DNA from: Flavobacterium jumunjinense
GTDB taxonomy: Bacteria > Bacteroidota > Bacteroidia > Flavobacteriales > Flavobacteriaceae
Direction: 5' to 3'
NCBI RefSeq assembly: GCF_021650975.2
Contig: NZ_CP091285.1
Span: 4,030,001 to 4,094,000 of the forward strand
Length of the DNA: 64,000 bases
Part shown: piece after piece, positions 1 through 64,000 of the stretch
Layout of the letters: each line of letters opens with the position of its first letter
Numbering within the stretch: position 1 is the stretch's first letter
Made by a program: the position numbers and the translations under genes
The notes under the pieces: generated by a model
The model's input: the letters and a program-made list of their open reading frames with translations, nothing else
Databases searched by the model: none
What the model was told of the DNA's origin: nothing

Positions 1-256
1 ATTTATTTAATTCCTCAACAATTAACTCAGCAGTTATTACATCATTAATTTTTTTTATTGGAATCTTTATTTCACCAATGATTAAGTGTTTTTCCTTTTC
101 CTCTCTTTTCTGAACAATACTGTACAAAGTCCATTCATAAACTTCTGTCAAATACTCTTCTTCATTATAAAGACTTAGATAAGCATCTCTTTTTTTTATA
201 AAAGATTTTTTTTCTAAACAAGTACAAAACATAATCCTATTTAAAGAAATACACAT
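1..256 (-). CDS. partial hypothetical protein downstream of ribonuclease Z
   Basis: An open frame on the minus strand runs off the left edge without a stop, so only the N-terminal 77-85 residues are visible. Two in-frame ATGs are possible: position 256 (12 bases after the ribonuclease Z stop) or 232. The visible protein is charged, with many Glu and Lys, and has no signal peptide or recognisable motif. It is probably co-transcribed with the ribonuclease Z gene because the gap is so short. No function can be assigned. Confidence 0.6.
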   Translation of the reverse strand, partial: MCISLNRIMFCTCLEKKSFIKKRDAYLSLYNEEEYLTEVYEWTLYSIVQKREEKEKHLIIGEIKIPIKKINDVITAELIVEELNK

Positions 257-267
257 AATAAAAACAA

Positions 268-1173
268 TTAAAATTCAAATTCCCTACCATCATCTGCAAG
301 GAGTACGTTATCAAAAATAGTTTGAGCTTCTTCTTTAAATATTTCAATATTTCCGTATCGTGTAGAGTAATGTCCCATCACCAAATTTTTTACATTTGCT
401 TTTTTAGCAATAGTAGCAGCCTGAATTGCAGTACTATGCATCGTCTTTTCTGCTAGATGTGCTTCGGATTCTAAAAAAGTAGATTCATGATATAATACAT
501 CTGAATTTTCAATTATTGGAATGATACTTTCATCATATAAGGTATCACTACAAAAAGCATAACTTTTCTCAGGATTAGGCGGAAAAGTTAATTCTTCATT
601 AGCAATTATAGTTCCATCATCTAAAGTAATATTTCCTCCCGATTTTATTTTTTGATAATAACATTTGTCAATATTTAATTCTTCAATCGCAACAATATCT
701 AATTTTCGTTGTGTATTTTTTTCTTTAAATAAATAGCCGTTTGTATAGACTCTATGTTTTAAAGGAATGGTTTTAACAATGACATTATCATCTTCAAAAA
801 CGACTTCACTTTCTTTCGACTCTAGTTCATGAAAATACAAATTATAGCCTGTGAAAGAACCAGAAGCTCTCAATTGAAGTAAAATAATTTCTTTTATTCC
901 TTTTGGACCATAGACATGTAAATCGTTTACGCGGTTTAGCAACATAAACGTTGATATTAAACCTACCAAACCATAAAAATGATCTCCATGTAAATGAGAG
1001 ATAAAAACACGATTAATACGATCGAACTTTATTTTGTGTTTTCTAAGCTGAACTTGTGTCCCTTCACCACAATCAATAAGAAACATTTGGTTTTTTATTT
1101 CTAATAATTGCGAAGTTGGATTGGTAATAGTACGTGGTGTGGCTGCATAGCAACCCAATATGGTTAATTTCAT
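268..1173 (-). CDS. rnz: ribonuclease Z (tRNA 3'-processing endonuclease)
   Basis: This is a cytoplasmic zinc-dependent metallo-beta-lactamase-fold endonuclease that removes the 3' trailer from pre-tRNAs. The zinc-binding motif HLHGDH lies at residues 60-65, an early GEGTQ loop at 36-40, a further Asp in FCSDT and a late His in MGHYSTRY complete the usual RNase Z ligand set. The length of 301 residues matches the short bacterial RNase Z (ElaC) form. The start is the ATG at 1173. It lies downstream of a small STAS-like gene and upstream of a partial gene on the same strand, as a probable operon. Confidence 0.93.
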   Translation of the reverse strand: MKLTILGCYAATPRTITNPTSQLLEIKNQMFLIDCGEGTQVQLRKHKIKFDRINRVFISHLHGDHFYGLVGLISTFMLLNRVNDLHVYGPKGIKEIILLQLRASGSFTGYNLYFHELESKESEVVFEDDNVIVKTIPLKHRVYTNGYLFKEKNTQRKLDIVAIEELNIDKCYYQKIKSGGNITLDDGTIIANEELTFPPNPEKSYAFCSDTLYDESIIPIIENSDVLYHESTFLESEAHLAEKTMHSTAIQAATIAKKANVKNLVMGHYSTRYGNIEIFKEEAQTIFDNVLLADDGREFEF

Positions 1174-1242
1174 TTTTTAGTATTCAGTAATTAATAATCA
1201 GTTACAGTAACAAAGCACTGCTAACCGTTACTGCATACTTGA

Positions 1243-1575
1243 TTAAAAGCCTAAGTCTCGCTCAATTTCTTCCATTTCAATAATATCTTGTGCTTCTAAA
1301 ACAGAAGGAACAACAGTTAGATATTCAGGAACATCATTAAACTCAATATCATTGGCAACAATAACAAACGATTTTTTAGCATCATTATGTTTCTTAGATA
1401 AATCTTTAAAGTTGATTATATCGTTAAGTGTAACATTTTTGTCATATGAAACATCTAAGATTAAATTTTGTCCTTTAAATGTTGCGTATTGATTTGAAAC
1501 ATTTTCTATAAATGCAATTATATTACCTTTTGTTTCTTTAAGTACTGTTGTATGTCCTTTTTTATCTACTTTCAT
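1243..1575 (-). CDS. small STAS-like protein
   Basis: The 110-residue protein has no signal peptide or membrane segment. Alternating strand and helix blocks (LILDVSY, then IINFKDLSKKHN, FVIVAND, YLTVVPSVLEAQDIIEMEEIE) resemble the anti-sigma-factor-antagonist/STAS fold, including the late VPS..EA..II segment typical of that fold. No clear phosphorylatable Ser in the usual DxSG position can be seen. It precedes rnz by 69 bases on the same strand. The fold is inferred from pattern only, and the partner is unknown. Confidence 0.6.
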   Translation of the reverse strand: MKVDKKGHTTVLKETKGNIIAFIENVSNQYATFKGQNLILDVSYDKNVTLNDIINFKDLSKKHNDAKKSFVIVANDIEFNDVPEYLTVVPSVLEAQDIIEMEEIERDLGF

Positions 1576-1752
1576 AGAACATTATTTTTAAATTGATTAC
1601 TGTAAATATATAATGCTAAATTTAAATTAACAATTGTAAATAGAAAAATTTATAAGTATAAAAAAACACCCTAAAGAATTGATAGAGTAACGACTTTTAT
1701 CTTTCCTTTTTAATTTTTAAAAAACAGAATAGATTTACCAAATTTGAATTAA

Positions 1753-2682
1753 TTACTGTTTAATTTTACTTGCCAATAAATAAATAACTGCCATTCTAAC
1801 AGCAACTCCATTTTCAACCTGATTAAGAATAACCGACTGTTGTGAATCGGCTACATCTGAAGTAATCTCCACTCCTCTATTAATAGGTCCTGGATGCATT
1901 ATAACAACTTCTTTGTTTAGCGAATCTAATAATTCTTTAGTAACACCATATTGTTGTGCATATTCTCTTGTTGAAGGAAAATAATTAACATCTAAACGTT
2001 CATTTTGCACACGAAGCATATTCGCTACATCTGCCCATTCTAATGCCTTACGAAGGTTGGGTTCTACTTTAACTCCTAACGATTCTATATATTTAGGCAT
2101 TAAAGTTTTCGGCCCGCACACTTTGACCTCTGCTCCTTGCAATTGTAAGGCAAAAATATTGGATAGTGCAACTCTAGAGTGTAAAACATCTCCTACTATA
2201 ACTACTTTTTTTCCAGCTACATCTCCTAGCTTTTCTCTAATTGTATAGCTATCTAGTAAAGCCTGTGTTGGGTGCTCATGCGCTCCATCTCCAGCATTTA
2301 CAATACTTGCATTTACATTTTTCGATAGAAAATGAGCTGCACCAGGACTACTATGACGCATAACGACCATATCTACTTTCATAGAAAGGATATTATTAAC
2401 TGTATCAATAAGTGTTTCTCCTTTTTTAACAGACGATTGTGCTGCTGAAAAACTAATAACATCTGCAGAAAGACGCTTTTGAGCTAATTCAAACGATAAT
2501 TTTGTTCGTGTACTGTTTTCAAAAAAGATATTTGCAATGGTAATATCTCTCAAAGAAGGAACTTTCTTTATAGGTCTATTAATTACTTCTTTAAAATGAT
2601 CAGCCGTTTCAAAGATTAAATCAATATCATTTTTATTAATATGTTTTATTCCTATTAAATGATTTACTGATAATTCTTTCAT
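1753..2682 (-). CDS. pyrB: aspartate carbamoyltransferase catalytic chain
   Basis: The enzyme joins carbamoyl phosphate and L-aspartate to give N-carbamoyl-aspartate, the committed step of pyrimidine synthesis. The carbamoyl-phosphate motif FFENSTRTK is at about residues 53-61, HPTQALLD at 137-144 and HPGPINRG near 265. The length of 309 residues is normal for the catalytic chain. It follows the pyrR gene on the same strand with 25 bases between start of pyrB and stop of pyrR, so the two form a small pyrimidine operon. No regulatory chain (pyrI) is visible next to it. Confidence 0.96.
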   Translation of the reverse strand: MKELSVNHLIGIKHINKNDIDLIFETADHFKEVINRPIKKVPSLRDITIANIFFENSTRTKLSFELAQKRLSADVISFSAAQSSVKKGETLIDTVNNILSMKVDMVVMRHSSPGAAHFLSKNVNASIVNAGDGAHEHPTQALLDSYTIREKLGDVAGKKVVIVGDVLHSRVALSNIFALQLQGAEVKVCGPKTLMPKYIESLGVKVEPNLRKALEWADVANMLRVQNERLDVNYFPSTREYAQQYGVTKELLDSLNKEVVIMHPGPINRGVEITSDVADSQQSVILNQVENGVAVRMAVIYLLASKIKQ

Positions 2683-2707
2683 TTATATTGTTGTGTTGTA
2701 GTTGTTG

Positions 2708-3250
2708 TTATTTTTTTTGCTCTAATAAAACCAAATCCTCGCCATCATTATCTTTCCATTTCACGATAACTCTCTCATCGTTTATAGCATCTACTTGTCT
2801 TCCTCTATAATCGGGTTGAATTGGTAAATGACGACTGAACCTTCTATCTATTAAAGTTAATAATTCAATTTCAGCAGGTCTTCCAAAAGATTGAATTGCT
2901 GTTAAAGCGGAACGAATACTTCTTCCAGTATATAGTACATCGTCAATAAAAACTACTTTCTTATCTTCAACGATAAAGTTAATTTCTGTTTTATTTGCCT
3001 CTAATGTTTTTTCTCCTCTTCTAAAGTCATCTCTAAAAAAAGTGATATCTAAAAAACCAAGTTTTACTTCTTTAATATTATACTCATCCTTTAAAGTTGA
3101 AGCCAAACGTTCAGCTAGAAACTTACCTCTTGGCTGAATTCCTATTAATATTGTATTCGAAAAGTCTAAATGATTTTCAATAAGTTGGCAAGCCAAACGA
3201 TGCAGAATTATATTAACTTCTTTTGCAGTTAGCAATATTTTTTGACTCAT
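2708..3250 (-). CDS. pyrR: PyrR-type bifunctional pyrimidine regulator / uracil phosphoribosyltransferase
   Basis: The protein has the type I phosphoribosyltransferase fold with the PRPP loop VVFIDDVLYTGRSIR around residues 98-112 and an early IGIQPRG loop. In PyrR proteins this fold binds pyr mRNA and controls attenuation, and may convert uracil to UMP. I chose the ATG at 3250 (start MSQKILL, 180 residues, the usual PyrR size). A longer frame upstream would need a TTG start at 3301. It is the first gene of the pyrR-pyrB unit. No classical attenuator could be recognised upstream. Confidence 0.9.
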   Translation of the reverse strand: MSQKILLTAKEVNIILHRLACQLIENHLDFSNTILIGIQPRGKFLAERLASTLKDEYNIKEVKLGFLDITFFRDDFRRGEKTLEANKTEINFIVEDKKVVFIDDVLYTGRSIRSALTAIQSFGRPAEIELLTLIDRRFSRHLPIQPDYRGRQVDAINDERVIVKWKDNDGEDLVLLEQKK

Positions 3251-3383
3251 GTGTTGCGTAGTTTGAGCAAATTTAAAATTATTATTTCTATTTTCTTCCA
3301 AAAAACTATTTAAATTTCAGTTCATAATAGGCTTGAATTCTTATAGTAAAAACAAGCGCATAATGAAATTTTAAATTTAGCAT

Positions 3384-3410
3384 AAAAAAAATCCCGAAAA
3401 CGGGATTTTT
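3384..3410 (-). terminator. intrinsic terminator of the ABC-F gene
   Basis: The inverted repeat AATCCCG-TTTT-CGGGATT (minus-strand reading) is followed by a run of seven T. It starts seven bases after the ABC-F stop codon. Confidence 0.85.
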
Positions 3411-3416
3411 ATAGTA

Positions 3417-5045
<1,629 letters not shown>

Positions 5046-5193
5046 TTATAAAATTGTTGCAAAAATAGAAAAAAATATGCAGTTTTGAGATTATAAAGTG
5101 GTTTAACTTTATTATGTTTATTTTAACGCATCGTTAACAACACTTTTAACATGGAAAATTTACTTTTGTTTCTGAAATTAATAAATTTATTAA

Positions 5194-6597
5194 ATGTTTA
5201 AGAATTACATTAAATACTTTTTACCGCTTTCTATTGCTGCTCTAACCTCTCTTACTTCTTGTAAAAAAGCTTTTGAGCCTGATAATTTTGTAGCCTATTT
5301 TGGTGGAGAAATTATTAACCCTCAAAACAATTTTATTCTTTTTTCCAAAGATGACAAGGTTATAGACACAATATTTCTTGATGAGAACAATCGTTTTTTA
5401 CACAAATTCGATTCGTTAGCACCTGGCTTGTATACATTTGTTCATCAGCCAGAATATCAATACATCTATTTTGATAAAAATGATAGTTTAATGATTCGCC
5501 TGAATTCATTAGATTTCGATAATACTCTTGCTTATTGTGGAAGAGGTGATGAAAAAAATAATTTCCTTATTGATTTATTTCTTAAAAATGAACTAGACAA
5601 ATCTAATTTATACGACATTTTAGAAAAAGATTTAACTACATATACTAAATCTATAGACTCTAGCTATGAAAAAATTAAGTCACATTACTTAAAAAGAAAG
5701 TCAGAAGTCAATTGGAGTAAAAATTTTGATATTGTTGCCAAAGCAGGTGTTGAATACAATTATTTCTATAAAAAAGAATTATATCCATATGCTCATGAAT
5801 ATAAAACTGGAGAAAATATTTGTCCAAAGCTTCCAAAAGATTATTATAAATACAGAGATAGTGTTAACTTCAATAATGTAGAGTTAGGAAGTTATTCTCC
5901 ATTTATTAAATATGTAGCAACACTTTTAAATAATGTTACTTATGAAAAAGGAAAATGCAAGTTAGACACCAAATCATTAGAAAATAATGTTCGAAAATTA
6001 AATATTACAGATACTTTAATAAAAAATCAAAACATTAAGAATACAGTTTTAAATAATATTGCTTATATGTATTTATTGGAAGATCAAAATATGTATAACA
6101 ACAAGAAATTTATTGATCGTTATATTGAGTTATCTACCGATAAAGAACAACACAAAGAGGTTTCACAGATTTATAATGCTGTTCAGAATCTAAAAATCGG
6201 CAACCGACTTCCGAAAATTTCAATAATAGACAAGAACAATAAAGAAATTGATTTTAACAAGGTCATAGATAACAAAAAAACTGTCGTTTTCTTTTGGACG
6301 ACACATGCCGAATCTCATATTAAATCGGTACACTCAAAAGTACACAAACTACAAGAGAAACATCCAAACATTAATTTTGTAGCCATAAACATTAACGACA
6401 CAGATGAAAGTTGGTTAGGCGCTTTGGATAAGTACGATTTTAAAAACATTACAGAACTGAAAGCTGTTAATTTTGAAGAGATTAAAAAGAATTGGGTAAT
6501 TACTAAAAATAGCCGAACAATTATACTAAACCCAGATGGGACAATTAAAAATGCTTTTTCAAATATTTTCGATGTAAATTTTGAAAAAGGATTATAA
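5194..6597 (+). CDS. lipoprotein with C-terminal thioredoxin-like domain lacking the CxxC
   Basis: An N-terminal hydrophobic stretch ends in the lipobox LTSC, so the protein is probably a cell-envelope lipoprotein. The N-terminal two-thirds matches the general layout of Bacteroidota TlpA-like proteins (a DUF4369-like beta-rich region, then helical). From about residue 340 (LPKISIIDKNNKEIDF, then VVFFWTT) a thioredoxin/AhpC-TSA-like domain follows. Where TlpA proteins have WCxPC the sequence reads THAESH, so the redox cysteines are missing. It is a single gene, divergent from the ABC-F gene and closed by a bidirectional terminator. A binding rather than redox role is likely, but its ligand is unknown. 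Confidence 0.8.
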   Translation: MFKNYIKYFLPLSIAALTSLTSCKKAFEPDNFVAYFGGEIINPQNNFILFSKDDKVIDTIFLDENNRFLHKFDSLAPGLYTFVHQPEYQYIYFDKNDSLMIRLNSLDFDNTLAYCGRGDEKNNFLIDLFLKNELDKSNLYDILEKDLTTYTKSIDSSYEKIKSHYLKRKSEVNWSKNFDIVAKAGVEYNYFYKKELYPYAHEYKTGENICPKLPKDYYKYRDSVNFNNVELGSYSPFIKYVATLLNNVTYEKGKCKLDTKSLENNVRKLNITDTLIKNQNIKNTVLNNIAYMYLLEDQNMYNNKKFIDRYIELSTDKEQHKEVSQIYNAVQNLKIGNRLPKISIIDKNNKEIDFNKVIDNKKTVVFFWTTHAESHIKSVHSKVHKLQEKHPNINFVAININDTDESWLGALDKYDFKNITELKAVNFEEIKKNWVITKNSRTIILNPDGTIKNAFSNIFDVNFEKGL

Positions 6598-6611
6598 ACA
6601 CAAATAATCAT

Positions 6612-6649
6612 AAAAAAAGGCGATTTACAATGTAAATCGCCTTTTTTTA
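6612..6649. terminator. bidirectional intrinsic terminator
   Basis: A 12-base-pair stem (AGGCGATTTACA / TGTAAATCGCCT) with A-run before and T-run after sits between two convergent genes, the thioredoxin-like lipoprotein (+) and the aldolase (-), so it can serve both. Confidence 0.9.
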
Positions 6650-6664
6650 TGATTCTAATAGAAA

Positions 6665-7321
6665 TTACTTGTTTCCTTTCTCGAAATCAGCAATAAACTG
6701 AGCTAAACCAATATCTGTTAAAGGATGTTTTAACAACCCTAAAATTGAAGATAAAGGTCCTGTCATTACATCGGCACCTAATTTAGCACAATTAACAACA
6801 TGCATTGTATGACGAACAGAAGCTGCTAAAATTTGAGTATCGAAAGCATAATTATCATAAATTAAACGAATTTCATCAATCAAATTTAAACCATCTGTAG
6901 AAACATCATCTAATCTTCCTAAAAAAGGAGAACAATAAGTCGCTCCAGCTTTAGCTGCTAATAATGCTTGACCCGCTGAAAATATTAAGGTAACGTTTGT
7001 TTTAACTCCTTTATCTGAAAAATATTTACATGCTTTAATACCTTCTTTAGTCATTGGCAATTTAACAACGATTTGATCGTGTGATTCAGCCAATTCTTCT
7101 CCTTCTTTAATCATTCCATCATAATCCACTGCATTAACTTCAGCACTAACATCACCTTCAACAATATTGCAAATATCTACATAATGCTTTAAAATATTAT
7201 TTTTTCCAGTAATACCTTCTTTCGCCATTAATGAAGGATTTGTTGTAACTCCATCTAAAACCCCTAAGGCTTGTGCTTCTTTAATTTGCTCTAAATTAGC
7301 CGTGTCAATAAAAAATTTCAT
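6665..7321 (-). CDS. fsa: fructose-6-phosphate aldolase / TalC-type transaldolase
   Basis: This class I aldolase works in the cytoplasm on sugar phosphates. The 218-residue length, the start [11 protein letters not shown], the TTNPSL motif at 26-31 and the Schiff-base lysine K87 in VVKLPMT place it in the small FSA/TalC family. Sequence alone does not tell whether the in vivo activity is aldolase (fructose 6-phosphate cleavage) or transaldolase of the pentose phosphate pathway. Many Bacteroidota use this gene as their transaldolase. It stands alone on its strand with a terminator 15 bases after the stop. Confidence 0.9.
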
Positions 7322-7399
7322 ACGTTTTGTTTTGTTTAAAATATGTGTGTTGTTTTAAAAATGCAAAATTACTAATTTATACAGCTCAAACAACGATTT

Positions 7400-8056
7400 T
7401 TAATTACTATTCTTATATTTTATTAGAGTAGAAAACTCATATATAATTCTCTTTTCTTCTTCCTTCAAATAATCGGATGCAAAAGGAGAACCACAATTTT
7501 GGTTATTCACTTGATGAACTAACTTACTCTTAATAAAATAACTTCTTTGCTCAACTATTTCATTTTCCGATTCACTAAACGTCTCATCATAAATTGGATA
7601 TTCATAATCAATCCATTTTTCAAATACAAAAGACAACTTATCATCAAGTAAGTAATATTCTGTCAATTTCTGATTGGTTTCTGCAAAATTTCTAACCGTA
7701 ATTTTTTCTAGTTTTTCATTAGAGTAATAACTAACCACTCCACCTTCGGAGCTTATATTATAGTCTTTCTGAATTATCGATTTCCAATTTTTATTAGAAA
7801 TTGAATTAATTCTTTTAAAATTTACCCTTACAAGCTTTAAGTTTTCCTTTAAATAATCATTATATTCAATATCAACTTTATTATATGATTCTTTTAAAAC
7901 AATAGTATCTATTCCATTAACCTTTGTTAAAACATTATCAATAGAATCATTTACATTTGATATATTATCTTTTAAAACTGTTACTTCACTTATTTTTTTA
8001 TTTGAATTCAAATTACAACCTAACAAAATAAACATCGCCATCAGAATCAACTTCAT
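7400..8056 (-). CDS. hypothetical lipoprotein
   Basis: The 218-residue protein starts with a short hydrophobic segment ending in the lipobox LLGC, so it is likely anchored in the envelope. The rest is polar, rich in Asn, Lys, Glu and Tyr with predicted strands, and I recognise no family. The gene follows the short-chain dehydrogenase gene by only 5 bases on the same strand, so the two are probably co-transcribed. Confidence 0.65.
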   Translation of the reverse strand: MKLILMAMFILLGCNLNSNKKISEVTVLKDNISNVNDSIDNVLTKVNGIDTIVLKESYNKVDIEYNDYLKENLKLVRVNFKRINSISNKNWKSIIQKDYNISSEGGVVSYYSNEKLEKITVRNFAETNQKLTEYYLLDDKLSFVFEKWIDYEYPIYDETFSESENEIVEQRSYFIKSKLVHQVNNQNCGSPFASDYLKEEEKRIIYEFSTLIKYKNSN

Positions 8057-8061
8057 AATTT

Positions 8062-8865
8062 CTATAACTTATAATGATTCATTAATAATTTTTCATAGAT
8101 AGTATCTGGAAGAATACGTTTTAAAACAATTGAGAACTTTTGCATAAATACACCTACTTTATAATGTATTTTAGGATTAGGTTCATTAATGATCTTAAAA
8201 ATCACTTCAGCCATTTCATTTGGGTTACTTCCTGAATCTACATGACTATCCATCATTTCTAAAACACTACCATACGTTTTTTCATATGCAGAACCTTTAA
8301 CTACTGGTGCATGATACCTACCTGCTGCAATATTTGTAGCAAAATCCCCTGGAGCCACATTTGCAATACGGATTCCGAATGATCTCACTTCCATATTCAT
8401 TGCCTCTGTTACTAGTTCTAAAGCACCCTTAGAAGCTGAATAAACACCTCTAAAAGGCAATCCCATATAGCCAGCAATAGAAGTTATATTCAAAATTAAA
8501 CCACTTTTTTGCAAACGCATTTGTGGCAACACAGCTTTCATTACTTCAATTGGACCAAATAAATTGGTTTCAAAATTATTTTTTATTTCTTCTGTAGGAA
8601 TTTCTTCTAACGGACCTGTAATTCCTACACCGGCATTATTAATTACAACATCAATTCTACCCGCTTTTTCTATAACTTGTTTAATTGCCGTTTTTATACT
8701 TTCTACATTTCTAACATCTAATGCTACTAATTCTATTTTAGAATCTTTAATTCTTTCCGGATTTCTACTGGTTCCAAAAACAGTAAAACCTTTATCTAAT
8801 AAAAATTCTCCAATAGCCTTACCTATTCCAGACGATGCTCCTGTTATAAAAACAACTTTACTCAT
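8062..8865 (-). CDS. short-chain dehydrogenase/reductase (SDR)
   Basis: A classical SDR of 267 residues that uses NAD(P)H. The nucleotide-binding motif TGASSGIG is at residues 8-15, NNAG in the fourth strand (VVINNAGVG), the catalytic Ser in NITSIAGYMG and YSASK near residue 150. The ATG at 8865 is preferred because everything further upstream in frame covers the SRP RNA and its terminator. The C-terminal extension with KRILPDTIYEKLL resembles SDRs acting on lipid or retinol-like substrates, but the substrate is not predictable. Confidence 0.9.
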   Translation of the reverse strand: MSKVVFITGASSGIGKAIGEFLLDKGFTVFGTSRNPERIKDSKIELVALDVRNVESIKTAIKQVIEKAGRIDVVINNAGVGITGPLEEIPTEEIKNNFETNLFGPIEVMKAVLPQMRLQKSGLILNITSIAGYMGLPFRGVYSASKGALELVTEAMNMEVRSFGIRIANVAPGDFATNIAAGRYHAPVVKGSAYEKTYGSVLEMMDSHVDSGSNPNEMAEVIFKIINEPNPKIHYKVGVFMQKFSIVLKRILPDTIYEKLLMNHYKL

Positions 8866-8912
8866 TCTATTTTTTTTGATTATGCAATGCGAAGTTACGC
8901 AACTTTTAGGTA

Positions 8913-8942
8913 AAAAAAAATCTCCTTTTTCAAGGAGATTAA
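8913..8942 (-). terminator. intrinsic terminator after SRP RNA
   Basis: On the minus strand AATCTCCTTG-AAAA-AGGAGATT is followed by nine T. It lies 32 bases beyond the 3' end of the SRP RNA and before the SDR gene on the same strand, so it ends the SRP RNA transcript. Confidence 0.85.
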
Positions 8943-8973
8943 AGTATATTGATATGATATGTTTTCTAAAAAA

Positions 8974-9067
8974 GGCAAGCGACCTACATCGCACCGCTAC
9001 AACCGCTTACCCTTGCTGTGTTCCCACCCTGGGGGAGTCTGCAGGAGCTGGTCGTGTAGGACTTGCC
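8974..9067 (-). ncRNA. ffs: signal recognition particle RNA (4.5S-type)
   Basis: On the minus strand the two ends pair (GGCAAG...CTTGCC, extended by CCTACA/TGTAGG), giving a single long hairpin of 94 bases. The apical part holds the conserved symmetric loop and cap region CCCCCAGGGTGGGAACACAGCAAGGGTAA (split over positions 9008-9036), the Bacteroidota version of the GGAA tetraloop-containing Ffh-binding domain. It is unusually GC-rich for this genome, as expected of a stable RNA. The neighbouring terminator supports it. Confidence 0.93.
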
Positions 9068-9153
9068 GGTGCAAATATACAAACATTTTATATTTTTGCA
9101 AGCCCAATTGCAAATTTAAAAATTCATTGTATATTGTAATATCAAAAAAATGA

Positions 9154-10233
9154 ATGATGAAAAAATATAAGCTATTAGCTTTCACAGTTTTAAGCACTTT
9201 AATAATTTCTTGTGGAGACACAAAAAAAGATGAAAAAAAATTATTTTCTATTGATACTTCTGCTTTAAAACAGGTTTATCTGCTAAATGAGAGCCTAAAC
9301 TTGACATTGAAAAATGATAAAAATAAAATAATTGACTCCGTAATCTATTATATTAATGATAAAAATATTGGAGCTGTTAAAGGCAATAATCCATTAGAAT
9401 TTGCTTTAAATAACCAAAAACTAGGATATCAAAACGTAAAAGCATTAATTTATTTTGAAGGAAAAACAGTAGACACAACTACTAATTTTACCATTACCCC
9501 ATCTAAAGATCCTGAGTTATTAAAATATAAGATTGTAAACACCTATCCGCACGATATAAAAGCCTATACACAAGGTTTTGAATTTCACAGAGATACTTTA
9601 TATGAAGGAACTGGAAACGGAGAAGGTAAAGGAACAGGTACTAGAGGAATGTCTAGTTTGAGAAAAACAGATTATAAAACAGGGAAAGTATATAAAACTG
9701 TAGAGCTTACTCCAAATTATTTTGGTGAAGGTATTACTATATTAAACAATAAAGTGTATCAATTGACTTGGTTGAATAATGAAGGCTATGTATACAACAC
9801 AGATACTTTTGAGAAAATAAAAACATTTCAATATTTTAAGAAAATGCAAGGTTGGGGCTTAGCAAATGATGGTGAAAAATTATTTATGAGTGAAGGAAGT
9901 GAAAAAATCTACATTTTAGATCCTGAAACATTAAAAGAAATAGATTATTTGAATGTCTACACTAAAAGCGCTAAGATTGAAGCCTTAAATGAATTAGAAT
10001 GGGTAGATGGAAAAATTTGGGCAAACGTATATGGTAAAGATGCAATTGCAGTTATTGATCCAAAAAATGGAACTGTTGAAGGGATTATTAATTTAAGTGA
10101 TTTAAAATCGAAAGTAACACAACATCCAGATGTAGATGTTTTAAATGGTATTGCGTATAATCCTAAAACTAAAACGGTATTAGTAACAGGAAAAAATTGG
10201 GATAAAACATTTGAAATTGTTGTAGAGAAATAA
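9154..10233 (+). CDS. glutaminyl-peptide cyclotransferase (glutamine cyclotransferase), lipoprotein
   Basis: The enzyme would cyclise N-terminal Gln to pyroglutamate. Residues 1-21 form a signal peptide ending in LIISC, a lipobox, so it sits in the envelope. Residues about 30-125 form a beta-rich lead domain. From about 126 (YKIVNTYPHDIKAYTQGF) the five-bladed propeller of the plant-type glutamine cyclotransferase family follows, with YEGTGNGEG, LTWLNNEGYVY, WGLANDGEKLFMSEGS and ELEWVDGKIWANVYGKD. A second ATG three bases downstream could also be the start. It is the first of three closely spaced plus-strand genes. Confidence 0.88.
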   Translation: MMKKYKLLAFTVLSTLIISCGDTKKDEKKLFSIDTSALKQVYLLNESLNLTLKNDKNKIIDSVIYYINDKNIGAVKGNNPLEFALNNQKLGYQNVKALIYFEGKTVDTTTNFTITPSKDPELLKYKIVNTYPHDIKAYTQGFEFHRDTLYEGTGNGEGKGTGTRGMSSLRKTDYKTGKVYKTVELTPNYFGEGITILNNKVYQLTWLNNEGYVYNTDTFEKIKTFQYFKKMQGWGLANDGEKLFMSEGSEKIYILDPETLKEIDYLNVYTKSAKIEALNELEWVDGKIWANVYGKDAIAVIDPKNGTVEGIINLSDLKSKVTQHPDVDVLNGIAYNPKTKTVLVTGKNWDKTFEIVVEK

Positions 10234-10239
10234 AAACTA

Positions 10240-10560
10240 ATGAAGACTCTTGTATTGCTATTTTTAATTATGATCCCAAAATTGAATACTCCATGTTTAG
10301 AACAAGAAAAAACAATAGAGGGTCAAATTGTTACAGCAAATGAAGAACCAATTAGTTTTCAAAAAATTAAATGCAGCCCAACTAAAGCAATTCATTACAC
10401 AGATAAAAATGGGAAATTCAAATTTAAAACACATCTTGGAGAGCTGTTAATTATAAAACGAAAAGGTTTTAAAACAAGAAAGATTATAGTTACAACTAGT
10501 CATTATTATATTATTCTTTCCGAAAAAAAGAAAAATGAAAAAACAGTAACTTTTGAATGA
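10240..10560 (+). CDS. small exported protein with carboxypeptidase-regulatory-like domain
   Basis: A 106-residue protein with an N-terminal hydrophobic segment. Residues 27-95 (IEGQIVTANEEPISFQKI, HYTDKNGKFKFKTHLGELLIIKRKGFKTRKI) fit the CarboxypepD_reg-like beta-sandwich common in Bacteroidota surface proteins. It starts 6 bases after the cyclotransferase stop and its stop overlaps the next start by 4 bases (ATGA), so the genes are translationally coupled. Its function is unknown, possibly tied to the next protein, which has a similar domain. Confidence 0.7.
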   Translation: MKTLVLLFLIMIPKLNTPCLEQEKTIEGQIVTANEEPISFQKIKCSPTKAIHYTDKNGKFKFKTHLGELLIIKRKGFKTRKIIVTTSHYYIILSEKKKNEKTVTFE

Positions 10561-11255
10561 TTTCCAATAAAATAAACTTTTCAATTCCTACTCCTTGTCA
10601 TGAAGATTGGCAAAAAATGACTCCTTTAGAAAAAGGAAAATTTTGTAGTAGTTGCCAGAAACAAGTACATGATTTCACTAAGTCATCAGACAGCCAAATA
10701 CTTGCTGTTTTTGATACAAATGAAAATTTATGTGGTCGTTTTTTAGTAAATCAGCTCAATAGACCTATTGAAAAACCAAAAAACAAGAAAAAGAAATGGC
10801 TAGTTTTAGCAACACTTACAGGTTTTTTAAGTCTAGGAAATCAAAAAATATTTGCACAAGGTGAACCTATAAGAACAGAACACAGAGAACACAAAAAGGT
10901 CTTATCTTCAGAAACAAATAAAGATTCAACTCAAACGAGAACAATTACTGGAGTAATCTCTGATTCTCAAGGATTTTTACCTAGTGCTACTGTTGGAATA
11001 AAAGGGACAAAAAAAAACAGCATCACCAATTTTGATGGAGAATTTACTATTCAAGCCGCTACAAATGATATACTCGTATTTAATTATATCGGATATAAAA
11101 CAATTGAAAAAGTAATAACGGACGAAACAAATTATCAGATTACACTTGAAGAAGATTTAGATGTAGTTTACGAATCTGTTATTGTTGGTGGAATTTGTGC
11201 AAGAAGATCTTTTCTTGGTCGATTATTTCAAAGTGTTCGCAATTGGTTTAGATAA
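10557..11255 (+). CDS. Cys-cluster membrane protein with carboxypeptidase-regulatory-like domain
   Basis: Residues 1-60 carry a conserved Bacteroidota block, CHEDWQKMTP...FCSSCQKQVHDFT...CGRF, with four cysteines that could hold a metal. A basic stretch (KPKNKKKKW) and a membrane segment at about 80-97 follow. The part after this (TRTITGVISDSQGFLPSATVGIKGTKKN) is a CarboxypepD_reg-like domain, expected outside the membrane. The topology suggests a cytoplasmic metal-binding head and periplasmic tail. It is coupled to the preceding gene by a 4-base overlap. The biological role is not known to me. Confidence 0.72.
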   Translation: MISNKINFSIPTPCHEDWQKMTPLEKGKFCSSCQKQVHDFTKSSDSQILAVFDTNENLCGRFLVNQLNRPIEKPKNKKKKWLVLATLTGFLSLGNQKIFAQGEPIRTEHREHKKVLSSETNKDSTQTRTITGVISDSQGFLPSATVGIKGTKKNSITNFDGEFTIQAATNDILVFNYIGYKTIEKVITDETNYQITLEEDLDVVYESVIVGGICARRSFLGRLFQSVRNWFR

Positions 11256-11261
11256 ATTATA

Positions 11262-11293
11262 AAAAGGAGAAACTCATACAGTTTCTCCTTTTC
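11262..11293. terminator. intrinsic terminator
   Basis: The stem AAAAGGAGAAAC/GTTTCTCCTTTT with a 7-base loop lies directly after the plus-strand operon and before the convergent stop at 11300, so it may act in both directions. Confidence 0.8.
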
Positions 11294-11299
11294 TTTCAA

Positions 11300-11794
11300 T
11301 TATATGTTATACAACAAGACTTTGTTTTTAGGAAACTCAGGAGTGAGCTTTTCAGACCATTTTTTAGCAATACGCATTTCTTCTCCCATCATAAAATTCT
11401 TCTCATCGACTTTAAAAAATTCAAAATAAACTTTTGTATTTGAACTATACAATTCTATAGCTAACTCTAATTTATCAATATTTTTAGTTCCAGTTTTATA
11501 AGTACTTGCTATCGAACAATTCTTTATATCTTTTAATTCAACAACCATTTTCTCATCATAGGTTTCTGTTTTTCTTAAAAAATACAGTTTTGTGTTATCG
11601 TTACTAATTCCAATGATTGAATTATCTGTCCAAGCATCAAATTCGCCAATTTGTTTATTATCTAACTGTGCAAAGGCATTTATCTTTGCTATAATTCTTT
11701 TTCTTTTTTCTAATACTTTTTTATTAATTAAAAGTATAGGTAATAGAATAACTGCGAATAAAGTTATTCCCATTATTAAGTTTGGTATATCCAT
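11300..11794 (-). CDS. hypothetical membrane-anchored protein
   Basis: The 164-residue protein has one N-terminal membrane helix (about residues 6-24), a basic stop-transfer KKVLEKRKR and a soluble domain rich in beta strands (IIGISNDNTKLYFLRK, MVVELKDIKNCSIAS, LELAIELYS). The soluble part resembles small PH-like or YcxB-like domains in its strand pattern, but no family is recognised with confidence. It is a single gene between two other minus-strand genes. Confidence 0.65.
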   Translation of the reverse strand: MDIPNLIMGITLFAVILLPILLINKKVLEKRKRIIAKINAFAQLDNKQIGEFDAWTDNSIIGISNDNTKLYFLRKTETYDEKMVVELKDIKNCSIASTYKTGTKNIDKLELAIELYSSNTKVYFEFFKVDEKNFMMGEEMRIAKKWSEKLTPEFPKNKVLLYNI

Positions 11795-11852
11795 TTTTAT
11801 GTGTAATTTTTAGTTGAACTTTTTAATATATTTATGAGTACAATATTAAATG

Positions 11853-12218
11853 TTACCAAAAATTATGAAACGGAAAAATAATTTGAGTAGTTGAAAAAAA
11901 TATTGATACGTTATTCTGTCTTTTTCGATTTAAACAAATTAAACTTGAGAAATAAGTATCTCTTTGAAAAGAAAGTGTAGTTGTAAATTTTGATGCCAAT
12001 TTTTTAAATGAAAGACCGCTCTCAAAATCGGAATGTTCTGTAAAATAATTTTCACTTTGAACTTGAATAGCATCTTTATTACTACTTTGCAAAAATGAAC
12101 TGTAATAATTACTATCCGCATCAGTAGATGTAGCTATTACATGGGTATCTGTGTTGTTTTCACTTACAAAAACAGTACAGATTAATAAACAAAATAAGTA
12201 CCAAAAAGGCTTATTCAT
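11853..12218 (-). CDS. hypothetical small exported protein
   Basis: A 121-residue frame with an N-terminal signal-like hydrophobic segment (FWYLFCLLICTVFVS). The remainder is Ser/Asn/Thr-rich and matches nothing I know. The start ATG at 12218 is the only reasonable one. Its composition is ordinary for the region, but the absence of any motif means the coding call is only moderately safe. Confidence 0.5.
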   Translation of the reverse strand: MNKPFWYLFCLLICTVFVSENNTDTHVIATSTDADSNYYSSFLQSSNKDAIQVQSENYFTEHSDFESGLSFKKLASKFTTTLSFQRDTYFSSLICLNRKRQNNVSIFFSTTQIIFPFHNFW

Positions 12219-12291
12219 TTTCTACAAATTAATATTCAAATGTAAATACAATTCTAAACTAATAACATAAAAATTTGTTAATTTTCACATC

Positions 12292-12329
12292 AAAAAAAAG
12301 AGCTAAAAAATCAACTCTTTTTAGCTCTT
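12292..12329 (-). terminator. terminator overlapping the end of the thioesterase-like gene
   Basis: On the minus strand AAGAGCTAAAAA pairs with TTTTTAGCTCTT and is followed by eight T. The left arm lies inside the last codons of the DUF4442 gene, whose stop is at 12311-12313. Confidence 0.8.
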
Positions 12330-12823
12330 CTCGCTTTATAATATTTTTTTGTACTTATATAAATCGTTTTGTCCAATTCTGTAAAAACAGTTTCTTTACC
12401 ATCAGTAATATACAATTGTTTCACAATATCAATTGCATTTTCAACCTTTACCCTTTCAATTATTTTTTCTATTTCTTCTTTTGTAAATTCGAAAGTAACG
12501 AAAGCATTTTTATAGGCTGGTCTTCTAAACCGAATATCGGTAGATTTATCCCAAACCACGTAATCAGACCCTAAAATATTCATCAATTGAATCATATAAA
12601 TAGGATCGGTTGCAGAAAATAAACTTCCTCCAAACATAGAACCAACATAGTTTCTATTCTTATAATTTAAAGGAATTTTCACTTTAACGACATGCAAATC
12701 ATCCGAAACAAAAAATAATTTACCACAACTCCTTCTATACATAGGAGAAATGTTAAACATTACCCTAAACAAGGTCGATTTTTTGAAGAAGCGGTTTAGA
12801 AATTTAAAAATTTTATCATACAT
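12311..12823 (-). CDS. DUF4442 hotdog-fold protein, putative acyl-CoA thioesterase
   Basis: A 170-residue soluble protein of the DUF4442/YiiD-C hotdog type. Typical features are the phrase YVGSMFGGSLFSATDPIYMIQLM (central helix of the hotdog fold with small residues), IRFRRPAYKNAFVTFEF and the C-terminal strand TVFTELDKTIYI. Members are thought to act on acyl-thioesters. The gene is 4 bases downstream of the nitronate monooxygenase gene and probably co-transcribed with it, so both may act on small organic acids or lipids. The substrate is unknown. Confidence 0.78.
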   Translation of the reverse strand: MYDKIFKFLNRFFKKSTLFRVMFNISPMYRRSCGKLFFVSDDLHVVKVKIPLNYKNRNYVGSMFGGSLFSATDPIYMIQLMNILGSDYVVWDKSTDIRFRRPAYKNAFVTFEFTKEEIEKIIERVKVENAIDIVKQLYITDGKETVFTELDKTIYISTKKYYKARRAKKS

Positions 12824-12827
12824 ACCA

Positions 12828-13778
12828 TTAAACTGTCAAATGCGTCACAATATCTTTCACTGGTAAAATTGCTTTTGTATGTTCGATACTTGGTCCAGCA
12901 ACCCAAACCGTTTTATAGGTAACCTGTGTAGCCGCTTTTTCAGTTGCTTTCATACCAATATAAAATCGAACCATTTTAACCCATTTTTTTAAGGTCTTAT
13001 TTTTATTTAAAATACTTTCCAACCAACTTTGTTTTGTTCCAACTTTTTGAACATAAGGTGTATTAATTACTGTACAAGGTGTACCAGAAATACGTTCTGT
13101 CATTACAATATCTTTCTCCCCATAGTCCACACAGGCTTGTTTATATTCATCGGAAACTCCTCCTTCAATTGAAGCAATAAATGGACTTCCAACTGAAACA
13201 CCAACTGCACCATAACTTATCATAGAATCAATATCTGCTTTACAACCTACTCCTCCTGCTGAAATTACAGGTAAAGAAGTACCTTCATTTAATTGTTCTA
13301 TCAAAGTTTTTGGGTCAATTTCTCCTCTATGTCCACCTGCTTGATTGTTTACCGCAATCAATGCATCTCCTTTTAAGCTTTCTACTTTTTTTGCAAAAGC
13401 TAAGTCAGTTACATCACAAAAAACCTTCACTCCTGCTTTGTGAGCTTCTCTAATTGTTTCTTCTGGGCTTCCTAAAGATGTAATAATAAAGTCTACTTTT
13501 TCTTCACATAGAACTCTAAGTTGTTCTTTATATTTTATATTCGATTTATTCACAATTAAATTATATCCAAAACTTCCTCCTTCTACTTTTGCAGCCTTCA
13601 GCTCTTTCACCGAAGCTCTTAACTCTTCTAAAGTTCTGTAATTTAATGCTGGAATACAACCTGCTACTCCACTCTTCATACCTTCTATTACCATTTTTGT
13701 ATTAGAAACTAAAAACATTGGAGCCATTATTATTGGATGTTTTATACCTAAAAGTGTCGTTAAATTTGTCTTTTCCAT
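12828..13778 (-). CDS. nitronate monooxygenase / FabK-like flavoprotein
   Basis: A 316-residue FMN-dependent TIM-barrel enzyme. Features of the NMO/2-nitropropane dioxygenase family are HPIIMAPMFLVS at residues 14-25, NQAGGHRGE at about 145-153 (the catalytic His of class I NMOs lies here), PVISAGGVG near 170 and GVSVGSPF near 195. It oxidises nitronates in characterised members. FabK-type enoyl reductases share the fold, but AGGHRG favours NMO. It leads a two-gene unit with the thioesterase-like gene. Confidence 0.88.
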   Translation of the reverse strand: MEKTNLTTLLGIKHPIIMAPMFLVSNTKMVIEGMKSGVAGCIPALNYRTLEELRASVKELKAAKVEGGSFGYNLIVNKSNIKYKEQLRVLCEEKVDFIITSLGSPEETIREAHKAGVKVFCDVTDLAFAKKVESLKGDALIAVNNQAGGHRGEIDPKTLIEQLNEGTSLPVISAGGVGCKADIDSMISYGAVGVSVGSPFIASIEGGVSDEYKQACVDYGEKDIVMTERISGTPCTVINTPYVQKVGTKQSWLESILNKNKTLKKWVKMVRFYIGMKATEKAATQVTYKTVWVAGPSIEHTKAILPVKDIVTHLTV

Positions 13779-13863
13779 TTTTAAATTATTTTAGTCAAAT
13801 ATAGTAAAAAGATTAGAAAATAGTATGCGTGCATACTATTTTATTTTATTCTTTTAATAATTG

Positions 13864-14490
13864 TTATCTTCTTTTTGTGTTTTTAGTCGAAATAGTTTTT
13901 AAAGGTATATATTTCATACTTGAAGTATCAAAAGTATAAGTGTTATTTTGGGTTTTATTCTTTAAAATAAAATCTCCATTAGGCAATAGTTGAAATTCAA
14001 AACCTTCTTTTCTATTCTTTTCTTGTGTTTCGGAAGCAGTTTTATTACGATCTAAATAAACTGTTTCAATAATATGACTAGACGTTTGCGTATTACCTAA
14101 CAATAATTCTTTGGTTTCAACATTCCAAATTTGAGTATATACTAAGTCTTGATCTTCTTGTTTCAATTTTGTTGAAATCTTATTTTTTTCTTCCCATTGA
14201 ATATAGTAGAACTTTTTTCCTTTTGCTTGAAATGATTTTAAAGTAAAATTTAAAGGTTTAAAATCTTTTGGTACTATTTTTTTTACTTCTAAAGTATCAA
14301 CTCCATCAGTATTTTTAACAAAAAGAACCATGGTTTTTAATTTGTTTATAGTAATAATCTCCGCTGAAACATGATCTAATTTTGCTACAAACACTTTTAC
14401 ACTACTACTCGGTTTCTTCGAAGATTTCTTTTTTTGACAATAACCTATCGATATACTAATAAGGAGTAAAAAAACAAATAATTTTCTCAT
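13864..14490 (-). CDS. hypothetical exported protein
   Basis: From the ATG at 14490 the protein (208 residues) begins with a clean signal peptide (MRKLFVFLLLISISIGYCQ), then a Lys/Ser-rich linker and a domain with many strands. An upstream in-frame ATG at 14520 would put charged residues before the signal and is less likely. No family is recognised. It stands alone, divergent from the chitinase gene. Confidence 0.65.
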   Translation of the reverse strand: MRKLFVFLLLISISIGYCQKKKSSKKPSSSVKVFVAKLDHVSAEIITINKLKTMVLFVKNTDGVDTLEVKKIVPKDFKPLNFTLKSFQAKGKKFYYIQWEEKNKISTKLKQEDQDLVYTQIWNVETKELLLGNTQTSSHIIETVYLDRNKTASETQEKNRKEGFEFQLLPNGDFILKNKTQNNTYTFDTSSMKYIPLKTISTKNTKRR

Positions 14491-14520
14491 TTTAAATATT
14501 TTAAGTGCACCAATGTACAA

Positions 14521-14952
14521 AAAAAGTTGAGTTGTTAATTATAATACTATTCAGAAACATATTTTAATATTTAAAAAGAAATAGCTACAAAAGAAAAACT
14601 GTTAAGAGAATGTATTTTATACATATATGCAGTTGGTATACAACAATTAAACGTTTGTTGAAAAAATAGTACACTTGGTTGAATTTATTTTTTAGCAATA
14701 AAAAATTAAGGTAAATTTAATATTAATTATAGTTAAAAACACACATTTCTTAACAGTATGTATACATAAACTATAAAAATATTCCAAGTAGAAAAATTAC
14801 ACTGCCAAATTAATCACATAAATATTCCCAATATTCGTCCAATTTGGACAAAAGTTGTATTCTCATTTAAATAATGGAAATGATACAGCCAAAGAAGTGA
14901 TTTCGTAATAAAAACAAATAAACATAAATAATAAACACTTAAATTAAAACAA
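14521..14952. promoter_or_regulatory. 432-base divergent control region upstream of the chitinase gene
   Basis: No gene is visible. The region is very AT-rich. It holds a 13-base palindrome GTCCAATTTGGAC at 14837-14849 and a spaced pair CTGTTAAGA (14599) / TCTTAACAG (14748) each next to TGTAT/ATACA words. These could be operator sites for either flanking gene, but this is inference only. Confidence 0.4.
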
Positions 14953-17900
14953 ATGAAATCTAAAAATCAATGTAAACCCAGAAAAAGGGTAACAAAGCAA
15001 TTTCTATTGCTACTAGTACTAATTCCCTTCATTACACTATCCTCCTATGCTCAAATTAATAGCGGAGGTTCACATTCAACTGCAAATCATAGTAAGCAAA
15101 TAATTGGTTACGTTCCCAATTGGGATGCTTGGAAAGACACCAATCTTCATGTTCCAAAAGCATCTTTAAACCATTACAATATTGATTATTCTCAATACAC
15201 TATTTTAAATTTCTCCTTTTTTGGAGTAGCTGTCGATGGTTCATTACATAGTGGTGATTTGAGAAACAAACAAATCTATGCTAATGGTCAAGTGCAACAA
15301 CCCGCAGCATTATTACATCCAGATGAATTTAGTAGTCATGACCAAACCTTTGTACTAGGACAACCAAAAACTTTTTGGGGATGGGATGAAAAACTTAGAG
15401 CATTAGGCTATGAGCCTCATCCAGATGGTGGTTGGAAAGGCTGGATTAAAACAGCCTCTGGTCAGCAAGGTAATTGGCCTTTAGTAGAGTATGTTGAAGA
15501 AAGCATGATTAAAATTGCGCAAGCTAATGGTGTAAAAGTTATGGCTTCTATAGGAGGTTGGAGTATGTGTAAACACTTTCCAGAAATGGCATCCGACCCA
15601 GTTAAAAGAGCACGTTTCATTGCTGATTGTGTTACATTAGTAAACCAATATAAATTTGATGGAATAGATTTAGATTGGGAATATCCAGGACCATTTTCAG
15701 GAATGAATTTCACTGGTACAACTGCAGATTATCATAACTTTACCATTCTAGTTTCTGAAATAAGACAAGCAATTGGACCAAACAAGCTTATTACAGCTGC
15801 AATGTCTGCTTCTCCAAATAAACTAGATGGTATAGAATGGAGTGCCATTGATCAATACATGGATTATTACAACATGATGACTTACGATTTTAATGGTGGT
15901 TGGTCTGGTATTGCTGGACATAATTCTCCATTATATGATTATCCAGGTGCAGAATATGCAAACTTTTCATTAGATGCTACTTATAAAAAATTAGCAGCAT
16001 TAAATGTGAATCTTGCTAAAGTAAACCTTGGAGTTGCATTCTACGGAAGAGCCGTAAATACATCAGTAGCACCAGCATTAGGAGCGCAAACATTAAAGAC
16101 GCAAGTCAATTTTTCAGTTGATGGACCAGTACAGTCAGCTGCAGATATGACACGTTTTGCTACAATGGAAGGAACGCCATATTATACTCATTTACTACAT
16201 GAAATTCAAAGCGGACAATGGAATGAACATTGGGATGATGTTGCAAAAGTGCCATATCTAACTCATAAAACTGCAAATTCATTCATAAGTTATGATAACC
16301 CACAATCCATTCAATTAAAAGCGCAATATATTAAAGATAAAAATTTAGCGGGTTGTATTGTTTGGGAAGTATTTAGCGATTGGGTTGTTGGACCAGAAAC
16401 TAAAAAAATTGGACGTTATCCATATTGTCCAACTACTAAATCTCCGTTAGTTAACGTAATCAATCAAACATTTGCAGGTAGTGTAAATAATACAGCACCT
16501 CAATTAGCAATTGTTGCTCCTACAAGTCTGCAGGTGTTTACACAACAAACATTAGCAAACATAAATTTAAGCGCAACTGCAACAGACAGTAATGGAACTA
16601 TTGCTAGTGTAGTTTTTGAAATTGAAGGTCAATCTTTAACAGGTCAAAGTAATGGGAATAATTATAGTGTGTCTTTCCTTCCTACTGCCTATAAAACTTA
16701 TTCATTAACTGTTAGAGCGACAGATAATCAGGGAGCTGTTACAACGAAAAATGTAAGCTTCACTGTTGAATCACAAGGAAGTAATCAAGGACATCCATTA
16801 GTATCAGAAAACATGTGGAATACTTTATTCCCTTATAGATATGGTGCTGTAAATAATGGAACAGAATGGGTTTTAGATCCTGCTAACGATTTCTTCACTT
16901 ACCAATCGTTTTTAGAAGCTCTAAATAGAATGAATAACATTAAAGCAGAATTAAAAAGAAGATGTGGTACAAATGCTTATGTCGTTACACGTATCAATAA
17001 AACAACAGGTGAGTCTGTAGAAATTCGTCATGATAGTGACTTTGATGCTCCAATGCATGCCAACAAAGCTATCATTACAAAAGAAGTAGACTATGGAACT
17101 TTCTTAGAAGAAGGAACGTTAGAAGAAAGAAAAAGAGAATTATCAGCTTTCTTAGCAAATATTGCTCATGAAACAACTGGAGGATGGCCAACAGCTCCTG
17201 GCGGACAATTTTCTTGGGGATTACACTTTAGAGAAGAAGTTGGAAGCCCAGCAGGATATAGAGATGAAACAAACATAAATTACCCACCTGCTCCAGGAAA
17301 ATCATATCACGGAAGAGGTCCAATTCAACTATCTTGGAATTATAATTACGGACAAGTAAGTGAATATTTATATGGAGATAAAAATGTTTTATTAAACGAA
17401 CCAGAAAAACTAGTACAAGATGCAGCTCTTGCTTTTCAAACTGCAATATGGTTCTGGATGACTCCTCAATATCCAAAACCAAGTGCACATGATGTTATGG
17501 CAAGTAACTGGCAACCAAATCCATTAGATGTAACTAAAAATAGAATTCACGGTCTAGGAATGACAGTAAATGTTATTAATGGAGGTTTAGAATGCGGACA
17601 AGGTGTTGAAAAATCGCAAGTATTAGATAGAATTGGGTACTACCAACGTTTCTCTGGTGTGTTCACAATAGGAACAGATATGGATGGTGTTCATGACCTT
17701 TCAGATTGTGGTTGTAAAGACATGAGCAGCTATGGTGGAGACAGTAATGATTTAACAGCTGAAGCTTGTGCCCAACAACCTTCGATTGCTTTCTCTGCAC
17801 CTACAAACAATCAAATTATACAACAAGCTACTTTAGCTCCTGTTGCAGTTACTTTAGTTGTTGATCCAAAAAATACAACTTTAACTCAAATTAGTACTTC

Positions 17901-18645
17901 TGTAAATAATCAAACTTTTACGGGTACTTCTTTCAACTGGACACCTTCGGCTTACGGAAATTATACACTATTAGCTACAGCTACTTTTGCTAATGGTCAA
18001 ACAGCTACGACTACTGTAACAGTGACAATTTGGGATGGCGGTTCTTTAAGTTGCGATGCTATTCCTGCATGGAATGGTACGTCGATATACGCACAAACCA
18101 ATACTTTTGTAACCTATCAAAACGCATTATATAAAAACAAATGGTGGACACAAAACGAAAAACCAGGAAGCAATACTGTTTGGGAATTTGTTAGAAGTTG
18201 TAACGGATCTAATGATGGTTTACATTGTGGTCAATCGGCTTGGTTGTCTTCAAAAACATATAATAGTGGTGACAAAGCTTTTTATAATCAAAAAATATAT
18301 AAAGCAAAATGGTGGACACTAAATGAAACTCCTGGAGTTAATGCTGTTTGGGAATTTGAATCTAACTGCGCTTCTTTAACTTCAAAAAATCAATCTTATA
18401 CACTAGTGTATCCAACACATGTTAATGAGGAAATCACTTTTGAATTAGAGGTTGCAAAAACAGGTATGATTAAAATCCAATTACTTGATCTTACAGGAAA
18501 TTCAGTAAAAGAAGTATACAATCAAAATACAAAATCTGGAAAACACATTGTTGTAAAAAATGTTAGCGACCTTAGAAAAGGAATCTACATTTATAAAATA
18601 TTTACAGAAAATGATGTGCAAACTGGAAAAATCATAAAGAATTAG
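14953..18645 (+). CDS. secreted bifunctional GH18-GH19 chitinase with CBM5/12 modules and T9SS sorting domain
   Basis: A 1230-residue secreted chitinase. A signal peptide covers about residues 1-34 (FLLLLVLIPFITLSSYAQ). A GH18 barrel follows, with SIGGW and the catalytic DGIDLDWE at 236-243. Next come an Ig-like domain (about 515-605) and a GH19 domain (about 613-910) with AHETTGGW at 738-745 and YHGRGPIQLSWNYNYG. A second Ig-like domain lies near 945-1025. Two short CBM5/12 chitin-binding repeats (each ending NxxWW...E.PGxNxVWEF..C) lie near 1040-1135. A Por/T9SS type A sorting domain ends the protein. It is monocistronic, with its own terminator. GH18 and GH19 attack chitin by different mechanisms, so the fusion is notable. 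Confidence 0.95.
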   Translation: MKSKNQCKPRKRVTKQFLLLLVLIPFITLSSYAQINSGGSHSTANHSKQIIGYVPNWDAWKDTNLHVPKASLNHYNIDYSQYTILNFSFFGVAVDGSLHSGDLRNKQIYANGQVQQPAALLHPDEFSSHDQTFVLGQPKTFWGWDEKLRALGYEPHPDGGWKGWIKTASGQQGNWPLVEYVEESMIKIAQANGVKVMASIGGWSMCKHFPEMASDPVKRARFIADCVTLVNQYKFDGIDLDWEYPGPFSGMNFTGTTADYHNFTILVSEIRQAIGPNKLITAAMSASPNKLDGIEWSAIDQYMDYYNMMTYDFNGGWSGIAGHNSPLYDYPGAEYANFSLDATYKKLAALNVNLAKVNLGVAFYGRAVNTSVAPALGAQTLKTQVNFSVDGPVQSAADMTRFATMEGTPYYTHLLHEIQSGQWNEHWDDVAKVPYLTHKTANSFISYDNPQSIQLKAQYIKDKNLAGCIVWEVFSDWVVGPETKKIGRYPYCPTTKSPLVNVINQTFAGSVNNTAPQLAIVAPTSLQVFTQQTLANINLSATATDSNGTIASVVFEIEGQSLTGQSNGNNYSVSFLPTAYKTYSLTVRATDNQGAVTTKNVSFTVESQGSNQGHPLVSENMWNTLFPYRYGAVNNGTEWVLDPANDFFTYQSFLEALNRMNNIKAELKRRCGTNAYVVTRINKTTGESVEIRHDSDFDAPMHANKAIITKEVDYGTFLEEGTLEERKRELSAFLANIAHETTGGWPTAPGGQFSWGLHFREEVGSPAGYRDETNINYPPAPGKSYHGRGPIQLSWNYNYGQVSEYLYGDKNVLLNEPEKLVQDAALAFQTAIWFWMTPQYPKPSAHDVMASNWQPNPLDVTKNRIHGLGMTVNVINGGLECGQGVEKSQVLDRIGYYQRFSGVFTIGTDMDGVHDLSDCGCKDMSSYGGDSNDLTAEACAQQPSIAFSAPTNNQIIQQATLAPVAVTLVVDPKNTTLTQISTSVNNQTFTGTSFNWTPSAYGNYTLLATATFANGQTATTTVTVTIWDGGSLSCDAIPAWNGTSIYAQTNTFVTYQNALYKNKWWTQNEKPGSNTVWEFVRSCNGSNDGLHCGQSAWLSSKTYNSGDKAFYNQKIYKAKWWTLNETPGVNAVWEFESNCASLTSKNQSYTLVYPTHVNEEITFELEVAKTGMIKIQLLDLTGNSVKEVYNQNTKSGKHIVVKNVSDLRKGIYIYKIFTENDVQTGKIIKN

Positions 18646-18665
18646 TAGTTTTTGAATTAGTAACT

Positions 18666-18703
18666 AAGGCCTCGTTTTCAAAAGAAACGGGGCTTTATTT
18701 TTT
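18666..18703 (+). terminator. intrinsic terminator of the chitinase gene
   Basis: GCCTCGTTT / AAACGGGGC (one G-T pair) with a 7-base loop followed by a T-rich tail, 20 bases after the stop. Confidence 0.75.
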
Positions 18704-18839
18704 AACAAAAACTAAATTTAATAGCTTTTAAATCACACAAATGTTAAATAAATCTAATAATTCATGTCCAAAAAATAGATTCTAAAAAAAATAAAATATT
18801 TTTGATTGATATAAACTATACGTTAACAACCAAAAAATT

Positions 18840-21371
18840 ATGTTTAAAAAAATTACACTAATTTCTACTTGTCTACTCTTGTTATGTAGTATTGATGGCT
18901 ACTCTCAAAAAAGAGAAAGAAAGAAAAAATCGAAAGGTAAAATTACTGCAGAAGTTAAAAAACCTGAAGATAAAAAAGGACCAAAACCCTATGCTAAAGT
19001 AATCGATTCTTCAGCTATTACTCAAAATGGATTAATAGATATTCATAAATTAAAAGAAAAATATCTTTTTGAAATTTCTGATTCGTTAATAGGAAAAGAA
19101 ATTATGACGATTACGCGTTATTCTAAAACGCCTGCTGGTGGTGGAATTTTTGGAGGAGAAGAAATTAACAGACAAGTTGTTAAATTCGAAAAAGGATTAA
19201 ACGACAACATCTTACTTCGCTCTATTACTTATGTTATCATGACGCCAGATGAAGCTAAGCCAATTACTCAAGCTGTTAGAAATTCTAGTTCCGACCCAAT
19301 TATTGGTAATTATGAAGTACTTGCCTATAAAAAAGATGCCACTGGTAATACCACTGGATATGTAATAGACATGACTCCTTCTTTTGATGCTGATGTTCAA
19401 ACTTTTTCATTAAGTCCAATTAATAAACAGTTATTAAGTATTCAGTCATTTCAAAAAGACAAATCGTTTATACAAAGTATCAATAGTTTCCCAATCAATA
19501 CAGAAATCAGATCAGTAAAAACATTTTCTACAGAACCACAACGTATTTCTAGAACACCTAGTCCAAAAATTGGTGTCAATTTACCTTCTGGTGTAGATGC
19601 TGGTGTTGTAACATTAGAACTAAATACATCAATGCTATTATTACCCGAAAGACCAATGCGTAAAAGAGCTTTCGACAAACGTGTAGGTTATTTTGCAAAT
19701 CACTATGATGTTTTTGAAGAAGAATCTCAAAAAGCAGACAAATCCGTTTTTGCAGTACGATGGAGGTTAGAACCAAAATCGGAAGAAGATGCACAAAGAC
19801 AAAAAAATGGAGAATTAATAGAGCCTAAAAAACCAATTGTATATTATATTGACCCTGCTACTCCCGAAAAATGGAGACCCTACATTAAACAAGGAATTGA
19901 TGATTGGAAAGAAGCCTTTGAATTTGCAGGTTGGAAAAATGCAATTCGTGGTGAATATTGGCCTGAGAACGACCCAACAATGAGTTTAGAAGATGCTCGT
20001 TTTTCGGTTTTACGTTATTTTGCTGCTGATATTCCAAATGCCTATGGACCAAATGTTCATGATCCAAGAACGGGAGAAATATTAGAAAGTCATATCGGAT
20101 GGTATCACAATGTAATGAGTTTATTAAGAGATTGGTATCTCGTTCAAACTGCTGCAGTAGATCCTAACGCAAGAAATAAAACTTTCGATGATAAATTAAT
20201 GGGCGAACTAATCCGTTTCGTGTCTTCACATGAAGTAGGACATACTTTAGGATTACGCCATAATATGGGAGCAAGTTTTGCTACACCAGTTGAAAAATTA
20301 AGAGATAAAGAGTATCAAGAAGCTAACGGACATACAGCTTCAATTATGGATTATGCACGTTTCAATTATGTGGCTCAACCAGAAGATGGCGTTACTAATT
20401 TATTTCCAAGAATTGGAGATTATGATAAATGGGCAATTAAATGGGGTTATGCTTATTTTGATGGCGCTAAAAGTGAAGACGAAGAAAAAGCGAAACTTAA
20501 TGAAATGACAAAAGAGGCGTATAAAAATCGTCGCTTATGGTTTGGAACAGAAACAAGTCCGTATGATCCAAGGTACCAAACAGAAGATTTAGGTGATAAT
20601 GCTATGAAAGCATCCGATTATGGAATTAAAAACCTGAAAAGAATTCTTCCTAATTTAATCGAATGGAGTAAAGAAGATGGTGAAGATTATTCAGAATTAG
20701 AAGGATTATACGGTTCGTTGGTAGGTCAGTTTAGAAGATATATGGGACACGTTACCAAAAACGTAGGTGGAATTTATGAAACTCCAAAAACCTACGATAT
20801 GGAAGGCGATCTATACGAAGTAGTACCTTCAAGTATTCAAAATGAAGCGGTTTCTTTCTTAAACAAAGAATTATTCGACACGCCAACTTGGTTATTAGAT
20901 CAAAATATTATTGCTAAAATTAATCCTGATAGTGGTGTTGAAGCGATAAAAAGTATTCAAGATAGAACATTATCTAGCCTTTTAGATGGTGATCGATTGG
21001 TTCGTTTAATTGAAACATCTTCATTAAACAAGAAAAATTATTCTGTAGATGAATTAATGAGCGATTTAAGAAAAGGAATTTTCTCAGAATTAAAAACAAA
21101 TGCTCCAATTGATATTTACAGACGAAATCTTCAAAAGTTATTTGTTGAAAATATTATCTCCTCTTTAGATGTAGATAAAAAAGCAACTGCACGATTTAAC
21201 AGAAGGTCAATTAAAATTAGCGAGACAGATATTCCTTCTATCGCTAGAGGACAATTACTAGAATTAAAAGCGCAATTAAAAGTTGCAGCGAACTTAAATA
21301 GAGATCGTTTGAGTAAATTCCATTTATTAGATTTAGTTTCAAGAATAGAAGCTGCTTTAGATCCAAAATAA
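18840..21371 (+). CDS. secreted zinc-dependent metalloprotease (DUF5117/DUF4953 type)
   Basis: An 843-residue protein with signal peptide (LISTCLLLLCSIDGYSQ) and a Lys-rich linker. The N-terminal half is the DUF5117-like region, and the catalytic domain carries HEVGHTLGLRHN at 464-475, a metzincin-type HExxHxxGxxH site, with a later SIMDYARFNY Met-turn. The length fits the Bacteroidota family. There is no T9SS tail, so it is probably periplasmic or outer-membrane associated. Substrate unknown. It is a single gene with its own terminator. Confidence 0.88.
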   Translation: MFKKITLISTCLLLLCSIDGYSQKRERKKKSKGKITAEVKKPEDKKGPKPYAKVIDSSAITQNGLIDIHKLKEKYLFEISDSLIGKEIMTITRYSKTPAGGGIFGGEEINRQVVKFEKGLNDNILLRSITYVIMTPDEAKPITQAVRNSSSDPIIGNYEVLAYKKDATGNTTGYVIDMTPSFDADVQTFSLSPINKQLLSIQSFQKDKSFIQSINSFPINTEIRSVKTFSTEPQRISRTPSPKIGVNLPSGVDAGVVTLELNTSMLLLPERPMRKRAFDKRVGYFANHYDVFEEESQKADKSVFAVRWRLEPKSEEDAQRQKNGELIEPKKPIVYYIDPATPEKWRPYIKQGIDDWKEAFEFAGWKNAIRGEYWPENDPTMSLEDARFSVLRYFAADIPNAYGPNVHDPRTGEILESHIGWYHNVMSLLRDWYLVQTAAVDPNARNKTFDDKLMGELIRFVSSHEVGHTLGLRHNMGASFATPVEKLRDKEYQEANGHTASIMDYARFNYVAQPEDGVTNLFPRIGDYDKWAIKWGYAYFDGAKSEDEEKAKLNEMTKEAYKNRRLWFGTETSPYDPRYQTEDLGDNAMKASDYGIKNLKRILPNLIEWSKEDGEDYSELEGLYGSLVGQFRRYMGHVTKNVGGIYETPKTYDMEGDLYEVVPSSIQNEAVSFLNKELFDTPTWLLDQNIIAKINPDSGVEAIKSIQDRTLSSLLDGDRLVRLIETSSLNKKNYSVDELMSDLRKGIFSELKTNAPIDIYRRNLQKLFVENIISSLDVDKKATARFNRRSIKISETDIPSIARGQLLELKAQLKVAANLNRDRLSKFHLLDLVSRIEAALDPK

Positions 21372-21390
21372 TTAAAAAAAACATCCATTT

Positions 21391-21427
21391 TAAACCGTTT
21401 CATTTTTATGAAGCGGTTTTTTTATTT
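21391..21427 (+). terminator. intrinsic terminator of the metalloprotease gene
   Basis: AAACCGTTTCAT-TTTT-ATGAAGCGGTTT followed by seven T, 19 bases after the stop. Confidence 0.85.
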
Positions 21428-21431
21428 TTAA

Positions 21432-21590
21432 TACCAGTTATGATTTGAATTTACTGTAAAAGAAAATGATGGTTTTTTTCTTGATATAAAATAGAAAATC
21501 AAAGCATAGCATCGTTACGTTTTTATTTTATATTGAAATAGCGAGGAAAAAAGGGCGTTTTATTACAGTAAATTCAAGTGATAAATGGTA
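21432..21590. repeat. 159-base imperfect palindrome (MITE-like element)
   Basis: The outer 28 bases at 21432-21459 and 21563-21590 are inverted copies of each other with four mismatches (both carry TTGAATTTACTGTAA or its complement). An inner pair TTGATATAAAATA / TATTTTATATTGAA lies inside. The whole can fold into one long hairpin. It carries no gene. It sits just at the left edge of the RNA-repair island, between the protease terminator and the Ro60 promoter. Confidence 0.7.
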
Positions 21591-21664
21591 TAATACCAAA
21601 AAAAATACACTAAAAATCAATACTTTACAATTTTAATAAAAATATTTTTTAATTATTTTTCTAC

Positions 21665-21701
21665 TACGCAAAATAATTACGCACACTGTTTTGAATATTT
21701 G
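21665..21701 (+). promoter_or_regulatory. island promoter/operator dyad upstream of Ro60 gene
   Basis: TACGCAAAATAATTACGCA at 21665-21683 (dyad CGYAA-N5-TTRCG) is followed after 14 bases by TTTG at 21698-21701, the 3' half of the Bacteroidota TAnnTTTG box. The same arrangement recurs at seven other places in this window. Confidence 0.75.
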
Positions 21702-21742
21702 TACTGTCGATAAGCGACATCATTTAATTTAAAATGTAAACC

Positions 21743-23260
21743 ATGAAATTTAATTATTTTAACAAACAGAAAAATGTAACTTCTAATTATGAAGGAGCAA
21801 AAGCATTTACTTTAAATCCTGAAATGGAATTGTATACAGCTGTGGTAACAACAGGATTAAATGATGTTACCTACGAAAAAAATACAGATCGTTTAGCACG
21901 CATTCAAAAACTAATTGCACAATGCAATCCAGAATTTACCGCCAAATTAGCAATCTATGTGCGTAACCAAATGTATATGCGTTCCATTCCAATGGTATTA
22001 ACCGTAGAATTAGCCAAACATACTTATGGAAATAGTATCGTAAAAAACACAGTACAAGGTGTGGTAAAACGTGCCGATGAAATCACAGAATTATTAGCCT
22101 ATTATCAAATGGCAAATAAAAGAACAGAAACTAAAAAATTAAATCGTTTGTCGAAACAAATTCAAAAAGGTTTGGCTGAAACATTCAATAATTTTGATGA
22201 ATATCAATTTGCAAAGTACAATCGTAATGGAGCAGTAAAATTAAGAGATGCTTTGTTTTTAGTTCACCCAAAAGCAAAAGATAAAAATCAACAAACCATA
22301 TTCAATAAAATTGCAGCCGATACATTAACCACACCTTACACTTGGGAAACCGAATTGTCCGATGTTGGTCAATATAAATATGATAATGAAGAAGCTAAAA
22401 AAGCCGCTATCAAACAAAAATGGGAAGACCTAATCGACAGTAATCGAATGGGATATATGGCAACAATGCGTAACCTACGAAATAGTATAGAAGCAGAAGT
22501 ATCTTTTGCTCATATCGAAAAAATATGCCAGTATTTGAGTAATGAAAAAGCTATAGCCAATGCAAAACAATTGCCTTTCCGATTTTTAGCTGCTTATCGA
22601 GAAATCAAAGTGTTTAAATCACGATACACAACAATGATTTTAGAAGCTTTGGAAGATGCAGTAATGCATAGTGCAAAAAATATAAAAGGTTTCGATGGAA
22701 ATACATCTGTTGTAATTGCTTGTGATGTTTCTGGTTCGATGCAACAACCTATTTCACCAAAAAGTAAAATACAATTGTATGATATCGGTTTAATGTTAGG
22801 AATGTTAATGCAATCACGATGCAAAAATGTAATTAGCGGAATGTTTGGAGATACTTGGAAAATAATTAATATGTCTAACCGAAACGTATTAACCAACGTT
22901 CAAGAATTTTACCAACGTGAAGGTGAAGTTGGTTATTCTACGAACGGATATTTGGTAATCGAAGACCTAATCAATCGAAAAGAAATTGTTGATAAAGTAA
23001 TGTTGTTTACCGATGTGCAACTATGGAATAGCAACCAAACCAAGCATACATTTGAAAATTCATGGAATACTTACAAACAAATTGCACCAAAAGCAAAATT
23101 ATATTTATTTGATTTAGCAGGTTATGGACAAGTGCCTTTAGATATTAAAAGAAATGATGTATACCTAATAGCAGGTTGGTCTGACAAGATATTTGATGTG
23201 TTAGAAGCGCTAGAAAATGGCGATAGTACTTTAACGAAAATTAAACAAATTGCCATATAA
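21743..23260 (+). CDS. Ro60/TROVE-domain RNA-binding protein (bacterial Rsr)
   Basis: Ro60 proteins bind Y RNAs and misfolded RNA ends. In bacteria they act with PNPase or RNA-repair enzymes. Residues about 15-300 are the HEAT-like TROVE ring (EMELYTAVVTTGLNDVTYE, IYVRNQMYMRSIPMVLTVEL, MATMRNLRN). Residues about 320-500 are the von Willebrand A domain with an intact MIDAS motif DVSGSM at 328-333. The 505-residue length is usual. It is the first gene of the island, with the shared dyad promoter 42 bases upstream of the start. Y-RNA-like elements follow from 23981. Cytoplasmic. Confidence 0.95.
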   Translation: MKFNYFNKQKNVTSNYEGAKAFTLNPEMELYTAVVTTGLNDVTYEKNTDRLARIQKLIAQCNPEFTAKLAIYVRNQMYMRSIPMVLTVELAKHTYGNSIVKNTVQGVVKRADEITELLAYYQMANKRTETKKLNRLSKQIQKGLAETFNNFDEYQFAKYNRNGAVKLRDALFLVHPKAKDKNQQTIFNKIAADTLTTPYTWETELSDVGQYKYDNEEAKKAAIKQKWEDLIDSNRMGYMATMRNLRNSIEAEVSFAHIEKICQYLSNEKAIANAKQLPFRFLAAYREIKVFKSRYTTMILEALEDAVMHSAKNIKGFDGNTSVVIACDVSGSMQQPISPKSKIQLYDIGLMLGMLMQSRCKNVISGMFGDTWKIINMSNRNVLTNVQEFYQREGEVGYSTNGYLVIEDLINRKEIVDKVMLFTDVQLWNSNQTKHTFENSWNTYKQIAPKAKLYLFDLAGYGQVPLDIKRNDVYLIAGWSDKIFDVLEALENGDSTLTKIKQIAI

Positions 23261-23352
23261 TTTATGAATACCGCAAATTTGGAATAGTATTTGTGATATT
23301 TTTCTTAACCTAAAAAAAAATAGATGACAAAATAGCATTACACATCAAAAAT

Positions 23353-23973
23353 ATGACAACTAAAGAAAAAAATTATTACGAAAACATTACTACAAATTTA
23401 ATTGGACAAAAAATCTCAGAAGTTTATTATGAAGAAATCAATTATGAGGCCATAATTGAATTTTGGGAACATTCTACAGAAATTCATTCCATCGACATGA
23501 ATGTAATTTTGAAATTAGAAAGTGGAAGAATAATACAAATTAAATGGGACAACGAATTTCACTGTTTTGGAATAGGCTTAGAAGTTTTAGAAAAAATGAA
23601 GCAGCAACCAAGTGGAATGAAAATAATCAATGTTTCAAATCACGCAAATTGGTCAAAAATTTTAAACAAAAAAATAACTGGAATTACAGTTTTTTGGGAT
23701 ACTGTTAATAGTATAGAAAAAACCGAACTTAAAAACGATTCCGAGTTAAAAACTGTTACTAAAAAATTACCTCAAACTTGGGAAATAGAAGTTGAAGATG
23801 AAAAACTTTGGATTTCAACTTTAGAAATCAATGAAGGCGGACACGATTACTACTGGTCTGATAATTTAACCGTATTTTTTACAGAAGCATGTCTTCAAAA
23901 ATATGAATTGATTGAAAATGCTGATGAAAATTATATTCTTCGTGAAGAAATAATCATGAGTAAAATTAGCTAA
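23353..23973 (+). CDS. unknown protein, paralog 1, followed by Y-like RNAs
   Basis: The 206-residue protein is soluble and acidic, with Trp-rich strands (IIEFWEHSTEIHSIDMNVILKL, IIQIKWDNEFHCFGIGLEVLEKM, LPQTWEIEVEDEKLWISTLEI). I recognise no family. It shares its start (MTTKE..NYYE) and most of these blocks with the protein at 24338, so the two are paralogs. It follows the Ro60 gene without a shared-dyad promoter, so it is probably co-transcribed with it. The first Y-like RNA starts 8 bases after its stop codon, an arrangement repeated after the paralog and after the gene at 25302. Confidence 0.75.
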   Translation: MTTKEKNYYENITTNLIGQKISEVYYEEINYEAIIEFWEHSTEIHSIDMNVILKLESGRIIQIKWDNEFHCFGIGLEVLEKMKQQPSGMKIINVSNHANWSKILNKKITGITVFWDTVNSIEKTELKNDSELKTVTKKLPQTWEIEVEDEKLWISTLEINEGGHDYYWSDNLTVFFTEACLQKYELIENADENYILREEIIMSKIS

Positions 23974-23980
23974 GAAAAAA

Positions 23981-24143
23981 AATCAAAAAGAAAAGATGTC
24001 GTAGAATAGAGATCCTTCGAAACTAGTCAGACAGGTAGGTTCGATTCCTAAACTTGTTTAAACTATCTAGGATAGTACTCAAGATAGCTTAATGGCAAAA
24101 GCACCAAAGCCTTTTTTCGCTTTTCACTCTTTTCTTTTTGATT
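23981..24143 (+). ncRNA. Y-RNA-like RNA 1 with permuted tRNA-like module
   Basis: The ends pair perfectly over 16 bases (AATCAAAAAGAAAAGA at 23981-23996 with its complement at 24128-24143). The Ro-type internal loop TGTCGTAG / CGCTTTTCAC follows. Inside is a tRNA elbow in permuted order. The T-arm (GTAGG-TTCGATT-CCTA) comes first, then CTTG, a small ACTATC/GATAGT hairpin, CAAG, TA (positions 8-9) and the D-arm GCTT-AATGGCA-AAGC. The anticodon side is replaced by the Y stem and the acceptor end is closed. This matches bacterial YrlA-type Y RNAs. Whether it has its own promoter is unclear. Confidence 0.8.
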
Positions 24144-24150
24144 ATACTAT

Positions 24151-24286
24151 ACAACAAACAAGTGCCGTAAAAAAGAGTTCCTTCGCCTGTCACGCTAGAG
24201 TTATAAGTAGCATCTTATATAGTTAGCAATAACTATTAGTTTAATTAAAACACTATCTCTTTTTGCTTTTTACCTTGTTTTTAAAT
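24151..24286 (+). ncRNA. Y-RNA-like RNA 2 presenting an Asp-type anticodon loop
   Basis: AAACAAG at 24156 pairs with CTTGTTT at 24274, and AAAAAGAG pairs with CTCTTTTT, flanking the conserved internal loop TGCCGTA / GCTTTTTAC. Directly after CTTCG stands GCCTGTCACGC (24185-24195), the exact anticodon loop and closing pairs of a bacterial tRNA-Asp (GUC). Two further perfect hairpins follow, TATAAG/CTTATA and ATAGTTA/TAACTAT. No T- or D-arm is present. It ends just before the next dyad promoter. Confidence 0.75.
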
Positions 24287-24290
24287 GACT

Positions 24291-24326
24291 AGCGTAAAAT
24301 AGTTGCGTAGTGAAATAGTAATTTTG
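24291..24326 (+). promoter_or_regulatory. island promoter/operator dyad upstream of paralog 2
   Basis: AGCGTAAAATAGTTGCGTA at 24291-24309, then 13 bases, then TTTG at 24323-24326 within TAATTTTG, a full TAnnTTTG box. The ATG follows 11 bases later. Confidence 0.78.
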
Positions 24327-24337
24327 TAGAAGAAAAT

Positions 24338-24931
24338 ATGACAACAAAAGAAATAAATTATTACGAGAGAATTGCTTCAAGTTTAATTGGACAAAAAATA
24401 GTTGAAATTTATTATGAAGAAATAAACCAAGATCCCATCCTAGAATTTTGGGAATATTCATCAGAAATTCATTCTATTGATATGAATGTAATATTCAAAT
24501 TAGATAACGGAAAGATTATTCAAATAAAATGGAACAATGAATTTTATTGCTATGGAGTAGGTTTCGAAGTCTTAGAAAAGATAGAATTAAAAAATGATAT
24601 ATTTAAAACTATTAATGTTACTAATCATGTAAATTGGAAAAACATTTTAAATAAAAAAATAACTGAAGTCTCAGTATTTTGGGAAACTATAAATAGGTTG
24701 GTTGATGGTAGTTTAAGTGATGAAATTTTAAATAACCCATTACTTAATAAACTTCCTCAAACTTGGGAAATAAAAGTGGAAAATGAAAAAATCTGGATTT
24801 CAACTTTAGAAATTAGAAGAGAAGAAACTGTTCTTTACTGGGCTGATCATTTAACGATTTTGTTTTCAGAAAAAAGTCAGCAAAAATTCAAATTAATAGA
24901 ACTTGCTAATAAAAAATACATTGTTAAATAA
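24338..24931 (+). CDS. unknown protein, paralog 2, followed by Y-like RNAs
   Basis: A 197-residue paralog of the protein at 23353, with the same conserved blocks (GQKIVEIYYEEIN, EFWEYSSEIHSIDMNVIFKL, IQIKWNNEFYCYGVGFEVLEK, LPQTWEIKVENEKIWISTLEI). No known family is recognised and no signal peptide or membrane segment is present. It has its own dyad promoter. The duplicated Y-like RNA pair starts 6 bases after its stop. The proteins differ at many positions, while the RNAs behind them are almost identical, so the RNAs appear to be under stronger sequence constraint or were recently homogenised. Confidence 0.75.
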   Translation: MTTKEINYYERIASSLIGQKIVEIYYEEINQDPILEFWEYSSEIHSIDMNVIFKLDNGKIIQIKWNNEFYCYGVGFEVLEKIELKNDIFKTINVTNHVNWKNILNKKITEVSVFWETINRLVDGSLSDEILNNPLLNKLPQTWEIKVENEKIWISTLEIRREETVLYWADHLTILFSEKSQQKFKLIELANKKYIVK

Positions 24932-24936
24932 ATAAT

Positions 24937-25099
24937 AATCAAAAAGAAAAGATGTCGTAGAAAAGAGATCCTTCGAAACTAGTCAGACAGGTAGGTTCGA
25001 TTCCTACACTTGTTTAAACTATCTAGGATAGTACTCAAGATAGCTTAATGGCAAAAGCACCAAAGCCTTTTTTCGCTTTTCACTCTTTTCTTTTTGATT
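24937..25099 (+). ncRNA. Y-RNA-like RNA 3 (near-identical copy of RNA 1)
   Basis: Same length and sequence as RNA 1 apart from two substitutions. One restores the first T-stem pair (GTAGG...CCTAC) and one makes the stem AAAAGAG instead of AATAGAG. Both changes improve pairing, so this copy looks like the better-folded one. The permuted tRNA-like module and the 16-base terminal stem are intact. Confidence 0.8.
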
Positions 25100-25106
25100 A
25101 TACAAT

Positions 25107-25242
25107 ACAACAAACAAGTGCCGTAAAAAAGAGTTCCTTCGCCTGTCACGCTAGAGTTATAAGTAGCATCTTATATAGTTAGCAATAACTATTAGTTTAA
25201 TTAAAACACTATCTCTTTTTGCTTTTTACCTTGTTTTTAAAT
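25107..25242 (+). ncRNA. Y-RNA-like RNA 4 (copy of RNA 2)
   Basis: Identical to RNA 2 over the Y stem, the Asp-type anticodon loop GCCTGTCACGC (25141-25151) and both hairpins; the only nearby change is in the spacer before it. It ends 4 bases before the third dyad promoter. Confidence 0.75.
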
Positions 25243-25246
25243 GACT

Positions 25247-25282
25247 AGCGTAAAATAGTTGCGTAGTAGAAAACTACATTTG
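25247..25282 (+). promoter_or_regulatory. island promoter/operator dyad upstream of the RX4H protein gene
   Basis: AGCGTAAAATAGTTGCGTA at 25247-25265, 13 bases, then TTTG at 25279-25282 within TACATTTG, a perfect TAnnTTTG box. Confidence 0.78.
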
Positions 25283-25301
25283 TAGTATAAAAATAAAAAT
25301 C

Positions 25302-25871
25302 ATGAAAAACGCTAAAAATGAAATCCAAGAAATTCACCCATTCAATGAAACATTTTATATTGAGAGTTTATATATAAAGACACACATTATTTTAAGTGAA
25401 TTAGAATACTATGATGAAATTTGCGACAATCCTAATATCAATTTTGAAGAAAATCATGAGTTAATATTAAGTTTAATTCAGAATATAATTGCTCAAGTAG
25501 CAGGAATTTCGAGATTTTTTTGGCCTTCAAAAAATAGTCCTTTTCATAAAATTAGAGCAGAAAAATTACGTAAAGTATATAGTATAGATGATTCTTGTCC
25601 AATAAAAAATAGAGGCATGAGGAATTTGATAGAACATTTTGATGAAAGGTTAGATTTATTTTTAAATGAGTTTGGCACAAAAAAAATAGTACCAAGTTAT
25701 GTTGGTAACAAACCAAATAATAATGACCCAACTATCCTTTTTAGAGCATTTTTTTATGATGAATTTATTTTTAAAGTTTTAAATGAAGAATATGAGCTTA
25801 AACCAATAATTAAAGAAATAATTAGAATTCACAGAATATTACTTATTCAAAGAGAAAATGGTAGATTCTAA
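25302..25871 (+). CDS. HEPN-like protein (RX4H motif) preceding Y-like RNAs 5-8
   Basis: A 189-residue all-alpha, soluble protein. The motif RNLIEH (R-x4-H) at about residues 107-112 within a helix (GMRNLIEHFDERLDLFL) is the hallmark of HEPN domains, many of which are RNases in conflict and repair systems. An Asn right after the Arg is also common in that family. No other motif is seen. It has its own dyad promoter, and RNA 5 begins 8 bases after its stop. It could cut RNA or simply bind it; HEPN assignment rests on the motif and helical pattern alone. Confidence 0.6.
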   Translation: MKNAKNEIQEIHPFNETFYIESLYIKTHIILSELEYYDEICDNPNINFEENHELILSLIQNIIAQVAGISRFFWPSKNSPFHKIRAEKLRKVYSIDDSCPIKNRGMRNLIEHFDERLDLFLNEFGTKKIVPSYVGNKPNNNDPTILFRAFFYDEFIFKVLNEEYELKPIIKEIIRIHRILLIQRENGRF

Positions 25872-25878
25872 TAGATAG

Positions 25879-26023
25879 AAAAACAAGTGCCATAGATAAG
25901 TGTTACTTCGCTTTTAACGACGTGGTCGCGGGTTAGAATCCCGTCTCTTCCACAAAGAATAACAAATGGGAAAGTAGCTCAGCGGTAGAGTACGATTCAC
26001 TTATTGCTTTTTGCCTTGTTTTT
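25879..26023 (+). ncRNA. Y-RNA-like RNA 5: permuted near-complete tRNA module with Lys-type anticodon loop
   Basis: AAAAACAAG (25879) pairs with CTTGTTTTT, and ATAAGTG pairs with CACTTAT, around the internal loop TGCCATAG / TGCTTTTTGC. After CTTCG stands CTTTTAACGA, the 7-base tRNA-Lys (UUU) anticodon loop. Next come a T-arm (CGGG-TTAGAAT-CCCG), CTCTTCC, ACA and a 13-base joint. The 5' tRNA half GGGAAAG-TA-GCTC-AGCGGTA-GAGT follows. The 3' half thus precedes the 5' half; the acceptor has 7 positions with one mismatch and one G-U. The T-loop C56 is A. It is not a functional tRNA gene in this order. Confidence 0.8.
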
Positions 26024-26045
26024 TTAAAACTAATCACTAATTACT

Positions 26046-26183
26046 AAAAAGATCAAGTGTCGTAGAAAAGAATTACTTCGATTAAGGGTACAACGTTTCA
26101 GGTTCGATTCCTGATTCCAAGAGGAATGGTGTAATGGTAACACTCTGTAATATAGTATCTTTTCGAACATTACCTTGATTTTA
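26046..26183 (+). ncRNA. Y-RNA-like RNA 6 with compact permuted tRNA module
   Basis: ATCAAG (26052) pairs with CTTGAT (26174), and AAAAGA with TCTTTT, around TGTCGTAG / CGAACATTAC. The module reads T-arm TCAGG-TTCGATT-CCTGA, then TTCC-AAGA-GGAA as an acceptor closed by a 4-base loop, TG at positions 8-9, and the D-arm GTGT-AATGGTA-ACAC. It is the clearest permuted tRNA elbow of the set. Confidence 0.8.
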
Positions 26184-26198
26184 TAATGGTATATTTTC

Positions 26199-26283
26199 CG
26201 TCTGTTCGAGTGTTTTTAATGGAACAAAGTGTAATTAAAAATGTATCGAGAACTCGTGTTCTGAAAACAAAACTTCTCGATAT
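26199..26283. repeat. dispersed repeat (TTCGAG...CTTCTCGATA family), copy 1
   Basis: Shares the words GTTCGAGTGTTTTTAATGG, ATGTATCGAGAACTCGTG and ACTTCTCGATA with copies at 40064, 41407 and, partly, 63456. It is non-coding and lies between RNA 6 and RNA 7. Confidence 0.75.
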
Positions 26284-26319
26284 AATAATAGACTAAGTAC
26301 TAACAACTAATTACTAAAA

Positions 26320-26551
26320 ACAAATAAGTGTCGTAGAGAAGAGTTACTTCGTAACTATAACGGTCCTAAGGTAGCGTAATTCGGGCGACCGAACGAGCGA
26401 AGTTGGGTTGAAAACCAACAGGGTAAAAGTTTTCGCTAGAAAATGCAAGTCTCTCGTAGATGTAGAATTACCGGTTCACTGTCCGAAAAAATCGGATAAG
26501 AACGGCTGCTCTTAAAGAGCAATTTCTCTTCTCGTTTTTTACCTTATTTGT
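26320..26551 (+). ncRNA. Y-RNA-like RNA 7 carrying a 23S rRNA helix-69 mimic
   Basis: ACAAATAAG (26320) pairs with CTTATTTGT (26543) and AGAAGAG with CTCTTCT around the Ro-type loop TGTCGTAG / CGTTTTTTAC. Bases 26350-26376 are a 27-base exact match, from my knowledge, to the universally conserved 23S rRNA helix 69 loop and its 3' flank (CGTAACTATAACGG, then TCCTAAGGTAGCG). AATTC, CGACC and ACGA..GCG words like those of helix 71 follow, with its hairpin shortened. Other hairpins inside: GTTGG/CCAAC, AGCGAA/TTCGCT, TCCGA/TCGGA and TGCTCT/AGAGCA. It has 232 bases in total and is no rRNA gene. Confidence 0.8.
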
Positions 26552-26560
26552 ATATAAAAT

Positions 26561-26590
26561 AAAAGAATGTCATAGTAAAGTGATACTTCG
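26561..26590 (+). ncRNA. remnant of an eighth Y-like RNA (5' strand only)
   Basis: AAAAGAATGTCATAGTAAAG and then TGATACTTCG repeats the 5' Ro-stem pattern of RNAs 1-7, but no matching 3' strand (CTTTA...AC-CTTTT) is found downstream before the HNH gene. It looks truncated, and a dispersed repeat now follows. Confidence 0.5.
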
Positions 26591-26619
26591 TCCACATTTC
26601 AATTTTTTATAACCTCAAA

Positions 26620-26658
26620 CTTGTCATCCTGAAAGGATCTCATTAGAGGAGACACAAG
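26620..26658. repeat. short palindromic dispersed repeat
   Basis: CTTGT...ACAAG and ATCC/GGAT arms around TGTCATCCTGAAAGG. This is a small hairpin element of the type scattered in Flavobacterium-like genomes; a related GAGACTCCTCC...GGAGTGACA block occurs at 30544-30571. Confidence 0.5.
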
Positions 26659-26675
26659 AAGAATTATAAATATTT

Positions 26676-27665
26676 TTATTTTTTTAATCCTAGCTCATCT
26701 ACAATATCTCTAGTGAATTTTGACAATGGTTTTTTTTCATCATTAACTAAATCAAATTCTTTACCAAAAGCCAAAAGATAAGCATCATCAATACTCTTTA
26801 TAATATTAGGGAAATCTGATTGAAGATTTTTTAAGTAGGAGTCTGAAAAAACTCTTCGTTTATTAATTATCTCATTTAACTCTTGACTATGAACCGAATA
26901 TTGTTCTCTTAATTTAAAAAGTTTTATATTTTCCTTTGACTTTCTTATATGGTCATCATTTCCTAAAAATAAAAAATCGATTAGTGGTTTTCCTTTACCA
27001 ATTATCTCATCATAATTTTTAGGCAAATATGTAAAAATTGTTTTGTTATCAAAGCCTTCAGCATAAGGATAAATATTATCTTTAATAGATGTATTATTTT
27101 TACCTTTTGCGTTTCGATTACAAATGACACAACATGGTATCAAATTATAAAAGGATAACCGAAAATATGGATAAATCGATTTTGCTAAAAAATGATCAAA
27201 ATCTCCTCGAACAAACTTTTTATCATCATCACCTACTGTAGTTATATATGTCCTATTACAATAGGCACAAGTGTTGGTTCCAATATCAATTGAAACTTGA
27301 TAAGCTTTCCATATATCTTGAGATTCATAAAACAAAATTTGATTAATTGCTTTCTTAAATGGTGTGTCAACTCTCTTCTTTGATTCAGTTGATTTATCAA
27401 TTTCCAGTTTATAATTATCTTCAAATAGTTTTTTTAGTTCATCATTATATTTTTTAATAAACTGTCTACTTAGTGGGGATTTTATTAAATCTGGAATTTC
27501 TTTTTCAAGAAAATCTCCTAAAGGCTTATTTGTATTATTGGTATAAAATTTATTTAACAAGGCTTTATTCTCTTTTATTTTTGATAAAATAGATTTTTCA
27601 ATACGAATATAAAATTTCTCACTAATTTTTTCTAAATCTCTATTTTTTGAATTTAAATTTATCAT
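26676..27665 (-). CDS. HNH endonuclease, Septu-like PtuB partner
   Basis: A 329-residue protein. Residues 1-110 are helical. A zinc-stabilised HNH site follows: CAYCNRT at 133-139, DFDHFLAKSIYP at 155-166 (catalytic His), N174 and CCVICNRNAKGKN at 178-190. This CxxC...DxxH...N...CxxC layout is the usual one in nucleases of two-gene ATPase/HNH defence systems. It follows the ATPase gene by 2 bases on the same strand. By analogy with Septu it would cut nucleic acid when released or activated by the ATPase during phage infection. Whether DNA or RNA is cut cannot be told from the sequence. Confidence 0.8.
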   Translation of the reverse strand: MINLNSKNRDLEKISEKFYIRIEKSILSKIKENKALLNKFYTNNTNKPLGDFLEKEIPDLIKSPLSRQFIKKYNDELKKLFEDNYKLEIDKSTESKKRVDTPFKKAINQILFYESQDIWKAYQVSIDIGTNTCAYCNRTYITTVGDDDKKFVRGDFDHFLAKSIYPYFRLSFYNLIPCCVICNRNAKGKNNTSIKDNIYPYAEGFDNKTIFTYLPKNYDEIIGKGKPLIDFLFLGNDDHIRKSKENIKLFKLREQYSVHSQELNEIINKRRVFSDSYLKNLQSDFPNIIKSIDDAYLLAFGKEFDLVNDEKKPLSKFTRDIVDELGLKK

Positions 27666-27667
27666 TT

Positions 27668-30016
27668 CTAATTATTTAAATCATTTATCTTTTTCTCATA
27701 ATATCTCCTTAACCCAACTTTATCATTTTGTTCTGTTGCAAGAAAATATAATTGATATAATTTATCTCTTACCAATGAATCTCCAATTAATCCAATAAAA
27801 TTTTCTCCTCCTAATACTTCTAGCTTCTTTAATGACTTTTTCAATGAATTAGGCTTATTAAGCCTTCGATTTGAATATGCTTCATTAACTACTTTAGCAA
27901 ATTCATCTATTTTCATTCTTGAATATTCACCTATAGTAGATTTCATAAAGAAATTATCAATCAAAGAATCATGAATATTAGTTCCAAAAGTTCCATCCGT
28001 AGAAAAATCTACTCCATTATCATCATTTTTACCCTTAAGTAAAAGAGTATTCTGTTTAGGTATATCAGAAAGAATAAATGGAGAATGTGTAGAAAAAAGA
28101 AAATTTAATCCTTTTATTCTTTTTTCTGAATCTTCATTTATGTATTTTAACCTTTTAATGTTATTGAGTAAATCATTTATAAATTCCCGTTGGAAATCTG
28201 GATGGAAATATAATTCTATTTCATCAAATATAATATTCACATAATTGTATTTTATGCGATGTACTTCTTTATTTGATTTATGTACTGAGAAAATATTATT
28301 TAGATGATAAACAATTGAGTTTATTGTATGAATCTTATGTTGTTCACCAGAACTTAAATGATAAAGTCTTGGAAGTTTATTCTCTTTATCTTTATTATAA
28401 ACTATTTTATCTTTTTTTTCATCCAATATAAAATCAAATTCAAAAATAGAAGGAGGTATTCGTTCAAAAATTAAATACAATTCAGCAACACTCTTTATCT
28501 CCATCCATTCTAGCAATTCATATAAATCAAAATCAATAAATTCTTTTTCTTCATTCCAAAGCAAATTACTTTTTTTATCTAAACTTTTTTTTAAAAAGAA
28601 CATCGCTCTAGAAATTTTAAATGTAATATGTGAGTTATCACCTTTTAATTTAGGTAATACTTTTCTAAAATAAATTGTTAAATTACTATTAAATTCATTT
28701 ATAGTATATTCTGGATAATTTAGCAGTATTTTTTTTATTTTACTTATTAGATAATTAATTATAATTCTTGAATAAGGTAAATTTTTATTTTGTACATTTA
28801 TTTGAGTAAAAGTGTCGAAATAAAGTGGTAAAAGTTCCATAACTAGATTTACATCATTTATATCACCTTTTATTATAAAATTTTCTTTCTCTTCTTTAGA
28901 ACCATAATCTCCGAGTTCAATATTATTGTACTTTTTATCATCAACATTATATTTAAATCTTACCTTGTAAACATATTGATTTTCAGTTATATTTATCTTT
29001 TTAGAACTATCCTTATTATGTAAAGCTTCTATTAATAAATTTATTAGCAGGCGAGATTTTGCAAGTTCATTTTCAACATTTATATCTATGTTTCCATCAG
29101 TTCTCATTGGGTTTATTACTGCTGGTGTTTTATACCCATCATTCTTATGAAATAAAGTATTTATCCAATATCCTAAATGTTCTGAATTTAAAGCATGATG
29201 AGAATAATTCAACATAACAGAATAGAAAAAAAAATCCAAAACATCATAGTTATCAATATTCTTTGACCCTACATTTTTATCTTCTTTTTTTGCTGCAAAT
29301 TGTTTAATGTTGATAACCAATTTATCTGCCGTATTAAATTCGTAAACTAAATCATTAATCTCAAAATAGATACTACATTTTAAATTTTTTAAAATAAAGT
29401 TGTGTTCTTTTTTAGATTCTTTAATGTTCGTATCCCATACTTTTTTGTTTTTTTGTAAATCATTTAGCTTAAATTCATAATCTAGAATTTCGTCCAATTT
29501 TTCTTTAAAATCAGCAACTTGCTTGTCTGTATTTTTATTAGAATTAATTTTTTCAACGCAATCTTCCAACTCATCTCTTTTTTTAAGGAATAATGCTATC
29601 TTTTTATCATTGGAAATATTTTTCTCTAATAAATCTTCATGAAATGGTTTTAATATTGGTTCATTATTCTTTAATTTAGATGTTGTTCCTAACACATAGA
29701 TACTATATAAAAAAAGCTCAATTATAGTACTTTTTCCAGTACCATTTTTCCCAACTATTGCAGAAATATTTATTTCTAAATCACCAATTTTATATAAGCC
29801 ATCGGGCACTAATTGTTCTATAGAATAACTATCAATAGAATCTTGATTATTTATAAAATCTTTCCCAAATTTATTATAAAATTTATATTCACTGTAAAAC
29901 TGATATAATTTACCTTTCTCTAAAACTTTAGTAAATTTTATATCACAATCATTATGAGGTCTTATTGCTATTAATTTAAATCCACTCATGCTTTTTTTAT
30001 TTGTTTTAACTCCCAT
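27668..30016 (-). CDS. SMC-like AAA ATPase, Septu-like PtuA partner
   Basis: A 782-residue cytoplasmic ATPase. Walker A is GKNGTGKST at 89-97; a long helical, coiled-coil-prone insert rich in Lys/Glu/Asn follows. The signature HLSSGEQHKI lies near 565 and Walker B IIFDEIELYFHPDFQREF near 615, with FSTHSPFIL shortly after (switch His). This ABC-ATPase-like AAA family (AAA_15/21) occurs in OLD, Septu and retron-linked defence systems. The pairing with an HNH gene 2 bases downstream favours Septu. Codon use is very AT-rich, and it points against the RNA genes. Confidence 0.82.
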   Translation of the reverse strand: MGVKTNKKSMSGFKLIAIRPHNDCDIKFTKVLEKGKLYQFYSEYKFYNKFGKDFINNQDSIDSYSIEQLVPDGLYKIGDLEINISAIVGKNGTGKSTIIELFLYSIYVLGTTSKLKNNEPILKPFHEDLLEKNISNDKKIALFLKKRDELEDCVEKINSNKNTDKQVADFKEKLDEILDYEFKLNDLQKNKKVWDTNIKESKKEHNFILKNLKCSIYFEINDLVYEFNTADKLVINIKQFAAKKEDKNVGSKNIDNYDVLDFFFYSVMLNYSHHALNSEHLGYWINTLFHKNDGYKTPAVINPMRTDGNIDINVENELAKSRLLINLLIEALHNKDSSKKINITENQYVYKVRFKYNVDDKKYNNIELGDYGSKEEKENFIIKGDINDVNLVMELLPLYFDTFTQINVQNKNLPYSRIIINYLISKIKKILLNYPEYTINEFNSNLTIYFRKVLPKLKGDNSHITFKISRAMFFLKKSLDKKSNLLWNEEKEFIDFDLYELLEWMEIKSVAELYLIFERIPPSIFEFDFILDEKKDKIVYNKDKENKLPRLYHLSSGEQHKIHTINSIVYHLNNIFSVHKSNKEVHRIKYNYVNIIFDEIELYFHPDFQREFINDLLNNIKRLKYINEDSEKRIKGLNFLFSTHSPFILSDIPKQNTLLLKGKNDDNGVDFSTDGTFGTNIHDSLIDNFFMKSTIGEYSRMKIDEFAKVVNEAYSNRRLNKPNSLKKSLKKLEVLGGENFIGLIGDSLVRDKLYQLYFLATEQNDKVGLRRYYEKKINDLNN

Positions 30017-30260
30017 TTACAAGCCAATAAAATCATTTACAAAATAAATGTTTCCAAGAACTTTATCAAACCTAACCATTTCCAGTAAGATTAACAATAG
30101 TAAAACTAACTGTTTTTATACTCATTAAGTTTTCTAACAAAAAACAAAATACTTCATTTTTGAGTTACAAATGGGATGACAATATTGTGGTGAAGGTTCA
30201 GTGATTCTCTTTTTTTAAGAATCAAACAAGTTTCAAAAACCAACTTACAACCTCTAACCT

Positions 30261-30449
30261 ATTAAACAATAGCAAAAAGACTATAATTAATACCTTTTTG
30301 CTATTAAATAATATCTTTAAGATTATAATTCGTTATGTTTTGGTTATAATGAATAGCTTCTAGGTTATAATTAAAATCTAAGAGTCTATAATTTTAACCT
30401 TTTTTAATATAATTAATACCTTTTCGTATATAATTCCTTTTGGGGGTAA
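30261..30449. repeat. 21-base tandem array, about eight decayed units
   Basis: The word TATAATT (or a close variant) recurs at 30282, 30324, 30345, 30366, 30387, 30408 and 30429, always in multiples of exactly 21 bases. The best unit is TATAATTAATACCTTTTNGTA (30282 and 30408). Units at 30261 and 30303 are more divergent (ATTAAAYAATA...). No spacers exist, so it is not a CRISPR. The intergenic stretch 30017-30260 before it holds no gene that I can see. Confidence 0.75.
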
Positions 30450-30471
30450 ACCCAAAATAGCTTAAAAAAAT

Positions 30472-30610
30472 AAAATGAAGCTGTCCTAAAAATCAGTAAT
30501 CTTTCATTTTCGACACTAGGATAAATCATATAACATTAATTATGAGACTCCTCCTAACGTCGGAGTGACAAACAGGTGTTTATTTTTTACTTTTCGGACA
30601 GCTTCATTTT
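30472..30610. repeat. 15-base inverted repeats flanking an insert next to HD-Pnk
   Basis: AAAATGAAGCTGTCC at 30472-30486 and its exact complement GGACAGCTTCATTTT at 30596-30610 flank 109 bases holding a GACTCCTCC...GGAGTGACA repeat. The arms and T-run on the minus-strand side look like a terminator (minus strand, after the HD-Pnk gene) that was split by an insertion. Confidence 0.6.
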
Positions 30611-30611
30611 T

Positions 30612-31718
30612 TTACTCCTCTTCATAATAGAACACCTCATGGGCTTCAAAAAGACTAGGTGGTTGCCACTTTAATAGCATTTTAAACAAAACGGTTTCGG
30701 GTACTTTTCTTTCCCGATTATGATTTTGTTGCAACCACTTTTTATGTGGTTTTTCAATATAATGAATCACAACTTTGGCTTTATAATCGGTAAATAATTC
30801 AATGAGTTGTGTACGCATTAATTGAGACGTATTCGTAGCATTCCAAACAAAATCTTGTCCAGAAGCTAAATACTGTTTGGCTCTTTTTTTGGCTTCTTGC
30901 ACTACTCTACCATTTCCAGCAATGTCTGTTGGTGCTACTTTCAATTCAATACGCAAAGCATCTAGCGAAACAATAGGTAAATCTAGATTTTGTTTAATAA
31001 AATAATCTTTTCCCATGCCTGGTAATGCCGACAATACATGAACGGTAGCTTTATAACTATCGAACGGTTCATAATCAGGATACATTTCGTCTGTATTGAA
31101 ATAATGAAAACGCCCTTCTGAAGTAGTAAATGCTCTTGGTTTTCCAAAACAATTATGCTCTTCACACATCATTTTAAATAGCGTTACCCGATCTAGCATT
31201 TCCTTTTGATCGGCACAGATTCTTCCTAAAACATCCGCTTTTGCTAAAATGTACAACCAAAGTGTATTGGTTTCTAAAGCAACTTTTAACAATTCCTTTT
31301 CTGGATTTTTCTTTTCCATTAACCAAATTGGAAATCCGTGATAACGAACCAAACCCACTAGTTGTTCTCTTTCTTTCACGGTTAATCCTCCTTTTTCAAA
31401 AAGAATATTCCGAAAGGTAAACGCTCCTTTTTTAGCATGACCTGGTGAAAGTATTCTACCCTTTTCTTCTACAGTAGTACTTCTTTTTTCAATATCATGA
31501 GCCAAAGCAGCCGCAAGAAGCATTTCTTGTTCCCAAGATGCTAATGCTTGAAATTCTTCCAAATCTTGCATGGCTTGTAGTACCATTTGTGTATGTATGG
31601 CTACATTTCCTTCTGCATGATGGATGCTATCTTGTGGCACCGATTGCATATCGGCTACCCAAGGAAACTCTTTTTCAAGAGCTTCCCAATTGCTATAATT
31701 ATTTGTAAGTGTCCACAT
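30612..31718 (-). CDS. HD-Pnk: 2',3'-phosphoesterase HD domain fused to 5'-OH polynucleotide kinase
   Basis: End-healing enzyme for broken RNA. Residues about 30-190 are an HD phosphohydrolase (H42 in AIHTQM, AHDIEK with H74/D75, RYHGFP with H127) that would remove 2',3'-cyclic or 3' phosphates. Residues about 225-368 are a P-loop kinase (LSALPGMGKDYF, 229-240) that would phosphorylate 5'-OH ends. The order N-HD, C-Pnk matches the enzyme characterised from Runella slithyformis. It overlaps the ligase gene upstream by 20 bases, so healing and sealing are co-expressed. Confidence 0.88.
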   Translation of the reverse strand: MWTLTNNYSNWEALEKEFPWVADMQSVPQDSIHHAEGNVAIHTQMVLQAMQDLEEFQALASWEQEMLLAAALAHDIEKRSTTVEEKGRILSPGHAKKGAFTFRNILFEKGGLTVKEREQLVGLVRYHGFPIWLMEKKNPEKELLKVALETNTLWLYILAKADVLGRICADQKEMLDRVTLFKMMCEEHNCFGKPRAFTTSEGRFHYFNTDEMYPDYEPFDSYKATVHVLSALPGMGKDYFIKQNLDLPIVSLDALRIELKVAPTDIAGNGRVVQEAKKRAKQYLASGQDFVWNATNTSQLMRTQLIELFTDYKAKVVIHYIEKPHKKWLQQNHNRERKVPETVLFKMLLKWQPPSLFEAHEVFYYEEE

Positions 31719-32409
31719 TTCTTTCCCAATTTAAATTTGCTCTTTTCCAGTTTCTTGTCCAATGTTCGTCTGTTTTTACATGATTTTTTCGAACATATTT
31801 AAAAACATTTTTGTAGAAATCATCTACTAAATAAGCGTTTGTATTTCTTGCCACTACACCTTCCATAGTACAAGGTTGTTTGGTATAAGTATCCAAGGAA
31901 TCAAAACGACTGGGTTGCGCAATTGTGTTTAAAATTTTTTCTTTAAAACTAGCTTGTGTTTCTTCTTTTGGTTGTATCATATCCAAAACAGGAACCGTAG
32001 GCAATTCAAGTAAATTTGCATAAAAAACGACTTCTTCCCATGATAGCCAACGCTCCTTATGTCTTACTGCAAATACGTAAAAATGTTTGTCGATATTGGG
32101 ATATTCTATGGAATGAATAGCATATAGATTCTCTCCAAAAATTTCCAATTCATTTAATTCATTACGTATTAATTGCCAGTATTCTTTAAGGTAATTTGCC
32201 CAAGGATGTAGCGTGGGTGCAGCATGCGATCGTGAAAAAACACCATACTGATTGAGACAAGTATTTTCACCGTCTAATTTTTCCGTGATTAGTAATTCAG
32301 GAATTTGTTGTATATAGTCCCAATAGTCATGACTGATTCTGTCATCGCTGGTTGTTCCAGGTGAAAAGGGAAAGTGATACGTTCTATTGTATTTTTTTGA
32401 TAAACTCAT
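31699..32409 (-). CDS. Rnl2-like ATP-dependent RNA ligase, partner of HD-Pnk
   Basis: A 236-residue nucleotidyltransferase-fold ligase. Motif I is EKLDGEN with Lys44 as the AMP acceptor, motif III FGENLYAIHSIEY at 91-103, motif IV EGVVAR at 183-188, and motif V FKYVRKNH at 203-210. The start MSLSKKYNRTYH at 32409 is preferred over an in-frame ATG at 32442 because the family begins with this KY.RTYH block. It is compact, without the C-terminal domain of T4 Rnl2. It would seal 3'-OH/5'-P ends made by the HD-Pnk encoded in the overlapping next gene. Confidence 0.88.
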   Translation of the reverse strand: MSLSKKYNRTYHFPFSPGTTSDDRISHDYWDYIQQIPELLITEKLDGENTCLNQYGVFSRSHAAPTLHPWANYLKEYWQLIRNELNELEIFGENLYAIHSIEYPNIDKHFYVFAVRHKERWLSWEEVVFYANLLELPTVPVLDMIQPKEETQASFKEKILNTIAQPSRFDSLDTYTKQPCTMEGVVARNTNAYLVDDFYKNVFKYVRKNHVKTDEHWTRNWKRANLNWERNVDTYK

Positions 32410-32588
32410 TTGTGTAATTTTTATATAATAAAGTATTGACATAACAAAACTTCCTCATAGTTTATGAGGTGAAGTCAATTGGTTTATATAAAAAGTATTA
32501 CACTGTAAATAGTCTTAAAAGGTTGCAACTTGATTTATCAATTCTGAAGTGCAAAAGTAGTCTTTTTTTTAATTTAAAAGACAATTTT

Positions 32589-32630
32589 ACTAATTTCACT
32601 AATTATTTTGTAAAAATTAGTGAAATTAGT
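32589..32630. promoter_or_regulatory. 16-base perfect inverted repeat before the ligase/HD-Pnk operon
   Basis: ACTAATTTCACTAATT and its exact complement are separated by 10 bases. A TACTTTTG box (TAnnTTTG) on the minus strand follows within about 50 bases, so an operator for the ligase operon is possible. It also lies just after the stop of the desaturase-family gene, but no T-run follows, so a terminator is less likely. Confidence 0.55.
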
Positions 32631-32643
32631 GTTCAATAAACTC

Positions 32644-33366
32644 TTATTCTTTATGCACGTCTTTAAACTGTATCATGTCTAATAATCGTTGTTCTTTTTC
32701 ATTATCAAAACCGCAAGTAGATTGAAACTCTTTTGGATTTTCATAGGTTCCAAACAACATATCCCACCACACAATATCTCCGTAATTATTAGTATGTTTA
32801 TCGTATTCGTGGTGAATGCGATGCATTTCTGGTCGTTGAAAAATGTAACCAATCCATTGCGGTGTTTTTACATTCGTATGATAGAAAAATTCGCCCAAAG
32901 CCGTAAATAAAGTATAAACAGCTCCTGCTTCGATACTCAAACCCAAAGTAGTGAAAACTAAAAGGCTACCAATAATGGAATTTATTGTCATTTCTAACGG
33001 ATGCTTATAGAACGAAGTAATAACTTCTAAGCGCTGTGGACTATGGTGTATTTGGTGAAAATGTGTCCAAAGAAAATCGATTTTATGTCTCCATCTGTGC
33101 CACCAATAAAAAATAAAAGTGGCAATAAAATAGGCAATTAAACCCCCAAAAAAAGGATTCACATGATCTGATAAATGAAATAATGAAATTTTTGACAACC
33201 AAATTTCCCATGTATAACCAGCTAATGTAACTACACCAAGTTGAATAAAATTAACTGCTAAGACACGTATTGTCCAAGTAGGTACTTCTGGTAATTTCCA
33301 CCCAGGAATCATACGTTCTAATATAAAGCAGAAGCCAAAAACGATAAAAATAATTAATAATGTCAT
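32644..33366 (-). CDS. sterol desaturase / fatty acid hydroxylase family membrane protein
   Basis: A 240-residue integral membrane di-iron enzyme. Histidine clusters are HQIHH (in THFHQIHHSPQRLE), HRIHHEYD and others (WWHRWRH) as in the FA hydroxylase superfamily; four to five membrane helices precede and surround them. The ATG at 33366 is chosen; a longer frame would need a TTG at 33405. The substrate (sterol, carotenoid or fatty acid) is not predictable. It is unrelated to RNA repair by sequence and appears to be resident chromosome inside the island. Confidence 0.85.
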   Translation of the reverse strand: MTLLIIFIVFGFCFILERMIPGWKLPEVPTWTIRVLAVNFIQLGVVTLAGYTWEIWLSKISLFHLSDHVNPFFGGLIAYFIATFIFYWWHRWRHKIDFLWTHFHQIHHSPQRLEVITSFYKHPLEMTINSIIGSLLVFTTLGLSIEAGAVYTLFTALGEFFYHTNVKTPQWIGYIFQRPEMHRIHHEYDKHTNNYGDIVWWDMLFGTYENPKEFQSTCGFDNEKEQRLLDMIQFKDVHKE

Positions 33367-33422
33367 GATAATTTTGTTTGCGATTCTATTCGTCAAAATT
33401 ACCAAGCTAGCTTATTACAATT

Positions 33423-33469
33423 GATGCACCTAAGTTAAGAAATCACAACAAAATTCTTTTTCTTATTCT
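33423..33469. repeat. 47-base direct repeat, left copy
   Basis: Matches 33977-34023 with a single mismatch. It begins GATGCACCTAAGTTAAGAAA and ends TTCTTTTTCTTATTCT. The right copy contains the last codons and stop of the Crp/Fnr gene. In this copy the TAG stop has become TTG, so reading continues to a TGA at 33443. Confidence 0.8.
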
Positions 33470-33924
33470 CTTAAAAATGTAATTTAATAAATTAATTAAA
33501 AAATAGATTGATAAAATACTTAATGTTGATAACATTTCAAGATTAATTATCATCCAAGTTCCTTTGTCTATATTATGCCTACCATAAAATCCTGTTTTTT
33601 CTACATTAATAATCCAATATAAAAGACCTAAAAAAATTGAACATATACATATAATTGAAAAAAGAATTGACTTTACAAGCCAGCCATTGATGGCATGTTT
33701 TTTATCTATATTCTTTGTAATTATAATTAATAATAATGGATGAAATAGGGCATTAAAAAAAAAGAAAAAGTTGACACTAGAACAAAGTCTAATTGCCATA
33801 AAAAGAATAAAATGAAATTAGAATATAAAGTTAATTTGGAAATTGTAGTACTTATTTCAAATAAATAGTTTAGGGTGTTTTTATTTGATTCCCTATTATT
33901 TAAAAAAGATTTTATCTGTATCAT
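33443..33924 (-). pseudogene. small membrane protein gene with a frameshift at a T9 tract
   Basis: Two overlapping frames (33727-33924, and 33443-33799) would join into one protein of about 160 residues with three to four membrane helices if one base were added or removed in the nine-T tract (A9 at 33755-33763 on the plus strand). The first part has a perfect TAnnTTTG box upstream (TATATTTG near 33950). The last residues RIRKRILL come from a duplicated end of the neighbouring Crp gene. The break may be real, phase-variable or a sequencing error. The protein family is unknown. Confidence 0.5.
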
Positions 33925-33976
33925 ACCATTTATTTTTATTTTAAAAACAAATATATTAGTAGATTAAATATAATAA

Positions 33977-34023
33977 GATGCACCTAAGTTAAGAAATCAC
34001 TACAAAATTCTTTTTCTTATTCT
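33977..34023. repeat. 47-base direct repeat, right copy (end of Crp/Fnr gene)
   Basis: The original-looking copy, including the codons for RIRKRIL and the TAG stop. Together with 33423-33469 it brackets the 507-base insert that carries the small membrane protein gene. Confidence 0.8.
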
Positions 34024-34575
34024 GCTTAAGGATTGAGGTTTTACGCCAACATAAGAAGCAATAAGGTATTGGGGAATGCGTTGTACCAAATCTTTATAAT
34101 GCGTTACAAAATAACGATAGCGCTCTTCGGGAGAATAACGGCGTACTGTTAAAAATTGGTTCACCATAATAATAAAACGATGTTCGATGATAATTCGACC
34201 TAATAAATTGGCACTTGGAGCCGTTTTATATAATTGTTGCAAAGCATCATAATCAATCACTAGAAACTCACAATCTTCAAGGGCTTGTATGTTTTGAATG
34301 GATGGTTCTTTCGAAATAAAACTAGCATAATCGGCTACAAACTCTCCTTCTTTAGTAAATTCTAATGTAGATTCTTCCTCATTTCTGAACACGAAATAAC
34401 GCACCAAACCTTTGCTCAGAAATCCTAATTGGTAATTTATAGCTGTAGATTGCAAAAAATATTCGTTCTTTTTTAGAGAAAAAGGGTGAAATGCTTTTCT
34501 ATACAATTGTTCTTCTTCTGGCTGTAAAGAAGTGATTTGTTTTAAAGTGGCTAAGAGTTTTTCAAAGGAATCCAT
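34000..34575 (-). CDS. Crp/Fnr family transcriptional regulator
   Basis: A 191-residue protein. Residues about 20-120 are the cyclic-nucleotide-binding beta-roll (FSLKKNEYFLQSTAINYQLGFLSKGLVRYF, FTKEGEFVADYASF). The C-terminal part has the winged helix, with the recognition helix SYVGVKPQSLSRIRKRIL. No Cys cluster is present, so it is not an oxygen-sensing FNR. The target is unknown. Its position in the island makes it a possible, but unproven, regulator of the dyad promoters. Confidence 0.88.
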   Translation of the reverse strand: MDSFEKLLATLKQITSLQPEEEQLYRKAFHPFSLKKNEYFLQSTAINYQLGFLSKGLVRYFVFRNEEESTLEFTKEGEFVADYASFISKEPSIQNIQALEDCEFLVIDYDALQQLYKTAPSANLLGRIIIEHRFIIMVNQFLTVRRYSPEERYRYFVTHYKDLVQRIPQYLIASYVGVKPQSLSRIRKRIL

Positions 34576-34634
34576 GGTACAATACTACGGAAAATTGATG
34601 AAGTATCCTGATTTTTTAAAATCCTTTCAAGTAA

Positions 34635-35345
34635 TTATTCCTTTTCATAATACAAAAAAACCTTTGTCATTGCATGATTGGCTCTAGATTGACAATCCAT
34701 TACTTCACCTTCAAAACGAAGCCTATTTGGAACACCAAAACAATATATTCCTTTTCCTTTTGCCATTCTATCTAATGTTTTAATAGTTCTAAGAGATAAA
34801 CTTTGGTAAAGCGGTTCTAAAGCAACACATTGTTCATTTGTAGCATAAAGTATATCCCAGTTTTTTGAAGTCTCACCTTCAAGTGCTGTGGAAGAAAGAT
34901 ACACTTCTTTCAAAAGTGGAAAAGCATAAGCCAATACTAATTTTGAACCTTCATTACCAAATCGATGCACTTCTTTATTTCTAATTACAAAATGTAAAAT
35001 CCACCAATTCTCTAAAATTGATAATTGTCCTGCAACAATACCTGCAATTCCAGCCGCTTTGATCTGATGTCCTTTTGCAATTCTTTCATTATCAAACCAT
35101 AAATAAAAATCTCTAATTTGACGAATGGAATGGTATTTTGTTTCCCCTTTTTCTTGCAATAGGTTGTATACATTCGCATTTTCCCAAACTATTGTCTGTT
35201 GCTTTCTATCTTTTTTTAACCAAGCTCCTTCTGGCAACTCTTTTAAACTAGTTTTTTCCTGAAACGTTTTTAAATTTTTATATTCCTGTGCTAGTGTCCA
35301 TTCAAAAATAAAAAAAAACAACACAATAGAAAAAATAGTCTTCAT
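34635..35345 (-). CDS. hypothetical exported protein
   Basis: A 236-residue protein with a signal peptide (MKTIFSIVLFFFIFEWTLAQ). The mature part has mixed helix and strand, and no motif I recognise. It has an ordinary codon and base composition for the genome and stands alone between the Crp-like gene and a phosphatase gene. Confidence 0.65.
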   Translation of the reverse strand: MKTIFSIVLFFFIFEWTLAQEYKNLKTFQEKTSLKELPEGAWLKKDRKQQTIVWENANVYNLLQEKGETKYHSIRQIRDFYLWFDNERIAKGHQIKAAGIAGIVAGQLSILENWWILHFVIRNKEVHRFGNEGSKLVLAYAFPLLKEVYLSSTALEGETSKNWDILYATNEQCVALEPLYQSLSLRTIKTLDRMAKGKGIYCFGVPNRLRFEGEVMDCQSRANHAMTKVFLYYEKE

Positions 35346-35454
35346 TTTACACTTTATAATTTATCCAAAATTAACTAATCGATTACAATTATAAAAAATG
35401 TTTTCAATTATATCTAAAAAAAGCAAATCTATTGGTTCTATTTCAATACTACAA

Positions 35455-36471
35455 TTAATACCCTTGTTTCAATTCTCCCAAAACAGCACTATCATTTCCA
35501 ATAATTTTAAAAACGACTTGTTTGTTCTTAAAATCAAAAGCTAACGTACCAAAGCTTTTTGATGTTACCACCTCTCCTACTCTATATGGATTAGGTTCTC
35601 CCGAAAAATTGGTACTTGAATGTGTCAAACCACTACTGGTAAAATCAATTACTGGATAGGACAAACCATTCACTTCTTTTTTAGAAAATTCAGAAATATG
35701 TCGATCACCCGATAGAAGAATCACTCCTTTGGCATTCGAATCTACTAATAAGCGTTCTAATTTATCAACTTCATGTGGAAAATTACCCCAAGTTTCATAA
35801 CCATGTTCGTTAGAAAACACTTGAATACTACTCACAATAACGTTAAAATCGGCTGTACTATTTTTTAATTGATCCTCTAACCATTTCCATTGGGTTTCAC
35901 CCAAAATGGTTCCTTCACCATAGGCATTGGGTTGGAATCGTTTTCTAGTTGCAGTATCTTTTGTTAGCTCAGTTCTAAAATAGCGTGTATCCAAAACTAG
36001 GACTTTTATGGTTCCTTCCTCTAATGTATAATCGTGAACAGCATAAACGCCTTCTTGTTCTCTTCTTGGACTGTCTTTGGGAACTCCCATAAAATCTAAA
36101 AACACTTGCTGACTTTCTTTTTTGGCTTTAAACGCTACTCCTCCATCGTTTAGTCCATAATCATGATCGTCCCATGTGCCAATTACAGGAACCGTTGCTT
36201 TTAATTCTTGATACCCTTTCACTGCATTTTGAGTATCATATATTTCTTTAAGTTTGGTCATATCATCGGTGTCAGCATAAACAATATCGCCTCCCCAAAT
36301 CCATACATCTGGTTTTGTGTTTAGAATGTCATCCCACAAAAGATTCGCTACAGTGTGCTTATTACATGAACCGAACGCAATGGTAAAATCGGATTGGTTT
36401 TCCTCTTGTGCATAAATTGAAAAGGAAACTACTAGAAAAAGAATTGATAAAAATTGATGTGCTGATTTCAT
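35455..36471 (-). CDS. alkaline phosphatase D-like (PhoD) metallophosphoesterase, exported
   Basis: A 338-residue protein with signal peptide (FLSILFLVVSFSIYAQ). The metal-site motifs of the PhoD family are FGSCNKH, GGDIVYADT, GTWDDHDYG and LSGDRHISEF. Domain length is shorter than the classical Bacillus PhoD but usual for the Bacteroidota version. It probably cleaves phosphodiester bonds in the periplasm, perhaps of released nucleotides or teichoic-like polymers. It is a single gene, with a TATTTTTG promoter box about 25 bases before the ATG. Confidence 0.88.
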   Translation of the reverse strand: MKSAHQFLSILFLVVSFSIYAQEENQSDFTIAFGSCNKHTVANLLWDDILNTKPDVWIWGGDIVYADTDDMTKLKEIYDTQNAVKGYQELKATVPVIGTWDDHDYGLNDGGVAFKAKKESQQVFLDFMGVPKDSPRREQEGVYAVHDYTLEEGTIKVLVLDTRYFRTELTKDTATRKRFQPNAYGEGTILGETQWKWLEDQLKNSTADFNVIVSSIQVFSNEHGYETWGNFPHEVDKLERLLVDSNAKGVILLSGDRHISEFSKKEVNGLSYPVIDFTSSGLTHSSTNFSGEPNPYRVGEVVTSKSFGTLAFDFKNKQVVFKIIGNDSAVLGELKQGY

Positions 36472-36607
36472 TGTTGGAATAGTATTTGTAGTACAAAAAT
36501 AGCGTTTACAATTGGGCTTGGTATTAAAAAAATATTAATTTAACGTTGGGTGCAATTATCAAAAACTAATTACAGTAAAAAAATGTTTTCTACACACAAC
36601 TTCAACA

Positions 36608-36725
36608 CTGTGACAATTTCAAATTTCTTTTCAAAAACGTCACGATTTCTGTGACAAAACGCATTTCATTTTAAGATTGTCACGTTTTCTGTGACAAAAT
36701 CCAATTTTAGAAAAAATTGTCACGA
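36608..36725. promoter_or_regulatory. 40-base-period array of GTCAC/GTGAC operator-like sites
   Basis: GTGAC occurs at 36610, 36651 and 36691 and GTCAC at 36639, 36679 and 36719, a period of 40 bases. Two full dyads GTCAC-N7-GTGAC lie at 36639-36655 and 36679-36695. The array is upstream of the plus-strand hydroxylase gene and divergent from phoD. Confidence 0.65.
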
Positions 36726-36826
36726 AAAATACGTATTTATACCTATTGCATGCTTAAATTAGAACAATTAGATTTGTAATAAACAAAAAAGGACCATTCA
36801 TTTCAATTGAACTAAACCATTCATTC

Positions 36827-37408
36827 ATGGAAACAAAAAAACAATTTAAAGATAGAATACAATTACCATTTACGTTCGATGTTTCAAAAATGCTTGAAGA
36901 GGCACAAGCTTTAAAACAAGAACACTATGAATATTATAAAGTGATTCAATTACGAGCTCCTGCACATTTGGTAGATACATCCTTGCCTTTTCCTCCACCA
37001 GCAAGCGATTATGCCGATGGTTCTTGGACCGATTGGCTAGATACACCTTCACTCGAAAAATCCCCTTATTTAAAAAGTATCATTGATACCTTTAGTCAAT
37101 ATACAACGGTTAATTTGGTGCGATTATTATTTTTAGCCCCTAATTCGGTTGTAAAAGAACACACCGACCCAACATTAGGATTAGAAGAAGAAAAATCGAT
37201 GATTCGACTGACCATTCCTATAGATAATAATGAGGGTGTTGAATTTTTCTTAAATGATACCTTAGTACCTATGAAAGTAGGAGAATGTTGGTATTTACGC
37301 TTAACAGATAGTCATCATGTTATTAATGGTGGTGCTACAGATCGTATTAATTTAACGATAGATGTAATTCCTAATGATAAGATTGTTGAACTGATTGAGA
37401 AGGGGTAG
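36827..37408 (+). CDS. aspartyl/asparaginyl beta-hydroxylase-like Fe(II)/2-oxoglutarate oxygenase
   Basis: A 193-residue cytoplasmic protein. The iron ligands appear as VKEHTDPT (about 107-114) and the distal His in LTDSHHVINGGATDRINLTID; the Arg that grips 2-oxoglutarate is in the latter block. This matches the small Asp/Arg_hydroxylase group in bacteria. The target protein or peptide is unknown. It has the array of GTCAC dyads in its upstream region. It is not obviously tied to RNA repair. Confidence 0.82.
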   Translation: METKKQFKDRIQLPFTFDVSKMLEEAQALKQEHYEYYKVIQLRAPAHLVDTSLPFPPPASDYADGSWTDWLDTPSLEKSPYLKSIIDTFSQYTTVNLVRLLFLAPNSVVKEHTDPTLGLEEEKSMIRLTIPIDNNEGVEFFLNDTLVPMKVGECWYLRLTDSHHVINGGATDRINLTIDVIPNDKIVELIEKG

Positions 37409-37452
37409 TAAATTCATTTTTAATTTCTATTTATCTAAATTCATTTTTAATC

Positions 37453-37488
37453 TACGAAAAATAATTGCGTAGTATAAAATTACATTTG
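37453..37488 (+). promoter_or_regulatory. island promoter/operator dyad upstream of second RX4H gene
   Basis: TACGAAAAATAATTGCGTA at 37453-37471, 13 bases, then TTTG at 37485-37488 within TACATTTG. The gene starts 26 bases later. Confidence 0.75.
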
Positions 37489-37514
37489 TTTTATAAAATT
37501 AATAAAAACATTAA

Positions 37515-38354
37515 ATGAATAATAAATACTCTCCTTTTTGGATTTTAAATCCTTTAAGCAATCAAATAAACGTTAGAAATTATAAAAAATGGAGATTTTA
37601 TTCGTCAAAAGAAGTTATTGATGGATTATCCCCATTAAATGAATTAGGTAAAACTTTTTATGAAATTTCTCATCAAAAAGCAAGTCTATATGATCATTGT
37701 ATATGGATTTTTAATGATAGTGAATATGATTTTAATAATTCTGTAAAGCTAACAGATATTTTAGAATCAATAGTTGAAACATTTACTTGTTCTTTTCTTT
37801 CTCAATGTGGAAGTATAATAAAACATAAAAATGGGAGTATAACCAAACAACCTGCTAACCCTAAAGTTATTGATTCAGCAAAAATTGAATATTTGACTTT
37901 AGAAAAACTAAAAAGGATAATAGATATTACCGAAGTTATTTACGAAAATAATCATAATGATTATTTAGAAATTTTCAAGTATTTAAGGGATATAAAAATG
38001 TCAAAACCATTTATTGGACAACTTGCTTTATGGTCTTTTTTAGAGCATCATTGGGCAAGTAAAAAAGAATATTCAAAACTTGATAGTTCATTATCTAAAA
38101 TGTTAAATATTATTTACGAAGGAAAAGAATTAAAACATGAAAAAAAAAAAATCAGAACGGCTATTCAAGATGTTGGAAAAAGCTTAGGTAAAGAATATGA
38201 TGAGATTCATTTAAGAAACATTCTTGCACATGGAAAGCATTATACTTTAAAAGAGAAATGGACAGATTTAGAATGGAATAACTTTTTTAAAATTCATGAT
38301 GAGTTATTTGAATTAGTTATTAAGGGAATAGAGAAAGAAATACTATCAAAATGA
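37515..38354 (+). CDS. HEPN-like protein (RX4H motif), second in the island
   Basis: A 279-residue protein without signal peptide or membrane helices. The C-terminal third is helical and contains IHLRNILAHGKHYTLKEKW (about residues 234-252) with R-N-x3-H, the HEPN-type RX4H motif. The N-terminal part has no recognised domain. It shares the dyad promoter with Ro60 and Hen1, so I place it in the same regulon. It may be an RNase or RNA binder. The motif-based call is tentative, and other helical proteins can show this pattern by chance. Confidence 0.6.
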   Translation: MNNKYSPFWILNPLSNQINVRNYKKWRFYSSKEVIDGLSPLNELGKTFYEISHQKASLYDHCIWIFNDSEYDFNNSVKLTDILESIVETFTCSFLSQCGSIIKHKNGSITKQPANPKVIDSAKIEYLTLEKLKRIIDITEVIYENNHNDYLEIFKYLRDIKMSKPFIGQLALWSFLEHHWASKKEYSKLDSSLSKMLNIIYEGKELKHEKKKIRTAIQDVGKSLGKEYDEIHLRNILAHGKHYTLKEKWTDLEWNNFFKIHDELFELVIKGIEKEILSK

Positions 38355-38544
38355 CTTTATATATTACTGTAAATGATTCCAAAAACACTTACTTACAATA
38401 ATAGATTACATATCAAAACCTCTAATTTATCTAAACAAGAAATTTCAAGAAATGTTAACTGATTTTTATAGATTTTAAAATAGAAGCATAATATTTTTTT
38501 TTTATTATTACTAAGTTTTATTTGCTCAAATCAAAATAAAAAAT

Positions 38545-38700
38545 ATGACACACAATAATACTTCAAACCATTTTGGAGACGAAGAGAATAAAACAAAAAG
38601 GCTATTAAATGAGCTTTACTCTGGAGAGCAAAGCAAGAAAATTAAAAATTTCGACCGTAATAAAAATCTTGAACGAATTAATGCGAAATTTAAGAAATGA
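38545..38700 (+). CDS. small basic hypothetical protein (51 aa)
   Basis: A continuous frame ATG to TGA of 51 residues, Asn/Lys/Glu-rich and hydrophilic, ending RINAKFKK. It lies in the 423-base gap between the HEPN-like gene and hen1 and ends 17 bases before the dyad promoter. No family is known. The rest of the gap (38355-38544) shows nothing I can support. Confidence 0.4.
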   Translation: MTHNNTSNHFGDEENKTKRLLNELYSGEQSKKIKNFDRNKNLERINAKFKK

Positions 38701-38717
38701 TATAATTTAAAACAACC

Positions 38718-38753
38718 TACGCAAAATAATTACGCACCACTACTCCACCTTTG
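38718..38753 (+). promoter_or_regulatory. island promoter/operator dyad upstream of hen1
   Basis: TACGCAAAATAATTACGCA at 38718-38736, 13 bases, then TTTG at 38750-38753. The dyad is identical to that of the Ro60 gene. Confidence 0.78.
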
Positions 38754-38777
38754 TATCAGAAATAAAAAACAAAGGTT

Positions 38778-40055
38778 ATGCAAATTATCATACAATCAGA
38801 AAACAATCATTTACTAGACATACTTTACAAAAACCCAGCAACCGATTTGGGTTTGTATTGCAAAACATTACGCAATGGTGTTTTAGTTGGTAACGCAGTA
38901 AATAAAAACGAATATCACTGTTTGTTCCAAGATACTAAAAACAGCTATTTACCAGACGAAGGTAATCCAATCGATTTTCAAAGCTATTGCAGTCCGTTAT
39001 TGGCATTGAATATGGCAACGGAATTTTTCAATCATTTGTTCAAAAGCAACGAAACATTAGAAAGCACAACTTTGTCTTGGTTAGGAAAAACCTATGCTGA
39101 AATTGATACTTTACCAGCAAATGTAGTAGTACCTACTTTTTTTATCGATTCAGGTTGGTATAAAAACGGAACGTTCTTGTTATCAAAATACATTGACGGG
39201 ATTACGGTTACATCAAAAATAGGAAATAATTATAGTTTAAAAGTAGAAGGGAAAACCATTCGAGAAACCTTACATAAGTTTTCGGTAGTGGCATTGTTTT
39301 GTCATTTTACCAATAAACATTCTGAGTACATGTACATTGATGATTATTTCATTCAAAAGCATAGTACGATATTGGCTAATTTACCAAATGTTCCTTATTT
39401 CGTGTACTATTTGTTCATCAAACGATTAATGCGTTCACCAGAACAGTTTAGAACCTTCAAGCCACAATTAGAAGCGTATTTTAACAACACAGTTCAGTTT
39501 GTTTTTACCGACACACATCAATCTCGTAAAGAATTTATTTGCAATAGAATTGAAAATAACGAAGCTGTTTTGGATTTTGGATGTGGAAACTTACAATATT
39601 TCAAGAAATTACGTAAAAGTGGTTTCACAGCAGACTATTTAGCACATGATGAAGAGGATTTTGAAGACACCGTAGATAAAATAATTGGCTATGAAAATGT
39701 GGAGAACTTGCATTGGATAGCCAATAAAGAAGACTTAATTGGTTTTGAAGGACAAGTAATTTTGAGTGAAGTGATCGAACACAATACATTAGAAGAAGCT
39801 ACGGAATTGTTGCATTGGATAAAAGAGAACATTCATTTTACAACTTTGTTTATCACTACTCCAAATAGCGAATTCAACGTAAATTATGAAATGGCAGAAG
39901 AATTCCGTCATGATGACCACGATTTCGAATTAACAAAACAAGAATTCATAGAATTAATCACTTCGATATTTCCAAATAAAATGGAATATCACGGCATTGG
40001 AGACTGCGTTAACGGCATATATCCAACAAGTGCTATGATTGTTTATAAACAGTAA
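38778..40055 (+). CDS. hen1: Hen1 3'-terminal RNA ribose 2'-O-methyltransferase
   Basis: Bacterial Hen1 methylates the 2'-OH of the cut end before ligation, so that a repaired tRNA cannot be cut again by the same ribotoxin. Residues about 1-235 are the Hen1 N-terminal domain that activates the Pnkp ligase. The methyltransferase follows, with the AdoMet loop LDFGCG at 265-270 and the metal site EVIEH at 331-335. TPNSEFN and RHDDHDFE at 377-384 complete the Hen1 signature. The 425-residue length is typical of a bacterial Hen1. It heads the cluster with the ligase and kinase genes and carries the shared dyad promoter. Confidence 0.92.
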   Translation: MQIIIQSENNHLLDILYKNPATDLGLYCKTLRNGVLVGNAVNKNEYHCLFQDTKNSYLPDEGNPIDFQSYCSPLLALNMATEFFNHLFKSNETLESTTLSWLGKTYAEIDTLPANVVVPTFFIDSGWYKNGTFLLSKYIDGITVTSKIGNNYSLKVEGKTIRETLHKFSVVALFCHFTNKHSEYMYIDDYFIQKHSTILANLPNVPYFVYYLFIKRLMRSPEQFRTFKPQLEAYFNNTVQFVFTDTHQSRKEFICNRIENNEAVLDFGCGNLQYFKKLRKSGFTADYLAHDEEDFEDTVDKIIGYENVENLHWIANKEDLIGFEGQVILSEVIEHNTLEEATELLHWIKENIHFTTLFITTPNSEFNVNYEMAEEFRHDDHDFELTKQEFIELITSIFPNKMEYHGIGDCVNGIYPTSAMIVYKQ

Positions 40056-40063
40056 ACTCAGCA

Positions 40064-40172
40064 CGTCAGTTCGAGTGTTTTTAATGGAACAAGGTGGAGT
40101 TAAAAATGTATCGAGAACTCGTGTACTGAATACAAAAACTTCTCGATACACTTCGTATACTCGAAGTGACAT
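40064..40172. repeat. dispersed repeat (TTCGAG...CTTCTCGATA family), copy 2
   Basis: The most complete copy: GTCAGTTCGAGTGTTTTTAA, ATGTATCGAGAACTCGTG, CTTCTCGATACACTTCG, TACTCGAAGTGACAT. It fills the gap between hen1 and the ligase gene. Confidence 0.8.
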
Positions 40173-40211
40173 AGCAGATAAATAATAACATCACAACTAA
40201 TAATCAAAAAA

Positions 40212-41396
40212 ATGATCGACATACCTACCAAAAAAAGAATAGAATGGTTCAGCAACAATCAAATTAACGATTTTGCACCTACCATTTCACCAGCTCCAAA
40301 ATATTTGAGCACAAACGAAATAGAAAGCATTCGGCAAGCAGTAAAATTCTTCTTGCAAGAAAATCAAACTGAAATTGTAGTACAAAAAAAGTACATGGGT
40401 TCGTACTGTAGTATTTACTTAAAACGCAATTTAGAAGAGACCTATTTTATTTCTCGTAACGGACATAAAATAAACCATATCGATTTGGAAGGGGCTATTG
40501 CAAGTTTGAAATCGTTACATGAAAAAATGCTGCTTCAATATCCCGATTTTGATACGCTAATTATCGCGTCAGAATTATTGCCTTGGAGCGTTTTGGGTGG
40601 TGGATTAATTGAAAGGGAATATACTGCCTATCATGATGCGTTGGAAACACATACGAATTATCTAGAAAAAAGTGATTTGTATTGTAAAATTGATACAGTC
40701 AAAGCTTCAGAAAATTATGTGGAGTATCTTGAAGACAAGAAAGCATTAAAAAATAAAGAGTTAAAAGCAAAATATCCAGGTCACGTTATAAGACAATACG
40801 ATGCTATTGCTAATTTGAAAGTAGTCGATATTCCAAAACAAAAGGAATCTTTGACCATTTTTAAAACACAGATTGATACGTTTGGAAAAGACGATAATCT
40901 TCATTTTAAACCCTTCAATATCTTAAAGGTAGTACATAATGATGGTAAAGAAACACTTCCGAATAGTAATTTAACCTATTCATTAGTAAATGACGATGTC
41001 TTTTTACATTTGAATTTTACACCCGAAAATGAAGCAGAAAACTTAACCAAAATCTATGATTTTTTTAATACGTTAACTACTGAAAACGAAGAAGGTATTA
41101 TGATAAAACCAGCTAAAAGTTATGTAAAAGGAGTGCCACCTTGCTTTAAAGTAAGAAACAACAATTATCTCACGATGATTTACGGAATCAATTTTAATGT
41201 TAATTTTGACTATTATTTAGAACGCAGGAACATCAAAAGAAAATTGGAACAGTCAATCAATGGTTGGGAAATTAACCAACAAATGTTGGAAATTCCATAT
41301 AAATCCTTGAATGCGGAAAATTACTTAATGAAATTATTGTTGTTAAAACGAATCAATAACGAAGAAATTGAAAAAACGTTAGATCCAAGGTTATAG
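40212..41396 (+). CDS. stand-alone Pnkp-type RNA ligase
   Basis: A 394-residue adenylyltransferase-ligase like the C-terminal module of bacterial Pnkp (partner of Hen1). Motif I is QKKYMGSY with Lys60 (K-x-M-G-S as in Pnkp), motif III ASELLPWSV at 119-127, motif IV EGIMIKP at 294-300 and motif V FKVR at 312-315. A helical C-terminal module follows. In most bacteria kinase, phosphatase and ligase form one Pnkp chain; here the ligase is separate and the kinase-phosphatase is the next gene. It needs Hen1, encoded just upstream, for activity in the known system. Confidence 0.88.
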   Translation: MIDIPTKKRIEWFSNNQINDFAPTISPAPKYLSTNEIESIRQAVKFFLQENQTEIVVQKKYMGSYCSIYLKRNLEETYFISRNGHKINHIDLEGAIASLKSLHEKMLLQYPDFDTLIIASELLPWSVLGGGLIEREYTAYHDALETHTNYLEKSDLYCKIDTVKASENYVEYLEDKKALKNKELKAKYPGHVIRQYDAIANLKVVDIPKQKESLTIFKTQIDTFGKDDNLHFKPFNILKVVHNDGKETLPNSNLTYSLVNDDVFLHLNFTPENEAENLTKIYDFFNTLTTENEEGIMIKPAKSYVKGVPPCFKVRNNNYLTMIYGINFNVNFDYYLERRNIKRKLEQSINGWEINQQMLEIPYKSLNAENYLMKLLLLKRINNEEIEKTLDPRL

Positions 41397-41406
41397 CCTT
41401 TTTTAC

Positions 41407-41511
41407 CGTCAGTTCGATTATTTTTGTGGAGTGTAATGGAACAAAAATGTATCGAGAACACATGTACTGAATACAAAAACTTCTCGATACGCTTCGCACT
41501 CGAAGAGACAT
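41407..41511. repeat. dispersed repeat (TTCGAG...CTTCTCGATA family), copy 3
   Basis: A slightly shorter copy with the words GTCAGTTCGA, AATGTATCGAGAAC, CTTCTCGATACGCTTCGC and CACTCGAAGAGACAT, between the ligase and kinase genes. Confidence 0.78.
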
Positions 41512-41583
41512 AAATCGAGAAAATTAGAAATAAAGAATTAACATGAATGAGTAGTACAATTCGTGTTCAAAAAATATATTAAA

Positions 41584-42486
41584 ATGAAAAAAACACCAAA
41601 ACTAATACTCTTAATAGGTTGCCCAGCTTCTGGGAAAAGTACGTTTGCCGAATGGCTTGTAAAATCTGAATCAAAAACATTTCGTGTAAGTCGAGATGAA
41701 ATCCGATTTTCGCAATTCCAGGAACAAACTAATGATGCTGTGGAGAAAATGATTACCAAAATGGTTCACGAGCAAGTAAAAACACTATTATCAAATGGTT
41801 GGAATGTAGTTTTGGATAATTGTCATACTAAAAAGGACTACATTAAAACTGCCATTAAAGAATATAGTGATTTGGCAAATATTGAATTCAAATTGTTTGA
41901 TGTTCCTTTAGATGAATTGTTAGAACGTAACGCAAAACGAACAAGAGTGGTTCCAAAACCAGTTATTGAAAACATGTTCAAACAATTGGAACATCTTAAA
42001 ACGAATTTCGATTTCGAACCTATTAAAAAAAATAGACGAAAAGATTTAGAATATGGAGAGCAAGATACTTCCTTGCCAAAAGCTATAATTTGTGATTTAG
42101 ATGGAACATTAGCCTTAATGAATGGAAGAAATCCTTTTGATGCTAGTAAATGTGATGAAGATTTGTTGAACGAACCCGTTGCGAATATCTTGAAAAACTA
42201 TAAAAACATAGGTCATACAATTATTTTACTTTCTGGAAGAGAAGACAGATACAAAGAACCTACGTTACGATTTTTAGAAAAATACAACATTGAATACGAT
42301 CATTTATTCATGCGAAAAAGCAAAGACAGCCGAAAAGATAGCGTTATTAAAACGGAATTATTCGATACCGAAATTCGTAACAAATATTTCATAGAATTTG
42401 TATTAGACGATAGAAACCAAGTAGTTGATATGTGGAGAAACGACCTGAAGCTACCTTGTTTTCAAGTATATTACGGGAATTTTTAA
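41584..42486 (+). CDS. T4-type polynucleotide kinase / 3'-phosphatase
   Basis: A 300-residue end-healing enzyme with the same layout as T4 Pnkp (301 residues). The N-terminal kinase has Walker A GCPASGKST at 12-20 and RVSRDEIR; the C-terminal HAD phosphatase has DLDGTLA at 171-177, LSGREDR and a late VLDDRNQVV. I chose the ATG at 41584; a GTG at 41563 would add seven residues. It supplies 5'-phosphate and 3'-OH ends to the Pnkp-like ligase gene directly upstream. The HAD phosphatase contrasts with the calcineurin-type phosphatase of canonical bacterial Pnkp. Confidence 0.92.
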   Translation: MKKTPKLILLIGCPASGKSTFAEWLVKSESKTFRVSRDEIRFSQFQEQTNDAVEKMITKMVHEQVKTLLSNGWNVVLDNCHTKKDYIKTAIKEYSDLANIEFKLFDVPLDELLERNAKRTRVVPKPVIENMFKQLEHLKTNFDFEPIKKNRRKDLEYGEQDTSLPKAIICDLDGTLALMNGRNPFDASKCDEDLLNEPVANILKNYKNIGHTIILLSGREDRYKEPTLRFLEKYNIEYDHLFMRKSKDSRKDSVIKTELFDTEIRNKYFIEFVLDDRNQVVDMWRNDLKLPCFQVYYGNF

Positions 42487-42517
42487 AATCTGACAGGTTT
42501 CAAAAACCTGTCAGATT
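42487..42517. terminator. hairpin after the kinase-phosphatase gene
   Basis: A perfect 14-base stem (AATCTGACAGGTTT and its complement) with a 3-base loop, followed by TTGTTAATATT. It resembles common dispersed CTGACAGG hairpins and probably ends the transcript. Confidence 0.7.
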
Positions 42518-42548
42518 TGTTAATATTAACAATAATTTAAAAAAATAA

Positions 42549-43091
42549 ATGATTAGAAAAATACTTTTTATCGCAACTATTATAGCATTAATTTCATGTA
42601 ATTTAAAATCAAATGATTTTCCATTTTATAAGCAAAAAACAACTCAAGAATGTGGACCAACTTGCTTGAAAATGATTTTTGAATATTATGGAGATAAAAT
42701 TTCTTTGGATTCTATTAATAAATTATCAAAATTAGATAGTATTGAAGGTACAAATCTTCTTAACCTTAGTGATACAGCTGAAACTTTAGGATATAGAACA
42801 TTAGCAATTAAAATAGATTTTGAAAAATTTAAAGAGGCTCCATTACCAGCGATGTTACATTGGAATAACAATCATTTTGTGGTTATTTATAAAATAGAAA
42901 ACGATTCCATTTCAATTGCAGATCCAGCAATAGGCTTATACAAATTAAATATTAATGAATTTAAAGAACATTGGTGTGCAAATCCTGATTATGAAAATGA
43001 AGGTATTGCGTTATTAATTGAAAAATTGAATTCAAAAGAAAAAATGAAGCATAAGGTTAATCAAAAAAGAAAGAAGAATACTCATAAGTAA
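42549..43091 (+). CDS. C39-like cysteine peptidase lipoprotein
   Basis: A 180-residue protein with an N-terminal hydrophobic stretch ending in LISC (lipobox). The mature part is a stand-alone peptidase C39 domain: QECGPTCL with Cys35, His109 in LHWNNNHFVVIY and Asp125 in ISIADPAIG, the complete triad. C39 domains normally sit at the N-terminus of bacteriocin exporters and cut double-Gly leaders. No exporter or bacteriocin gene is next to it. Its basic C-terminal tail (HKVNQKRKKNTHK) is unusual. The connection to the repair genes around it is unclear. Confidence 0.8.
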   Translation: MIRKILFIATIIALISCNLKSNDFPFYKQKTTQECGPTCLKMIFEYYGDKISLDSINKLSKLDSIEGTNLLNLSDTAETLGYRTLAIKIDFEKFKEAPLPAMLHWNNNHFVVIYKIENDSISIADPAIGLYKLNINEFKEHWCANPDYENEGIALLIEKLNSKEKMKHKVNQKRKKNTHK

Positions 43092-43129
43092 TTCCACAAA
43101 AAAACGTATTTTTTTATTTTGTAAAGTGA

Positions 43130-43162
43130 AGATTTGACAACTTTTAAAAAGTTGTCAAATCT
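43130..43162. terminator. hairpin after the C39 peptidase gene
   Basis: AGATTTGACAACTTTT pairs with AAAAGTTGTCAAATCT (overlapping loop A), about 40 bases after the stop. No long T-run follows, so its terminator role is moderately sure. Confidence 0.55.
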
Positions 43163-43214
43163 ATATAGTAGGTGAAATTTTTAACTAATAGTAGTGGATA
43201 AAAAACAATTCTTT

Positions 43215-43925
43215 ATGAAAAATACTAAAATTCCTTATCATTTCTTTGGTTCAGCCGATTCATTAGATTATGATGTGGTTTTCATTATCGAAAAAATGCC
43301 AGAAACCATTGCTGATAAATTAGCTTTAAGTAAAAAATTAAGCGCACAATTAGTTGAGAAATATCCAACCAAAACAATCAATACCAATCTTGCGGTTTGT
43401 GAAAAAGGTCAAATTACTCAAGTTTACAAAGGAACAGCTGACGAATTGAACAATGCTATTCTAAGAACTTTTCATTTGCATCAGCAAGATTTTGATAATC
43501 AAATTACTTACGTTGTGAAACGAGATGTTCATTTGAAAATGATTCGTTGTTTGCGAATGTTGTTATCTTTTGTATCTAAAACACAATATAGAACAATCGT
43601 AAAACAGGCTTTAAAACAAGATATTTATGTTAAAATAGAAGCCTTGAAAACAATTGATTTTAATTTGATAGAAGATTTTGGTAAAGGAAGTAATGCTTTA
43701 GATTTAAAAAAGTCAATGGCTTTTCAATTGGGACAAACACTTGCTTTATATGACGATGTAGAAGTGTATAGTAAGCAAGAAATTGTTGCCTATTTTCCAG
43801 AATTAGAACCTTTTTTAAAACGATTACCCAATACAAAGATGGAAACAATTCAACAATTTGTTAATCAATTCATTGCTGTTATTGAAGTGGAAGTACCAAA
43901 AATGAAAGTCACAGCAGAACTTTAA
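43215..43925 (+). CDS. nucleotidyltransferase-like protein
   Basis: A 236-residue soluble protein from the ATG at 43215; a GTG at 43194 is a weaker start. Residues 5-25 (IPYHFFGSADSLDYDVVFII) show the GS...(D)xD pattern of DNA-polymerase-beta-type nucleotidyltransferases, and a helical C-terminal half follows. It could add nucleotides to RNA ends (for example regenerate CCA or 3' ends) in the repair pathway. No third carboxylate can be named with certainty, so catalysis is not proven. A structured hairpin region (AGCAACG...CGTTGCT, 43960-43984) follows before the next promoter. Confidence 0.6.
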   Translation: MKNTKIPYHFFGSADSLDYDVVFIIEKMPETIADKLALSKKLSAQLVEKYPTKTINTNLAVCEKGQITQVYKGTADELNNAILRTFHLHQQDFDNQITYVVKRDVHLKMIRCLRMLLSFVSKTQYRTIVKQALKQDIYVKIEALKTIDFNLIEDFGKGSNALDLKKSMAFQLGQTLALYDDVEVYSKQEIVAYFPELEPFLKRLPNTKMETIQQFVNQFIAVIEVEVPKMKVTAEL

Positions 43926-44009
43926 AACATACAAGTCTCGTAGAGACGACCCATATTGTAGCAACGTGATTTTAATCCGTTGCTATGTAATTTTTGTTCC
44001 ACCATTATC

Positions 44010-44045
44010 CACGCAAAATAATTACGCACATCGTTTTCATCTTTG
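44010..44045 (+). promoter_or_regulatory. island promoter/operator dyad upstream of the Rnl1-like ligase
   Basis: CACGCAAAATAATTACGCA at 44010-44028, 13 bases, then TTTG at 44042-44045 followed by TACC. The gene starts 19 bases later. Confidence 0.78.
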
Positions 44046-44064
44046 TACCGTAAAATAATAAGAA

Positions 44065-45084
44065 ATGAATACTACGTTACTAAACCAAATGATTTCGGAA
44101 GGTTATATCAAGTGCAACAAACATCCTGAGCAAGATTTGTACATCTATAATTATACTCAAACGGCACAATTTGAAAAACGTTGGAACGAAGTAACTTTGG
44201 CTTGTCGTGGCGTTATTATGGATGGTAATCAAAATATTGTTGCTAGACCTTTTACTAAGTTTTTCAATTTGGGCGAACAAGAAGGTGTCGAAATTCCAAA
44301 GGCCTCTTTTGAAGTCTATGACAAAATGGATGGTTCATTAGGTATTTTATATTGGATTGAAAACATTCCGTACATAGCTAGTCGTGGTTCCTTTACAAGC
44401 GATCAAGCCATTAAAGCAACCGAAATGTTACATTCGACTTATAAAGATGTTTGGTCACGTTTAGATACATTCAAAACCTACCTTTTTGAAATCATTTATC
44501 CAGAAAATAGAATTGTTTTAGATTATGGTGCTACAGAAGCTTTGGTTTTATTAGGTATCATTGATACGCAAACAGGTGTAGAATTGCCTTTAGAAGACAT
44601 TGGTTTCCCAATTGTTGAAAAATATGATGGGATTAACGATATTGCCTCTTTAAAAAATTTGGAAAAAGACAACAAAGAAGGTTTTGTTATTAAGTTTGAA
44701 AACGGTTTCCGATTGAAAGTTAAGTTTGACGAATACGTTCGTTTGCATCGTATTATTACTCAACTAACCAGTATTGATATTTGGCACCATTTAAAAGAGA
44801 AACAACCTTTAGATACTATGCTCGAACACGTTCCAGACGAATTTTTTAACTGGGTAAAGAAAACCATTAAAGAATTAAACGAAGCGTTTCAGACAATCGA
44901 AATTCAATGTAAAAACGATTTTAAAATATTAGAAACACGTAAAGAAACAGCATTCTATTTTATGAGCTGTGAAAATGCAGCAGTTTTGTTTTTAATGCTT
45001 GATAACAAAAGTTACGATCACGAAATTTGGAAAAGAATTCGTCCTACTTTTGAAAAACCATTTATGAATAGCGAAGAGGAATAA
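44065..45084 (+). CDS. Rnl1-like ATP-dependent RNA ligase
   Basis: A 339-residue ligase with motif I DKMDGSLG (Lys87), motif IIIa FEIIYPENRIV at 141-151, motif IV EGFVIKF at 205-211 and motif V LKVKFDEY at 217-224. Residues 45-70 (LACRGVIMDGN...RPFTKFFNLGE) form the conserved lead-in found in T4 Rnl1-like ligases. Rnl1 seals cut anticodon loops in phage T4. The C-terminal helical domain would confer RNA specificity. It is the third ligase of the island, with its own dyad promoter, and heads a group with the two following genes. Confidence 0.9.
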   Translation: MNTTLLNQMISEGYIKCNKHPEQDLYIYNYTQTAQFEKRWNEVTLACRGVIMDGNQNIVARPFTKFFNLGEQEGVEIPKASFEVYDKMDGSLGILYWIENIPYIASRGSFTSDQAIKATEMLHSTYKDVWSRLDTFKTYLFEIIYPENRIVLDYGATEALVLLGIIDTQTGVELPLEDIGFPIVEKYDGINDIASLKNLEKDNKEGFVIKFENGFRLKVKFDEYVRLHRIITQLTSIDIWHHLKEKQPLDTMLEHVPDEFFNWVKKTIKELNEAFQTIEIQCKNDFKILETRKETAFYFMSCENAAVLFLMLDNKSYDHEIWKRIRPTFEKPFMNSEEE

Positions 45085-45111
45085 AAAAAGAATACGATAG
45101 GTGTTTTTGAT

Positions 45112-45267
45112 GTCCTTAACTTCCGCAATCGAGTGTCAAATGTTAGAAGAAGTTGTAAAAACAAAAACTGTTTGAGCAAAGCGAGTTTTTTTGTTTTAAA
45201 CTTCGAAAACTAATTTGACCGATGAGGAAGTTATGACTTGATTTTTTTGTTTCTTTTTTTATCAAGA
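45112..45267. repeat. palindromic dispersed element
   Basis: GTCCTTAACTTCCGCAATCG..GTCAAAT and an inverted partner AATTTGACCGATGAGGAAGTTATGAC lie at the two ends, with an inner stem AAAACAAAAACT / AGTTTTTTTGTTTT and an outer CTTGAT/ATCAAG just after. It carries no gene and separates the ligase gene from the DUF434 gene. Confidence 0.65.
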
Positions 45268-45337
45268 AAAAAAGAAAATTATCATTCATAAAATACCTTA
45301 TTGTATTTCAATTGCAACCATAGAATAGTAAACAATC

Positions 45338-46045
45338 ATGTCAAAACAAAGCAATAGAGGAAAAGAAGCCAAAGACGATTTCTTTTTTGGCACATCCAAA
45401 TTCAAAGAAAACATAAAGGAAGCCCTGGTCGATATGAATTATCTATTGACCAGAGGCTATTCAGAGAAAAATGCTTTGTTTACTGTAGGAACACGCTATA
45501 AATTAGCGAGTCGCCAACAAAAAGCAGTACAAGGCATGAGTGCTTCCAACGAACAATTAGCGCTTCGCAAAACCAAAGAAGTTACATTGGAAACATTGGA
45601 AAACAAAACGCTAGTAATCGATGGATTCAATATCCTAATTCTATTGGAAAGTACCTTGTCTAATGGATACATTTTCAAAGGACAAGATACCTGTTATCGC
45701 GATTTATCGAGCGTTCATGGGAATTATAAAACCGTCAATCAAACCGAAATGGCTATTGATTTAATAGTAAATTTTTATAACGAAAGTAAATTACAGCAAC
45801 TGATTTGGATTTTTGACAAACCCGTTTCAAACAGTGGACGAATTAAAGCCAAAATAGAAGCCAAAGCGGCAGAACATAATTTAAATTGGCAAGTAATCTT
45901 AGAAGATAATGCCGATCAAGCCATTGTAAACTCCAATCAAATAGTAGCTTCTTCTGACGGAATTGTATTGGATAAAGCGATTAATTGGTTTAATTTGGCA
46001 ACCTATTTAATTGAAACGAAAATAGACAGTAAAACGATTTTTTAG
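45338..46045 (+). CDS. DUF434 PIN-like protein, putative RNase
   Basis: A 235-residue cytoplasmic protein. The N-terminal helical part (LVDMNYLLTRGYSEKNALFTVGTRYKLASRQQKAV) followed by TLVIDGFNILILLE with Asp95 is the DUF434 hallmark, with a PIN/NYN-like nuclease fold; further acidic residues are DKP and NADQAI. PIN-fold proteins cut RNA or trim ends. It follows the Rnl1-like ligase and is linked to RNA-repair genes in this island. Its actual substrate is unknown. Confidence 0.75.
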   Translation: MSKQSNRGKEAKDDFFFGTSKFKENIKEALVDMNYLLTRGYSEKNALFTVGTRYKLASRQQKAVQGMSASNEQLALRKTKEVTLETLENKTLVIDGFNILILLESTLSNGYIFKGQDTCYRDLSSVHGNYKTVNQTEMAIDLIVNFYNESKLQQLIWIFDKPVSNSGRIKAKIEAKAAEHNLNWQVILEDNADQAIVNSNQIVASSDGIVLDKAINWFNLATYLIETKIDSKTIF

Positions 46046-46052
46046 CCGTATA

Positions 46053-46736
46053 ATGATAACTCAAGAAAACCTATATAAAACACTAGTAGCAGCAAAAGCC
46101 TTTCTTTCAGAAGATTGGAAAAGTAAAAATCAAGCTTTTCTACAAGATGAAATCCTATCTTTTTTTACCAAACAATTGTTTATTCAATTAAACTCAACTT
46201 CAAACGAACCCAGATTGCCTTATTTTGAAGAAGAAATAATACAAGACTATTCAGATGCTTTGAACCAATTTAAAAATGTGTTTACCAATGAAAATGTGTT
46301 GGTTGAACCAAAAATTGTTAGCCAACTACTGGAAAAAATTTCTTTTAAGGAGCTTTTGTTACTCATGGGACAACGCATCACATCAGCTAGTGTACAAGAT
46401 CAACAAGCCATTCCACCTTTACGAAAAATAGTACTAGCAAGTTGTTTTCAACCTTTAAACAAAGAAACAACAGTAGTAGTAAAAGCTTGGGAAAAGCATG
46501 TAGGTCGTTATCCAGAAAGCATTTTCGAAACATTAAAAGGCAATCAGAAAGAAAAAGAAATCACGATAAGTAAACAAATCGATTATATCATAGAAAATCA
46601 AACCTGGTGGAATGTTTTTTTTCATTATAAACATGGTTTAGTATATGAAATTAGAATTGCAAACGGACAAGGCATGCGTTGGACAAGTAATGGTAAACAA
46701 TTTATAGGTTTTTTAGAACAATTTTTAAATGAGTAA
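46053..46736 (+). CDS. hypothetical protein downstream of DUF434
   Basis: A 227-residue soluble, mostly helical protein whose last part has aromatic-rich strands (QTWWNVFFHYKHGLVYEIRIANGQGMRWTSNG). No motif I know. It starts 7 bases after the DUF434 stop, so it is certainly in the same transcript and probably acts with it. Confidence 0.7.
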   Translation: MITQENLYKTLVAAKAFLSEDWKSKNQAFLQDEILSFFTKQLFIQLNSTSNEPRLPYFEEEIIQDYSDALNQFKNVFTNENVLVEPKIVSQLLEKISFKELLLLMGQRITSASVQDQQAIPPLRKIVLASCFQPLNKETTVVVKAWEKHVGRYPESIFETLKGNQKEKEITISKQIDYIIENQTWWNVFFHYKHGLVYEIRIANGQGMRWTSNGKQFIGFLEQFLNE

Positions 46737-46741
46737 ATAAA

Positions 46742-46778
46742 TGCGTAAAATAGTCGCGTACTTCATTTTGAACATTTG
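46742..46778 (+). promoter_or_regulatory. island promoter/operator dyad upstream of the 132-aa basic protein
   Basis: TGCGTAAAATAGTCGCGTA at 46742-46760, 14 bases, then TTTG at 46775-46778. Confidence 0.68.
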
Positions 46779-46794
46779 TTGAAAATTAAAACAA

Positions 46795-47193
46795 ATGAAA
46801 AACCTCTATAACAAAGGACCTTATCGTGGTTATGAGTATGCTAAACATTTGAGACCTTTTAGTAAGAAATTAGGGAATAAAAAATGGCGCGCTACGGTTG
46901 ACGCTGTTATACATGAAGCACTTGCTTTGGAGCAAAACAATACAAATGCAATTAGAAATCCTGCAATCAAAAAGAAACCTAAGAAAAATATTAAAGTTAA
47001 AATAAAATACAAGGGGTATAATGACATAATCTCTTCTGTTTATACAAGCTATAGTTCTTACAAACAATTAGAAGATGCTATAAAAAGAAATAATGTTATT
47101 ACAGTCTTATTTAAAACAAACAAGAAAACTCCATCAGGGAGATATTACCAATATGAAGAATTACATAGACATCGGAATCAACCTAACGAATAG
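46795..47193 (+). CDS. small basic hypothetical protein
   Basis: A 132-residue, strongly basic protein (many Lys/Arg; KKKPKKNIKVKIKYKGYND) with a Tyr-rich middle. It could bind nucleic acid through its charge. It is the last gene with the dyad promoter in the island proper. Its end overlaps the start of tatD by 41 bases in another frame, so the two are probably co-expressed. No family is known. Confidence 0.65.
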   Translation: MKNLYNKGPYRGYEYAKHLRPFSKKLGNKKWRATVDAVIHEALALEQNNTNAIRNPAIKKKPKKNIKVKIKYKGYNDIISSVYTSYSSYKQLEDAIKRNNVITVLFKTNKKTPSGRYYQYEELHRHRNQPNE

Positions 47194-47953
47194 GCAATTC
47201 CAGAATGATACAGACACTATCATTCAAAATGCATTAGACAATGAAGTAGTGCAAATGATACTTACAGGAACAAGTGTACAAGGTAGTAAAACAGCAGCTA
47301 CAATAGCAAAAGAATACCCTTCTACCCTATTTTCAACCGCAGGCATTCATCCGCATGATGCTAAAAGTTTTAATAACCAAAGTATTTCAGAGCTTAGAAA
47401 ATTAGTACAATTACCACACGTAGTTGCTGTTGGTGAATGCGGACTCGATTTTGACCGAGATTTTTCACCACGAGACCAACAAGAAAAGTGTTATCGAGCG
47501 CAATTAGCATTAGCAATTGAAGTTCAAAAACCGCTTTTTTTACATGAAAGAGCTGCGTTTACTCGCTTTATGGGGGTAACTAAAGACTATTTACCGCAAT
47601 TGCCAAAAGCAGTGGTACATTGTTTTACAGGAACTTTACAAGAAGCCAAAACGTATCTAGATAATGGATTCTACTTAGGTTTTACAGGAGCTATTAGCGA
47701 TACCAAACGATTTGCCCATTTACAAGAAGTAGTAAAATATGTTCCATTAGACAAAATAATGATTGAGACCGATGCTCCTTTTATGTTACCCAAAAATGTT
47801 CCTAAAACAAGCCTAACCAAATACCATGAACGCAGAAACGAACCTGCTTTTCTACCTTATGTTGCACAAACTGTTGCTAGTTTTAAAGGAATTTCTTTGG
47901 AAGAAGTTGCTTTGGCAACTACTGAAAATGGGAAAGGATTCTTTGAAATTTAA
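47153..47953 (+). CDS. tatD: TatD family metal-dependent hydrolase / DNase
   Basis: A 266-residue TIM-barrel metallo-hydrolase. Motifs are IDIGINL (4-10), AGIHPHDAK, VGECGLDFDRDFS, LFLHERAAF, VVHCFTG and IETDAPFMLP, the usual TatD set; family members are 3'-5' exonucleases on DNA or RNA. I chose the ATG at 47153 (start MKNYIDIGIN). A longer frame from 47093 would run further into the previous gene. Exonuclease activity would fit RNA or DNA clean-up next to the repair genes, but tatD is also a common housekeeping gene. Confidence 0.88.
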   Translation: MKNYIDIGINLTNRQFQNDTDTIIQNALDNEVVQMILTGTSVQGSKTAATIAKEYPSTLFSTAGIHPHDAKSFNNQSISELRKLVQLPHVVAVGECGLDFDRDFSPRDQQEKCYRAQLALAIEVQKPLFLHERAAFTRFMGVTKDYLPQLPKAVVHCFTGTLQEAKTYLDNGFYLGFTGAISDTKRFAHLQEVVKYVPLDKIMIETDAPFMLPKNVPKTSLTKYHERRNEPAFLPYVAQTVASFKGISLEEVALATTENGKGFFEI

Positions 47954-48744
47954 GCTGTAAAGGTATATTGAAATAACAAACGAGTTCCTTTTGTTGTTTC
48001 AATAATTTCAAATTTACCATCAATTTTTTCCATTCTCAATTCCATATTGGTTAAGCCATTTCCTTTTTTAACTACCTCAGACAAGCCAATACCATCGTCA
48101 ATTACCTCAATCTTAAAATCAACTGATGTTTGCTCAAATTGAATATTTAAGCATTTTGCTTGACTGTGTTTGTACACATTATGAACCGCTTCTTTAACTA
48201 CTAAAAAAAGATTTCTTCTAGCTTTTACAGGCAAATTGGTTTCGCTCTCTATTATATTGGAATCCAACTGTAATGTTATTCCTGTTTTATCTAAAAAACG
48301 TTCTACATACAAACTAGTATAATCTATAAAATTACCAATAGTATCATTCTGAGAATTCAAACTCCATAGAATTTCTCGCATAGCCAAATTCATATCTTCG
48401 GAAGTAGTAATAATCGCTTCTAAATCCTCAGTATAAGTTACCTCTTTTACCTTGTATTTTAAAAATTCAGCTTGTAGTTTTATAGCTGAAATTCCTGCAC
48501 CTAAATCATCATGCATGTCTTGTGAAATACGTTCTCTTTCTAGTTGAATGGCTTTTTGTCGTTCCAATTCTTTTTGCAACAACTGATTTTGAAACTCGCT
48601 TTCTTTAATTTGGTTTTCCTGCTGTTGAATGAGTTGTTTTTTATTGTAAACAAAAACAACCATAATAATAAACCCTACGAAAAGTAGCATTACAATGATA
48701 GCAATGATGTAAGTAAGTTTTATTTCGTGTGGAAGTTCGTTCAT
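47950..48744 (-). CDS. NarL/DegS-type sensor histidine kinase
   Basis: A 264-residue protein with one N-terminal membrane helix (IIAIVMLLFVGFIIMVVFVY), a coiled-coil (KQLIQQQENQIKESEFQNQ), the HisKA_3 box ERERISQDMHDDLGAG with the phospho-accepting His near 78, and a HATPase_c domain (VIDDGIG, GNGLTNM, KGTRLLFQY). It has no extracellular sensing domain of its own. The previous gene on this strand encodes a multi-span membrane protein and overlaps it by 4 bases, so that protein is a candidate sensor. The response regulator is encoded at 50105. Confidence 0.85.
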   Translation of the reverse strand: MNELPHEIKLTYIIAIIVMLLFVGFIIMVVFVYNKKQLIQQQENQIKESEFQNQLLQKELERQKAIQLERERISQDMHDDLGAGISAIKLQAEFLKYKVKEVTYTEDLEAIITTSEDMNLAMREILWSLNSQNDTIGNFIDYTSLYVERFLDKTGITLQLDSNIIESETNLPVKARRNLFLVVKEAVHNVYKHSQAKCLNIQFEQTSVDFKIEVIDDGIGLSEVVKKGNGLTNMELRMEKIDGKFEIIETTKGTRLLFQYTFTA

Positions 48745-49388
48745 TTGTTGGCTTTTTTTGTAACTAGTTCATAGTTTACCAATGCAATATAAAATAAAAA
48801 GTACATTATTAAATTGACTACAGAGCTGATTTTTCTTAGAATTCCTAAGAAAAACAAGTCTTCTTTTTCAAATAGATACATTGGTGTAAATCTAAAAATA
48901 ATGTACGTACTCCAAAAAAGTAATGCGGTTGCTATCCAAAAATTAGGATCATTAGTGATTTTTCCTTCAACAGGTAGTTTTAGTTTTTGATAAAACCATA
49001 AAATAGCATTGAAAATATAAAACAAAGCAACTAATATTCCCAATTCAGTTATAAATTGTTGGCTTAGAAAATCAACATAAAAAAAGATATAGCATAATAA
49101 AATACAACTTACTATTAGGAGTATTTTTTTTAGCATTCCAATGAAAACCTTTGAGAAATAAAAACTAAAGAACATAATGCAAAAAACAGCATAAAGATTG
49201 AAGTAAATAGCATAATCAAACTGTTTTAGATACGTTTTGATACATCCAAAAACTTCTAAAGAAAGCGTAATGATTAAATAAATCACTAAAAAGTTTTGAG
49301 CTCGAAGCGAATACTTCAAGCTCAAAACAATTGCTTTAGTTGTTGTAATGATTAAACAACTGATATATAAAAGTTGAAATATTTCCAT
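48741..49388 (-). CDS. multi-span membrane protein of the two-component cluster
   Basis: A 215-residue, very hydrophobic protein with about seven predicted membrane helices. It resembles the membrane sensing parts found before NarL-type kinases in Bacteroidota, but I know no named family. It lies 3 bases after the gene at 49392 and overlaps the kinase start by 4 bases. Confidence 0.72.
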   Translation of the reverse strand: MEIFQLLYISCLIITTTKAIVLSLKYSLRAQNFLVIYLIITLSLEVFGCIKTYLKQFDYAIYFNLYAVFCIMFFSFYFSKVFIGMLKKILLIVSCILLCYIFFYVDFLSQQFITELGILVALFYIFNAILWFYQKLKLPVEGKITNDPNFWIATALLFWSTYIIFRFTPMYLFEKEDLFFLGILRKISSVVNLIMYFLFYIALVNYELVTKKANK

Positions 49389-49391
49389 ATC

Positions 49392-50099
49392 TTATGGATA
49401 AACAGTTCCGAAATCGAAGGCTTCGCCTTGTTTTAAATAATTATCTTTTGCACGAACAACACAACTCAATTTATTTTGATGCTTTTTTTCGCTATATTCT
49501 TTCTCAAAAATTATCATTTGAAAAAATAGCTTTGAATAATCATTTTCTAATAAAAAATGGCTAATGATAAACAAATAAACGTCTTTAAGTTTAAAACTAA
49601 TTACTTCAGTATTTTCCATCTCTTGACCATTAATTTTAGTATTTAAATTAATATCTTTTAGTAAATTATTTTGAAATTCTTGACGTCCTTTCTTAAAATA
49701 TGGTATTTCTCCATTATTATCTTTTTCAAGTTTTTCTAATTCATCATTACCATCAATTTTAAAAAAAATATCTTCTTTTCCTATTTCCATATTTTCTAGT
49801 GAAGATATAGAAAAACAAATAGAAAATTTTTTATTATCGTCTTCAATGAAATGGATTTTAAAGTAGTCTGTAGTTTTTTTTATTTCAACATTTAAATTCT
49901 TATAAGAATCAATTATTTTGTTAATAAAGCTTTCTGCATTAATTGAAAAATTATATTTCATGTTTTTAATGTTCAATTTTTCTAATCTTTCATGTCTTGG
50001 TTGAACTCTTTCATCAGGCATGATATCAAGGAAATCAATTTTTAATATTTCCAAAAATGCTTTATTAATACTTTTCTCTTGTAATTTTTGCTTACCCAT
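49392..50099 (-). CDS. hypothetical protein inside the two-component cluster
   Basis: A 235-residue soluble protein, acidic/Lys-rich with strands and helices, no signal peptide or known motif. It is located between the response regulator gene (5 bases) and the membrane sensor gene (3 bases) and must be co-transcribed. Its position suggests a role in the signalling pathway, or a recent insertion into the operon. Confidence 0.65.
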   Translation of the reverse strand: MGKQKLQEKSINKAFLEILKIDFLDIMPDERVQPRHERLEKLNIKNMKYNFSINAESFINKIIDSYKNLNVEIKKTTDYFKIHFIEDDNKKFSICFSISSLENMEIGKEDIFFKIDGNDELEKLEKDNNGEIPYFKKGRQEFQNNLLKDINLNTKINGQEMENTEVISFKLKDVYLFIISHFLLENDYSKLFFQMIIFEKEYSEKKHQNKLSCVVRAKDNYLKQGEAFDFGTVYP

Positions 50100-50104
50100 A
50101 ATTT

Positions 50105-50734
50105 CTAATTTTTGTTGTTAAACTTATTAATTGCTTCAATTTTGTTGCTTACTTGTAACTTTTTGTAGATGTTGCTAATATGCTTTTTGATGGTATCTAT
50201 AGTGACACATTTTTTATCGGCAATTTCTTTATAAAGCAGTCCTTGTGCTAGCAATTCTAGGACTTCTCTTTCGGTAACAGTAAGTAATGATAAACTTTGT
50301 ACTTGTACTTTAGATTCTTGAAAATGGTGTAAAACACGCTTGGCAATACTAAAACTCATGGGTGCACCTCCTTTATGCGCTTCTTGTATGGCTTGTATAA
50401 TTTTATCCATCGGTTCTCCTTTTACCAAATAACCACTCGCTCCTGCACGCAAAGCTGAAAATATTTTTTCATCGTTTTCAAAACTGGTACACATTACGAA
50501 AGTAGTGTTTGGCATTGTTTCTGTCAATTGAAACACAAGATCAATACCTGATAAATCTTGTAGTTGAATGTCCATTAAAACCACGTCTGGTTCTATAGCT
50601 TCTAATTCTTGCAAAGCTGTTGTACCATTATAAAACTGAGCTACACATTCCATAGCTTCTTGAAAATCGATAATTTTCTTCAAAGCTTGGTTGTAGTTTT
50701 TATCATCTTCTACTATGGCAATTCTAATTTTCAT
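50105..50734 (-). CDS. NarL/LuxR-family response regulator
   Basis: A 209-residue protein. The receiver domain has the acidic pair EDD at 9-11, the phospho-accepting Asp in DVVLMDIQ near 56 and Lys near 105 (YLVKGEP). The C-terminal LuxR helix-turn-helix reads LTVTEREVLELLAQGLLYKEIADKKCVTIDTIKKHI. It is the first gene of the four-gene minus-strand cluster. The palindromes in the divergent gap upstream are candidates for its binding sites. Confidence 0.92.
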   Translation of the reverse strand: MKIRIAIVEDDKNYNQALKKIIDFQEAMECVAQFYNGTTALQELEAIEPDVVLMDIQLQDLSGIDLVFQLTETMPNTTFVMCTSFENDEKIFSALRAGASGYLVKGEPMDKIIQAIQEAHKGGAPMSFSIAKRVLHHFQESKVQVQSLSLLTVTEREVLELLAQGLLYKEIADKKCVTIDTIKKHISNIYKKLQVSNKIEAINKFNNKN

Positions 50735-50781
50735 GGTGTTACATTTTCAGGACAAAGTTGGACAATAAATAAGGTATCCAC

Positions 50782-50943
50782 AATTACCCTTTTGGGTGAT
50801 ATTCAAAAAAATAAATCTAAATATACAAATCTTATTTAAAAATAAACTTTCCAAAAAAGAATGATTTTAACATTTACAAAATATCACCCGAAAGGGTAAT
50901 TGATTGGTATAGTGCTGTGTAGATACCTTTGAAAGGTAATATC
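50782..50943. promoter_or_regulatory. three palindromic sites in the divergent gap
   Basis: Sites are 50782-50803 (AATTACCCTTTTGGGTGATATT), 50880-50901 (near-exact inverted copy) and 50922-50943 (GATACCTTTGAAAGGTAATATC). All share TACC-N4/5-GGTA-like arms; site 2 and 3 centres are 40 bases apart. They sit between the response regulator gene and the membrane protein gene. Confidence 0.75.
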
Positions 50944-50957
50944 AATACTATAAAAAT

Positions 50958-51704
50958 ATGATAACAACAGCCATTAAAGAAAAATGCGATTCATTAAAAA
51001 AGAATAAAGAGGAACAAAAAGAGTTACTAATTAAAAACTCTTATACGCTTAGAATGTTAATTGGAGTATTAGGAATTTTATTACCGTTAATATTACCATT
51101 ACTCTTACTTTTTACTGATAAATTCAAAGAAGTATTACCCTCTATAAGTCATTATTATTATACAAAATCAGGGCCGTTATTCATTGCAATAATGTCTTTA
51201 TTAGCTGTTTTTTTTATAATATATAAAGAAAAATGTGCTGATTTTATTATTTCTTCTATAGCTGGAATAGCTGCCTTACTTGTAGTTCTATTACCTACAG
51301 ATAGCCTTGAAAACGGATGCTTAAATCCATATAAAAATCATGTTGTGACTATTTTGGAAAAGAATGAAACAAGAGAAAATCTTCACTACATAGCTGCAGG
51401 CATTTTTCTTCTGGCATTAGCTTATATGTCCATTTTTCGATTTACGATTATTAATCAAGGCTATGAGAATGCGAAAAAACAATTACAATTACGCCATCGG
51501 TTATATAGAACATTAGGTATAATAATGGTATTCTGCTTACTAATTATCTTTTTTGGGAGCGATCATTTTAATAAAATGTATAATAATTCATTTCATAAAT
51601 TCCATGATGATCATAATCTAACCTTTTGGTTTGAGAGCGTTGCTGTGGAATGTTTTGGTATTGCTTGGTTAGTAAAAGGAAGGGAATATAAATTTAAAAA
51701 ATAA
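50958..51704 (+). CDS. multi-span membrane protein controlled from the divergent region
   Basis: A 248-residue protein with about six membrane helices after a charged, coiled N-terminus (KCDSLKKNKEEQKELL). A His/Asp-rich stretch (HKFHDDHN) before the last helix could bind metal. No family name is certain; it resembles DUF998-like proteins in layout. It is followed by a secreted coiled-coil protein gene (18 bases), and both probably form the target operon of the response regulator. Confidence 0.72.
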   Translation: MITTAIKEKCDSLKKNKEEQKELLIKNSYTLRMLIGVLGILLPLILPLLLLFTDKFKEVLPSISHYYYTKSGPLFIAIMSLLAVFFIIYKEKCADFIISSIAGIAALLVVLLPTDSLENGCLNPYKNHVVTILEKNETRENLHYIAAGIFLLALAYMSIFRFTIINQGYENAKKQLQLRHRLYRTLGIIMVFCLLIIFFGSDHFNKMYNNSFHKFHDDHNLTFWFESVAVECFGIAWLVKGREYKFKK

Positions 51705-51722
51705 CAATTAAACTTTAAAATC

Positions 51723-52979
51723 ATGAAAACAAAAATCGTATTTCTACTAATTGTTTTATTTACAATTAGTATACAAGCACAAATACCCACTTTGGCAGAA
51801 AGAAGTGTAAGTAATAAAAAAGTAAAAGAAAACGTCTATAAAGATTTAAATAGAATTACTTTTTTAAACGAAAAATTAGAAGACTTAAATAATGAAAACC
51901 AAAGCTTGAAAGATTCCATAAAAGTAAAAGAACAACTTCTAAACAATAAAGCATTTACTTTAGATACTCTTAAAATAAATAAATTGAATAATGAACTAAA
52001 CGTAGATAGTTCCATTATTAATTTAAATAATAGTAGAGTCTCATATATTAATGAGTTATTAACAGATATTGATAAAAACAATTTTGAAACCAAATATCAA
52101 TATAATACTATCTACGATGATTTATTTAATAAAAAAATTGATTCAATTCGAGACATAATTGATGAAAAGATTGAAGCAATTAAATATTTAGACAATATTG
52201 ATATGGTAGATAAAGAAATTGCACTAATTCAATCATTAAAAAAAGAAATCTTGAATTTAGAATATGAATTAAAAACAAAAAATACAATTTTTCATTGGTT
52301 TCCTTCAATAAAATCTAGATATGGTAATCTTTTTTATAAACAGTTTTACAATATTAAAGATGATAAAACAAGTTTTTTAAATTCATTTGCTTTAAATTAT
52401 AATGATTTGGGAGCTATTGTTCAATCGGAAATCATTGGTGATACTTTTAATTCTTTTAGAATGAGTTTTGGAAGTATGTTGCAATCAAATGTTAAAACTT
52501 CTGAAACTGAAGAAGAAAAACTAAAGCAAACAGAACAAAATCAATTGGAACAATTATTAAATGGTGGTGGTAATTTCTATCTTGAAACAATTTACCCTGT
52601 CTACTATAATCTGGGAAACATTTGTTCATTATATGGTTTTTTAAGTAATAGAACCGCATTTAGCTTAAAAGAAATAAATGAATCAATTGATAGTGAAACT
52701 TTTAATACAGCTTTTGGAGCTAATTTGTATTTAGGTTTAAATTCTGATAAGAATAAATTCAATTTGTTTTTTAAAGGAGATTTTAATTATATAATTGGTA
52801 CAAAATCCTTATATCAAAACTTACAATTAGCTGAAGAAAAACCTTTTTTACAAGGAAAATTAATAGTTGGAGTTACCTTTCTGAGTAAATTTCGTTTAGC
52901 GGCTACTCTCAATTCTTTTGGTAGTGATGATGCTGTAAGAAGAAGTAAAATAACTGTAGGCTTACAGGTAATTCCATAA
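51723..52979 (+). CDS. exported coiled-coil protein
   Basis: A 418-residue protein with a signal peptide (VFLLIVLFTISIQAQ). Residues about 30-180 are coiled-coil (FLNEKLEDLNNENQSLKDSI). The C-terminal half has strands with alternating residues as in outer-membrane or beta-barrel-like proteins (NKFNLFFKGDFNYI, GVTFLSKFRLAATLNSFGSD, KITVGLQVIP), ending in a terminal strand. It probably spans or sits at the outer membrane. It is the second gene of the divergent operon. Confidence 0.72.
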   Translation: MKTKIVFLLIVLFTISIQAQIPTLAERSVSNKKVKENVYKDLNRITFLNEKLEDLNNENQSLKDSIKVKEQLLNNKAFTLDTLKINKLNNELNVDSSIINLNNSRVSYINELLTDIDKNNFETKYQYNTIYDDLFNKKIDSIRDIIDEKIEAIKYLDNIDMVDKEIALIQSLKKEILNLEYELKTKNTIFHWFPSIKSRYGNLFYKQFYNIKDDKTSFLNSFALNYNDLGAIVQSEIIGDTFNSFRMSFGSMLQSNVKTSETEEEKLKQTEQNQLEQLLNGGGNFYLETIYPVYYNLGNICSLYGFLSNRTAFSLKEINESIDSETFNTAFGANLYLGLNSDKNKFNLFFKGDFNYIIGTKSLYQNLQLAEEKPFLQGKLIVGVTFLSKFRLAATLNSFGSDDAVRRSKITVGLQVIP

Positions 52980-53007
52980 CTAATCCTGTTCTTTTCTTTA
53001 AACAAAA

Positions 53008-53051
53008 TCCACTCCTACGTAAAATAATTACGCAGGAGTGGTTATATTTTG
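53008..53051 (+). promoter_or_regulatory. island-type promoter/operator dyad embedded in a 34-base palindrome
   Basis: TACGTAAAATAATTACGCA at 53016-53034, 13 bases, TTTG at 53048-53051. The flanks CCACTCC and GGAGTGG extend the dyad into a nearly perfect palindrome (53009-53041). Confidence 0.78.
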
Positions 53052-53129
53052 CATCATAATCTAATAGACAAAGTATTGCTTTGAAATCGAAGAATAAGCT
53101 TCGTTTCCAAAACAATAAATATGTAAAAA

Positions 53130-53423
53130 ATGAATATCAAAATTCAAAAACTATTAGAAGGAGAAACCATTGTTTCTCGAGAAGCAGGTAACAGCATGTT
53201 ACCCATTTTAAAGTCCAAGCAAGCCGTACGATTGGAACCAACAAGTTGGGAAAAATGTAATGTGGGTGATATTGTGTATTGTAAAGTAAGAGGCAACGTT
53301 TACACGCATTTAGTAAAAGCGAAAAACGAAAGAAGAGGACTACAAATAGGCAACAACCACGGGCGAATAAACGGCTGGACCAAGCAAGTATACGGAAAAG
53401 TAATTGAGATACTCAAGAGCTAA
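53130..53423 (+). CDS. small S24/S26-like serine peptidase domain protein
   Basis: A 97-residue soluble protein. GNSMLPILK (Ser22) fits the catalytic Ser region of LexA-like S24 and signal-peptidase S26 enzymes; VGDIVYCKV and VYTHLVKA (His60) match the second conserved block, with His in the place seen in the Ser-His type of S26. There is no membrane anchor and no DNA-binding domain. It carries the same dyad promoter as the RNA-repair genes 6 kb away. It might process or sense a partner. Function unknown. Confidence 0.7.
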   Translation: MNIKIQKLLEGETIVSREAGNSMLPILKSKQAVRLEPTSWEKCNVGDIVYCKVRGNVYTHLVKAKNERRGLQIGNNHGRINGWTKQVYGKVIEILKS

Positions 53424-53650
53424 TCCATATACTTTATTCATTTGTTTTCACTCCAGCAGTATATCGATCAAATAAAAAAAAGCCATTTTAATTCACTTAA
53501 AATGACTTTTAAAATAGAATAGTTAATGGTTATAGCAGGCAATTATATTTTTACCTAATCATATCTTATACTACAAATATATAAAATAGTACTCAACATC
53601 TAGTTAACTATTTTACCTAAACACTTGACTATTTTACATTTACAAAGCAG

Positions 53651-54136
53651 TTACTTAATAATCACTCCATTTTCTATCTCTTCATGAGTAGGTTTTTCAA
53701 ACCATGTTTCCATAAAATCAAAATCTGATTCTGTCACTTCAAACTCAAAACTTATCCCTTTTTCATTATTACGTTTCACTATTCTTTCCCATCTTTTCTC
53801 TTTTGGAATATCTAAAAAGTGTAATCTAAGGTCATAGCCTTTTGAGGAAGCAAAATTTATGAATTTAGCTCTATGTTCATGTTTAGAAAAACCTAAATCT
53901 AAAATAGAATCAACTCCCGAACTTTCTAACTGGTTTATCAAATCCATTATTAAACATTCTGAACGTTCAATGCGTTCTAAAAACCACTCTAAACCATCAT
54001 CTTCACCCCTATCAGGTAAAAACAATGTTTTATTCCATTTGTCTATCGAAAAAACAATCCCTTTTGTATTCTTCTTTAGCTCAATTGCATAGGTTGTTTT
54101 TCCTGCTCCTGTATTTCCTACTATTAAATGTATCAT
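53651..54136 (-). CDS. P-loop kinase (AAA_33/zeta-toxin-like fold)
   Basis: A 161-residue protein from the ATG at 54136 (MIHLIVGNTGAGKTTYAIEL); an in-frame ATG at 54190 would add an implausible hydrophobic lead. Walker A is GNTGAGKTT at 7-15, with SIDKWN as the substrate Asp region and a lid with Arg residues (KEKRWERIVKRN). Similar small kinases phosphorylate nucleic-acid ends, small molecules or UDP-sugars. No antitoxin gene is next to it. A role in RNA-end healing is possible by proximity only. Confidence 0.78.
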   Translation of the reverse strand: MIHLIVGNTGAGKTTYAIELKKNTKGIVFSIDKWNKTLFLPDRGEDDGLEWFLERIERSECLIMDLINQLESSGVDSILDLGFSKHEHRAKFINFASSKGYDLRLHFLDIPKEKRWERIVKRNNEKGISFEFEVTESDFDFMETWFEKPTHEEIENGVIIK

Positions 54137-54335
54137 TCGTTTTTTTATACAAAAATTACTTAATACAGTAAAAATATAACTAATTAACAATACTTTATAG
54201 ATAAAAAAACAAAACAGGCTAAAATAGCATCATTTAATGGTAACATACTACAAGTCTGCATTTTAAAAACACTCTAATTTTGTTTTTATAATCTTAGTTA
54301 AGGTTATAAAACACTAACAAACAACTATCACAAAC

Positions 54336-54843
54336 ATGAAAAAAATTATAAAACAACGACTCTTATTCCTGCTTTTGGAATAATAAGTAGTAATGGGTTC
54401 TCAGAAAATGTCCCACCAAAAGAAATTTCACATCAAGCGCAAGGACAGCATCCTTGTTCAAGAGGAATTTCTTTAGCCACTCATTTTTCAACCAACAACA
54501 ACAAACGCAGCTTGGTCTGCTTATAGTGGAAATGTATTAGTACAACAATTAAAATCTACTACAGATCATGATAGTTGTTCGAGTTCTCTAAATGAAAAAT
54601 GCTATCCGTAAATTAACTATCGACAACAACTGGCTTACCATTGTTAATGATAAGCAATTGATGTAAAAATATGTAACGGCATATAATAGAATGCTTAAAA
54701 CGAATCCAAACTGGATTTACAAATTAATAGCCACTATTAAAAACCAAAATAGTTATTCGGTTCAAGAATTAGCGAAGGTACTTTATTTCGTAAAAATTAC
54801 TTCAGAAACATTCGAAGAGACGAAAAAACTATTCATAGCGTAA
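54336..54843 (+). pseudogene. decayed T9SS-secreted protein gene
   Basis: After an ATG (MKKIIKQR) a frameshift leads into TTLIPAFGII...QGQHPCSRGISLATHFS in another frame. Then further stops and shifts follow. The end (54725-54840) is a close nucleotide copy of the sorting-domain end of the metalloprotease gene (57845-57965, shared run ACTATTAAAAACCAAAATAG). It is a remnant of a surface protein that shared that sorting domain. The gap 54191-54335 holds only an AT-rich promoter-like region. Confidence 0.7.
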
Positions 54844-54935
54844 ACTACTCAATACAATTGAAACACAAAAAATGAGGCTATCAATAAAGATAGTCTCAAA
54901 TTAACTATAGTATTTATAAACAAAAACCAATTAAC

Positions 54936-57900
54936 ATGAAAAAAAGAATTTTATCCTTAGCGCTTATCATCATGAGTAGCATAGGTATTTTTGCACAATC
55001 TACACATCATTGTAGAGCACAAGAAGAGAACGCAGCATTCTATAAAAAAAACCCGAAGGCACTCAAAGAACACGTACAATTCGAAACATTTACTAAAAAC
55101 TATGCTAAAAACAACAGTAATAATAAGGCTGGAGAATCTTATACTGTACCTGTTGTTTTTCATATTTATGGAGATGTTCAAAGTGGTAAAACAGTAACCT
55201 ATAATAAAATTGCTACAGCATTAAATGTATTAAACGATGATTTTAATGGTTTAAATAGTGATTATAATACTGTTGAGCCTTTTTTCCAAGCGAGAAGATC
55301 AACCATGAACATTCAATTTAAATTAGCAAAAATTGATCCTAACGGTGGAAGCACTTCAGGTGTTATTTTTCATCCAACGCGTAATGGTTATGGTAACGGT
55401 GGTGGTTATGATAATAAAATTGCAGCAGATGCATGGGACAATAAGAAATACATGAACGTTTACATTCAAAATGATTTGTACAACGATGGAAGCCTAACCA
55501 ACTCTGGTGTAGCGTGGTATCCAGACATTTCTATGACCAATTCAAATTTAGCACGTGTAGTGTTTAATGGGGCTTACTTATATGGAAATGGTGATAGCGA
55601 ATTTTCATCTACACTTACACATGAGTTTGGGCATTTTTTAAACCTAATACACACTTTTGAAGGGGGTTGTACGGGTACAGACCAAGTAGCCGATACACCA
55701 AACGAAGATGGAAATCATGCTTTATCTTGTACTCCAGGAACAAACTGTTCAGGAGGTAAAGTAAATATTGAAAACTACATGGGGTATAATGGTGCAAGAG
55801 GTTGTTATAAAATGTTTACACAAGGACAAGTAGCTAGAATGCTAGCTGCACTACAACACCCTGCTAGAATTACTTTATGGCAACCACAAAATCTAATTGA
55901 TACTGGAGTAAATGCTACAGGCAGTTCAATTGTATCATCTAAATCGATACTAAAAGAAGCTATCGCTAACAACGGAACTTTTACAGACAATAGTACAATA
56001 AGTATAATTGGTACTAAAACTTTTGCTGTTACAAGCGGAACAATGACAGCTGGTGTCCATTATACACATACTTTCCCAGCTGGAATTACACCTGTTTTAA
56101 CTGCAAACGGAAATAATACAATAACACTTACGCTTTCTGGACAAAGTAATAATCATACAACTGCAAACAATGCTACCGGAGGAATCACATTTTTAGCGGC
56201 TGCTTTTTCTGGAGGAACTTCTGGAATCATTGCATCCAATTTAAATTTCAACTTTGAATTTTATGATCCGTATGGAATATTTTATGTAAATATGGCCGAT
56301 GTAACAGCTTCTGATGCGGCTACATGGACTTATTTTACAATTAACAAAGGGGACGATCCTGCATTCGGTACTTGGAGATATGCAGCAAACCATTACAAAT
56401 TAGAAACTTATGGTAAAAAATTAGTTTGTGAAGCGAACTCTAGAAACATTTCTGCTTTAAATGCAGGAGCTGTTATAAGTCAAGGGAATAATTTCACTCC
56501 GCCAGGTGCCTATCCGAATCAATTGGATGTTAGAACACCATCGTATACGAATTGGGATGGAAAGACAGCATACATCGGTTTTGAATATACTATCGACGGA
56601 AATCCATGCTATGGTTGGTTTAAAGTAATTGCAACAAGCAATGGTTCTGGGTATACAGTTACAGAGTATGCATATAGCACGCAACCATTTGGAACAATTA
56701 CTGCTGGATCTACATCAAACGGTACAACCGTAGTAGCACCAACAAATTTAACAGCTACTGCAAACAATACGTCTTTACAAGTGGTTTTGTCTTGGACGGA
56801 CAACGCAAACAATGAAACCGGTTATACTGTAGAAAGAGCAACTGGTACAGGTACTTATGCCGTTATTGCAAACTTAGCTGCTAATGCTAATGCATACACT
56901 AATACTGGACTTGCAACTGGAAATACATATTCTTATAGAGTGAGAGCAAGTGCAAACGCAGTAAATTCAGATTATTCTAATGTGGCTACAGCGTCACTAA
57001 CGAATATTCCATCTGGTTATTGTACAGCACAAGGAAACAATCAATATGAACATATAAAAACAGTAAGTATTGGTAGTTTTACAAATACTTCTGGAGCAGA
57101 TGCAAGCGGTTATGGAAACTATACTAGTCAAACAATTACGTTAACTCCTAATGCAACTGCAACAATCAACTTAACACCTGGTTTTTCTGGATCAGCTTAT
57201 ACCGAATCTTGGTCGGTTTGGATTGACTATAATAAGAATAACATCTTTGATGCTTCCGAATTAGTGGTCTCTAACCTTTCATCAAACGGAGCGGTTTCTA
57301 AATCTTTCGCTGTGCCTAGTACTGCTACAGGTACTACAAGAATGCGTGTTGCTATGAAATATTATTCAGCAGCTACTTCTGCCTGTGGAAATTTAGGAGA
57401 TGGAGAAGTTGAAGATTATACAGTTGATTTTTCAGGAAATCAACAAAACACTTTAGCAACACCAACAAATATTGGTAACTCAGGAATATACGGAACAGGA
57501 TTCTATGCTTCTTGGACGCAAGTGAGTGCTGCTACAAATTATGAAGTGCAGTTATTTCAATCGAATGCTTGGACAACAGTAGGAACATCAAACACTTATT
57601 ATTTATGGATTCCAAAACAAGGAACAACTACAAACTATAGATTTAGAGTGAGAGCTACTAATGCTACAAGTACTAGTAATTGGAGTAATTTTGTGGATAT
57701 TGTATTAACGGGTACAGCTAAAATAACTAAAGAAACAGGAAAACCATCAATCACAATGTATCCAAACCCTGCTGTTGATATGGTATATTTCAACACGAAT
57801 CAGGAAGATACAAAAAACACTACGATTACTATTTATGATAGTTTTGGTAAATTGATAGCTACTATTAAAAACCAAAATAGTTATTCGGTTCAAAAACTTA

Positions 57901-57971
57901 CAAGAGGACTTTATTTCGTAAAAATTGTAACGGAAACGTTTGAAGAAACAAAGACACTATCTGTAAAATAA
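54936..57971 (+). CDS. secreted M43-like metalloprotease with GEVED, FN3 and T9SS sorting domains
   Basis: A 1011-residue secreted protease. A signal peptide (RILSLALIIMSSIGIFAQ) starts the protein. The catalytic domain has HEFGHFLNLIHTF at 229-241 and further Cys/Met-turn features (NYMGY), as in M43/pappalysin-type proteases. A beta-rich domain (about 320-590), FN3-like repeats (about 595-690, and near 840-930) and the GDGEVEDYTVDF signature of the GEVED domain (about 826-837) follow. A type A Por sorting domain (MYPNPAVDMVYFN...) ends it. It is a single gene with its own terminator. Confidence 0.9.
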   Translation: MKKRILSLALIIMSSIGIFAQSTHHCRAQEENAAFYKKNPKALKEHVQFETFTKNYAKNNSNNKAGESYTVPVVFHIYGDVQSGKTVTYNKIATALNVLNDDFNGLNSDYNTVEPFFQARRSTMNIQFKLAKIDPNGGSTSGVIFHPTRNGYGNGGGYDNKIAADAWDNKKYMNVYIQNDLYNDGSLTNSGVAWYPDISMTNSNLARVVFNGAYLYGNGDSEFSSTLTHEFGHFLNLIHTFEGGCTGTDQVADTPNEDGNHALSCTPGTNCSGGKVNIENYMGYNGARGCYKMFTQGQVARMLAALQHPARITLWQPQNLIDTGVNATGSSIVSSKSILKEAIANNGTFTDNSTISIIGTKTFAVTSGTMTAGVHYTHTFPAGITPVLTANGNNTITLTLSGQSNNHTTANNATGGITFLAAAFSGGTSGIIASNLNFNFEFYDPYGIFYVNMADVTASDAATWTYFTINKGDDPAFGTWRYAANHYKLETYGKKLVCEANSRNISALNAGAVISQGNNFTPPGAYPNQLDVRTPSYTNWDGKTAYIGFEYTIDGNPCYGWFKVIATSNGSGYTVTEYAYSTQPFGTITAGSTSNGTTVVAPTNLTATANNTSLQVVLSWTDNANNETGYTVERATGTGTYAVIANLAANANAYTNTGLATGNTYSYRVRASANAVNSDYSNVATASLTNIPSGYCTAQGNNQYEHIKTVSIGSFTNTSGADASGYGNYTSQTITLTPNATATINLTPGFSGSAYTESWSVWIDYNKNNIFDASELVVSNLSSNGAVSKSFAVPSTATGTTRMRVAMKYYSAATSACGNLGDGEVEDYTVDFSGNQQNTLATPTNIGNSGIYGTGFYASWTQVSAATNYEVQLFQSNAWTTVGTSNTYYLWIPKQGTTTNYRFRVRATNATSTSNWSNFVDIVLTGTAKITKETGKPSITMYPNPAVDMVYFNTNQEDTKNTTITIYDSFGKLIATIKNQNSYSVQKLTRGLYFVKIVTETFEETKTLSVK

Positions 57972-57990
57972 TTGTATTGCGTTAGAATGA

Positions 57991-58024
57991 AATAGGCTGT
58001 CCGAAAAGACAGCCTATTTTTTTT
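57991..58024. terminator. bidirectional intrinsic terminator
   Basis: AATAGGCTGTC-CGAAAA-GACAGCCTATT followed by eight T, between the metalloprotease gene (+) and acs (-). Confidence 0.9.
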
Positions 58025-58048
58025 ATTATATATATAAGAGTTAAAGAA

Positions 58049-59956
58049 TTATACTCTTCCCACTCTAATTTCTTCTACACATTCAGGATTCAATAACGTT
58101 GAAGTATCACCAAAGTTTTCAAAATCACCTTCGGCAATTTTTCTTAAGATTCTTCTCATAATTTTACCCGAACGCGTTTTTGGTAATTCCCTAACAAATT
58201 GAATCTTATCTAACTTAGCGATTGGTCCTATTTGATCTGAAATTAATTGATTAATCTCTTTCGTCAAATTATCCTTATCTCTACTTTCTCCCGATTCTTT
58301 CAAAATAATAAATCCATATAATGCATTTCCTTTCACATCATGAGGGAAACCTACAATTGCACTTTCTGCAACCGCTGGATGTTCATTAATATTATCTTCA
58401 ATTGGAGCAGTTCCTAAATTATGTCCAGAAACAATAATTACATCATCTACTCTACCTGTAATTCTATAGTATCCAACCTCATCACGCAAAGCACCATCTC
58501 CTGTAAAATATTTACCTGGGAAAGCCGTAAAATAAGTCTCCTTATAACGTTGATGATCGCCCCAAATAGTTCGTGCCATAGAAGGCCAAGGGAATTTAAT
58601 ACACAAACTACCTGTTACTTGATTGCCTTCAATTTCATTACGCAATTCATCCATTAAAACAGGCTGTATTCCTGGCATTGGTAATGATGCATAGGTTGGT
58701 TTTGTTGGTGTTACAAAAGGAATTGGAGAAATCATAATACCTCCTGTTTCAGTTTGCCACCAAGTATCTACTAACGGACAACGCTTTCCTCCAACATGGT
58801 CATTATACCAGTGCCACGCTTCTTCATTAATAGGCTCTCCTACAGATCCAATTACTTTTAAACTTTTAAATTGAAAAGGTTGAACATATTCTGTACTTTC
58901 TTTTGCTAAAGCTCTAATAGCTGTTGGAGCAGTATAAAACTGTGTCACTTTATGTTTTTCAATTACTTGCCAAAAACGGCTAAAATCAGGATAAGTTGGT
59001 ACACCTTCAAACATTACTGTTGTAGCACCATTTAATAATGGTCCGTATAAAATGTAAGAATGTCCTGTAATCCAACCTATATCTGCAGTACACCAATAAA
59101 TATCGTCTTCTTCATAATCAAAGACATTTTTAAAAGTATAGGCTGTATAAACCATATATCCGGCAGTAGTATGCACCATTCCTTTTGGTTTTCCTGTAGA
59201 CCCCGAAGTATACAATATAAATAAAGGATCTTCCGCATCCATCACCTCAGCAACATTATTTCCTAAAGCCTCATCTAAAAGGGGTTGCAACCATACATCT
59301 CTATCTTCCTTCATGTGTATTTTCTCATTGGTACGATTTACAACCAATACTTTTTCAACACTAGGACAATTGAATAAGGCTTCATCTACAATACCTTTAA
59401 GATTGATTGTTTTACTACCTCTAAAACCACCATCGGAAGTAATTACCATTCTACATTCACTATCATTAATACGAGTAGAAAGTGCAGTTGCAGAAAAACC
59501 AGCAAAAACAACAGAATGAATGGCTCCAATTCTAGCACAAGCCAATACAGCAACAGAAAGTTCAGGAATCATAGGTAAATAAATACAAACTCTATCTCCT
59601 TTTTTAATTCCTTGATCTTTAAGAACATTTGCCATTTTAGAAACTCTAACATACAATTCGTTATACGTTATGTGTTGTGCTTCTTCTTCTGGATTATTTG
59701 GTTCAAAAATAATCGCTGTCTTATCTCCTCTTTTATTTAAATGTCTATCAATACAGTTTTTAGCAATATTTACTTTTGCATTAACAAACCATTTAAATTG
59801 AGCGTTTTCCATATCAAACTCAAAGACTTTATCCCATTGTTGATACCATGTAAAGTTTTCATCGGCTATTTTGTCCCAAAATTTTCTAGGCTCTCTAACA
59901 GATTTCTTATACATTTTAAAATAATTCTCTAGGTCTTTAATTTTATAGTAGCTCAT
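58049..59956 (-). CDS. acs: acetyl-CoA synthetase
   Basis: A 635-residue AMP-forming acetate-CoA ligase. Motifs include YTSGSTGKPKGMVHT (P-loop), WWQTETGG, YFTGDGALRDEVGYYRITGRVDDVI and the acetylatable Lys region RSGKIMRR near the C-terminus. It makes acetyl-CoA from acetate in the cytoplasm. It is the last gene of the acetate block; a response regulator and symporter-kinase are encoded upstream on the same strand and an ActP-type permease further up, so uptake, sensing and activation of acetate lie together. Confidence 0.97.
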   Translation of the reverse strand: MSYYKIKDLENYFKMYKKSVREPRKFWDKIADENFTWYQQWDKVFEFDMENAQFKWFVNAKVNIAKNCIDRHLNKRGDKTAIIFEPNNPEEEAQHITYNELYVRVSKMANVLKDQGIKKGDRVCIYLPMIPELSVAVLACARIGAIHSVVFAGFSATALSTRINDSECRMVITSDGGFRGSKTINLKGIVDEALFNCPSVEKVLVVNRTNEKIHMKEDRDVWLQPLLDEALGNNVAEVMDAEDPLFILYTSGSTGKPKGMVHTTAGYMVYTAYTFKNVFDYEEDDIYWCTADIGWITGHSYILYGPLLNGATTVMFEGVPTYPDFSRFWQVIEKHKVTQFYTAPTAIRALAKESTEYVQPFQFKSLKVIGSVGEPINEEAWHWYNDHVGGKRCPLVDTWWQTETGGIMISPIPFVTPTKPTYASLPMPGIQPVLMDELRNEIEGNQVTGSLCIKFPWPSMARTIWGDHQRYKETYFTAFPGKYFTGDGALRDEVGYYRITGRVDDVIIVSGHNLGTAPIEDNINEHPAVAESAIVGFPHDVKGNALYGFIILKESGESRDKDNLTKEINQLISDQIGPIAKLDKIQFVRELPKTRSGKIMRRILRKIAEGDFENFGDTSTLLNPECVEEIRVGRV

Positions 59957-60078
59957 TTTTATCTATTTATTATCTATTGTGTTGTAAATATAAGTATTCT
60001 TTAAAAAAAACTAAATTAATTATCGCTAATTTAGTATAGTTTTCAATCAATTAGTTAAAATTATATTTAAAATCTATT

Positions 60079-60441
60079 TTAAAACATTAATTCTTTTACC
60101 TTATCAACTAACTTCTTTAATGAAAATGGTTTAGTCATATAGGCACTTGCTCCTAAGTCTAGTCCTTTTTGAATGTCTGATTCTTTATTTTTTGCAGATA
60201 GAAAAATTACTTTACAGTTTTTTAATTTTTCTTCTTTGTTTATTTCTACCAATGTAGCATAACCATCTACATTAGGCATCATAACATCTAAAATGATAAC
60301 GTCTGGAATTTGTTTTTTTAGGATTTCTAAGGCTTCTTGTCCGTCTCTTGCAATAAAAACTTCAAAATTATTCTTTTTGAAAGTATATTCAAGCGACATA
60401 ATTATGTTTGGTTCATCATCTACAATTAGGATCTTCTTCAT
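60079..60441 (-). CDS. CheY-like response regulator of the acetate cluster
   Basis: A 120-residue single receiver domain: DDEPN at 8-12, phospho-accepting Asp52 in DVIILDVMMPNVDG, Thr/Ser and Lys (YMTKPF) in the usual places. It has no output domain, so it must act through a partner or by phosphate shuttling. It follows the symporter-histidine kinase gene by 11 bases and is its probable partner. Confidence 0.9.
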   Translation of the reverse strand: MKKILIVDDEPNIIMSLEYTFKKNNFEVFIARDGQEALEILKKQIPDVIILDVMMPNVDGYATLVEINKEEKLKNCKVIFLSAKNKESDIQKGLDLGASAYMTKPFSLKKLVDKVKELMF

Positions 60442-60452
60442 TCTTTTCTTCT

Positions 60453-63164
60453 TTAATTTTCATACCCCAAGTTTGGTAGCGTAAAAGTAAAACATGCACC
60501 GGAATTTTCATTGTTTTCTGCCCAAATTTTTCCACGATGTAATTCTATAATTTGCTTGCAAATTGCCAAACCTAATCCGCTACCAATTGGTTTTTTAATG
60601 TTTTGATTATCAGACTGATAAAACTTATCAAAGATGTTTTCAAAGTCATTATTTTGAATTCCTTTACCATTGTCTTTTATACTTATTTTAAAAAAATCTT
60701 CCTTTTGTTCTATAGAAACAGTAATTATTCCGTCATTTTCAGGACAAAACTTAATTGCATTCGACAATAAATTGGTAATCACTTGTACCAATCTATCCTC
60801 ATCATAAACGAAGAAATAGGGCTTTTTATTTTCAAAAGACAAGAAAATTCCTTTATTTTTTAGTAACTGTTGTAGTGGCTCAATTGTTTTCAAAATGGTA
60901 ACACTAATGTCTTGTTCGGTGAGGTTTAGTTTTTGTTTTCCAGTTTCAAACTTTTCCAAATCTAGAATTTTATCTATCAAACGATTCAACCGATCGGATT
61001 CGGAAATGATGTTTTGAAGAAATTGTTTTTTTAAGCCATCAGGAATTTCGTCATCGTCAATTAATATCTCACTGGCAGCTCGTATTGCGGTAATAGGTGT
61101 TCGCAACTCATGTGTAACTGTATCTAAAAATTCATCTTTTTGTTTGTCTTTAGCTACTAAATTTTCATTTGCGTGTTGCAACTGTGCCGTAATTTCTTTT
61201 AATTCATTTGATGTTTCCGTTAGTTTTTTATTGATTAAAATCGTTTCATTCGATTCTTCTAATATCTTCAATACTTCTGTTAGTGTCACTTTTTCTTCTT
61301 TCACCACACTTGAAATTAGAATTCTTGCCGAAGCCGTACCAATATGTCCTGTTAATAAATTCTCTGCAAATTTCACCAAACGCGCATCGGCCAATTCTTG
61401 TTTTTTATCTACATTATATTTTGCATTAAAAATAGCCATTGCTCTTTGGGTTCGTTCCTCTCCTAGAAACTTTACCAAAACCTTTTCTATGTCTCTAGTA
61501 TACGCTGTTCCTTTCCACACAAAAGCATTTTCATGATTGGTACTGTACTTATCTATGTCGATATACATTTCTGCATAGTTCCGCTCACGATAATTCCCTT
61601 TAAAACTTACCGAAACCGCAAAATAAGTCATAGTGTTAAAAAACAAACTCCAAAAGAAAGCATGAGCAATTGGTGATAAATAATCCAAGCCAAACAAAGC
61701 CAAGGGTTTTAAAAATTCGATATTAAAAAAACCAGTACTAATAAAAGTATTGTTTGTATTGGTAATACCAAAAGAATAAGGAATTAGCAAAGTGTACAAA
61801 CAGACACCAAAACCAATTATAATTCCCCAAATAGCGCCCAAACGAGAGCCTCTTCTCCAAAACAAAGCACCAAAAAAGGCAGGAGCTAACTGACCAATAA
61901 TTACAAAAGACACTAACCCAATAGACCCTAGGCTATAATCTAAAGCAAAAAAACGATAGATGAGATAGGACGCAATAATCAATGAGAAAATACCAATTTT
62001 ACGAATGGTTACAATCTTCTTATTGTTTACCTCTTGTTCTTCGTTTTTTAAACGCCCTAAAAAGGTATAGGGTATTAATAAATTATTACTCAACATTGTC
62101 GACAAACTAATACTCGAAACTATAATCATTGAAATGGCTGCTGAAAAGCCGCCCAAGAAAACCATCGTTGTTAAAAAAGTATGATTGAAATATTGCGGAA
62201 TTAACAACGAAAACGTATCTGCATTCTTAGCTTCCCCTTCAAACAACACATTGCCACCCCAAGCAATTGGAAAAACAAAAAGATTGAAAATAAACAAATA
62301 CAACGGAAACAACCACAAAGCCGTTTTAATATGTCGCTCCCTATTGTTTTCTACTACTGCTACTTGAAACTGTCTTGGTAAAAGGAAAATAGCAAACAAA
62401 GACAACATGCACAAGAAAAACCAATTCATCCCTTGCTCGAGTCCTCCTATTGTATTTTTTGCCTCAAAATTTTCTAATACACTTGCTTGCTCATAAATAT
62501 CTCCGAAACCATCAAACACATAGTACGTAACATAAACACCAATAATTACAAAAAACAATAACTTTAAAACACTCTCCATAGCGACAGCCGTAATAATCCC
62601 TTTTCGCTTTTCGGAAGCATCTACATAGCGTGTTCCATAGTAAGAAGCAAACAAGGCAAGAGCAACTGCAACATAGGTCGTCGTATCGAAGAAAATTAAT
62701 GAATTTTCTGTGGTTTTTGTAACTACATGAAATGTTTCTGATATGGCTTTCAATTGCAAGGCGATATAAGGCAGAATGGCTGCCAAACAAATAAGCGTTA
62801 CTATTGCTCCTAAAAATCGGCTATTACCATAACGTAAAGAAATAAAATCGGCTATACTAGACACATTATTCAATCTAGAAATACGAATGATTTTCCTTAG
62901 GATAATAATCCAAGCAGGAATTATAATGATAGGACCAATATAAATAGTCAAATAATTCAACCCAGAGTTCGCTGCAACACCTATACTCCCATAATACGTC
63001 CATGCAGTGCAATAGACCGCCAATGAAAAAGAATACACATACGGATTATTCGCCCATTTTAAATTCTCTTTTTTTTCTGCCCAATGAGCAATGAAAAACA
63101 AGAACGTTAAATAGAGTAATAAAATTATAATTAAAAATATACTACTCATAATATCGATTGACAA
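60453..63164 (-). CDS. sodium/solute symporter-histidine kinase fusion (CbrA-like)
   Basis: A 903-residue protein. Residues about 1-560 form an SSF/SLC5 symporter domain with 13 membrane helices (for example WTYYGSIGVAANSG, ISMIIVSSISLSTMLSNN). A short linker and coiled-coil (TETSNELKEITAQLQHANENLVAKDKQ) follow. Then HisKA with DEFLDTVTHELRTPITAIRA (His near 683) and HATPase_c with GSGLGLAICKQI follow. It may couple transport (or solute sensing) to signalling, as CbrA does. It overlaps the small membrane protein gene by 23 bases. The acetate genes around it suggest acetate or a related C2/C3 acid as signal. Confidence 0.93.
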   Translation of the reverse strand: MSIDIMSSIFLIIILLLYLTFLFFIAHWAEKKENLKWANNPYVYSFSLAVYCTAWTYYGSIGVAANSGLNYLTIYIGPIIIIPAWIIILRKIIRISRLNNVSSIADFISLRYGNSRFLGAIVTLICLAAILPYIALQLKAISETFHVVTKTTENSLIFFDTTTYVAVALALFASYYGTRYVDASEKRKGIITAVAMESVLKLLFFVIIGVYVTYYVFDGFGDIYEQASVLENFEAKNTIGGLEQGMNWFFLCMLSLFAIFLLPRQFQVAVVENNRERHIKTALWLFPLYLFIFNLFVFPIAWGGNVLFEGEAKNADTFSLLIPQYFNHTFLTTMVFLGGFSAAISMIIVSSISLSTMLSNNLLIPYTFLGRLKNEEQEVNNKKIVTIRKIGIFSLIIASYLIYRFFALDYSLGSIGLVSFVIIGQLAPAFFGALFWRRGSRLGAIWGIIIGFGVCLYTLLIPYSFGITNTNNTFISTGFFNIEFLKPLALFGLDYLSPIAHAFFWSLFFNTMTYFAVSVSFKGNYRERNYAEMYIDIDKYSTNHENAFVWKGTAYTRDIEKVLVKFLGEERTQRAMAIFNAKYNVDKKQELADARLVKFAENLLTGHIGTASARILISSVVKEEKVTLTEVLKILEESNETILINKKLTETSNELKEITAQLQHANENLVAKDKQKDEFLDTVTHELRTPITAIRAASEILIDDDEIPDGLKKQFLQNIISESDRLNRLIDKILDLEKFETGKQKLNLTEQDISVTILKTIEPLQQLLKNKGIFLSFENKKPYFFVYDEDRLVQVITNLLSNAIKFCPENDGIITVSIEQKEDFFKISIKDNGKGIQNNDFENIFDKFYQSDNQNIKKPIGSGLGLAICKQIIELHRGKIWAENNENSGACFTFTLPNLGYEN

Positions 63165-63336
63165 TTATAATGGATACTAATATTGAAAATGCCCAAATTG
63201 AAAACACATAGATATAGAGTATTGGAATTCCTAATAGGGCTTCACTCTTATCGAATAAAAGTAACAACGGAAGGTTTAACGCAAGGAAAAGAAATACAGT
63301 TAAAACCACTAATTTCTGTTGGTGTCTTTTTTTCAT
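63142..63336 (-). CDS. small two-helix membrane protein next to symporter-kinase
   Basis: A 64-residue protein with two membrane helices (VVLTVFLFLALNLPLLLLF; IPILYIYVFSIWAFSILVSIIIV) and a basic N-terminus (KKRHQQK). This is the usual layout of small subunits that accompany sodium/solute symporters. Overlap of 23 bases with the symporter-kinase supports a joint complex. Confidence 0.78.
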   Translation of the reverse strand: MKKRHQQKLVVLTVFLFLALNLPLLLLFDKSEALLGIPILYIYVFSIWAFSILVSIIIVNRYYE

Positions 63337-63384
63337 GTTCTTTGTTTGTCTGCTAAAAATACAATTTATCTTTTTAACCTAAAA

Positions 63385-63415
63385 AAAATCGCTGTATTAT
63401 ATCTACAGCGATTTT
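63385..63415 (-). terminator. intrinsic terminator after the ActP-type gene
   Basis: AAAATCGCTGTA-TTATATC-TACAGCGATTTT with, on the minus strand, a run of eight T. It lies 167 bases beyond the stop of the permease gene. Confidence 0.75.
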
Positions 63416-63455
63416 AGTGCTACTAATTAAAACTCGAATTAAGAATGTGAGAAGA

Positions 63456-63500
63456 AAACTTCTCGATACGCTTCGCACTCGAAGAAACGTGTATCAAGAA
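63456..63500. repeat. partial copy of the CTTCTCGATA dispersed repeat
   Basis: ACTTCTCGATACGCTTCGCA, then CTCGAAGAAACG and GTATCAAGAAC match the 3' part of the repeats at 40064 and 41407. It lies between the terminator and the permease gene. Confidence 0.7.
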
Positions 63501-63545
63501 CCCTTTTTGATGAAGTTTCAAGCACTTCAACTTTCACTTTTTTCA

Positions 63546-63580
63546 ACTTTTTACTTTTTACTTTTTACTTTTTACTTTTT
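63546..63580. repeat. TTTTTAC heptamer tandem repeat
   Basis: About five copies of the 7-base unit ACTTTTT sit right next to the stop codon of the permease gene (63582). It is a simple-sequence repeat that can change in length. Confidence 0.8.
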
Positions 63581-63581
63581 A

Positions 63582-64000
63582 CTAATGATCCACTGCTTCA
63601 CCCGCTCCCGAAGGAATTCGAATGTTCTCTACAATTTCTTGCACATCTGCTGGTGGTGGTGGTGTAAAACTATTCACTACAAAAGCAACTATAAAATTCA
63701 CAATCATAGCAATCGTTCCAAAACCTTCTGGAGAAATTCCGAACCACCAACCGTCTTTTAAACCAGCAACCGCTTCTTTTCCTCCATCAAAAATTCCAAA
63801 TTTAAATTTCAACATATAGAAAAGCATCAATAGCATACCTACAACCATACCTGCAATAGCACCTTCTTTATTCATCTTCTTATGAAAGATTCCCAAAATA
63901 ATAGCAGGAAAGAAAGATGCAGCAGCCAATCCGAATGCCAATGCTACAACGGCAGCAACAAAACCAGGTGGATTGATCCCGAAGTATCCCGCAATAACTA
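63582..64000 (-). CDS. actP: ActP-type cation/acetate symporter (C-terminal part, gene runs off the window)
   Basis: Only the last ~139 residues are visible; the frame continues to position 64000 with no start. It shows the end of an SSF transporter: VALAFGLAAASFFPAIILGIFHKKMNKEGAIAGMVVGM, GISPEGFGTIAMIVNFIVAFVVNSFT, and the conserved tail PPPPADVQEIVENIRIPSGAGEA. The tail is typical of cation-acetate symporters. It is upstream of the symporter-kinase and acs on the same strand and would bring in acetate across the inner membrane. Confidence 0.88.
   Translation of the reverse strand, partial: VIAGYFGINPPGFVAAVVALAFGLAAASFFPAIILGIFHKKMNKEGAIAGMVVGMLLMLFYMLKFKFGIFDGGKEAVAGLKDGWWFGISPEGFGTIAMIVNFIVAFVVNSFTPPPPADVQEIVENIRIPSGAGEAVDH

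Follow-up and report, generated by a model that had tools for sequence, protein, structure and literature searches.

A Ro60-type Y RNA of Flavobacterium jumunjinense predicted to carry a 23S rRNA helix-69 lookalike

Y7, a predicted Y RNA encoded beside a Ro60 gene of Flavobacterium jumunjinense, is a bacterial Ro60-type Y RNA that carries a segment looking like 23S rRNA. This assignment is drawn from an exact rRNA copy, a covarying Ro-type stem, linkage to Ro60, sister rRNA modules and an RNA-repair setting. The sequence studied was a stretch of 64,000 nt (the window) of contig NZ_CP091285.1 (GCF_021650975.2, positions 4,030,001-4,094,000, forward strand) from a genome of 4.68 Mb in 2 contigs, and positions are given within the window. 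Handles with L and G denote our loci and genomes. The parts of Y7 are as follows.

26320..26551, plus strand: Y7, Y-type RNA of about 232 nt with Ro stem, helix-69 segment, conserved extra module and closing stem (ends inferred from the stem)
26322..26331, plus strand: 5' strand of the outer Ro stem, AAATAAG, bulged U at 26329, GU; pairs with 26541-26549; both-side changes in 6 of 9 pairs, 100% of cells paired
26336..26343, plus strand: 5' strand of the inner stem, GAGAAGAG; pairs with 26526-26533; both-side changes in 3 of 8 pairs
26347..26351, plus strand: CTTCG, the common 5'-strand end of the window's Y RNAs, sharing CG with the helix-69 copy
26350..26376, plus strand: helix-69 copy with loop AACTATA and 3' flank, exact match to 23S
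26377..26525, plus strand: remainder of the module, with a GCGA-tetraloop hairpin, a GTTGG/CCAAC hairpin, a variable hairpin and a GTCC..GGAT hairpin; conserved in the family
26526..26549, plus strand: 3' strands of the inner and outer stems with an internal loop between them

The rRNA copy and the Ro-type stem

The 27 bases CGTAACTATAACGGTCCTAAGGTAGCG at 26350-26376 (plus strand) were identical to helix 69 of 23S rRNA and its flank at 27 of 27 positions. This word was unique in the window at up to 3 mismatches, with 0 matches expected and 0 found in 100 shuffles. A 33-base stretch from 26350 aligned at 97% to six other places in the genome whose flanks read as 23S rRNA, the sole mismatch to the organism's own 23S being A to T at what we take to be position 1936. 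The nearest 23S-reading match in the genome-wide search lay about 189 kb from the copy in Y7. Since the copy matched an 8.5-kb rRNA-operon stretch with E = 6.8e-12 and related RNAs occur in seven other genomes, a chance origin can be regarded as excluded by these alignments. No rRNA family reached the Rfam gathering score in the window, where SRP RNA was the only family that did so.

The sequence-only reading of this region had described an exact copy of helix 69, far from any rRNA operon and placed at the CTTCG end of a Y stem, and these points were borne out, with the copy starting at the CG of CTTCG. The shortened helix-71-like words that it had seen downstream did not hold up. Beyond 26382, local alignment to the rRNA operon stayed within the range of shuffled sequence in the four modules tested, and when the remainder of the module was compared with the collinear 23S stretch, 13-79% of shuffles did as well. 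An imitation of helix 70/71 was thus rejected, its operon alignments being no better than those of shuffled sequence, and so were words of the peptidyl-transferase centre, which were unsupported in the alignments to the operon and to collinear 23S.

The stem of Y7 consists of an outer AAATAAG/CTTATTT helix with a bulged U, a GU/AC extension, an internal loop and an inner helix GAGAAGAG/CTCTTCTC. The inner stem is followed by TTACTTCG, the helix-69 copy and about 150 nt with several hairpins. Among five aligned members of the family, the two Ro-stem helices (9 and 8 pairs) had 100% of cells paired, 9 of the 17 pairs had changed on both sides, and U8 of the stem was unpaired. For the whole hand-drawn structure, 95.0% of cells could pair and 12 of 53 pairs had changed on both sides, the paired percentage favouring the window because the structure was drawn from the window sequence. 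None of 500 shuffles matched this result, and slid controls gave 0-3 both-side pairs. The stem of Y7 is accordingly real as judged by covariation in the aligned members. Helices 6, 7 and 11 of the drawing had only 62-80% of cells paired. The helix-69 stem as drawn (CGT/ACG) is 3 bp long and invariant among the five members, so no covariation signal was possible there. At Y7 the YrlA model (RF02553) gave no match up to E 10, its gathering score not being reached, and the Rfam scan gave no tRNA match.

Y7-type RNAs in other genomes

Among 42 Ro60-relative loci collected from genome contigs, three further Y7-type RNAs were found (L011, L031 and L042). A covariance model, R1, added one member within the genus (L055/L093); only 2 of 299 genus genomes, the own genome and that of L055/L093, scored above 200 bits. 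Three further members, L136, L137 and L138, came from patterns run across the order to which L042's genome belongs. The total was eight RNAs in eight genomes, and a Ro60 gene lay nearby on the same strand in 8 of 8, with the RNA upstream of Ro60 in L042. The sequence-only reading had placed an rRNA lookalike on a Ro60-type Y RNA, and this recurrence beside Ro60, together with the stem that covaries in five members, upholds it. Three of the eight loci are MAG contigs; L031 comes from a 10.2-Mb, probably mixed bin, and L011 is filed under Limnohabitans. The RNA of L138 has an insertion of about 110 nt with the look, by eye, of an extra helix.

The module is rare. DNA patterns found only the own genome among 199 genomes and again among 392. 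The R1 tally of 160 of 299 genomes stands for 23S-like matches: beyond the two above 200 bits the best E was about 1e-4, and the low matches listed scored 26-27 bits, like the own 23S (26.2 bits). Other R1 hits in the scan that gave the own 23S its 26.2 bits scored below 18 bits and were taken as chance. The R1 scan covered the loci other than the short ones, L116-L135. The pattern GAAGTTGGGTTRAAAACCAACA at up to 3 mismatches matched 37 of 177 and 19 of 179 genomes, hits that are near chance because the control, the pattern written backwards, found matches in a number of genomes as well. One of the 37 (G887) was L042's genome, and longer stretches were examined from six others, in which R1 detected the RNA in L136, L137 and L138 and in none of L139-L141; one of the 19 (G888) was L031's genome. 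Two Y7 patterns gave 0 matches in viral contigs, and a third matched viral contig L053, where the 901 bases read look unrelated. No plasmid matched a Y7 pattern. Twenty phage records matched; the 10 matches listed cover helix-69 bases only, three are annotated as 23S, and they look like rRNA contamination.

The closest Ro60 among the contig relatives, that of L009 (91%), is without Y7, which argues that the module is gained and lost. In the array of L009, a Y6-like RNA stands directly before the RNA whose remnant is Y8 in the window.

The helix-69 segment is kept to different degrees. All 27 bases were exact in the window, L031 and L138, and L042 and L137 had one change each. The segment was eroded in L093 (24/27), L011 (23/27) and L136 (18/27). 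In the five well-kept members, which were chosen for good conservation and are a selected sample, the segment was 25-27/27 identical in all ten pairs, as compared with 81/138 to 112/139 (59-81%) for the rest of the module. Fisher's p for helix 69 versus the rest was 3.7e-5 to 5.2e-3 in the five pairs tested, with columns treated as independent. Measured against the window, helix 69 surpassed the rest of the module in conservation in 4 of 7 relatives and fell slightly behind it in 3 of 7, namely L093 (24/27 versus 130/139), L011 (23/27 versus 124/139) and L136 (18/27 versus 97/139). The loop AACUAUA was retained in 5 of 8 members, one with a C-to-A change; it was one base shorter in L093, three bases shorter in L011 and gone in L136. 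The remainder of the module was recognisable in 8 of 8. As the well-kept members were selected and the segment was the worse-kept part in 3 of 7 relatives, the constraint appears lineage-dependent: the rRNA bases are likely constrained in some lineages and relaxed in others. That several distant relatives keep the copy suggests that bacterial Y RNAs imitate rRNA as well as tRNA.

The Y RNA array and the RNA-repair setting

Y7 belongs to an array of seven Y RNAs and one remnant downstream of the Ro60 gene.

21743..23260, plus strand: Ro60/Rsr-type TROVE protein, 505 aa (Pfam TROVE 1.5e-28)
23981..24143, plus strand: Y1, permuted tRNA-like module (by reading)
24156..24282, plus strand: Y2, unclassified module, possibly an eroded permuted tRNA
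24937..25099, plus strand: Y3, near-copy of Y1 by tandem duplication (98% over 300 nt, two Y RNAs)
25112..25238, plus strand: Y4, near-copy of Y2
25881..26023, plus strand: Y5, permuted tRNA-like module; weak YrlA RF02553 match (24.4 bits, E 0.034, gathering 69)
26051..26181, plus strand: Y6, permuted tRNA-like module (by reading)
26565..26600, plus strand: Y8, apparent truncated remnant; whole counterpart in L009

The TROVE protein matched TROVE proteins in the PDB (9l5y/9kop, E 3.1e-26) and Xenopus Ro60 (1yvp, E 9e-4), and reached only 18.6 bits against NCBIfam Rsr, whose cut-off is 900. Ro60 was found in 27 of 392 genomes of the phylum, in 8 of 251 in the family of L036's genome, and in 0 of 86 in the family of G208, by a search without positive control. 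By reading, the tRNA-like module of the sisters Y1, Y3, Y5 and Y6 consists of T arm, acceptor and D arm, and it is not present in Y7. The tandem duplication covers one ORF and two Y RNAs (window 23348-25238). The ORFs at 23353, 24338 and 25302 matched nothing in Pfam, PADLOC or NCBIfam, and homologues of them were absent from the other Ro60 loci tested.

To count Y RNAs more widely, a loose finder gave 655 segments from 70 sources and a stricter one 305 from 80 sources; as 79 hits also arose on reversed sequence, about a quarter of the 305 may be false and the class counts are approximate. By rough motifs these comprised 68 permuted tRNA-like candidates, 77 with a T arm only, 21 of the GGGGAGGAAT type, 46 bare, 5 with helix 69 and 88 others, the last including false hits and two L036 modules; the count predates L136-L138. 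Signals of tRNA likeness, present in 145 of 305, made the commonest recognised module class, as in YrlA. An earlier, looser classification was dropped because D arms had been over-called. Four YrlA matches in L031 and L042 scored 37-38 bits, below the gathering score of 69.

Other observations concern the forms of these modules. The module GGGGAGGAAT...GGTTCGACTCCGG...GCCCC recurs at L009:10195, L014:9752, L020:10571, L042:7154 and elsewhere (21 counted) and has its own GGGG/CCCC closure, a T arm and no canonical D arm. Ordinary tRNA genes are interleaved with Y RNAs in L042:5772-7780, and the L042 Y RNA at 7378 contains a tRNA body whose order is normal (positions 6-65 of the 71 in the model), as though the acceptor stem had given way to the Y stem. 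A nearly identical 204-nt Y RNA, with a module without assigned likeness, is present in two Bacteroidales (L036:9709-9912 and L037:9638-9841). A short Y RNA with GTTTAGATACC, which we take to be reminiscent of the 16S 790-loop word, is found in L036 near 9628 and at L037:9552, and is too short to judge. The viral contigs L105, L107 and L108 encode Ro60 together with Y-like RNAs, some of which bear permuted tRNA modules, and no rRNA module stood out in them in the screen described next.

In the rRNA screen, 303 of the 305 candidate Y segments were compared with the 16S and 23S-to-5S parts of the rRNA operon of F. jumunjinense, z being taken from 40 shuffles each. The highest z values belonged to L036:7811 (23.7), Y7 of the window (12.2), L031 (12.1) and L036:11500 (11.1), followed by L042 (7.1), L093 (6.3), L030:9554 (5.8) and L011 (5.6). 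None of these eight top rows matched 16S. The L030:9554 match, 34 bases near the 23S GTPase centre, falls within the acceptor hairpin of a permuted tRNA-like module and was taken as chance. The segment L036:7811-7968 corresponds to the GTPase-associated centre, with 63.9 bits (E 1.5e-16) against Rfam LSU_rRNA_bacteria, whose gathering score is 50. The segment L036:11500-11617 matched, at 35 of 46 bases, a region of 23S that we take to be helix 34 by its numbering, and by reading the 23S stem CTTTG/CAAAG has become TTCTG/CAGAA, a compensatory change. Y stems close both modules, of which one lies immediately upstream of Ro60 and the other about 1.9 kb downstream of it; L036 is a Bacteroidales MAG contig, and each of its two 23S modules was seen once.

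The surroundings of the array are rich in RNA-repair genes, which are listed here with the operator-like site found in front of Ro60.

21662..21682, minus strand: palindromic operator-like site before Ro60; other sites start at 24292, 25248, 37454, 38715, 44007, 46743 and 53013
30612..32442, minus strand: AAA_33 kinase with a sub-threshold HD match, and RNA_ligase (PF09414)
38778..42486, plus strand: Hen1, PNKP ligase-domain protein and PNKP kinase/phosphatase, behind the palindrome site at 38715
44065..45084, plus strand: T4 Rnl1-like RNA ligase, behind the palindrome site at 44007

Further AAA_33 kinases are encoded in the window. The palindrome GCGTAANNNNNTTGCGTAGTR, a pattern written from three of its eight sites, had 8 sites in the window when up to 3 mismatches were allowed, 3 of them exact and 5 with 2-3 mismatches, as against 0.35 expected and 0 of 100 shuffles. 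One site precedes Ro60, two (24292 and 25248) lie inside the Y array, and the remaining five precede Hen1, the Rnl1-like ligase and three further genes. An operator-like motif was present upstream of Ro60 in 54 of 81 stretches versus 1 of 81 shuffled ones, a generous count because the expression was written after seeing examples and there are repeat rows (L010/L074, L035/L090, two for L028). The Y RNA array belongs to an RNA-repair neighbourhood and probably to a regulon; the palindrome likely joins Ro60, the small ORFs of the array, Hen1/Pnkp and the Rnl1-like ligase as one RNA-repair regulon.

At 76 other Ro60 loci, ORF clusters comprised a WYL regulator (43), RtcB (33), RlaP (14) and PNKP (5), and an ORF cluster without Pfam match occurred at 11 of the 76. 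In this count the Ro60 cluster was present in 75, repeats were dropped where noticed (L074, L076, L090), and one scanned representative names each cluster. The PF09414 (Rnl2-type) ligase, the AAA_33/HD kinase and the HNH/ATPase pair of the window had no homologue at the other Ro60 loci tested, Hen1/Pnkp lying outside that test. The HNH/ATPase pair by the array (26676-30016, minus strand) matched the PADLOC candidate system PDC-M62 and, more weakly, Septu PtuB/PtuA.

Proposed role and relation to known systems

We propose, with a probability of roughly 0.42, that the effector end of Y7 is its helix-69 lookalike and that such lookalike ends titrate proteins acting on tRNA or 23S, or bring them to Ro60, under RNA damage. 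Y7 would be one of an exchangeable set of Y RNAs by Ro60, others of which bear tRNA bodies, the GTPase-associated centre or helix 34. RNA damage would cause the Y array to be produced, and the stem would load each Y RNA onto the Ro60 ring, the binding of Y7 to Ro60 being predicted by homology. The free end would bind proteins whose usual targets are tRNA or exposed 23S elements; they may be ribonuclease toxins or the cell's own repair, modification or decay enzymes. These proteins would be titrated, or kept beside Ro60 and the repair enzymes. Transcription of Y7, its co-regulation, its bound partner and the outcome as decoy or delivery are all presumed steps of this scheme. The tRNA modules read here are without an anticodon arm and are therefore unlikely decoys for anticodon-loop nucleases. 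The sequence-only reading had likewise suggested a decoy, or a guide placing an enzyme next to Ro60; that suggestion fits the RNA-repair setting, and the partners it named, RluD and MazF, were not supported.

In a wider form, which we put forward tentatively, Bacteroidota Ro60 loci may hold a turning-over library of Y RNAs displaying translation surfaces (tRNA elbow, 23S helix 69, helix 34 and GTPase-associated centre) that is switched on together with RNA-repair enzymes. It would act as a bait board against RNA-damaging toxins or as a docking set that delivers Ro60 and the repair enzymes to ribosomes and tRNAs that have been damaged.

Helices 69 and 34 are intersubunit bridge elements, both touching the 30S subunit, which makes docking by the module itself the main rival. 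Y7 would then mimic the face of the 50S subunit that touches the 30S, so that a Ro60 particle docks on free or damaged 30S and brings Ro60, a nuclease or repair enzymes; helix 69 would dock on the decoding site, helix 34 on S15, and the tRNA-like and GTPase-centre modules on other translation sites. The recognised modules are RNA surfaces used within the ribosome. Colicin E3 cuts 16S. An RtcB2-PrfH operon protects against this colicin (PMC9223846), and an RtcB cluster was present at 33 of 76 Ro60 loci. However, L093 and L011 have a shorter form of the loop expected to make the 30S contact and L136 has none, and the helix-69 stem as drawn has 3 bp only; we consider docking rather unlikely.

The uneven conservation also bears on whether helix 69, a hairpin already formed, was taken up a single time and is a relic or building block that recruits nothing while the other roughly 150 nt are functional. 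Recognisability of the rest in all eight members, decay of helix 69 in three, with poorer conservation there than in the rest, and the lack of rRNA similarity in the rest of the module are what such a relic would leave. Identity of 25-27/27 against 59-81% in five diverged members is unlike a neutral relic, however, and other 23S pieces are present in another array, which makes this explanation unlikely.

It is improbable that Y7 serves one helix-69 enzyme (RluD, RlmH or a MazF-type toxin, for example) as a substrate decoy or reporter. The base at what we take to be position 1939, in the helix-69 region, is C in L042, and UUCCU, presumably the MazF-mt6 word, is absent in the five aligned members. 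Retention of the loop AACUAUA in 5 of 8 members (one with C to A) would suit such an enzyme, and the tRNA-like domain of YrlA is a substrate of TruB and DusA (PMC8394870). The loop changes in L093 and L011 and its loss in L136 stand against it, and the two different 23S pieces in one other Ro60 array would be left unexplained, so that a single enzyme is less likely as a general explanation.

A role at the DNA level, as an rDNA-type homing-endonuclease or insertion site, is very improbable. The 27 bases largely coincide with what we take to be the site of I-CeuI, an endonuclease presumed to recognise the helix-69 region, and the gene immediately downstream (26676-27665, minus strand) codes for an HNH-type protein. 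Yet this protein matches the defence families PDC-M62B and PtuB, its homologue is absent at the other Ro60 loci tested, including L093, L011, L031 and L042, and the compensatory changes are of the RNA type. An rRNA pseudogene or an assembly artefact, the two explanations that the sequence-only reading had named as what could overturn it, and likewise chance have a negligible probability, since the 23S likeness at one end of the RNA only is outweighed by the two-contig genome, the eight loci with the module by Ro60 and the covarying stem.

Bacterial Y RNAs are already known as tRNA mimics; the present finding is of the same scaffold with 23S elements, helix 69 in eight arrays and two other 23S elements in one Bacteroidales array, beside RNA-repair genes. 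The sequence-only reading knew of no described Y RNA with an rRNA module, and no report of one was found in the literature searched, a scope outside which preprints and the main YrlA papers and reviews lay. What purpose Y RNA modules serve, a question of long standing, becomes directly testable, because each module is a bait with a known natural original: the tRNA elbow, helix 69, helix 34 or the GTPase centre.

The nearest known system is YrlA (RF02553). Like Y7 it is linked to a Ro60 gene, has a long closing stem with bulge and internal loop, and ends in an effector module imitating an RNA of translation. The setting of RNA repair is shared too, and the sister RNAs of Y7 in the array carry permuted tRNA-like modules. 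The module of Y7, in contrast, is not tRNA and consists of 23S helix 69 and a domain without assigned likeness, and Y7 has about 232 nt versus a range of 90-150 nt (PMC8394870). Rsr and YrlA direct PNPase towards structured RNAs, rRNAs among them (PMC8394870). In the Deinococcus particle of Rsr, Y RNA and PNPase (RYPER), the Y RNA ties Rsr (Ro60) to the enzyme (PMC7790460, PMC8394870).

Ro60, Y RNA and RtcBA share a repair operon (PMC7790460). The Salmonella rsr-yrlBA-rtcBA operon resembles the window in keeping Ro60, Y RNAs and RNA repair together, and it has been suggested that the tRNA-like domain of YrlA might inhibit an anticodon nuclease by competition (PMC7790460). The window differs in its array of several Y RNAs, its rRNA module and its Hen1, Pnkp and Rnl genes with a shared palindrome. 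In a phage survey, a TROVE protein with a tRNA-like partner was described as a platform for RNA repair (PMC7824862). The Pnkp1-Rnl-Hen1 complex repairs ribotoxin-cleaved RNA in vitro (PMC4411300), and the window encodes Hen1, a PNKP-ligase and PNKP; in contrast to that complex, its repair genes appear linked to Ro60 and the Y RNAs by a shared operator-like site, as read from the DNA only.
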